Shown piece by piece: positions 1 through 29,264 of a DNA stretch of 29,264 bases. Position numbers and translations under genes: made by a program. Numbering within the stretch: the stretch's first letter is position 1; every line of letters begins with the position of its first letter. The notes beneath the pieces are model-generated. The model was not told the DNA's origin. It saw only the letters and a program-made list of their open reading frames with translations, and did no database searches. Source of the stretch: a virus; the IMG/VR virus record IMGVR_UViG_3300024520_000365, positions 1-29,264 of that record. One strand, written 5' to 3'.

Positions 1-1
1 T

Positions 2-922
2 CATGTTGCATTAACTGCAAATACAACCGCAGCAGATAACTCTGCTTTTGGTGGTCAAGCTATGTATGCAAATACCACGGGGGCAAACAACACTGGTATA
101 GGTTCTCAAGCTTTATACGCAAACACCACAGGAGCAAATAACACGGCTGTTGGTACGCAGGCTTTAGACGCTAATACCACAGCGGCTAACAATACTGCAC
201 TTGGTTATGAAGCACTTGGTAAGGCAACAACTGGTGGTGATAATGTTGGAGTCGGTAGAGCAGCAGCACTTGATGTCACAACAGGAACAAGCCACACAGC
301 AGTAGGAGTTGAAGCATTAGAAAACACTAGCACTGGAACCGAAAACACAGCAGTAGGCAAACAAGCAGGTAGGAACATAACTACAGGCTCATATAATGTT
401 CTAGTTGGTTCTGGCATTTCTACAGTAGGGGCAACTAGTAGTAATGCTCAAGGTTTCGGATATAATCTTACATGCTCAGACAACTTCACAACTATAGGTC
501 AAGGTGCTGCTGATATTCGAGCAGAGCATGGTGTTGCAACTTGGGCTACTGTATCAGACGAAAGAGTTAAGAAAGATATTGAAGATGCTACTGTAGGTTT
601 AGCCTTTATCAACGACCTTCGACCAGTAACTTTTAATTATAAAAACAAAGGTGATTTACCTGAAAACTTTAAAGGTTATGAAGAAGGCTCTACAGAAGTT
701 TATAAAAACTCTAAATCTCAACACGGTTTTATAGCTCAAGAAGTTAAAGCAGCTATTGATAAACACAGCGATATTAAAGATGGCTTTGGTATGTGGGATG
801 ATAATGACCTTACTGGACAACAAAGAGTTGGTGAAGCAGCAGTTATACCAGTATTAGTAAAAGCAGTACAAGAACTTTCGGCAGAAGTCGAAGAATTAAA
901 AATTAAATTAGGAGAAAAATAA
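2..922 (+). CDS. Tail fibre/spike with S74 intramolecular chaperone domain (5' partial)
   Basis: The frame is open to the left edge, so the N-terminus that would attach to the tail is missing; the first in-window ATG at 62 lies inside the repeats and is not the true start. The visible part begins with eight 17-residue repeats of the type ANTTGANNTAVGTQALD (17-424), like the beta-roll head repeats of trimeric YadA-type adhesins. The C-terminal third is a Peptidase_S74 domain starting near SDERVKKDI. In this family a Ser-Lys dyad five residues apart cuts the chaperone off after the fibre trimerises; here Ser is codon 554-556 and Lys codon 569-571, so about 122 residues would be released. A terminal helix (VKAVQELSAEVEELKIKL) fits the chaperone coiled coil. 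Likely role: trimeric host-recognition fibre. Domain call strong; receptor unknown. Confidence 0.9.
   Translation, partial: HVALTANTTAADNSAFGGQAMYANTTGANNTGIGSQALYANTTGANNTAVGTQALDANTTAANNTALGYEALGKATTGGDNVGVGRAAALDVTTGTSHTAVGVEALENTSTGTENTAVGKQAGRNITTGSYNVLVGSGISTVGATSSNAQGFGYNLTCSDNFTTIGQGAADIRAEHGVATWATVSDERVKKDIEDATVGLAFINDLRPVTFNYKNKGDLPENFKGYEEGSTEVYKNSKSQHGFIAQEVKAAIDKHSDIKDGFGMWDDNDLTGQQRVGEAAVIPVLVKAVQELSAEVEELKIKLGEK
17..424 (+). repeat. Eight 51-bp (17-residue) tandem repeats in the tail fibre
   Basis: Units begin at 17, 68, 119, 170, 221, 272, 323 and 374. The consensus is roughly [AN]-x-T-T-G-x-x-N-T-A-V-G-x-x-A-L-x. The three units from 68 to 220 are most alike and the copies diverge towards the C-terminal side. 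The protein periodicity is exact (17 residues) while the DNA has drifted. Such coding repeats allow fibre length to change by recombination. Confidence 0.85.
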
Positions 923-1227
923 TGGCACAAACAGTAACAGAAGTCTTAGCAGCGGGAACCGATAGCGTAACTGTAATAAATGACGTTAATACTAATGGCA
1001 AAAAATCAACTCATGTTGGTGGTACAGAAGAAGTAGATACAACTATGTCTCAAGCAGATATAAATGAAGTGGTACAACGTAATGTTGACCACCTTTCAAC
1101 TATCTTGCTTTATGAACCTGTAGATGCAGATGATGATACACCAAACGTAAAAGGAGCAGCAGACAGTAAGAAAACTACACACGTTGCAGCCGTTACAACT
1201 GGCACGGATTACATAGCAGCAAACTAA
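922..1227 (+). CDS. Hypothetical protein, 101 aa, tail-fibre neighbour
   Basis: The start overlaps the stop of the fibre gene by one base (TAATG), with AGGAG a few bases upstream, so translation is probably coupled. The protein is acidic, Thr/Val/Asp-rich and has no signal peptide or membrane segment. Two related stretches are visible, KKSTHVGGT near residue 27 and KKTTHVAAVTTGTDYIAAN at the C-terminus, suggesting an internal duplication. No family is recognised. Its place directly after the S74 fibre suggests a fibre-associated or assembly accessory protein, which is inference from position only. Confidence 0.5.
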   Translation: MAQTVTEVLAAGTDSVTVINDVNTNGKKSTHVGGTEEVDTTMSQADINEVVQRNVDHLSTILLYEPVDADDDTPNVKGAADSKKTTHVAAVTTGTDYIAAN

Positions 1228-1236
1228 GGAGATAAT

Positions 1237-1473
1237 ATGACCGAAGAAGCCGTAGTCTTTATAGACGATAAAGAGATAAAAGTGTCTGAGTTGTCTGACG
1301 AACAAAAATACTTGCACTCGCAATTACTGGATTTGAGAAACAAAGAAGCTAGTCTTAAATTTCAATTAGACCAAGTAGCTGCCAGTATGTCAGTATTTCA
1401 AAATGCTTTTGTTGAGGCTTCTAAAGAAGTCGCTGAAGAAGTTTTAGAAGAAGAAACCAAAGAGGTAAATTAA
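1237..1473 (+). CDS. Small acidic coiled-coil protein, 78 aa
   Basis: A clear AAGGAG ribosome binding site lies just before the ATG. The N-terminus (VVFIDDKEIKVSELSDEQK) looks like a short beta hairpin. It is followed by a continuous heptad-like helix (about residues 27-75, QLLDLRNKEASLKFQLDQVAASMSV) and a Glu-rich end. Similar short 'DDKEY...LSDEQK.L..QI..L...' proteins occur near tail genes of marine phages as I remember them, without known function. A structural or assembly adaptor is possible. It is followed directly (TAA|ATG) by a small membrane protein. Confidence 0.6.
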   Translation: MTEEAVVFIDDKEIKVSELSDEQKYLHSQLLDLRNKEASLKFQLDQVAASMSVFQNAFVEASKEVAEEVLEEETKEVN

Positions 1474-1635
1474 ATGGTATATATAAATATATTTGTATGG
1501 ATAACCGCTATTGTCGCAATAGCATCATTAGTGGCTGCTGTAACCCCTACTCCGAAAGGAGATAAGTTTTTAGCAAAACTTTATAAAGTTATTGATTTTT
1601 TAGCTTTAAACATTGGCAAGGCTAAAGACAAATAG
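1474..1635 (+). CDS. Small membrane protein, 53 aa (holin-like candidate)
   Basis: The ATG follows the previous stop with no gap, and the stop TAG is directly followed by the next ATG. The translation opens MVYINIFVWITAIVAIAS, giving one hydrophobic helix (about residues 4-23), then TPTPKGD and an amphipathic tail (FLAKLYKVIDFLALNIGKAK). This single-helix plus amphipathic-tail layout, often with a 'TPTP-x-D' turn, is familiar from tiny proteins in marine phages. Size, membrane helix and the nearby endolysin and spanins make a holin or holin regulator possible, but a tail-related membrane role cannot be excluded. Confidence 0.5.
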   Translation: MVYINIFVWITAIVAIASLVAAVTPTPKGDKFLAKLYKVIDFLALNIGKAKDK

Positions 1636-1812
1636 ATGGCCAGAAAAACTACCATAGAAGTCGCAGCAGATCTTGATAAACATGAAGCAATTTGTGCTGA
1701 GCGTTGGCTAGAAACCATTAGTCGTATTAAACGTCTTGAACTATTTGTTATCGCTACTTTAGTTACACTATTATTAAGTGCTGGGGCTATATTAGCTCAG
1801 CAAGTTTTTTAA
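1636..1812 (+). CDS. Small membrane protein, 58 aa (XhlA/holin-like)
   Basis: It starts immediately after the preceding stop (TAGATG). Residues 1-35 are charged and helical (MARKTTIEVAADLDKHEAI...), followed by RIKRLELFVIATLVTLLLSAGAILA, one strong transmembrane helix, and a short QQVF tail. A charged coiled N-terminus with a single C-terminal helix is the layout of XhlA-type haemolysin/holin accessory proteins. Together with the 53-aa protein before it, this makes a two-component membrane pair. It is too short for firm family assignment. Confidence 0.5.
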   Translation: MARKTTIEVAADLDKHEAICAERWLETISRIKRLELFVIATLVTLLLSAGAILAQQVF

Positions 1813-1820
1813 GATGAAAT

Positions 1821-3707
1821 ATGCCATACGCCAAATACACATTCAAACCAGGAATCAATCGTGAAGGTACTGATTACAGTAACGAAGGCGGTTGGTTCAA
1901 TGGTAATTTAGTAAGGTTTCGTCAAGGACGCCCTGAAAAAATAGGCGGTTGGCAAAAAGATACTGACACAAGCTATTTAGGCACAGGCCGGGCTTTGCAC
2001 GGTTGGGTGGATACCGGGGGGACAAAATATTTAGGGCTTGGAACCACTTGGAAATATTACGTTTCAACTGGGCAGAATTTTGATGACATCACCCCTATTC
2101 GTGCTACAACAACCAATGGAATTACTTTTGCAGCAACGGATGGATCTTCAACCATAACCGCCACAGATTCTAGCCATGGTTGTGTGGCTAACGATTTCGT
2201 TACTATTTCAGGAGCCGTATCTTTAGGGGGCCTAGTTACCGCCGCCGTGTTGAACCAAGAATATCAAATTGTTTCGGTTCCCTCAGCTAACACTTACACA
2301 TTTACTGCTAAAGATACGGATGGGGATACCGTTACAGCTAATTCTAGTGACTCAGGAAATGGGGGCTCAGGGGTAGACGGGGCGTACCAAATTAACGTGG
2401 GTCTTGATGTTTATGTTCAAAGCACAGGTTGGGGAGCAAGTACATGGGGGACGAGTACGTTTGGTAGTTCTTCTGCATTAAGTTCTGGTAATCAATTACG
2501 TTTATGGTCACACGATAATTTCGGCGAAGATCTTCTTATGAACGTTCGCGGAGGCGGTATATATTATTGGGATGAAAGTGGAGGTTCTAGTGTTCGAGCT
2601 AAACCTTTTACAGAACTTACAGGGGCAAATTTAGTTCCTACTATAGCCTTACAGATATTAGTAAGTGATATAGACAGACATGTAATTTGTTTTGGGGCGG
2701 ATGCAATTGATGATACTAATGTTAGAACAAGTGCATCTGATCCAATGCTTATTGCTTGGAGTGACCAAGAAAATGCTGTTGAATGGGAACCATTGTCTAC
2801 TAATACAGCAGGATCTCTTAGACTTTCTGCTGGGTCTTTAATTATTGGAGCAATGAGAGCGGGGCAAGAAACTTTAGTTTGGACAGATACTTCACTGTAT
2901 TCTTTATCGTTTATAGGCCCTCCTTACGTATTTGGAACAACATTATTAAATGAAGGTGTTGGATTAATTAGCCCAAAAGGATCCGTAAATACAGCCAAAG
3001 GAATATTTTGGATGGATAGAAAAGGGTTTTATAATTATGCAGGAAACGTAGTGCCTGTTCCTTGTAGCGTTCATAACTATGTTTTTAGTGATCTTAATGA
3101 AAATCAGTCTCATAAAGTTTTCGGATTTTTAAATAAACAATTTGACGAAGTTGGGTGGTTTTATCCTTCTGCTTCTAGCACAGAAATAGATCGTTATGTA
3201 ACGTATAACTACAATGAACAAACGTGGAGCATAGGAGAACTGGCACGTTTTGCATGGCTTGATGAAGGTATTGTTGCGTACCCCAGAGCCACAGGCAAAA
3301 GCGATTCAACAAATTATTTATACCAACATGAAGAAGGTAACGACGACGATGGTTCTGCAATGTCCAATGTTTTTATAGAATCCAGTGATTTAGATATTCA
3401 AGAAGGAGAGTATTTTTCTTCGATTAGTAGAGTCATACCTGACGTTAAATTTACAGGGAGTGGTGGGTCAGACCAAACCATTAATTTTGTTTTAAAAACT
3501 AGAAATTACCCCGGTGAGTCTTTAGTAACCAACACAACGCAAAACGTAACTGGGACAACAACAAGATTAGATACGCGCCTACGCGCGCGACAAATGGTTT
3601 TTAGAATAGAGTCTGATGATGATAATTCAAATGTTAGTGCACAAAGAGGTGTGGGCTGGGTTTTAGGAGACACTCGTATGGATGTTAAACCAAGCGGTCG
3701 TAGATAA
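1821..3707 (+). CDS. Virion structural protein, tail-hub/stabilisation-like, 628 aa
   Basis: The protein is beta-rich with an N-terminus characteristic of phage virion proteins (FKPGINREGTDYSNEGGWFNGNLVRFR, then GRPEKIGGWQK). Repeated short blocks with aromatic-glycine turns suggest a beta-propeller-like fold: WSDQENAVEWEP, LVWTDTSLYSLSFIGPPYVFG, GIFWMDRKGFYNYAG, VGWFYPSASSTEIDRYVTYNYNEQTWSIG. The end (RLRARQMVFRIESDDD) resembles the closing strand of P22 gp10-type tail accessory proteins. A Ser/Gly/Thr-rich Ig-like insert appears to occupy residues ~90-200 (FAATDGSSTITATDSSHG...). Likely place: tail tube or hub near the portal. The ribosome binding site is weak. Structural role likely; the P22 gp10 comparison is from remembered architecture only. 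Confidence 0.7.
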   Translation: MPYAKYTFKPGINREGTDYSNEGGWFNGNLVRFRQGRPEKIGGWQKDTDTSYLGTGRALHGWVDTGGTKYLGLGTTWKYYVSTGQNFDDITPIRATTTNGITFAATDGSSTITATDSSHGCVANDFVTISGAVSLGGLVTAAVLNQEYQIVSVPSANTYTFTAKDTDGDTVTANSSDSGNGGSGVDGAYQINVGLDVYVQSTGWGASTWGTSTFGSSSALSSGNQLRLWSHDNFGEDLLMNVRGGGIYYWDESGGSSVRAKPFTELTGANLVPTIALQILVSDIDRHVICFGADAIDDTNVRTSASDPMLIAWSDQENAVEWEPLSTNTAGSLRLSAGSLIIGAMRAGQETLVWTDTSLYSLSFIGPPYVFGTTLLNEGVGLISPKGSVNTAKGIFWMDRKGFYNYAGNVVPVPCSVHNYVFSDLNENQSHKVFGFLNKQFDEVGWFYPSASSTEIDRYVTYNYNEQTWSIGELARFAWLDEGIVAYPRATGKSDSTNYLYQHEEGNDDDGSAMSNVFIESSDLDIQEGEYFSSISRVIPDVKFTGSGGSDQTINFVLKTRNYPGESLVTNTTQNVTGTTTRLDTRLRARQMVFRIESDDDNSNVSAQRGVGWVLGDTRMDVKPSGRR

Positions 3708-4078
3708 TGGCTAAACTATTAAACACAAAATTACCTATTTCTCTTGATCCTTTAGTTGTTCCTTCTTTTGTGTATAACAGAATGGTTAGAACTGTTGAAA
3801 TAGCTTTTGCTGGTTTTGATCCAAGTGCTACTCCGCAATTTACAGAAACAATCCGCAATGAAAATTTATTTAATGCTGGTGATATTATTTGGAATACTAC
3901 TAGAGAAGTTCTACAGTATTTTGATGGTACAAATTGGTACAATTTATCCACAGAAGAAGAAGTAGGTCTACAAGCAAAAGCGTCTGTAGGAGAGGTAACG
4001 GTAACACTTGATGGTAACGTAACAATAAATATAACCGGACCTAAATATGGTTGGGGTATAGAAAAATGGTATACATAA
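3707..4078 (+). CDS. Hypothetical small virion-associated protein, 123 aa
   Basis: Both ends are one-base TAATG overlaps with neighbours, so it is translationally coupled to the large virion protein before it and the endolysin after it. The middle contains FNAGDIIWNTTREVLQYFDGTNWYNLS, an aromatic 'DGTNWY' motif common in phage fibre and tail proteins. The C-terminus is Thr/Val-rich beta. No membrane segment. No family is recognised; a small fibre or tail-tip decoration is the best guess. Confidence 0.5.
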   Translation: MAKLLNTKLPISLDPLVVPSFVYNRMVRTVEIAFAGFDPSATPQFTETIRNENLFNAGDIIWNTTREVLQYFDGTNWYNLSTEEEVGLQAKASVGEVTVTLDGNVTINITGPKYGWGIEKWYT

Positions 4079-4521
4079 TGAATAAAGAAAAACTAATAAA
4101 AGAATTAATTGTTGATGAAGGTTGTATAAATAAAATATACGCAGATCATCTTGGATTCCTTACGCTTGGAGTAGGCCATTTAATCTTGGACACAGATCCA
4201 GAAAATAATCAGCCCGAAGGGACTCCAGTATCAGATAAAAGAATCAACGAATGTCTACACAATGATATAGACATTGTGTGCGACGAATTAGACAGAAACA
4301 TGCCGTGGTGGAAAGAGCTAGACGAGACACGCCAACGCGTTCTTGCTAATATGTGCTTTAACTTAGGTTGCCCTAGATTAAAGAACTTTAAAAATTTTTT
4401 AGCGGCTTTAGAAGCAGGCGATTTTGAAACCGCTGGGAAAGAAATGATGGACAGTAAATGGGCTACACAAGTAGGAAATAGAGCTGTTAGATTACAGGAA
4501 AAAATGATTCATGGTAGCTAG
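4078..4521 (+). CDS. Endolysin, T4-type lysozyme (GH24), 147 aa
   Basis: It cleaves the beta-1,4 bond between N-acetylmuramic acid and N-acetylglucosamine in peptidoglycan. The N-terminus matches T4 lysozyme: VDEGCINKIYADHLGFLTLGVGHL aligns with the E-(8)-D-(5)-T catalytic arrangement, giving Glu14, Asp23 and Thr29. Later family features are RQRVLANMCFNLG, FKNFLAALEAGDFETA and SKWATQVGNRAVRL, the last covering the usual W...NRA block. Length is normal for a single-domain enzyme. There is no signal peptide or SAR helix, so a holin must release it. A longer in-frame start at 4051 exists, but the ATG at 4078 forms the recurring TAATG overlap and gives the standard lysozyme N-terminus. Confidence 0.95.
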   Translation: MNKEKLIKELIVDEGCINKIYADHLGFLTLGVGHLILDTDPENNQPEGTPVSDKRINECLHNDIDIVCDELDRNMPWWKELDETRQRVLANMCFNLGCPRLKNFKNFLAALEAGDFETAGKEMMDSKWATQVGNRAVRLQEKMIHGS

Positions 4522-4597
4522 AGTTAAAAAAATAAAAAGAAAACCCATGAAAAGTGGAAAAGTTTCTAACTATAAAAAATCTTTAAGGAGACCATAA
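4511..4597 (+). CDS. Very short basic peptide, 28 aa
   Basis: The translation begins MVARVKKIKRKPMKSGKVSN. 12 of 28 residues are Lys or Arg and none is acidic. It overlaps the endolysin end by 11 bases and its stop overlaps the next ATG (TAATG), which supports real translation despite the tiny size. An AGGA lies about 11 bases before the ATG. It is the first of three consecutive highly basic proteins. Function unknown; nucleic-acid binding is plausible from charge. Moderate-to-low confidence because of length. Confidence 0.4.
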   Translation: MVARVKKIKRKPMKSGKVSNYKKSLRRP

Positions 4598-4743
4598 TGG
4601 CTAAAAAAGGACTGTACGCGAACATACACGCTAAAAGAAAAAGAATAAAAGCTGGATCAAAAGAAAAAATGAGAAAGCCCGGTACTAAAGGAGCTCCAAC
4701 AAAAGCAAATTTTAAACGAGCTAAGAAAACGGCTAAGAAATAA
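4597..4743 (+). CDS. Small Lys/Arg-rich protein, 48 aa
   Basis: AAGGAG precedes the ATG. The sequence starts MAKKGLYANIHAKRKRIKAG, followed by SKEKMRKPGTKGAPT and a lysine-rich tail. 19 of 48 residues are Lys/Arg with a single acidic residue. The 'GLYANIHAKRKRI...KMRKPG..GAPT..F' pattern is one I recall as recurrent in marine phages and cyanophages with no assigned role. It overlaps the next gene by one base (TAATG). Possible DNA or RNA condensing protein or virion-packaged peptide; function not established. Confidence 0.7.
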   Translation: MAKKGLYANIHAKRKRIKAGSKEKMRKPGTKGAPTKANFKRAKKTAKK

Positions 4744-5039
4744 TGGCGGCAAGGCAGAAAGCAATACGAAAAACCACTAAAGGTAAGGGGGCTAATTATC
4801 GCCCTACCAAAAGTGGCGCGGGCATGACTAAAACAGGTGTTAAAGCCTATAGAAAAAAGAACCCTGGATCTAAATTGCAAACAGCCGTTACAGGCAAAGT
4901 AAAACCAGGCAGTAAGGCAGCGAACCGACGTACATCTTATTGCGCAAGGTCTGCGGGTCAGCTTAAGAAAAGCTCTGCTAAAACAAAGAATGATCCTAAT
5001 TCAAGGATCAGACAAGCGCGCAAAAGGTGGAAGTGTTGA
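4743..5039 (+). CDS. Basic conserved phage protein, 98 aa (resembles the DUF6321 family)
   Basis: Strongly basic. Visible conserved blocks are GAGMTKTGVKAYRKKNPGSK, LQTAVTGKVKPGSKAANRR, then TSYCARSAGQL and a closing QARKRWKC. The 'RR-[ST]-[FY]-CAR-S/M-x-G ... R-x-A-x-x-[RK]-W-x-C' arrangement with paired cysteines is, as I remember it, the signature of a small family in T4-like cyanophages and other marine phages (DUF6321). The two Cys positions might bind a metal or form a disulphide. It lies between the other basic peptides and a nuclease gene. Function unknown; a packaged nucleic-acid-binding protein is inference. Confidence 0.7.
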   Translation: MAARQKAIRKTTKGKGANYRPTKSGAGMTKTGVKAYRKKNPGSKLQTAVTGKVKPGSKAANRRTSYCARSAGQLKKSSAKTKNDPNSRIRQARKRWKC

Positions 5040-5040
5040 T

Positions 5041-5481
5041 ATGTACGAATATAAATGCAAAGTTAAAAGAGTGGTTGATGGTGACACTATGGATGTTATT
5101 CTTGATCTTGGGTTCGATGTCCTTCATGCTTGTAGGGTCCGTCTGGCTGCTATTGATACGCCCGAGTCGAGGACTCGTGACTTGGATGAAAAAGCGCGAG
5201 GTAAACTTAGTAAAGCCTACCTTAAAGAAACTATTAAAGGAAAAAAGATTGTATTAAAGACTAAAATAAAAGATGCAAAAGGTAAGTTTGGACGAGTAAT
5301 AGCCGAAGTTTGGGCAGAGTTTGAAGAAGGCTCAATGCGTAACGTTAATGAATTAATGATAAAAGAATGTTATGCAGTAAGATACAACGCCCAAAATAAG
5401 GCTCTAGTACACGACGCTCACATGGCAAATCGTGCTATATTAATAGAAAAGGGGCTGTTTACCCCCGTGGAGCCTAAATGA
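5041..5481 (+). CDS. Thermonuclease (SNase-like) family nuclease, 146 aa
   Basis: A staphylococcal-nuclease OB-fold enzyme, Ca2+-dependent phosphodiesterase acting on DNA or RNA. Conserved elements are VVDGDT (Asp15), VRLAAIDTPES (Arg34, Asp39, Thr40, Glu42) and GKFGRVIAEV (Arg85); these match the Asp21, Arg35/Asp40/Thr41/Glu43 and Arg87 catalytic set of S. aureus nuclease. The length fits a single domain. No signal peptide, so it acts in the host cytoplasm or is carried in the virion. The start at 5041 is chosen because it directly follows the previous stop and begins at the first strand; an upstream in-frame ATG at 4990 would overlap the basic protein. The end overlaps the i-spanin start by four bases (ATGA). 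Possible roles are host DNA degradation for nucleotide reuse or clearing DNA at lysis. Confidence 0.9.
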   Translation: MYEYKCKVKRVVDGDTMDVILDLGFDVLHACRVRLAAIDTPESRTRDLDEKARGKLSKAYLKETIKGKKIVLKTKIKDAKGKFGRVIAEVWAEFEEGSMRNVNELMIKECYAVRYNAQNKALVHDAHMANRAILIEKGLFTPVEPK

Positions 5482-5879
5482 AGTTAGCTTTGATCTTGGG
5501 GTTTTTATTGTTATCAACGGTGGCTGGATCTGCGTGGTACATAGACAGACTTCAAGATAACATAGGAACATTAAAGGGCAATCAACTTGTCTTAGAGACT
5601 AAGATTCAAGAACAAAACGAAGCCATTGAAACCGCTTTAAACAACCAAAAAAAGGCCCAAACGCTTATGGCTTCTTTAGAAAAAGAGAAGCAAGAAGCGA
5701 TGCGTGATGTTAATAAATTAAGAAAAACATTTGCTAAACACGACCTAGATGAATTAACTTTAGCAAAACCAGAACTTATGCAAGGCAAAATAAACAGAGC
5801 TTCTAAACGAGTTTTAGAAAACTTAGAAAAATTAACCGATCCCAACCAATTTGATGAAGAAGTTAGCAATAATACTTAG
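5478..5879 (+). CDS. i-spanin (Rz-like inner-membrane lysis protein), 133 aa
   Basis: A short N-terminal hydrophobic helix (about residues 2-20, LALILGFLLLSTVAGSAW) is followed by a long periplasmic coiled coil (about residues 22-85, rich in Q/E/K heptads) and a charged C-terminal part. This is the layout of Rz-type i-spanins, which join with an outer-membrane lipoprotein to fuse inner and outer membranes in the last step of Gram-negative lysis. The decisive context is that the next gene, a lipoprotein, starts within its 3' end in another frame. The start forms an ATGA overlap with the nuclease. Sequence similarity to lambda Rz is not visible, as is usual. Confidence 0.75.
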   Translation: MKLALILGFLLLSTVAGSAWYIDRLQDNIGTLKGNQLVLETKIQEQNEAIETALNNQKKAQTLMASLEKEKQEAMRDVNKLRKTFAKHDLDELTLAKPELMQGKINRASKRVLENLEKLTDPNQFDEEVSNNT

Positions 5880-6228
5880 TTTGGCCGTAGTGGCTTCAAG
5901 CTGTTCTATGATGGGGGATAGGGTCAAGCCTGTTTCCGTAACCACCATTTCTAAACAACAACCGATGTACCATCCGCCTTTACCAATGGAAGTGCAAATG
6001 GATCCAGTTGATTGGGAGATACTAACTCCAGACAGTATGCAATTGTATTTAGATAATTTAGAAAAAGGAGACGCACCAAGAAGGGCATTTTATACCTTAT
6101 CCAGCAAAGAATACGAACATTTAAGTATGGATATGGCAGACATAACTAGGTATATAAAAGAAGTACTAGGTATTATAAAGTTCTACAGAGACTACGATAA
6201 AGAAGAGGAAGGAGAAAACAATGAATGA
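5854..6228 (+). CDS. o-spanin (Rz1-like outer-membrane lipoprotein), 124 aa
   Basis: The N-terminus MKKLAIILSLAVVASSCSMM is a lipoprotein signal with Cys17 as the lipidation residue (lipobox VASSC, slightly weak at -3). ATG 5854 is preferred over the TTG codon just before it. The mature part has QQPMYHPPLPMEVQMDPVDW, a proline-rich linker, then LTPDSMQLYLDNLEKGDAPRRAFYTLSSKEYEHLSMDMADITRYIKEVL. This last block resembles proteins I recall from T4-like cyanophages and other marine phages next to lysis genes. It overlaps the i-spanin gene by 26 bases in the +1 frame, the classic overlapped-spanin arrangement, and would partner the 133-aa protein. Confidence 0.7.
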   Translation: MKKLAIILSLAVVASSCSMMGDRVKPVSVTTISKQQPMYHPPLPMEVQMDPVDWEILTPDSMQLYLDNLEKGDAPRRAFYTLSSKEYEHLSMDMADITRYIKEVLGIIKFYRDYDKEEEGENNE

Positions 6229-6607
6229 TGGTTCAGGAAGATTTGGTGGAGACATGGACAGAAATGAGGTTGAAATCGACCTTAGTAAGTTCATGGCATT
6301 GTTACAAGAACAATCCACTTTAAAAGACAGAATAAGAGAGTTAGAGGACGAAGGAACTAAGAATCCGCATCAAAGGTGGATATTTCTTGCTCAAGCCATA
6401 GACAGTTGGCGTATATTTCCAAGAGCTTTTTTAAGTGTTTATATGTATTTATTGTATTACACTACCTTTTGGTTCATGGATTTAGAATCACCCAGTTTTG
6501 AGCAATCGGGATTAATCTCTATTGTGGTAGGTGCAGGTGCAGCATGGTTCGGTCTTTATGCAGGTACTTCAGGTTCAAGTAAGTCCTTTAAAGGGGAAGA
6601 TAAGTAA
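6221..6607 (+). CDS. Two-helix membrane protein, candidate holin, 128 aa
   Basis: Good ribosome binding site (GGAG) inside the end of the o-spanin gene, overlapping it by eight bases. The N-terminal half is soluble and charged with a coiled segment (LLQEQSTLKDRIRELEDEG). Two hydrophobic stretches follow: FPRAFLSVYMYLLYYTTFWFM (about residues 68-88) and GLISIVVGAGAAWFGLYAGT (about 97-116), with a short SGSSKSFKGEDK tail. Two closely spaced C-terminal helices with a charged tail beside the spanin pair suit a holin, which would open the inner membrane for the endolysin. 'IFPRAFLSVYMYLLY' is a recurrent marine phage motif as I remember it. The 53- and 58-aa proteins are rival holin candidates. 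Confidence 0.55.
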   Translation: MNDGSGRFGGDMDRNEVEIDLSKFMALLQEQSTLKDRIRELEDEGTKNPHQRWIFLAQAIDSWRIFPRAFLSVYMYLLYYTTFWFMDLESPSFEQSGLISIVVGAGAAWFGLYAGTSGSSKSFKGEDK

Positions 6608-6647
6608 CAAGACAAAGACTAAAAAAGACGATAAGATAGGGGACATT

Positions 6648-7739
6648 ATGGCAGACACAACTTTATGGGACGATATATTCACTACAGATCTTGATGACTA
6701 TACTTATGACGCAGATGATTATTCTTTAGAAAGCTACTTGAACAATGACGCCACAAATTACTACGGCGCGGATGATTACAGCTGGATGGACGATGAAGAC
6801 TTTAGTGATCCAAATTGGCTGGATAATTTTCTTGACCCCAACGCCACAAATTACTACGGCGCTGATGATTACAGCTGGATAGACGATTATGAATATGGGG
6901 ACGATTATGATGTAGGAAGTATGGATTTTACGCCTGAAGGTCAAATAAGTTCTTGGATGGATAATTATTTTGAAGAACAAGGGTATGATTCTAACGATTT
7001 ATATGATTTTGGCGAAGAAACAGGACCATTTGGAGGAACGTTTGGTCCTAAAGTAAGAGATTTCTTTGCTGAGTTTCTTGGTCTTTCAGGCGGTTCAAAC
7101 AACAAGGAAAACGACGGTGGTGGAATTATGGACCTACTATCCAGTTTAGCGGGTGGCACTAAAAACATGCTGGACAACGATTTAATAAAAATCTTGTTAG
7201 GTAAAAAATTATTGGACGACGATCGAGACGGCGGTTCCGCAGGATACGTTCCTATTGGACAAGAAGCCTACGGCGGAGGAAGTCCTCTTCCAGACTATCG
7301 AATTTCTAACATACAACCAGCTTTATTACCGGGCATGGCTTATGCCAATCAACCCACTACTTTCAATAATATGCCGCCTACTACTGCTCCCCCTCCGGGT
7401 ATGCAAGCGGGTGGGTTAGCTCATCATCACCCACAGCTTCATTCACATGCTCATGGTTCTCGTCCCAATGATATACCAGGAATGCCGGGCATGCAGGACC
7501 ACCTTTTAAGACCAGGACAACCGGGTTCAAGAGCATTGCCTATGCCTTATAAACCAGATGGTATGCAAGCGGGTGGGATAGCCAGTTTAGAAAATAGGAT
7601 GGACGGACCGGGGGACATAACACAAGCCATGTTAGAACCCGGAGAGTTTGTGATGACAAGAAAAGCCACGCAAAACCTAACCCCTGAATACTTATACAGT
7701 TTAATGCACCAAGCAGAGAACGCAGGAAGGATGAGATAA
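6648..7739 (+). CDS. Acidic repeat-containing virion protein with MQ-x-GG motifs, 363 aa
   Basis: ATG 6648, with GGGG upstream (GATAGGGGACATT), is preferred; the frame is open to 6531 but that part lies over the previous gene. The N-terminal ~110 residues are extremely rich in Asp/Tyr and contain the duplicated block ATNYYGADDYSW. A middle region has LLSSLAGGTKNMLDNDLIKILLGKKLL. The C-terminal half is Pro/Gly/Met-rich with two GMQAGG motifs (7401 and 7563), a His-rich patch (AHHHPQLHSHAHG) and the ending DITQAMLEPGEFVMTRKATQ. The 'EPGEFV[MV]' ending is familiar from marine phage structural proteins. First of four consecutive large virion-type proteins; exact location in the particle unknown. 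Confidence 0.6.
   Translation: MADTTLWDDIFTTDLDDYTYDADDYSLESYLNNDATNYYGADDYSWMDDEDFSDPNWLDNFLDPNATNYYGADDYSWIDDYEYGDDYDVGSMDFTPEGQISSWMDNYFEEQGYDSNDLYDFGEETGPFGGTFGPKVRDFFAEFLGLSGGSNNKENDGGGIMDLLSSLAGGTKNMLDNDLIKILLGKKLLDDDRDGGSAGYVPIGQEAYGGGSPLPDYRISNIQPALLPGMAYANQPTTFNNMPPTTAPPPGMQAGGLAHHHPQLHSHAHGSRPNDIPGMPGMQDHLLRPGQPGSRALPMPYKPDGMQAGGIASLENRMDGPGDITQAMLEPGEFVMTRKATQNLTPEYLYSLMHQAENAGRMR
6748..6887 (+). repeat. 47-bp imperfect duplication (two copies, 93 bp apart)
   Basis: Copies lie at 6748-6794 and 6841-6887 and agree at 45 of 47 bases. The offset of 93 bases is 31 codons, so the duplication is in frame and encodes ATNYYGADDYSW[M/I]DD twice. The near identity at DNA level means a recent duplication or ongoing gene conversion. 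Confidence 0.85.
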
Positions 7740-8764
7740 TGGCCGCTTACGCAAATAACACAACACGGGCAACTTACGAAGAACCGTGGGTGCAGGCCAT
7801 GCGACAAGGCTATTTGAACTCCATGTTCGATTTTGCCAAACAACCCACACCAGTACCCGTCAGACAAGTTGCTGGGTTAAGTCCCGAAGAATTAAAAGCC
7901 CGTGAACTTTCGGGTGGATTAGGAGGATTTACTCCGTACTTTGAGCAAGGCGCACAGATGATGCAAGGGGGCTACGGCACTCAACAACAAGGCAGAGACA
8001 TGTACGGCAGAGGCGCAGATGCTACTAATGTAGGCATTGGCATGTACGGCAGAGGGGCCAATCTAACCGATCAAGCCAGTTCGTTTTACGCTCCGGGTGC
8101 AGCTGAACAATTTTACAACCCTTACGAAACTGGCGTAGTACAACAAACGTTAGCGGATTTAAAAGAAGCGGGCATTGGGCAAGGTTACGCAGACAGAGCA
8201 GGACAAGTAGGACAAGGAGCTTTTGGCGGTTCTCGTGGTCGTATAATGGCGGGCGAAAGAGCAAGACAAGAAGGCCGTGGCGCTATGGAAGCCGTAGGAA
8301 AAATTCGTTCAAGAGGCTTTGAAGGGGCTCGATCTGCCGCACAAGCAGCTGGGCAAGGACTGGGGCAACTGGGCAGTCAATTTGGAAACTTTGGCGCAGG
8401 AATGGGTCAATTAGGTGGACAGTTTGGTCAATTCGGCCAAGGACTGGGATCGCTTGGAACTCAAATGGGGCAAATGGGTACTAACTTTGCAGGATTAGGC
8501 ACAACGGGACAAAGTAATTTAATGAATCAAATAAACATGCTTAATAAGCAAGGTGGCACAAGCCGAGGTATACAAGACGATATGTTCAAATCTCAATACG
8601 ATGCGGCCACCAGTTTGTCTCAGGAGCCGGGCAATAGATTGGGTATATTAGGTGGTGTGTTACAAAGATTATTGCCAAGCACAGGAGTTGAGACAACGTT
8701 TGGAAACGAAGCCGGGGTTAATTCTTTAGCGGGTCTTTTAAAACTGTTGGGAGCCATAGAATAA
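7739..8764 (+). CDS. Gly/Gln-rich virion protein, 341 aa
   Basis: Joined to both neighbours by one-base TAATG overlaps. N-terminal block: ATYEEPWVQAMRQGYLNSMFDFA. A recognisable conserved core follows (about residues 120-180): AAEQFYNPYETGVVQQTLAD, then GYADRAGQVGQGAFGGSRGR and IMAGERARQ, a pattern recurrent in marine phage structural clusters. Residues ~205-260 are quasi-repeats of G-Q-L/F-G (GQLGSQFGNFGAGMGQLGGQ...), likely an extended or helical filament. The C-terminus is hydrophobic (LGILGGVLQRLLPS). No signal peptide. Probably an internal or neck virion protein that works with the 363-, 602- and 1715-aa products. Function inferred from position and composition. Confidence 0.6.
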   Translation: MAAYANNTTRATYEEPWVQAMRQGYLNSMFDFAKQPTPVPVRQVAGLSPEELKARELSGGLGGFTPYFEQGAQMMQGGYGTQQQGRDMYGRGADATNVGIGMYGRGANLTDQASSFYAPGAAEQFYNPYETGVVQQTLADLKEAGIGQGYADRAGQVGQGAFGGSRGRIMAGERARQEGRGAMEAVGKIRSRGFEGARSAAQAAGQGLGQLGSQFGNFGAGMGQLGGQFGQFGQGLGSLGTQMGQMGTNFAGLGTTGQSNLMNQINMLNKQGGTSRGIQDDMFKSQYDAATSLSQEPGNRLGILGGVLQRLLPSTGVETTFGNEAGVNSLAGLLKLLGAIE

Positions 8765-10572
8765 TGAACTGGAAAAGCAGACAAATGTTTGGAGGACGCC
8801 CCAGCGGTATCGTTCAAATGATGGGTGGCGGAATGACGCCTTACCCCACGCACACAATGCCTAATGGAACCGTGATGCCCGGAGCTGTGCATGGACAAGG
8901 CTATGAAGGAGGAGGAATAACAGGGCCAGCCGCTCCTGCTGAACCATCTATAGAACAACGTGTTGCAATGATAGCTGCACAACAAGGCATAAGCGTACCA
9001 AAAGCTAGAGCTCAATTATTACAAAAAACAGCAACCGATCAAGGACTGCAACTTCCTCCAGAAGCCGTACAGCAATTTGCTGTGGGTATGATTAATTTGC
9101 AAACAGCTTTAGCACAAGGAGTGCCAGCTATGCAAGCAGGTGGAATGGTGGGCGCAGAATTGTTTGAAGAAGGCGACAGCGACATAAACAATGCATTAAA
9201 CACCATGGCTGCTGTTTCTAATCCAGAGGTCCCTGATATGCCAGCCAGCAACGGCATGGCTCTATCCGGTGGAGACATGGGCGGTGAAGAAATGACCATG
9301 GACCAAGGACTTGAAGAAATGGAAGTGTTGGAGCTAAAAGCTAAGTACCAAGAAGTAGCCCTAGCAACGGTAGAAGCGGCTAATAAAGCCATCCAAGAAG
9401 GCGCACCACCGGAACAATTAAAAGAACCCGTTAAAGAAAGATTAATCGCAATTGATGAGCAATACCGTCAGAAAACGGGAACAAATGACACCATTCTTAC
9501 GCCAGAATTTATGGCTAAACTTCAAGGGTTAACGTCCGTGATACCTGCCATGCAAGGCGGCGGACTAAAAGGTTATGAACCGGGTGGAGTAGTTACTGAT
9601 GATGAGGTTTCAAGCCTTTATGTAAACACTGAACTTGATGATGCACGATATGTATACACCAACGCTCATAATAAAAGAATAGAACTAGAAGATAAATTAG
9701 CCGAAGAAACAAACCCTAGAAACAAAAGAAAAATTTTACAACAGTTAAAAAAGGCAAAAGAAATAGAAGCGCTAACCGGAGCTGAATATGAACGTTTAGG
9801 CGGAAGTCAGGCAAGCACTGGTTCTACTTCTACTCCGACGCCTACTCCTACTCCAACACCGACGCCTACTCCGACTCCAACACCGACGCCTACTCCTACT
9901 CCTACTCCTACTCCTACAGGAGAAGAAGATTCTTCTGAAAAAATTCTTGAAGAGCTTAAAGCGCTTAGCACGGTAAGCTCAGACAGTTCTGAACTGCAAA
10001 AGAAAAAACAAGAACTTGCTAGACGTGCGGCGTATTTAGGGGGCAAAACCAAACAAAGCGGTTTAAGCGGATTGTTTGATGTTATGGGCCAAGCGGACGC
10101 GGCTGAAGCAGAAGCAGTGAGTAACATGCCACAACAACTAAGCGCTAACGAAAGCGCCTTAGAACGAATGAAAATGGACATAGAAGCTAAAAGAGATTTA
10201 GCTTTTAATAAAGTTGCAACAATGACGGAAAGTGAACGCGACGCTTTACGTGGAAATCCAATTGCGTTAATGAATATATTCCAATCTATGTCTAAATCTC
10301 CTGACGATGCAGAAGAAGCCATAGAGTTCTTTATAATGCGAGACTGGCCTTTACCTTCTTTCGCAGGAAAAAACTTACCCAGTAAACTAGACGACGAAGG
10401 AAACGAAACCATTACAATTACTCTTAAAACTAAAGAAGGAACTAAAGAAGGGTTAAGTTTTAAAGACTTTTTTAGGTTGGTTAAACAAGGAAAGCCTAGT
10501 GTTACATATCAACAGATATTAGTTTTGTTTAATAAAGGACTTAATAACAACGGTATTCTTGACCAATCCTAA
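8764..10572 (+). CDS. Virion protein with Pro-Thr linker and MQ-x-GG motifs, 602 aa
   Basis: The N-terminus carries Gly/Met-rich motifs (GIVQMMGGGMTPYP, GYEGGGITGPA), then PAMQAGGMVGAELFEEGDSDIN (around 9130) and PAMQGGGLKGYEPGGVV (around 9550). Helical acidic segments lie between them. Residues 357-385 are an uninterrupted (Thr-Pro)n linker. The C-terminal ~200 residues are helical and charged (SELQKKKQELARRAAYLGGKT, then AMEEAIEFF-like sequence near 'SPDDAEEAIEFFIMRDWPLP'). The mix of disordered Gly/Met motifs, helices and a rigid PT spacer suggests a multi-domain scaffold or an internal protein able to unfold for ejection. Coupled to the upstream gene by TAATG; the next gene starts six bases after its stop. 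Unknown exact function. Confidence 0.6.
   Translation: MNWKSRQMFGGRPSGIVQMMGGGMTPYPTHTMPNGTVMPGAVHGQGYEGGGITGPAAPAEPSIEQRVAMIAAQQGISVPKARAQLLQKTATDQGLQLPPEAVQQFAVGMINLQTALAQGVPAMQAGGMVGAELFEEGDSDINNALNTMAAVSNPEVPDMPASNGMALSGGDMGGEEMTMDQGLEEMEVLELKAKYQEVALATVEAANKAIQEGAPPEQLKEPVKERLIAIDEQYRQKTGTNDTILTPEFMAKLQGLTSVIPAMQGGGLKGYEPGGVVTDDEVSSLYVNTELDDARYVYTNAHNKRIELEDKLAEETNPRNKRKILQQLKKAKEIEALTGAEYERLGGSQASTGSTSTPTPTPTPTPTPTPTPTPTPTPTPTPTPTGEEDSSEKILEELKALSTVSSDSSELQKKKQELARRAAYLGGKTKQSGLSGLFDVMGQADAAEAEAVSNMPQQLSANESALERMKMDIEAKRDLAFNKVATMTESERDALRGNPIALMNIFQSMSKSPDDAEEAIEFFIMRDWPLPSFAGKNLPSKLDDEGNETITITLKTKEGTKEGLSFKDFFRLVKQGKPSVTYQQILVLFNKGLNNNGILDQS
9832..9918 (+). repeat. (ACN CCN)n coding repeat giving a 29-residue Thr-Pro run
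   Basis: A continuous alternation of Thr and Pro codons for 29 codons. Codon choice shows a higher-order pattern of about 24 bases (ccgacgcctactcc... followed by actccaaca) at the start, then pure cctact repeats at the end. This fits growth by slippage. It encodes a stiff, extended linker between the Gly/Met-rich and helical parts of the 602-aa protein. Confidence 0.9.
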
Positions 10573-10578
10573 TAGATT

Positions 10579-13500
10579 ATGTCTATTAACCCAGACGAAT
10601 TAAATCTAAATGAAATAGATTTAAATGAAATAGATTTAAATGAAATAGATTTAAATGAAATAGATTTAAATGAAATAGATTTAGGCACATTAGACTTAGG
10701 CGAAATTTCTTCAAGCACTCCTCTTGCCGACGAAGACCCCAGTTTCTTTGAAGTCATGGGTCAAACCGTGGATCAACTGCAAGCCAGTGGTTGGGCGGGA
10801 GTTCGTGTACTAGGAGAACAATTTGAAAACGAACGCATGATTGAAGCCGGTAATCGTGGCGTAGCGTTTAACGAAGCACAGGCCGCTAAGTACGGTCGCC
10901 CCATGATGGTAGAGGATATTGAAAATCCTTTAGATGATTTTGGCACATCTGCTGTGGATTACGTTTTTACAAACGCGCTACCGCAAGTGCTTCCGTCCAT
11001 TGCGGCTTCCGTGCCCACGGCTTTTCTTGGCGCTAAAGGCGGAGCAGCTATAGGCACAGCCATTGCTCCAGGAATTGGTACATTTGTTGGAGGAGTTATT
11101 GGAGGCATAGCAGGAGCATTTTTACCTTCTGCTTTTTTAAGTGCAGGGGAAATTGACCGAGAGATGAAAGCCCGAGCGGGAGACGATCATTCGGATCCTT
11201 TAGCAGCAATGGGCGGAGGCGCCATAGTAGGCGCGTTAGACACAGCGGCATTAGCGGTGGGATTAAAAGGTGTGTTGCCACACGTTTTAAAAAGAACCGG
11301 AGGTGGTCGAGAAGTATTGGATAGTTTAATAACTAAGATGGTTGAGAGAGGCGTAACTAAAACCGTGGCTGCACGAGCGATGGCCCAAGGACTTGTTACC
11401 GCAGCCGCAGAAGGTTCCACAGAAGCGGCACAAGAATTAACTCAAGATTACGTAGCAGAATATTCAACCGGGGTTTCTTTAGACGAGGATGAATTAACCA
11501 GCGCATTAGTTAATTCATTTGTATTAGGAGCAATTGGAGGTGGTCCGTTAGGAACAGTTAGCGGAGCTCTGACGCAAAAAAGTAAGAATGAAAGAGCAGC
11601 GGATCAAACAAGAATAAACGAAGAAAATGCTGCGCGGGAAGTAGAAATAGAAGAATGGTCGGCTAAAGAGCTCGACAATAAAAGTTTAAGTGAACTTGAA
11701 CAGTACGCAGATGACAATAACATTAAACGTTTTGAATACAAAAGCGGAGAAGAACAAGAAAGAAAAGCAGAATTAATTAAACGAATTAAAGATTTTGAAA
11801 GAGACAAACGGGTTAAAGAAGACATATCGTACGACATGGAAGAAGCCGGTCTTTCTGAATTAACTTTTCAAGATAAAGTAGACGAGCAACTTAAAACACT
11901 TGAAGTTCTTTCTGATGAAGACTTAGACATTTATATAGAAGAAGAAGGCATTGCTGATCGGTTTGCTTCCGTTAACACCAGAGAAGACAAACTTATTCTG
12001 TTAGCTAATTATGAAGCCAGAGCACTAAACGAAGCCGATGGAAAATCAAAAGCCGGCATGGATTCCCCTACTTTTCGTAAGTTCTATCAAAATTTAGACC
12101 GAACCAATTCTAAAGAAAAACTTTTAGAAATGGCTCGTAAACTTGGCTTTACAAACGAAGAATTTCAAGGCAAAGGAAAAATGGAAATAGCCGCGGATAT
12201 AGCCAAACGAGAAGCTATTTTTGAGATTAATAACAGCGATTTAGAAGCGTTAGCCAATCAAACAGAAGTTCTTCCATTAGAAGTTGAAGAAGATACAGAA
12301 AGTCAAAACAAAGCACAAAGAGAAATTGATAAAGGACGGGCCATTGAAATTAAAGTAGGCAATCGAATTTTTACAAAAACAGAAGATGGTCAATACTTAA
12401 ACGAAACAGGGCAAAGTTATTCAGATTTTGTTCTTCAAGAAGGCGACGTAGAAAAGGGGCCGCTTATCCAACAACTCACTCTTCGTAAAGGATCTTTTAA
12501 AGTTTTTGGTAAAAAAGTAAACCAGGAAAGTTTTATAGGTAGATTTTTTTCTAGTCTTAAAGGAGGAGCGTTTGGGTTTCAACCGTCGGGACCTTTAGGT
12601 TTTGATGGTTTTATGGCTGACCGAGATCGTATTGGCAGACTACGTTCTATCAATAAATCGGCGCAAAGTATAGCCTATCAATGGGAAGAAGTTCGATTAG
12701 CTGCTTTGCAAAGAGGTGAAATTTTATCCGCAACGGAAGCCGATCAATTGGTTATGGATTATTTAAGCGGGGCTAAAAAAACAATTCCTTTGGATAAAGT
12801 AAACAGAGTCATTAAAGAACAAAAATTAAAGAACCTTGAGACTGAATTAAACAACGCAACCGATGAACAAAAAGCTTCCATCACTGAAGAGATGGATTTT
12901 TTACAAAAACAATTGAACGAAAACGTAGATAACAGTTTAAAAGTAGCTTCATTAGAGGAACTTCCTGAGGGCATGAGAGACTTTGCAATTAGGGCTAGAA
13001 AACTAATTGATACGTTAAGTAACAGACTAATAAAAGAACTTCCAAATGATGTTTTAATTGAAAAGATTGGTAACAAAACAAGAAAGCAAGTTATACAAGA
13101 AAACATGGGTAAGTATCTAACCCAGTCTTTTAAAATTTACGAACCTGATTTAGGGTACAACCCCGTAAGTTTTTGGAACAGATTAGGCTTAACCAAAGGA
13201 AGCAGAGCCATGATACAAAAAGTAGAAAACGCAAAAGCAGCCCATCGGAGACTAAAGTTTTCGGAATATACTGTGCAATCGGGGGAAACACTGGAGTCTA
13301 TAGCCAATGCCACAGACTCAACGGTACAGGAATTAAAAGATTTAAACGGCTTATTAACAGACCCTTTACAAGCCGGTAGAGTTATTAAAGTGCTTGGTAG
13401 CAAAGAAAAGGCAAACACTTGGTTAAATAATTTAATGACCAACAGAAATAAAGGTTACGCAGAAACGGGTATTAAAGTTATGGCGGGCCTTAAGCCCAGT

Positions 13501-15726
13501 AAAACAGAAAGTAAAGAACTTGAACTGGCTACTGGTGTATTAAAAGAAAGACAATCTATTCCGCAAGAATGGAAAGAACTAATGGGAGAAATTACTAACC
13601 CCGCACAAGTTCTTACCAACACGGTAACACGGGTCGCCAGTATTTTAGAAAACATGCGTTTTTATAATAAGTTAGAAGGACTTAGTGACACTCCTGGGGG
13701 GCGTTTATTTTCTCCTGTTAAATCAGGATTGTTTACAGAACAAATTGAAGAAAAACTGGGTCTTCCTATTAGCGGGATGTACACCACTAAACAAGTAGCC
13801 GAAGCCATTGGCGTAGTAGAAAAAAATAAAAGTGCTTTGTGGCAAGTTTACGAAACCATGGTTCTTGTGCCAAAAATTGCTATTCAAGCGGGAAAAACGG
13901 TCTACAGTGTTTCAGCTCAAATGCGTAACTTCTTATCCGCAAGTCTTTTTTACTTAGGTAATGGTCATTTTGGTGGTAAAAATTTAGTGGAGTCCATTAA
14001 TGTTTTGCGCGATGAGTTATTTGCCGGGGGTTTTGATACACAAGGAAGGCCTCTTTCAAGACGTATGCAAGCAGAAAAAACATACCGAAAACTTTTGCAA
14101 TTGGGAATTATTAACACCAACGCAAGACTCGGAGAAATTTTAAAAACGTTTGACGAAGTAGCTAAAGATCCGGGTAGCGGTGCAGGACAATTAGCCACTA
14201 AGTTATTAAGCATGAAAAACGGTAAACCTTGGGCGGCTAAATTAGCAGATGTGCCTACCAGACTGTACACAGCGGCGGATGATTTTTGGAAAATAGCGGC
14301 GTGGCAAGCAGAAAGAAAGCAGATAGAGAAAAATTTTAAAGGTGATGAAAAAAGACTTAGCGAATACGCAGAGCATTTAGGCTTGCAAAGTTCTATAACA
14401 GGAAGAACTTTCTCAGATATGGTGGATGAAATTGCGGCTTTTAAAGTTAGGCAAACCATACCCAATTACGATTACGTAGGAAACTTTGCAAACATGATTC
14501 GTAAAACTCCGTTTGGTAATTTTATTGCGTTCCCCACAGAAATTTTTAGAACGGGGTTTAATATTGCAGGACTTGCCTACAAAGACATGACTTTTAGTGG
14601 CATGAGAGGAGCCGGTTTAAAACGTGGCATTGGTTTTGGCACAGCAACTTATGGTTTAAGTACAACAATTCAAGCAGTGGCGCAAAGTTTATCCGACGTA
14701 ACGGATGAAGAACTTGAAGCGGCTAAAAGAACCTTACCACTTTGGTCAAAATACAGCCCCATAATACCACTAGAAAAAATACCTCAATCAAAAGGAGGAG
14801 GGTTTACGTACATAGACGGAAGTTATATTTTAGTCTACGATGAAATTGCTAGAGTTATCCCTACTATTTTAACTGCTACAAAAGAAAATCGTATGGAGGG
14901 TTCTTCTTACCCAGTTTCTGTAACGTATGCAGTGGGAACAGCCGTGCTTAATGTTTTAGAGCCTTATTCTAGTGTGGGTATTGGTCCAAAGATTACGATG
15001 GAAGTGCTTCAAAACAGAAATGCAAACGGCTACCCAATAGCTAAACCAGAAGATAACTTAGGGGATCAAGCAGTGTCGATGTTAAATTACGCTTGGTCTA
15101 AAGCACAACCCGGCGCTTGGGCTCAAATTCAAGCTGTTATGGACAGTACAGCGGCGGACGAAACGTCTTTTAAAAAATACGGAAAGCTGCAAGAGTCTTT
15201 TCCTGCAACCATGTCTTTAATGGGTATACGTACCGATCGAGTTAACCCGACACTTAATTTTAAATACAGTATTGCAAATTATCAAAAACGTATAGGAAAC
15301 GCCGGTTATCAATTTAAAGATTTAGTTAACGATTATGGGTTAGTAACTCCCGAAGATTTATTAGTGGGGTACGACAATGCTAATCAATCTGTATTTGAAA
15401 TACAGCAAGAACTTTATTTAGATCTTTTGGCCACACAAACGTTAAACGGAGATCAGAAAAATATTAAAAATCAATTAAAAGATAGGCTTCCAGGAGTGTA
15501 TAACAAACTTCGTAAAGGACAATTTGTTCCATATAAACCAACTAAAAACTCAGAAGACATTTACAATACTGTTACTGAAGATATGGAACAACAAGTTATT
15601 GCTGCCTACGGAGTCAATACCATTACTCAACGTTATTATCCTAAAAGAGCATTAAGAGATAGAGAAAAATTTTACAGGAGGGGTCGGTTTAATTTACTTC
15701 TTCCGCTTCCACCTTACGAAGATTAA
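10579..15726 (+). CDS. Giant LysM-containing internal/ejection virion protein, 1715 aa
   Basis: The largest gene. Residues 10-34 are five LNEID repeats. Residues ~135-190 are Gly/Ala-rich and hydrophobic (GAAIGTAIAPGIGTFVGGVI then GGIAGAFLPSAFL) and ~212-237 form a second such stretch, followed by AAAEGSTEAAQELTQDYVAE, a pattern I know from large internal phage proteins. A charged helical zone spans ~340-620. Residues 897-940 are a LysM peptidoglycan-binding domain (YTVQSGETLESIANATD ... GRVIKVLG). The C-terminal third is helical and includes FGNFIAFPTEIFRTGFNIAG. No lysozyme or transglycosylase motif was found. The size and membrane-like segments fit proteins ejected with the genome to span the envelope (compare T7 gp16), though no homology to T7 is claimed. 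No clear ribosome binding site; coupling to the 602-aa gene is likely. The last 38 bases overlap the convergent nuclease gene. Confidence 0.7.
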   Translation: MSINPDELNLNEIDLNEIDLNEIDLNEIDLNEIDLGTLDLGEISSSTPLADEDPSFFEVMGQTVDQLQASGWAGVRVLGEQFENERMIEAGNRGVAFNEAQAAKYGRPMMVEDIENPLDDFGTSAVDYVFTNALPQVLPSIAASVPTAFLGAKGGAAIGTAIAPGIGTFVGGVIGGIAGAFLPSAFLSAGEIDREMKARAGDDHSDPLAAMGGGAIVGALDTAALAVGLKGVLPHVLKRTGGGREVLDSLITKMVERGVTKTVAARAMAQGLVTAAAEGSTEAAQELTQDYVAEYSTGVSLDEDELTSALVNSFVLGAIGGGPLGTVSGALTQKSKNERAADQTRINEENAAREVEIEEWSAKELDNKSLSELEQYADDNNIKRFEYKSGEEQERKAELIKRIKDFERDKRVKEDISYDMEEAGLSELTFQDKVDEQLKTLEVLSDEDLDIYIEEEGIADRFASVNTREDKLILLANYEARALNEADGKSKAGMDSPTFRKFYQNLDRTNSKEKLLEMARKLGFTNEEFQGKGKMEIAADIAKREAIFEINNSDLEALANQTEVLPLEVEEDTESQNKAQREIDKGRAIEIKVGNRIFTKTEDGQYLNETGQSYSDFVLQEGDVEKGPLIQQLTLRKGSFKVFGKKVNQESFIGRFFSSLKGGAFGFQPSGPLGFDGFMADRDRIGRLRSINKSAQSIAYQWEEVRLAALQRGEILSATEADQLVMDYLSGAKKTIPLDKVNRVIKEQKLKNLETELNNATDEQKASITEEMDFLQKQLNENVDNSLKVASLEELPEGMRDFAIRARKLIDTLSNRLIKELPNDVLIEKIGNKTRKQVIQENMGKYLTQSFKIYEPDLGYNPVSFWNRLGLTKGSRAMIQKVENAKAAHRRLKFSEYTVQSGETLESIANATDSTVQELKDLNGLLTDPLQAGRVIKVLGSKEKANTWLNNLMTNRNKGYAETGIKVMAGLKPSKTESKELELATGVLKERQSIPQEWKELMGEITNPAQVLTNTVTRVASILENMRFYNKLEGLSDTPGGRLFSPVKSGLFTEQIEEKLGLPISGMYTTKQVAEAIGVVEKNKSALWQVYETMVLVPKIAIQAGKTVYSVSAQMRNFLSASLFYLGNGHFGGKNLVESINVLRDELFAGGFDTQGRPLSRRMQAEKTYRKLLQLGIINTNARLGEILKTFDEVAKDPGSGAGQLATKLLSMKNGKPWAAKLADVPTRLYTAADDFWKIAAWQAERKQIEKNFKGDEKRLSEYAEHLGLQSSITGRTFSDMVDEIAAFKVRQTIPNYDYVGNFANMIRKTPFGNFIAFPTEIFRTGFNIAGLAYKDMTFSGMRGAGLKRGIGFGTATYGLSTTIQAVAQSLSDVTDEELEAAKRTLPLWSKYSPIIPLEKIPQSKGGGFTYIDGSYILVYDEIARVIPTILTATKENRMEGSSYPVSVTYAVGTAVLNVLEPYSSVGIGPKITMEVLQNRNANGYPIAKPEDNLGDQAVSMLNYAWSKAQPGAWAQIQAVMDSTAADETSFKKYGKLQESFPATMSLMGIRTDRVNPTLNFKYSIANYQKRIGNAGYQFKDLVNDYGLVTPEDLLVGYDNANQSVFEIQQELYLDLLATQTLNGDQKNIKNQLKDRLPGVYNKLRKGQFVPYKPTKNSEDIYNTVTEDMEQQVIAAYGVNTITQRYYPKRALRDREKFYRRGRFNLLLPLPPYED
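10606..10680 (+). repeat. Five 15-bp tandem repeats encoding LNEID
   Basis: Units at 10606, 10621, 10636, 10651 and 10666 read ttaaatgaaatagat; the first differs only at its first base (c for t). The copies are otherwise identical, so the array expanded recently. Degenerate DLGTLDLGEI follows. In frame: it adds an acidic amphipathic tract to the extreme N-terminus of the 1715-aa protein. Confidence 0.9.
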
Positions 15727-16399
15727 TAAACTTTTCCACTCGCTCCATCCAAGCATCCGCAGCACGCCTAAACTCTTCTCCTTCAAGAATAAACTCCTGA
15801 TAAAAGCAGTCCACTGAGCACATCATAATAACGCCCTTCTGTATATTCGTGCCGTACAGTTCGTTGTGCGCTAATGCGTAAGCGGATAACTGCTGGAAAT
15901 AGTCCCACACCCACTGTCTGCGCTTGGGTTTGTTGGTCTGTTTAAAATCCATGATGGCCAGTTCTCCGTCATGTATTCCAATCACATCACTTTTACCCGC
16001 GTATTTTTCAGGGTAATACAAAGATATTTCACAGCCGTAAACTTGGGATACTTTAGGCAACCCTTGGTCCATAATCACACAAGCCATTTTGTAAGCACGT
16101 TTTTCTTCGCCGTTTGCAGGCTTAAAATCCCAGATGTCGCCATCACGAATCTGGCGCTCCAGAATGTCGTGCATGTACGTTCCTCTTGTTGCAGCCTCTG
16201 TTCTGATACGCTCAGCCTCCTCCTCGCCTACTTTTTCAACCCATTTCTTTAAGAAGTCTCCTTCCTTAGTCCCGGATAAAATAGTAGTAACAGAAGGAAG
16301 TTTTACGCCATTGCAATCGTAAACACGACCCGTCTCGTGGTCTTCACTAACGAAATCGCTGTACTCATGTGGGGACTCGTACAGTATCTGATGTTTCAT
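15689..16399 (-). CDS. RecB/Cas4-like PD-(D/E)XK exonuclease, 236 aa
   Basis: Visible nuclease motifs in order: RGTYMHDILE (His77), Glu124 (YGCEISLYYPEKYAG), GKSDVIG (Asp138), LAIMDFKQT (Asp151, Lys153) and YFQQLSAYALAHNELYG (the Q-x-x-x-Y motif). Together these are the RecB-family metal-dependent nuclease core. No iron-sulphur cysteines are seen, so it is a stand-alone phage exonuclease rather than a true Cas4. Likely role: 5'/3' end resection in recombination or replication, or processing of host DNA. It is the last gene of the leftward replication operon, one-base TAATG overlap with the 57-aa gene, and its 3' end runs 38 bases into the opposing structural gene. Fold confident, role inferred. 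Confidence 0.85.
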   Translation of the reverse strand: MKHQILYESPHEYSDFVSEDHETGRVYDCNGVKLPSVTTILSGTKEGDFLKKWVEKVGEEEAERIRTEAATRGTYMHDILERQIRDGDIWDFKPANGEEKRAYKMACVIMDQGLPKVSQVYGCEISLYYPEKYAGKSDVIGIHDGELAIMDFKQTNKPKRRQWVWDYFQQLSAYALAHNELYGTNIQKGVIMMCSVDCFYQEFILEGEEFRRAADAWMERVEKFINLRKVEAEEVN

Positions 16400-16572
16400 T
16401 AGTCTACCTTTGGTACGTCGTTCAAACGGCCACTGTCAAGATCTTGCTTTAATCTCTTAACTGCGTACGCAAACACATTGCTGGTAGGTCTTTCGGTCTT
16501 TGAACCAATGTCAGACGCTAATTCAACAATCTCTTTACGTATTGCCACACTTTTCCATTTTTCGGTATCCAT
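16399..16572 (-). CDS. Small possible ribbon-helix-helix protein, 57 aa
   Basis: The translation begins MDTEKWKSVAIRKEIVELAS and ends DSGRLNDVPKVD. The ATG is preceded by a clear AGGAGT (on the minus strand, about 16576-16582). The pattern 'KSVAIRKEIVELASDIG' then a helix ending AYAVKRLKQDL is that of a beta strand followed by two helices, as in ribbon-helix-helix (MetJ/Arc/CopG) DNA-binding proteins. It sits between DNA polymerase and the exonuclease and could be an operon regulator or a replication accessory. Fold call is by eye; no database support. Confidence 0.5.
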   Translation of the reverse strand: MDTEKWKSVAIRKEIVELASDIGSKTERPTSNVFAYAVKRLKQDLDSGRLNDVPKVD

Positions 16573-16595
16573 TATTACTCCTGTAATTTATTGTT

Positions 16596-16604
16596 ATTAT
16601 ACAT
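16596..16604 (-). promoter_or_regulatory. Possible -10 element upstream of the 57-aa gene
   Basis: In the 50-base gap after the polymerase stop, the minus strand carries TATAAT (16601 to 16596) inside ATGTATAATAA. No good -35 is present at 16-18 bases. The same 11 bases occur in the 25190-25243 gap on the plus strand. It might drive separate expression of the small protein and exonuclease. Weak support. Confidence 0.3.
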
Positions 16605-16622
16605 TTAAAACTAAGATATATC

Positions 16623-18494
16623 CTAATTTTTCTCAGGAGCCTCCATTGAAGCCCCCCAATTCTTCCCAATTTCGGCATCCACCTTGTTGGGAATATCCAA
16701 TTGCACAGCTTCCTCCATCAAACGACAGATATTATCCACATCCTCTTGAGATTTTACAGAGAACACCAATTCATCGTGTACCTGTAATAGAGGAAGATAA
16801 CCTGCTTCGTAGCAGTGCACCATCGCTTGTTTGGTCATGTCGGCTGCTGACCCTTGAATTAGTTTATTAAGCGCTTTATAAACAAAAGCCCTCTTAATTT
16901 CTCCGTTGTATTCGTGTACGGCTTCTTTGTGCTTTAACGGTCTGCCCGTTCCGTACTTAAGCGGCTCCCACATATCAAAGTGACAGCGCCTTCCTAAAAT
17001 AGTTTTAATGTAACCTTTTGAATTAGCGCTACGCATAACAGAATCCGCAAGCTGCCTAACAAAAGGAGCGTACGTATTAAACTTTTGCAAAATAACGGAG
17101 GCTTCGTCTACGCTAACACCTAACTGATCTGCTAGTTTACCCTTACCCATTCCGTACATGATGCCTAAACCAATGGTCTTGGCTGTCTTTCTATCAATGC
17201 CCACTAGGTTAGCCACCTCTTGGTGGAAGTCGGCATCCCCGGCATGGTAAGCATCAGCAATAGCTTCTGCTCCGTCGTACCTAGAACGACTGGCGTAATG
17301 CGTTAAAATCCTTGGCTCTTGTTGAGAGAAGTCAGCCGAGCACCACATCTCTCCTTCTTCTGGTAAAAACAACGATCGAATCATGGGGCCTATTTCTTTA
17401 TTGCGTGCTGGAACTTGCTGTAAGTTCGGATTGCTCATGGACAACCGACCTGTGACTGTCCCCCCACTCTCACCCTTTAGCTGTCTAATCTCAGCATGGA
17501 TCCTACCGTTATGCTCGTGCTTCAGAATAGAGTCGATAAATGTGCTATGAGTTTTATTAACTTCTCTAGCTTCTCTAATCATCTGAGCGATGGGGTGAGA
17601 GTGGTTTTCCAAGAAAGCCTTAGTAAAACTTGGTAGCCCCGTTGGTGTCCTTAAATAGGTAAGCTCCAAAGCATCAAACACTTTGGACAAAGAATTAGCC
17701 GCCCACAGTTGTACTTCCGCAACTCCTGATTCTTTCTTAATTTGCTGTACAATCTTTTTTTCTCTTCGGACTAATTCTGCTTTTAAACTTTCTGCTCTTT
17801 GCACATCCACGCGAACACCCTGTTGTTTCATTGCAAGAACCACAGGAAGAACTCTGGTTTCTAAATCAAAGATGTTCCAAAGGTTTTGCTCCTCCAGCAG
17901 AATCTTAAAGTGATTCCATAATTTTAGTGTGAGGGCGGCGTCCTGTGTTGCATAAGTACCCACATAAGCGGACGGTAGACGCCACATGTCAGCCTTGGGG
18001 TCCAGCCCCCACTCCTCTGCGGCAGCACTCAACTCTCCTTCGGACTTGCCTTCGTTAATATATTCTCGACCCAAAGCATTTAAAGAAAACCAAAATTGGT
18101 TCTCATCAATCAAGGGTGCAACAATCATTGTGTCAATAATCCTGCCATTAACCGGGATGCCGTGGTGCGTTAACCATCCCACATCGTAGGTAGAGTTATG
18201 AAATATTTTGTCGCTGTCAGTAGCGCAGATTTTCTTTGTAAACTCCAATACTTTCTTTTTAGAAAAGTTAAAGCCTGATTCATGCGCGAAAGGAAAGTAG
18301 TTTTCGTACCCGTCTATAGCAAAAGAAATACCAACGGCTTCTCCGTCTCCTCTGATGTACCCAGGACCCAACTCTTTTAAGTTTGGGTCTCTGGTTTCAA
18401 GGTCAATGGCTATTTCTTTAGCCTGACACAATAACTCTGTTGGAAACACGTCCGGAGCAATCCACTCTGTGGGGGGCTTATAAACAAAACTCAT
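16623..18494 (-). CDS. DNA polymerase, family A with 3'-5' exonuclease, 623 aa
   Basis: Phage replicative polymerase of the Pol I/T7 family. The proofreading domain shows IAIDLET (Asp31, Glu33), FHNSTYDVGWL (Asp104) and YATQDAALTLKLW (Tyr181, Asp185). In the polymerase domain: GTVTGRLSMSNPNLQQVPAR, motif A CSADFSQQEPRILTHYA (Asp388), motif B RKTAKTIGLGIMYG (Arg435, Lys439, Leu443, Tyr447) and motif C LLQVHDELVF (His573, Asp574). No 5' nuclease domain. Leu443 sits where E. coli Pol I has Phe762. It overlaps the upstream helicase gene by four bases (ATGA). All catalytic residues intact; confident call. A thioredoxin-binding insert like that of T7 is not obvious. Confidence 0.97.
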   Translation of the reverse strand: MSFVYKPPTEWIAPDVFPTELLCQAKEIAIDLETRDPNLKELGPGYIRGDGEAVGISFAIDGYENYFPFAHESGFNFSKKKVLEFTKKICATDSDKIFHNSTYDVGWLTHHGIPVNGRIIDTMIVAPLIDENQFWFSLNALGREYINEGKSEGELSAAAEEWGLDPKADMWRLPSAYVGTYATQDAALTLKLWNHFKILLEEQNLWNIFDLETRVLPVVLAMKQQGVRVDVQRAESLKAELVRREKKIVQQIKKESGVAEVQLWAANSLSKVFDALELTYLRTPTGLPSFTKAFLENHSHPIAQMIREAREVNKTHSTFIDSILKHEHNGRIHAEIRQLKGESGGTVTGRLSMSNPNLQQVPARNKEIGPMIRSLFLPEEGEMWCSADFSQQEPRILTHYASRSRYDGAEAIADAYHAGDADFHQEVANLVGIDRKTAKTIGLGIMYGMGKGKLADQLGVSVDEASVILQKFNTYAPFVRQLADSVMRSANSKGYIKTILGRRCHFDMWEPLKYGTGRPLKHKEAVHEYNGEIKRAFVYKALNKLIQGSAADMTKQAMVHCYEAGYLPLLQVHDELVFSVKSQEDVDNICRLMEEAVQLDIPNKVDAEIGKNWGASMEAPEKN

Positions 18495-20038
18495 ATAACG
18501 TACCTGTAATAATTATCTTGGGCTTGGATCAAGTACAGGTTTTCTATAGTGCGAGTAACCGCAACATAAAACTGCCTGTGAAGCCCGTCCGGTTTTAAAA
18601 TAGAATTTAGTTTCTGGGCCCTAGATAAATCTAAGTACACAGCAACATTTTCCGCTTCCCCGCCCTTTGCCTGATGAATCGTTGAGATGACAATACGCGG
18701 TTCTCCATGTAAATCTTCTTCGTTCTTCTTTGCCTTTTCTATAAAACTTCTTCGTTCCACATCAATACTTTTACTGAACACCTCTATCCATTCCTTGCCA
18801 AGGCACTCTTCTCTTAGACCGTAGTTGTCTAAAATTTGTTTAAGGTCTATCTCTTGTCCGGGATTAATGTCTTCTTTTACTCTTGTAATAAATCCCCTTT
18901 TCACTCCTGTCTTACCAAGGTATTCATACAAGTCCGCCAATTGAGAAACCGTAATGTTTTCTTTTGAATTAATCTTTTCCCATGATTCAATGGCTGAAAC
19001 CATGGACCTCGGTATGTATCGGTAGCCATTATGAGAAAAAGGATAACCGTTATCTATCAAGTATTTCCTAACGTTATATCCTTTAGAGATATCATTTAAC
19101 ATGTAGTCGCAAGAAGCTAAGATTAACCACTGGCCACTGTCTAGCGGTAAAAGCTCAATGGAACTTACATTACTAACAGTGCCTTCTTCTTTTCGCGGTT
19201 TATAAATCTTTGGCTCTCTGTTTATGATGCGCTCCGAAATTCTTTCTGCTATCGGATGCACCAACGAGGGCACACGGTAAGATTGATCCAACACTATTTT
19301 CTCTCCAACGTATTCGACAAAACGTTGCGGTTTTGCTCCGTTCCATTCGTAGATCGCTTGGTCATCGTCCCCTGCTATGTACACCTTACCGGCATTTTGC
19401 GCTAATTTCTCCACCAATCTCCAGTTAAGTTCTGCTAAATCCTGAGCTTCATCAACAATAAGTACATCCAGCTCTGGTGGCGTACCGTCGACCAAGAACT
19501 TATTAATCATGTCTGCAAACGAATACACCGGGGGCACTCGTGACAAACGAAACTTTTCCCACGACTCTGCAATGGGCTCTAACATGTGACTGGCTACGCC
19601 TTTTCTCTGCTCCTGATCTAAGGACAAACGCTCATCCTTAAGAGAATGACAGTTGGTTTTTGCGCGTTCTATGATATCGAAATAGGGATCTTGGACCACG
19701 GACCTAACCGCTTTAGGACCAACGCCATGATTTTTACTAAGCGTAAATTCGTATTCTTTTAAGAACTCGATTACGTCTTTACCATCCATGACTTGCGATA
19801 TACCCATGATGCGTTTACAGAAAGCATGACTGGTACAAAAGTATGGCATCTCATCAAAACCTAAACCAAAACGTAAGTGCGCTCTGTTCTTGCCTTCTTC
19901 AGCAGCTTTAACTGAAAAAGATATAAAAGCTATTTTTTCAGGAGGCGTACCTTCATCAAGATACTTTTCAATAATGCCCATTAAAGTTGTGGTCTTTCCT
20001 GTACCAGGAGGGCCAAAATATTTAACTACGTTTGTCAT
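18491..20038 (-). CDS. UvrD/PcrA-like SF1 DNA helicase, 515 aa
   Basis: A 3'-5' type SF1A helicase by motif. Walker A GPPGTGKTT (residues 9-17), FISFSVKAAEE (Ia), CTSHAFCKRI, LDVLIVDEAQDLAE (motif II, 196-200), YIAGDDDQAIYEWNGA (III, 223-232), LDQSYRVP (IV), STIHQAKGGEAENVAVY (V) and QFYVAVTRTIENLYLI (VI, 489-497). It is shorter than bacterial UvrD (~720 aa), so the 1B/2B insertions are reduced. It lies between primase and polymerase, and no DnaB- or T7 gp4-type helicase is in the window, so it may be the main fork helicase or a Dda-like initiating helicase. It overlaps both neighbours, 17 bases with the upstream 92-aa gene. Confidence 0.95.
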   Translation of the reverse strand: MTNVVKYFGPPGTGKTTTLMGIIEKYLDEGTPPEKIAFISFSVKAAEEGKNRAHLRFGLGFDEMPYFCTSHAFCKRIMGISQVMDGKDVIEFLKEYEFTLSKNHGVGPKAVRSVVQDPYFDIIERAKTNCHSLKDERLSLDQEQRKGVASHMLEPIAESWEKFRLSRVPPVYSFADMINKFLVDGTPPELDVLIVDEAQDLAELNWRLVEKLAQNAGKVYIAGDDDQAIYEWNGAKPQRFVEYVGEKIVLDQSYRVPSLVHPIAERISERIINREPKIYKPRKEEGTVSNVSSIELLPLDSGQWLILASCDYMLNDISKGYNVRKYLIDNGYPFSHNGYRYIPRSMVSAIESWEKINSKENITVSQLADLYEYLGKTGVKRGFITRVKEDINPGQEIDLKQILDNYGLREECLGKEWIEVFSKSIDVERRSFIEKAKKNEEDLHGEPRIVISTIHQAKGGEAENVAVYLDLSRAQKLNSILKPDGLHRQFYVAVTRTIENLYLIQAQDNYYRYVI

Positions 20039-20300
20039 ATAAAAATATAAATTCTGGGGTCTGTTCGCCGACGTAAGCCCCTGTTACATTATAATCTATC
20101 CACTCCACTGCTTCCTCATAGGTCATTCCGTCTCTGTTCATAAACACCTCTACGCATTTATCCCAGTCATAAATAGCCTTATTAGGCCCAAAGCCGCACG
20201 ATACACCTATAAACGCATCCTCTAGTCCATCAGCCAATAAAACGCCCTCCATGCCCTGTTCTTCTATGTACGTCGATATTTCTTCTACACTTATTCCCAT
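20022..20300 (-). CDS. Conserved phage protein of unknown function, 92 aa
   Basis: Strong GAGGAGG ribosome binding site within the end of the primase gene; the two genes overlap by ten bases. Core pattern: GVLLADGLEDAFIGVSCGFG, AIYDWDKCVEVFMNRDGMTY, EEAVEWIDYNVTGAYVGEQT. I recall this 'LADG.EDA.IG ... YD..KC...L..RDGM.YEEA.E...(Y/F)N..GA(W/Y)VGE.TP' family from a wide range of tailed phages, often beside replication genes, with no known activity. No nucleotide-binding or membrane motif. Its location between primase and helicase suggests a replication accessory. Confidence 0.8.
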   Translation of the reverse strand: MGISVEEISTYIEEQGMEGVLLADGLEDAFIGVSCGFGPNKAIYDWDKCVEVFMNRDGMTYEEAVEWIDYNVTGAYVGEQTPEFIFLYDKRS

Positions 20301-21880
20301 GCCTTTGCCTCCTCAGTAATTCTAAACTCCTCTGAAGATATGGCGTCATCATCTATTTCTGCTATATCTAGTACCCATAACTTTTTATTTCCAATTGCTT
20401 TGTCTACCCACTTTGGCAAATTAACAGCACCCATTGCTTTAAGTTCCGTAAAGACTTCTGCTTCTTTGATGGTTCTCATCTTCTTAAATTCTTGTATAAA
20501 TATGACAGCATCTCTACCGGTAAACCACCATTCGTTACAGCCATCCTCTTCATGCCTGTAAACTCCATTGGATACCACAGCCAAACGTGAACTTGACTCC
20601 GCTAATCTACAGAACTCATACACTGCGCCTTGCAGTAAGCCTTGTTTAGTCATGTCGGACGGGACATCCACTTCTTGTACTTCTTGCAACAAGCTATTCA
20701 AACGCGACACCCAGTCTGACTTCTTTACATCAGGGGGACAGATATTTAATACTTCCATGCACCTTTGTTGGAACATAGAAAAGTTATGCAGTTGTTTTGT
20801 GTCCAACACAATTGTTTGCCCGTCCACATCTAAGTGCCACAGCGGAGGATCGGTAAGGTACTTTCGTAGCCCACCAAAATTCGGGTCTCTTTCAGAAGAG
20901 TCTATTCCGTGACGCCTTGTAACACAGATACCGCTTTGGCAAAAATCAACTAACGGTTGTTTGTTGCACTGATAACGATATTCTGTTTTCTCAAGACTTT
21001 GTATGATTGTGTTTAGCTCACTGTGTGATAAAGGCTTGGCACAAACGGAATTGTTTATTTCTTGTAATTTATCCTTCCACTCTTCTCCTTCTGGATAAGC
21101 CTTTCGCATTAATACCCCGTAGTTCAACAAAGCGTTATTACGCATTCCTTCTGGTATGCCGTTTAACTTCATGTGTACTAAACAAGGAGGAGCTTCATCC
21201 CAAAGAGAGTCTCCTTTAACCACTTGTTTCTTCCTGCTTTTCTTAAACGGAAGGAAAGAATCTAATTTTGCTTCTGTAATGGATTGTTTTTCAACGATCT
21301 CAAAAAATTCTTCTATCCCAGCAGCTTCGCCGTCTTTATCTAAAGCGTATCGAGTAGTGTCTTCGCCTGCGAAATAAGGCATGTTTAACCAGTTGCCTGT
21401 CTGTTTTTCTTTTGGTAATTGTTTTGACCATTCGTATTGCTTAGGAAATATTTCATCTCCTGTCCTGCCCATTGCGGCCGCTATTTCTTCTAACTTGCCC
21501 TGCATTTTATACGCGGGTATTGGTTGTTTTGTAAATAAAAATAAATGCACCCCGCCCGATTTAGTCATGCAAGGAACTAACGGTAGTGACATCTCTTTAA
21601 TAGTAGCCAGAATAGCTTCTGTGTTTATTGGGTACTCGTCTACGTCAATGCACCCCCACTTGCAGGTCTCGTCGTCCTTTAAAGGCACAACACCGATAGA
21701 CATTTTCCCTGTTAAGTGCTGTTTCCAAAGATCCAAAGTAAGAGGCTCCTGTAAAGTACGACCCCTACCGTCTCTTTTAATACCTTTAGCAGTATTTTTC
21801 TGCCCGGTTATTTCATATACGCCATGCGCTCTCTCCAAGCCGGAGAATACATCCATGAACTTCTTTGCGGTTTCTTCCAT
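20291..21880 (-). CDS. Archaeo-eukaryotic-type primase (AEP/prim-pol), 529 aa
   Basis: Makes primers for DNA replication. The N-terminal AEP catalytic domain shows WGCIDVDEYP (metal-binding Asp79-x-Asp81) and CMTKSGGVHLFLF (SGG-x-H, 108-112), followed by GNWLNMPYFAGEDTTRYAL, the region of the third motif. This D-x-D plus S-G-G-x-H set is typical of phage and mobile-element prim-pols, including the primases of TOTE-type elements. The middle (about 240-300: GIPEGMRNNALLNYGVLM, then HSELNTIIQSLEKTEY) resembles PriCT domains. Cys305, Cys314 and Cys319 form a likely zinc site. The C-terminal ~200 residues match no family I recognise and could be helicase- or SSB-contacting. It replaces the DnaG/gp4-type primase. 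Weak ribosome binding site (AGGT) inside a small palindrome. Confidence 0.85.
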   Translation of the reverse strand: MEETAKKFMDVFSGLERAHGVYEITGQKNTAKGIKRDGRGRTLQEPLTLDLWKQHLTGKMSIGVVPLKDDETCKWGCIDVDEYPINTEAILATIKEMSLPLVPCMTKSGGVHLFLFTKQPIPAYKMQGKLEEIAAAMGRTGDEIFPKQYEWSKQLPKEKQTGNWLNMPYFAGEDTTRYALDKDGEAAGIEEFFEIVEKQSITEAKLDSFLPFKKSRKKQVVKGDSLWDEAPPCLVHMKLNGIPEGMRNNALLNYGVLMRKAYPEGEEWKDKLQEINNSVCAKPLSHSELNTIIQSLEKTEYRYQCNKQPLVDFCQSGICVTRRHGIDSSERDPNFGGLRKYLTDPPLWHLDVDGQTIVLDTKQLHNFSMFQQRCMEVLNICPPDVKKSDWVSRLNSLLQEVQEVDVPSDMTKQGLLQGAVYEFCRLAESSSRLAVVSNGVYRHEEDGCNEWWFTGRDAVIFIQEFKKMRTIKEAEVFTELKAMGAVNLPKWVDKAIGNKKLWVLDIAEIDDDAISSEEFRITEEAKAWE

Positions 21881-21898
21881 AGCTACCTAAAGGTGAGC

Positions 21899-21928
21899 AG
21901 CACCCTACAATAAAAGTTGCGGGGTGCT
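21899..21928 (-). promoter_or_regulatory. Stem-loop between the SSB-like gene and primase
   Basis: In the 59-base gap, AGCACCC (21899-21905) pairs with GGGTGCT (21922-21928) around a 16-base loop. A second small palindrome, ACCTAAAGGT (21885-21894), covers the primase ribosome binding site. There is no U-tract after the stem, so it is not a standard terminator. It may protect the SSB mRNA end or reduce primase translation, fitting the higher SSB need. Structure is visible; the effect is inference. Confidence 0.4.
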
Positions 21929-21939
21929 ACCCGGTTAGA

Positions 21940-22725
21940 TTAATCTTCCCAATCCTTGTTGGATTCGGACTTATTATCTATGGCGACAGTTTTAGGGCCC
22001 TGTAATTGGTCCATGCCACCAGCGGAACAGAACTTAGAAAATTCTTCCGCGTCTCTAAAGAGATCGGTTTCCTTTGCACCTAACACCCGCTCCTGCGTAA
22101 TACTATAACTGTACCACGATCCACGATCGTTAGATTCCACCTGCGTTTTAAGACTATACCAATGAGAATAGGCAGGCGGAGTGTATAACCCCTTACTGCC
22201 TTGCAGTTTAGTCCCTTGGATCAAAGTGTTCCAAGCGCGCGAGTGCTTAAGTTGCGATCCCGTTGCATTAATAACACATCTTTGAGGTGTGTCATCAACG
22301 AGCGCGAAGCCATAATGATTGGCAGTAGTAGTCAGTTGGGTATCCCCTCCTGGTGTTACTAGCCTACCTTGACTGTCGCGTATGCAACGATTCAAAAGAT
22401 CCGATTCAGCAGGATGCACTGTAACAAGGCCACCACCTTTCTCACGCAAACGCCACTCAACTAGAGTTTTGTTATAGTAGACCGGTAAAAACAGCAGACC
22501 TTCGTCGCCGTTTACACAAGTGTTGTTACCTGAATAGAAGATGTCTCCTTCCTCTGCGTCTGCATTATAGTCGGGGCTGGTTTTCTGTCTTTGCGGAGAC
22601 ATAGCCTGTACTATACTGATACGCGGAGTCTTAAGATCTTCCGCTCCCACATCTCCGAAACCTTTTTCTTCGATGTTTTCAAAAAGGGACGTTATATCCG
22701 TCCCACTATTTTTCTTCGTTGCCAT
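21940..22725 (-). CDS. Probable single-stranded DNA-binding protein, 261 aa
   Basis: ATG 22725 follows a strong AAGGAG (about 22738-22732), so it is preferred over an ATG nine codons upstream. The central ~200 residues are beta-rich with aromatic residues suited to base stacking (LLFLPVYYNKTLVEWRLRE, AYSHWYSLKTQVESNDRG, SWYSYSITQERV). The protein ends in an acidic, Trp-containing tail (ESNKDWED) like the partner-docking tails of SSBs and T7 gp2.5. The N-terminal stretch LKTPRISIVQAMSPQ resembles other marine phage proteins annotated as SSB. Its position directly before the primase supports the role. An OB fold is inferred, not shown; medium confidence. Confidence 0.6.
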   Translation of the reverse strand: MATKKNSGTDITSLFENIEEKGFGDVGAEDLKTPRISIVQAMSPQRQKTSPDYNADAEEGDIFYSGNNTCVNGDEGLLFLPVYYNKTLVEWRLREKGGGLVTVHPAESDLLNRCIRDSQGRLVTPGGDTQLTTTANHYGFALVDDTPQRCVINATGSQLKHSRAWNTLIQGTKLQGSKGLYTPPAYSHWYSLKTQVESNDRGSWYSYSITQERVLGAKETDLFRDAEEFSKFCSAGGMDQLQGPKTVAIDNKSESNKDWED

Positions 22726-22748
22726 TTCTTTACTCCTTCTTTCTTCGT

Positions 22749-23321
22749 TCAACGATTAATTTTAGTGCGCTTGCCTTGATACACAGAAAACTTTTTCTGT
22801 ATGTCTTGGTCAAACGCACCGTTACCTGATTCTATTTGTTCTTTGACAAATGCTTTCAGGGTGCTTGGATGAACCGCTGCTTTCTTTTCAGGCAAGTGCC
22901 CTTTAGAAGCCAGTAGTTCCCCCAATTCTTTTGCGACAGCATCCTCGCCTTGACCAAAAGTCAAAGTAAGAGTGTTCTTTATTATGTCGCCGTGTCCGTT
23001 ATCTCGTAACCAACCGTGGGCTGCTTCAGTGTTGTCCACTGAAATACGAGCGCTGTAAAAAGGGTCCGCGGAAATACGCGACCCGTCATTTAATTTAATG
23101 TCTGACACCCCTAGCTGAGTTAGCTTGTCGGGGATTAGCTGTTCCGAGAGTTCTCTCTGTTGGTCCTTAAGTCTTTTAAGTCTTTCTTCAACATTACCAA
23201 TCTCACCTTCCACTCTGAGGAGTTTATTGCATAGCTGACTGAGAGCTTCAATCGAAGAATCGTCAATTTCTTCAACAGCTTTAGTTGTACTTTCTTCAAA
23301 TAGGTCATTTATCTTCGTCAC
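22749..23321 (-). CDS. Conserved phage early protein with coiled coil, 190 aa
   Basis: The start is GTG (23321-23319), decided by AAGGAG five bases upstream. Residues ~35-65 are coiled coil (VEGEIGNVEERLKRLKDQQR). A conserved core then follows: IKLNDGSRISADPFYSARIS, AAHGWLRDNGHGDIIKNTLT, LTFGQGEDAVAKEL and VHPSTLKAFVKEQIESG. I recall this pattern ('DG..I..K..Y.A.I ... A..WLR..G.GDLIKN....FG.GE ... KK.VHP.TLKAFVREQ.E.G') in many podo- and siphophages close to SSB and replication genes, without an established function. Gam-like or recombination-mediator roles are possible but unproven. It overlaps the upstream gene by 17 bases. Confidence 0.7.
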   Translation of the reverse strand: MTKINDLFEESTTKAVEEIDDSSIEALSQLCNKLLRVEGEIGNVEERLKRLKDQQRELSEQLIPDKLTQLGVSDIKLNDGSRISADPFYSARISVDNTEAAHGWLRDNGHGDIIKNTLTLTFGQGEDAVAKELGELLASKGHLPEKKAAVHPSTLKAFVKEQIESGNGAFDQDIQKKFSVYQGKRTKINR

Positions 23322-23655
23322 GTTTACTCCTTATATCTATTACGTTGTTTTTTTCTGGGCTAGAACTGAGTTGCTCTATTTCTTTATACATTTCTTTTGC
23401 TCTGCTCATGTCTAAAGAAAATGTAATGTCTCCTTTTACTACGTCCACTACTTCAATTAACCCAGTGGGCTTATCAAGGGTGGTGTACACGTAGCGTAAA
23501 GCTTCATCAAGAGACAGAAAGGCTCCGATTGTGTAAGGAACATTTAGCCTATCCGTGGGGTCCGTAACATCAATAAAGTAATCGCTTGTATTGCTGTCTA
23601 AAAACACTTCAATTTGTAGTTTAGTTGTTCGTCCGTTTTCTGTTCTTTCTGTCAT
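23305..23655 (-). CDS. Hypothetical early protein, 116 aa; first gene of the leftward operon
   Basis: ATG 23655 is chosen over a TTG two codons upstream. The leader from the predicted promoter is only about 17 bases and has just a weak TTGAG, so initiation may be inefficient or near-leaderless. The protein alternates strands and helices (KLQIEVFLDSNTSDYFIDV, SLDEALRYVYTTLDKPTGLI, EVVDVVKGDITFSLDMSRA), with a Ser/Asp/Lys-rich tail. No family recognised. As first gene after the divergent promoter it is probably expressed early. Confidence 0.5.
   Translation of the reverse strand: MTERTENGRTTKLQIEVFLDSNTSDYFIDVTDPTDRLNVPYTIGAFLSLDEALRYVYTTLDKPTGLIEVVDVVKGDITFSLDMSRAKEMYKEIEQLSSSPEKNNVIDIRSKRDEDK
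23322..23332 (-). promoter_or_regulatory. Ribosome binding site that fixes the GTG start of the 190-aa protein
   Basis: AAGGAG lies at 23332-23327 on the minus strand, five bases before the GTG at 23321. No ATG fits as well downstream, so the GTG start is well supported. Confidence 0.7.
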
Positions 23656-23668
23656 TATCAACTCAAAG

Positions 23669-23697
23669 TTGCAAGAGCACTATACCATCTATATAAT
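23669..23697 (+). promoter_or_regulatory. Rightward sigma70-type promoter
   Basis: TTGCAA (23669-23674), a 17-base spacer and a consensus TATAAT (23692-23697). The start of transcription would be near 23704, giving a leader of about 33 bases with AAAGGA (23724-23729) before the SNF2 gene ATG at 23738. The -10 lies in a perfect inverted repeat, ATCTAT-ATA-ATAGAT (23687-23701). Confidence 0.65.
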
Positions 23698-23706
23698 AGA
23701 TTGCAA
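23679..23706 (-). promoter_or_regulatory. Leftward sigma70-type promoter overlapping the rightward one
   Basis: On the minus strand, TTGCAA (23706-23701; the hexamer is its own reverse complement), a 16-base spacer and TATAGT (23684-23679). Transcription would start near 23672 and enter the replication operon. Each promoter's -35 lies at about the start site of the other, so both cannot be occupied together. Confidence 0.6.
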
Positions 23707-23737
23707 GACCCATAACGAAGAACAAAGGACATAACTT

Positions 23738-25189
23738 ATGAAACTGAAGAACTATGAATTTAAGAGCGACCCCTACCAACATCAACTTGATACTTTAAAG
23801 TCGAGCGCACATCGTAACCTATTTGCATTATTTTTGGAAATGGGTCTAGGAAAATCTAAAATTCTCCTAGATAACGCGGGTATGTTATTTGAAGAAGGAA
23901 AAATATCTGGACTACTTATAGTCTCTCCTAAAGGTAATTTAAACAATTGGGACAGCAATGAAATAAGCAGGCATTTACCGGAAAGAATTAAACGAAATGT
24001 ATTGGTCTGGCAACCCAACCACACGCAACGATGGACCAAGGCCTTTAAAGATATGGTCCAGAAAGATAGTACCGGGACTTTAAATATACTCTTAGTTAAT
24101 GTTGAAGCTTTTGCTACTGTCAAAGCCTGCACACACGTAGAAGAATTTTTAGTAACTCACGATGCAATGATGGCTATTGACGAATCAACCACTATTAAAA
24201 ATCCTAAAGCAAAGCGCACTAAACATTTAATTAAATTAGGACCGTTAGCAGACTACAGAAGAATTCTTACCGGGTTTCCTATTACTAAGGCTCCTCTTGA
24301 TTTGTACTCTCAATGTTATTTTCTTTCTCCTAATTTGTTGGGGTTCAGTAGCTTCTATGCTTTTCAAGCTAGGTATGCAATTACGCAATCAAGACAAATG
24401 GGAAGGCACGCTTTCCAACAGGTAATGGGGTTTCAAAAGCTGGACGAATTGCAGGAAAGCATTAAAGACTTTTCAATAAGAAGGCGTAAGGAAGAATGTT
24501 TAGATCTCCCACCAAAGGTCTACACTCGCAGGATGGTTGAGCTTACTCCTGAACAACAGGCTGTGTACAGAACCATGAAAAGAGAAGCTTTGATGATATT
24601 AGAAGATGAACTTTTCTCTACCATGAATGTGCTTACTCAATTAATGAGGCTACAGCAAGTAGTAGCAGGAAGTCTTCGTAGTTCCGAAACAGGAGAAACG
24701 ATTATTTTAAAGAACAACAGGGTTCAAACAGTATTAGATTTGCTAGAAGAAACGTCCGGGAAGGTGGTTATCTTTGCTGTATTTCAAACGGACATTCAAG
24801 AGCTGGAAAAAGCCATAGCAAAGAAATTTGGTGTCGGTGTTGTAGCTTCTTATTACGGTAAGACACCGCAGGACGAACGACAAAAGATTATTAATAAGTT
24901 TCAAGAACCGGAAAGTGAACTAAGATATTTTGTATCCAATCCGCAAACAGGAGGCCGTGGTATTACATTAACCGGGGCAAGCACCATGATCTTTTATTCA
25001 AATTCCTACGACCTAGAACTAAGAGTGCAAGCCGAGGATAGAATACACAGGATCGGACAAGAGCACAGTTGCACTTACGTAGATTTAGTTTCTGAGGGAA
25101 CTGTTGATGAGCAAATACTTAAAAATTTATTAAGTAAAGTGAAGATTAGTAATGAAGTTCTTGGTGAAGTTCGCAATTGGTTTGAATGA
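23738..25189 (+). CDS. SNF2-family SF2 helicase/ATPase, 483 aa
   Basis: A double-stranded DNA translocase-type ATPase. Motifs: YQHQLDTL (Q motif-like, 13-20), EMGLGKSK (Walker A, 34-41), LLIVSPKGNLNNW (Ia), LLVNVEAF, MMAIDESTTIKNPKAKRTK (motif II, DEST at 148-151), RILTGFPITKAPLDLYSQ (III), VVIFAVFQTDIQELEKAI, NPQTGGRGITLTGA (V) and QAEDRIHRIGQ (VI, 431-441). The 'RIHRIGQ' ending is diagnostic of the SNF2 group. Phage SNF2-like helicases are common in marine podo- and myoviruses; roles in replication, repair or clearing host proteins from DNA are proposed. It is the only replication-type gene transcribed rightward, under its own near-consensus promoter. Confidence 0.95.
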   Translation: MKLKNYEFKSDPYQHQLDTLKSSAHRNLFALFLEMGLGKSKILLDNAGMLFEEGKISGLLIVSPKGNLNNWDSNEISRHLPERIKRNVLVWQPNHTQRWTKAFKDMVQKDSTGTLNILLVNVEAFATVKACTHVEEFLVTHDAMMAIDESTTIKNPKAKRTKHLIKLGPLADYRRILTGFPITKAPLDLYSQCYFLSPNLLGFSSFYAFQARYAITQSRQMGRHAFQQVMGFQKLDELQESIKDFSIRRRKEECLDLPPKVYTRRMVELTPEQQAVYRTMKREALMILEDELFSTMNVLTQLMRLQQVVAGSLRSSETGETIILKNNRVQTVLDLLEETSGKVVIFAVFQTDIQELEKAIAKKFGVGVVASYYGKTPQDERQKIINKFQEPESELRYFVSNPQTGGRGITLTGASTMIFYSNSYDLELRVQAEDRIHRIGQEHSCTYVDLVSEGTVDEQILKNLLSKVKISNEVLGEVRNWFE

Positions 25190-25197
25190 TGTATAAT
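25170..25197 (+). promoter_or_regulatory. Candidate promoter before the surface-protein cassette
   Basis: TATAAT at 25192-25197 in the 54-base gap, with TTCGCA (25170-25175, four of six matches to TTGACA) 16 bases upstream, inside the end of the SNF2 gene. It shares ATGTATAATAA with the 16596-16606 site. It could give the three envelope-type genes separate timing. Moderate-to-weak support. Confidence 0.4.
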
Positions 25198-25243
25198 AAA
25201 AAATACTACCTTACTTATACAGAGTCAAAGGCGGAGAGAAGTA

Positions 25244-26446
25244 ATGAAACAAAAAATAACCTTTATAGCAGTTTTGCTTTTTATAGGGTTATTAGGGGCG
25301 GCAGACAACGAACCTGAAAACCCAGATTGTACTGCGGGGACTCAGTATTGTGAACAAAACTCGTTAGACACAACTAACAACACCACAACCAACAACACTA
25401 ACGTCAATACGAATACCAACACAAACACCAATACCACAACGACTACCAGTACAGCAAATAACACAAATGCCAATACTAATGTCAACACGAACACGACAAC
25501 GACAACAGCAACAAATACAAATGCCAACACTAACGTCAATTCAAATACAAGTAATAACACCAACGTAAACACCAGTTCCGCGACCAATACGAACAACAAC
25601 ACGTCGACTGCTACTAATACGAACACAAATAATTCAACAGCGACCAATACGAATGTAAATACATCTACTAATAACAGCACAGTCAACAGTACAGTTAATT
25701 CAAATAATACAAGTACCACGAATAATACGAATACCAATACCAGTAGCAATACAAATAACAACACCAATACAAATAACAGCACCAGCACTTCGGACAATAC
25801 AAATACCAATACTAATACCAACGTGAATCAATCAACGTCTGATTCAAAGGTAGAAACGGATAACACCAACACGAATAACAACAACACAGTCAGCGACAAT
25901 ACGAATCGGAATATTAATGAAAACAATTCAACGCAGACTATAAAGCAAGAGATAACTAGCAAAGCACCCCCCGCTTCTGCGATTGCTCCTAGTATCATGT
26001 CTTATTCACAAGACTTATGCACCGTAGGGCGGTCAGGAGCGTTCCAAGGACAGGTGTTTGGTATATCTGGTGGCAGAACAGTTACAGATCAAAATTGTGA
26101 AAGACTTAAACTTAGTAAATACATATACGATATGGGTATGAAAGTTGCAGCAGTTTCTGTGCTTTGTCAAGATGCTAGGGTATTTCAAGCGATGGAAATG
26201 GCAGGTACTCCTTGCCCTTATATGGGTAAAATAGGTAAAGAGGCTGCAAATGGTTGGAAATCTAATCCTTCTCAAAGACCAGACGCTAAAGAATACAAAG
26301 CTAATTGGATTAAACAGTGTAAAAAAGGATTGAACCCTAATGATACAAACTACAACAAAGATGTTGTAAGTGGAGTAAGAAAAGTTCTAACGAAAAGCAC
26401 CAAGACCACAAAGCAGTGTAAAAAAGAATGGAATAATGTGGGCTAA
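25244..26446 (+). CDS. Exported Asn/Thr-rich low-complexity protein, 400 aa
   Basis: Good ribosome binding site (GGAG) and a clean N-terminal signal peptide (MKQKITFIAVLLFIGLLGAA), so the product should enter the periplasm. Residues ~43-230 are almost only Asn and Thr with some Ser/Val (NTNTNTNTTTT style), full of N-x-[S/T] triplets. A conserved C-terminal domain starts at residue 253: SYSQDLCTVGRSGAFQGQVF, then CERLKLSKYIYDMGMKVAAV, SVLCQDARVFQAMEMAGTPC and PYMGKIGKEAANGWKSNPSQ, with several cysteines. I recall the SYSQDLC...GTPCPY domain from other marine phage proteins, function unknown. The long unstructured tract would act as a stalk or spacer. It overlaps the next gene by 11 bases. Could be a virion appendage, or an envelope protein made in the infected cell. 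Confidence 0.7.
   Translation: MKQKITFIAVLLFIGLLGAADNEPENPDCTAGTQYCEQNSLDTTNNTTTNNTNVNTNTNTNTNTTTTTSTANNTNANTNVNTNTTTTTATNTNANTNVNSNTSNNTNVNTSSATNTNNNTSTATNTNTNNSTATNTNVNTSTNNSTVNSTVNSNNTSTTNNTNTNTSSNTNNNTNTNNSTSTSDNTNTNTNTNVNQSTSDSKVETDNTNTNNNNTVSDNTNRNINENNSTQTIKQEITSKAPPASAIAPSIMSYSQDLCTVGRSGAFQGQVFGISGGRTVTDQNCERLKLSKYIYDMGMKVAAVSVLCQDARVFQAMEMAGTPCPYMGKIGKEAANGWKSNPSQRPDAKEYKANWIKQCKKGLNPNDTNYNKDVVSGVRKVLTKSTKTTKQCKKEWNNVG
25370..25935 (+). repeat. AAYACN-type low-complexity tract encoding poly Asn/Thr
   Basis: About 565 bases of imperfect aac/aat + acn codon alternation with no fixed long unit; codons vary (aat/aac, aca/acc/acg/act). The amino-acid pattern is therefore preserved while the DNA has diverged, which suggests selection on the protein rather than simple slippage. 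Confidence 0.85.
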
Positions 26447-28892
26447 GAAACCAGACCCAGAATATAAAGCAGAATGGTTTGTTGTATTGGGTATGGTAAT
26501 TCTAGGAATTACAGTTTTATTTTTATCTTTTAATACCAAAGCAGATTACATCTATGAAGCGAACCAGTCTTTATACGACTTACAAACGAACACAACAGGT
26601 TCAACAGGATTAGGTTCAAATGACGATGCAGTATCTGGAGCATTTAATATAGGATTTACTTTTGATTTTTATGGTCAGTCTTTTACTCAAGCTAGAATGG
26701 CAACTAATGGTTGTCTGCACTTTAAAACAAGTGGTGCTTATTGTAGTGACTACACACCAGATCCATTACCAGAAGTAACCTACACCCTTTATCCTTTTTG
26801 GACTGATTTAATAAAAGATAACGGTTCAGCTATGAGAGCCAAAGCCTTTGATGATTATACTATTTTTGGTTGGTATAACCTGAGAGAATACAATCGTGCT
26901 AATTCCGATAACAGTTTTGAAGTCTGGTTATACCCTAATGACACCTATGAGTTCCGCTATGGCGAACTGGATATTATTAACCATGATGTTTTGATAGGAG
27001 AACAAGGTAGTGCCTCACAAATTTACACGTACCTTTATCACGATGAATGTAGCACAGGCACAACTAATGTTGCTGGCACATGTGTTAACACTAATTGGAA
27101 CAGTACGGCCAGTAATACTTTACTTGAAGGTGGTGGTTCTTTATACGGTGATGGCACTAATCAATCATTATGTGCAACTACTCCTTTGACTTCAGTTAAC
27201 TGTTCTGGTTATGCAGCAGCTTATCTGGCTCAACAATGTGCATTAAATTCTTTATATGATGAGGATTGTACTGGTTATACAGCAGCTTTTTTAACACAAC
27301 AATGCAATATAACTCAGCTTTACAGTCAGGAGTGTCCTTCCTATTGGAGTGCTTATGATGACCAACAATGTGAAGATGACCCTCAATACTCCCCTTCCTG
27401 TGCAGGCTACACACAAGAAGCCTCTGTTGCTTATTATGTGGAAGAGACAGATTATGGTTTTACCCAAGATGATATGTGGTATGACGAAGAGTACGATGAG
27501 TGGCTAGACCCTTATGATCCCTGTTACGAAAATAATTGTGCAGACTTTACCGATGCTGATTGGTACGAACTTGACATAGAACAGTTTGGTCAAGAACAAG
27601 TAGATGAATGGTACGGAAACGAAGTAGAGTTTTCTAATGATGGCTATATCGAATACGGAACTGTGAATGAAGAAGAATATTGGACAGCCATTGACGATGG
27701 TATGGAAGTATATGATTTAGAACAAGAAGCAACATGGGCAGAAGAAGAAATTTATTTAGTTTCTTACGATGAAATTGAATACGATCCTTTGCCTTTTGAT
27801 ACCAGCGAAGAACTTATAGAAGATTTTATTCTCCATGAAACTGTATTAACAGAAGACTACGAGGATTTAGATGCTTACATAGAATTTGAAAGCGTTGAAG
27901 AACTTGATGAATGGTACGAAGAAGAACAGGAACAGATAGAAGAAGAAAGAATAGAAGAAGAATTACTGGCTGAAGAAGAAAGTACAGAGGAAGTAGAAGA
28001 AGTATTAGAAGAAGTAGTAGAAGAACTCTTTGAAGAAATAGAAGAAGAAAGATTAGCTGAAGCAGAAGAAGAAATATTAGAAGAAAGAGCAGAAAGAAGT
28101 GGTGGAATTACTGCTAGCCAATTAAACGTAGTAGCCAGCACTATTCAAACGGCTTCTAATAGTGTTTCAGGAACTACGGCCCGTACATCAACTCGTGGAT
28201 CAGGTTGGGGCACTAGCACAAGTGGATCAAGTGGTAGTTATAACAGTAGTGGAGGTTCTGTTGTTAGCAGCACCGCAGGCAATACAACGACAACAGCAGT
28301 AGCCAGTGCAGCTTCGGGGGGTGGATTTTCCACTAGCAGTTCTCCTAGTATCTCAGATCAAATACAAACTGCTCAAGTACAAACCAACACAGTTTTAAGT
28401 TTAAGTCAGGATATGGGTTCAACTAGCGGAACGGGCGGAAGCACTCAGACAGTGAGTAATGTGACTACAATAATAACTCCAATGCCGATATTTGATTCAA
28501 ACCCACAAGTGGTAATGGCAGATGTGCAAGTAACCGATATGCAAGGTGAAATTGATACTGCTGTCGGAGGTGTGATGACCGCATCAGAGGCCGACCAGAT
28601 AGCTGACCAAATAGTTGCTGATAATATTAAAGAACAACAAGAAGCAGGACAATCCACCCAAGAAGAAACAGGAGAATACGGAGATCAATCTACTTTAGTA
28701 GCTTTTATGGGCTACGTTCCAGGGTTTGATGCTTATAAAGAAGTACAGATTCCACAACAGGAGACTTGGTACGAGACAAAGGCAATCTATGCAGATGTCA
28801 CAATTTCAGATAACATAGAAGCGTTTTATGGATTAGCAAGAACAAACATTAATACTATGCAAAGTTTAATTAATCAACAACCTAATTTATAG
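26436..28892 (+). CDS. Membrane-anchored NIDO-like surface protein with Cys repeats and Glu-rich stalk, 818 aa
   Basis: Residues 14-33 form one hydrophobic helix (FVVLGMVILGITVLFLSF), a signal anchor or uncleaved signal. Residues ~60-215 resemble a nidogen-type NIDO domain: GFTFDFYGQSF, MATNGCLHF, TLYPFWTDLIKDNGSAMR, FGWYNLREYN, SFEVWLYPNDTYEFRYGELD and VLIGEQGSASQIYTYLY. Residues 246-322 hold eight cysteines spaced strictly 10/12 with C-x-GYxAAxLxQQC blocks. Residues ~340-490 are Asp/Glu/Tyr-rich, ~488-556 an almost pure Glu coiled stretch, ~557-665 Ser/Gly/Thr-rich. The last ~150 residues are a compact conserved-looking domain ending FYGLARTNINTMQSLI. It is a modular adhesin-like protein. 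It starts inside the preceding secreted-protein gene, so the two are probably made together. Host-surface or virion location is undecided. Confidence 0.65.
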   Translation: MWAKKPDPEYKAEWFVVLGMVILGITVLFLSFNTKADYIYEANQSLYDLQTNTTGSTGLGSNDDAVSGAFNIGFTFDFYGQSFTQARMATNGCLHFKTSGAYCSDYTPDPLPEVTYTLYPFWTDLIKDNGSAMRAKAFDDYTIFGWYNLREYNRANSDNSFEVWLYPNDTYEFRYGELDIINHDVLIGEQGSASQIYTYLYHDECSTGTTNVAGTCVNTNWNSTASNTLLEGGGSLYGDGTNQSLCATTPLTSVNCSGYAAAYLAQQCALNSLYDEDCTGYTAAFLTQQCNITQLYSQECPSYWSAYDDQQCEDDPQYSPSCAGYTQEASVAYYVEETDYGFTQDDMWYDEEYDEWLDPYDPCYENNCADFTDADWYELDIEQFGQEQVDEWYGNEVEFSNDGYIEYGTVNEEEYWTAIDDGMEVYDLEQEATWAEEEIYLVSYDEIEYDPLPFDTSEELIEDFILHETVLTEDYEDLDAYIEFESVEELDEWYEEEQEQIEEERIEEELLAEEESTEEVEEVLEEVVEELFEEIEEERLAEAEEEILEERAERSGGITASQLNVVASTIQTASNSVSGTTARTSTRGSGWGTSTSGSSGSYNSSGGSVVSSTAGNTTTTAVASAASGGGFSTSSSPSISDQIQTAQVQTNTVLSLSQDMGSTSGTGGSTQTVSNVTTIITPMPIFDSNPQVVMADVQVTDMQGEIDTAVGGVMTASEADQIADQIVADNIKEQQEAGQSTQEETGEYGDQSTLVAFMGYVPGFDAYKEVQIPQQETWYETKAIYADVTISDNIEAFYGLARTNINTMQSLINQQPNL
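27171..27401 (+). repeat. 22-residue two-cysteine repeat (10/12 spacing)
   Basis: Cys246, 256, 268, 278, 290, 300, 312 and 322 of the 818-aa protein alternate at exactly 10 and 12 residues. Unit: C-[PTS]-x-Y-x-x-A-[YF]-x-x-Q-Q-C-x-x-x-x-L-Y-x-x-[ED]-C. Three full units plus a leading partial one. The spacing suggests stacked, disulphide-linked helical hairpins, sensible only in an oxidising compartment. Confidence 0.8.
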
Positions 28893-28901
28893 GAGAAGAA
28901 T

Positions 28902-29261
28902 ATGGAATGGTTTAAATCAAAAGCAGGGCAATTAATCGCTTTAGCGACTATCGTAAGTACCTTGGCAGGATTCGGTTATGCGGGGGCAGGTTACGTTAAT
29001 AGACTGGAGAACTTAGAGAAGAAAATAGGGGGTCTAGGTGAAACAGAAGATGCCCAACAAGTCATAGAACAAAGGTTTGCGACTATTGAAACTTCAGTAG
29101 AGTATTTAGAAAAAGAAATTGATGGTATAGAGATTCCTGATAACAACGATAAACTCTCTAATATGAAAGCATCTATCGCTGGTCTGACCAATAGTGTAGA
29201 AAGAATACTTATTGATATTGAAAAGCTAGAGGATGGGAATAAAAATCCTTTAGCAAATTAA
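28902..29261 (+). CDS. Membrane-anchored coiled-coil protein, 119 aa
   Basis: Strong GGAG ribosome binding site. One hydrophobic helix (about residues 10-30: LIALATIVSTLAGFGYAGAGYV) is followed by a coiled coil (RLENLEKKIGGLGETEDAQQ, RFATIETSVEYLEKEIDGIE and a second block LSNMKASIAGLTNSVERILI). The layout resembles an i-spanin or a small phage membrane organiser, but a true spanin pair already exists at 5478-6228. It is third in the envelope cassette and could anchor or organise the two surface proteins before it. The stop is complete three bases before the window ends. Confidence 0.6.
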   Translation: MEWFKSKAGQLIALATIVSTLAGFGYAGAGYVNRLENLEKKIGGLGETEDAQQVIEQRFATIETSVEYLEKEIDGIEIPDNNDKLSNMKASIAGLTNSVERILIDIEKLEDGNKNPLAN

Positions 29262-29264
29262 CTA

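Follow-up and report, generated by a model that had tools for sequence, protein, structure and literature searches.

We identified three adjacent genes, here named A, B and C, that are co-inherited as a single block in hundreds of related marine phages. The first-pass annotation of this DNA had taken them for a possibly undescribed three-gene envelope cassette, and the gene order and co-inheritance found across relatives uphold a co-conserved envelope module without a described family. With slightly less than even confidence, we favour the explanation that A-B-C is a co-inherited late trans-envelope module that acts in lysis or egress and is distinct from the phage's own spanins. A bolder form of this explanation is possible though more doubtful, namely that the products make up a new kind of three-protein, Sec-assembled trans-envelope machine, which would carry a C-terminal NPL docking tail and complete lysis or release in a way unaccounted for by holin-endolysin or spanins. 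Pfam and PHROGs searches returned no function for A-B-C, and no description of the module was found in the open-access article texts searched.

Genomic location of the A-B-C module

The analysed stretch (the window) covers positions 1-29,264 of the IMG/VR virus record IMGVR_UViG_3300024520_000365 and is one genome fragment. A 99%-identical contig (L001:5783-10274) has structural-looking genes and a small-terminase-subunit-like gene downstream of the module, indicating that the window is part of a larger genome. The DNA polymerase of the window shares 51-55% identity with its counterparts in HTVC023P-type pelagiphages, pointing to SAR11 or a relative as the probable host. A, B and C are the last genes of the 29,264-base window, all on the + strand, with the following features:

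25170-25197, + strand: sigma-70-like promoter match TTCGCA-16-TATAAT upstream of A (10/12; not above shuffle expectation)
25244-26446, + strand: gene A, 400 aa, predicted exported Asn/Thr-rich protein with a C-terminal Cys domain (phrog_20531, 8e-16)
25319-25939, + strand: A residues 26-232, Asn/Thr-rich stretch (64% N+T, background 12%)
26006-26311, + strand: A Cys domain, SQDLC..NCERLK..CQDARVF..TPCP, predicted helical core (dN/dS about 0.05)
26436-28892, + strand: gene B, 818 aa, signal peptide, beta-sandwich head, Cys repeats, Glu-rich rod and conserved C-terminus
26547-27050, + strand: B head, residues 38-205, predicted beta-sandwich, NIDO-like by pattern only (mean pairwise identity 77%, dN/dS 0.067)
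28356-28889, + strand: B residues 641-818, conserved C-terminal part with the motif WYETKAIYADVTISDN
28902-29261, + strand: gene C, 119 aa, predicted inner-membrane TM and periplasmic coiled coil
29244-29252, + strand: NPL motif at the C-terminus of C, nearly invariant across the family

All three open reading frames of the first-pass annotation are present at these coordinates, and the recurrent A-B-C order in relatives and the low dN/dS indicate that they are not chance ORFs. They are tightly packed, as had been noted. A shares 11 nt with B, and the step from the last base of B to the first of C is 10 nt; an A/B overlap and this 10-nt step are also the commonest spacing among relatives. As to the proposal that the module may have its own promoter, there is a 10/12 sigma-70-like match, but the number of matches in the region is no higher than in shuffled sequences (11 vs 12.6).

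Several other features of the window were recorded outside the module. Two small, very Lys/Arg-rich ORFs lie between the lysozyme and nuclease genes (4597-5039), and an in-frame Thr-Pro repeat (9814-9929) lies within ORF 8764-10572. The 1715-aa ORF 10579-15726 has an in-frame 15-nt repeat near its start (10582-10701), and its product has an N-terminal virion-structural match and weak endolysin-family matches at residues 830-955.

Distribution and co-inheritance of A, B and C

To follow the module across relatives, we searched with B and with the Cys domain of A. The B search yielded 78 viral-contig loci, all of which keep the visible order A-B-C on one strand. The A Cys-domain alignment matched at least 597 viral contigs. 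It also matched 26 genome-assembly contigs, most of them from marine MAGs, which may be binned phage DNA. At 175 loci with A, 122 had a complete next ORF of at least 200 aa; this ORF was strongly acidic in 108/122 cases and was then followed by a C-like gene in 117/122.

A and C have homologues in the Pelagibacter phages HTVC023P, HTVC033P, HTVC115P, HTVC202P, Baldr and Mosig, and also in the Roseobacter phages CRP-207 and CRP-810. Among 14 named phage genomes, every one with A (11/11) has a strong C adjoining it. The other three (HTVC027P, 023Pt_psg01 and DSL-LC04) have no A, and their C matches are weak coiled-coil ones at most. The distances of A, the B C-terminus and C correlate with one another (Mantel r 0.77-0.85). 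The first-pass annotation had staked its proposal on such co-conservation, and co-conservation is what we observed.

Predicted properties of the A protein

The product of A starts with a hydrophobic signal peptide, followed by about 200 Asn/Thr-rich residues and the C-terminal Cys domain, in agreement with the earlier description of an exported Asn/Thr-rich protein. The Cys domain belongs to phrog_20531, a family without a described function whose record does not include the three-gene unit. PDB fold searches with this domain gave nothing significant.

Small lipoproteins with the core of the A domain are encoded directly upstream of A in three phages:

L084:1725-1940: CRP-207
L080:6367-6627: CRP-810
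L086:886-1101: ct7L0027

These lipoproteins are related to one another by tblastn. Those of CRP-207 and CRP-810 match the A profile (E 4e-5) and, weakly, phrog_20531 (0.004-0.007). The CRP-810 lipoprotein gene is preceded by an 80-aa TM and coiled-coil gene, forming a spanin-like pair. The ct7L0027 lipoprotein gene likewise follows an 80-aa gene, which belongs to the same PHROG families. This arrangement resembles that of i-spanin and o-spanin and suggests an outer-membrane site of action that the A domain may have.

Predicted properties of the B protein

The product of B opens with a signal-peptide-like segment ahead of a predicted beta-sandwich (residues 40-202); Cys repeats come next, then an extended Glu-rich region, and the C-terminal part is conserved. 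The first-pass annotation had described it as a membrane-anchored NIDO protein, and neither half of this description was supported. A cleavable Sec signal peptide is likelier than an anchor, because the homologues have classical ones, many ending in ..KA ahead of DYIYE; judged from these N-termini, B is more likely to be Sec-secreted. Pfam NIDO was unmatched in the window B at E<=1 and in 38 homologues at E<=0.1.

AF2 predicted a beta-rich domain, a beta-sandwich, at residues 40-202, with low confidence for B except in the head and the 350-430 region. Fold comparison of the head gave a best VIA Z of 5.2, to unrelated GH/PL domains; we treated this likeness to GH/PL-associated beta domains in the PDB, with its middling scores (Z about 5), as uninformative. 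Matches of B in BFVD were phage proteins without a described function.

In distant relatives, the gene at the B position shares the position, the signal peptide, mostly an acidic stretch, and a C-terminal FY..IY motif. The motif was found in 48/50 proteins of the window group and in 43/72 B-position proteins of other pelagiphages, compared to 22/860 in the background. Homology between the two groups was not supported by hhalign (probability 5%), and the one sequence feature they have in common is the short motif. Their heads differ in kind, being carbohydrate-binding-like in other pelagiphages (a weak CBM_4_9 match) and of NIDO-like pattern in the window.

Predicted properties of the C protein

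For C, we predicted a single TM near the N-terminus, a coiled coil and an NPLAN tail, consistent with the membrane-anchored coiled-coil protein described earlier. To examine the tail, we took as C candidates the genes at most 60 nt beyond B, irrespective of how they end. An NP[LMF] ending was present in 101/112 of these genes, compared to 47/4,104 (1.1%) of other ORFs. N and P are the sole invariant residues among 34 diverse C proteins, and L is nearly invariant; the N-terminal hydrophobic segment and the coiled coil are conserved as well. Pfam gave generic coiled-coil matches only.

Two proteins labelled as lysozymes, CRP-207 gp73 (L084:3292-3873) and CRP-810 gp51 (L080:7971-8393), have no lysozyme domain; they are C homologues with the TM, coiled coil and NPL tail. 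In HTVC115P, the C-position gene itself has no NPL tail, and a second C-like protein ending in ENPLSNMK (L081:10541-10969) is encoded three genes past it.

These predictions bear on whether A and B might instead be fibre or decoration proteins of the virion, with C as an assembly helper, which we consider improbable. The late-gene context beside structural genes in many relatives, the fibre-like composition and the carbohydrate-binding-like heads would suit such an appendage. However, signal-peptide-like N-termini were found in 158/162 A and 135/139 B homologues (by a simple rule that 45% of other ORFs also pass), the TM of C is conserved, and the module is carried alike by T7-like, T4-like and HTVC023P-type phages. 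No virion proteomics of a carrier phage was found in the literature searched. Virion appendage and aggregation of infected cells had both been offered by the first-pass annotation, and nothing positive was found for either.

Linkage of the module to lysis genes in the window group

The window contains its own set of lysis genes, which in relatives lie next to the module; they are listed here with the SNF2 gene that adjoins the module in the window:

4051-4521, + strand: lysozyme-type endolysin (Phage_lysozyme 6e-11), adjoining the module in relatives
5478-5879, + strand: i-spanin, Rz-like (phrog_739 1.6e-9), directly after C in relatives
5851-6228, + strand: o-spanin lipoprotein (phrog_812 Rz-like spanin 4e-14), overlapping the i-spanin gene
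6221-6607, + strand: two-TM gene, holin-like by topology alone (phrog_10198, unknown function), directly before A in relatives
23738-25189, + strand: SNF2-family helicase upstream of A (context, outside the module)

In four contigs that are 91% identical over the module (L002-L005), the order is nuclease, two-TM holin-like gene, A, B, C, i-spanin, o-spanin, lysozyme and structural gene. A second order, lysozyme-nuclease-i-spanin-o-spanin-holin-like-A-B-C, was seen in L062, L064, L071 and others. In the window lineage, A-B-C lies behind SNF2 instead; the lysis genes of the window are at 4051-6607. The module had been described as transcribed apart from the main structural block; this is true of the window's lineage but not of most relatives, and in close relatives the module lies inside the lysis cassette, so the position is a local rearrangement. 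A chimeric SNF2-A junction was rejected, since the junction is kept in L001 (99.3% identical) and the same order occurs in L037 and L040, the latter reading SNF2-A-B-C-i-spanin-o-spanin-nuclease-lysozyme.

Of the 16 loci in the dereplicated window group whose flanks were long enough on either side, 11 had a recognised lysis gene nearby. Many of the loci belong to a single phage group and are non-independent, and part of this linkage may reflect common descent. No lysis gene lies beside the module at the other 5/16, the window's own lineage included. The link is looser in distant phages than in the window group. In HTVC023P an M15 peptidase (endolysin) directly follows C, and 117 genes downstream of C in distant relatives included 7 M15 and 3 lysozyme genes. 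A terminase gene follows C in HTVC202P, Baldr and MedDCM-S28-C10. In Mosig the neighbourhood of the module includes primase and ribonucleotide reductase genes, and primase genes are found repeatedly downstream in relatives.

A linkage of this kind also speaks to the idea that A-B-C is an auxiliary envelope module unrelated to lysis, serving envelope protection, altered uptake or cell aggregation. Its parallel would be the phage-borne curli (T8SS) module (CsgG, CsgF, CsgA/B, FecR, AC), a multi-gene export module that pelagiphages carry and exchange across SAR11-infecting groups and that is not described as lysis-linked (PMC9599517). A-B-C likewise travels as one block, and some relatives do not have it. 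However, it is a different gene set, Pfam detected neither Csg components nor curlin repeats among the proteins scanned, and its linkage to lysis genes in the window group is clear; we therefore regard an auxiliary role as unlikely.

Relationship to spanins

The favoured role in lysis or egress invites comparison with two-component spanins (Rz/Rz1). C has the same topology of an N-terminal TM and periplasmic coiled coil, A has conserved cysteines, the module is located in the lysis cassette, and in CRP-810 a lipoprotein with the A core is part of a spanin-like pair. Unlike spanins, A-B-C consists of three genes rather than two, window A and B have no lipobox, and the same genome also has a genuine spanin pair. 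In the window, the o-spanin (5851-6228) is the one lipobox ORF with a TM coiled-coil ORF as its partner, and A, B and C had no PHROGs spanin-family match. Since a canonical spanin pair and a lysozyme are already present in the same genomes, the module is not simply a missing spanin.

We also looked for an anti-correlation of the module with canonical spanins using a simple pair finder, and found none. The pair finder recovered the window's own spanin pair. It found no convincing Rz/Rz1 pair in HTVC027P, which has no A, or in the module-bearing pelagiphages scanned, and thus does not discriminate between them. HTVC027P, which has neither A nor an NPL-type C, is nevertheless reported to lyse its host (PMC12753301), indicating that the module is not needed in every relative. 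Membership of a known family was rejected for A-B-C, as none of the families compared matched it in every defining feature.

Selection on the A domain and the B head

We estimated dN/dS from 20 loci and obtained about 0.07 for the B head and 0.05 for the A domain, with synonymous sites near saturation. Among the comparison genes, the spanins gave about 0.2, a structural protein 0.28 and the lysozyme, whose set may mix non-orthologues, 0.44. The A domain and the B head are thus under strong purifying selection, which argues against an arms-race role. The low dN/dS also suggests that the B head probably binds something conserved.

Such selection weighs on receptor masking or superinfection exclusion, in which the exported proteins would cover or modify the surface of the host in late infection, sparing progeny from debris or excluding competitors. 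The predicted export of A, B and C and the different kinds of B head in different phage groups are consistent with this idea, and T5 Llp and similar receptor-blocking lipoproteins illustrate the principle of a phage protein exported into the host envelope (PMC9586334). T5 Llp is, however, a single lipoprotein that blocks one receptor (FhuA), whereas A-B-C comprises three proteins without a lipobox, conserved over distant phages. Moreover, the head is the most conserved part of B, unlike an arms-race interface; window A and B have no outer-membrane anchor; and the module is in a late, not early, position. Superinfection exclusion and surface remodelling, as put forward in the first-pass annotation, are therefore disfavoured by purifying selection and late position, and we hold receptor masking to be rather unlikely.

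Proposed mode of action

For the favoured trans-envelope module, we infer a complex that would assemble across the periplasm. C would sit in the inner membrane through its N-terminal TM, with the coiled coil in the periplasm and the NPL tail as a candidate docking peptide. Sec-secreted B would dock to the periplasmic complex through its conserved C-terminus, its Glu-rich rod would span the periplasm or peptidoglycan, and its beta-sandwich head may bind a conserved envelope glycan or protein. Secreted A, with its Cys domain and Asn/Thr-rich tether, would reach the outer side of the periplasm. After holin and endolysin have acted, the complex may assist in rupturing or opening the outer layers, or may set the timing.

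In a survey of spanins, 91/677 phages had no identifiable spanin, and other routes of outer-membrane disruption were called for (PMC6139136). HTVC023P, one of the carriers, belongs to a pelagiphage group that is reported to be the most abundant known in the ocean (PMC12753301). How SAR11 phages break the envelope is largely undescribed, and A-B-C may bear on this question. Its signatures, namely the A Cys domain, an acidic B with FY..IY and a C with the NPL tail, make the module testable in cultured isolates and allow it to be recognised in many genomes that now list three 'hypothetical proteins'.
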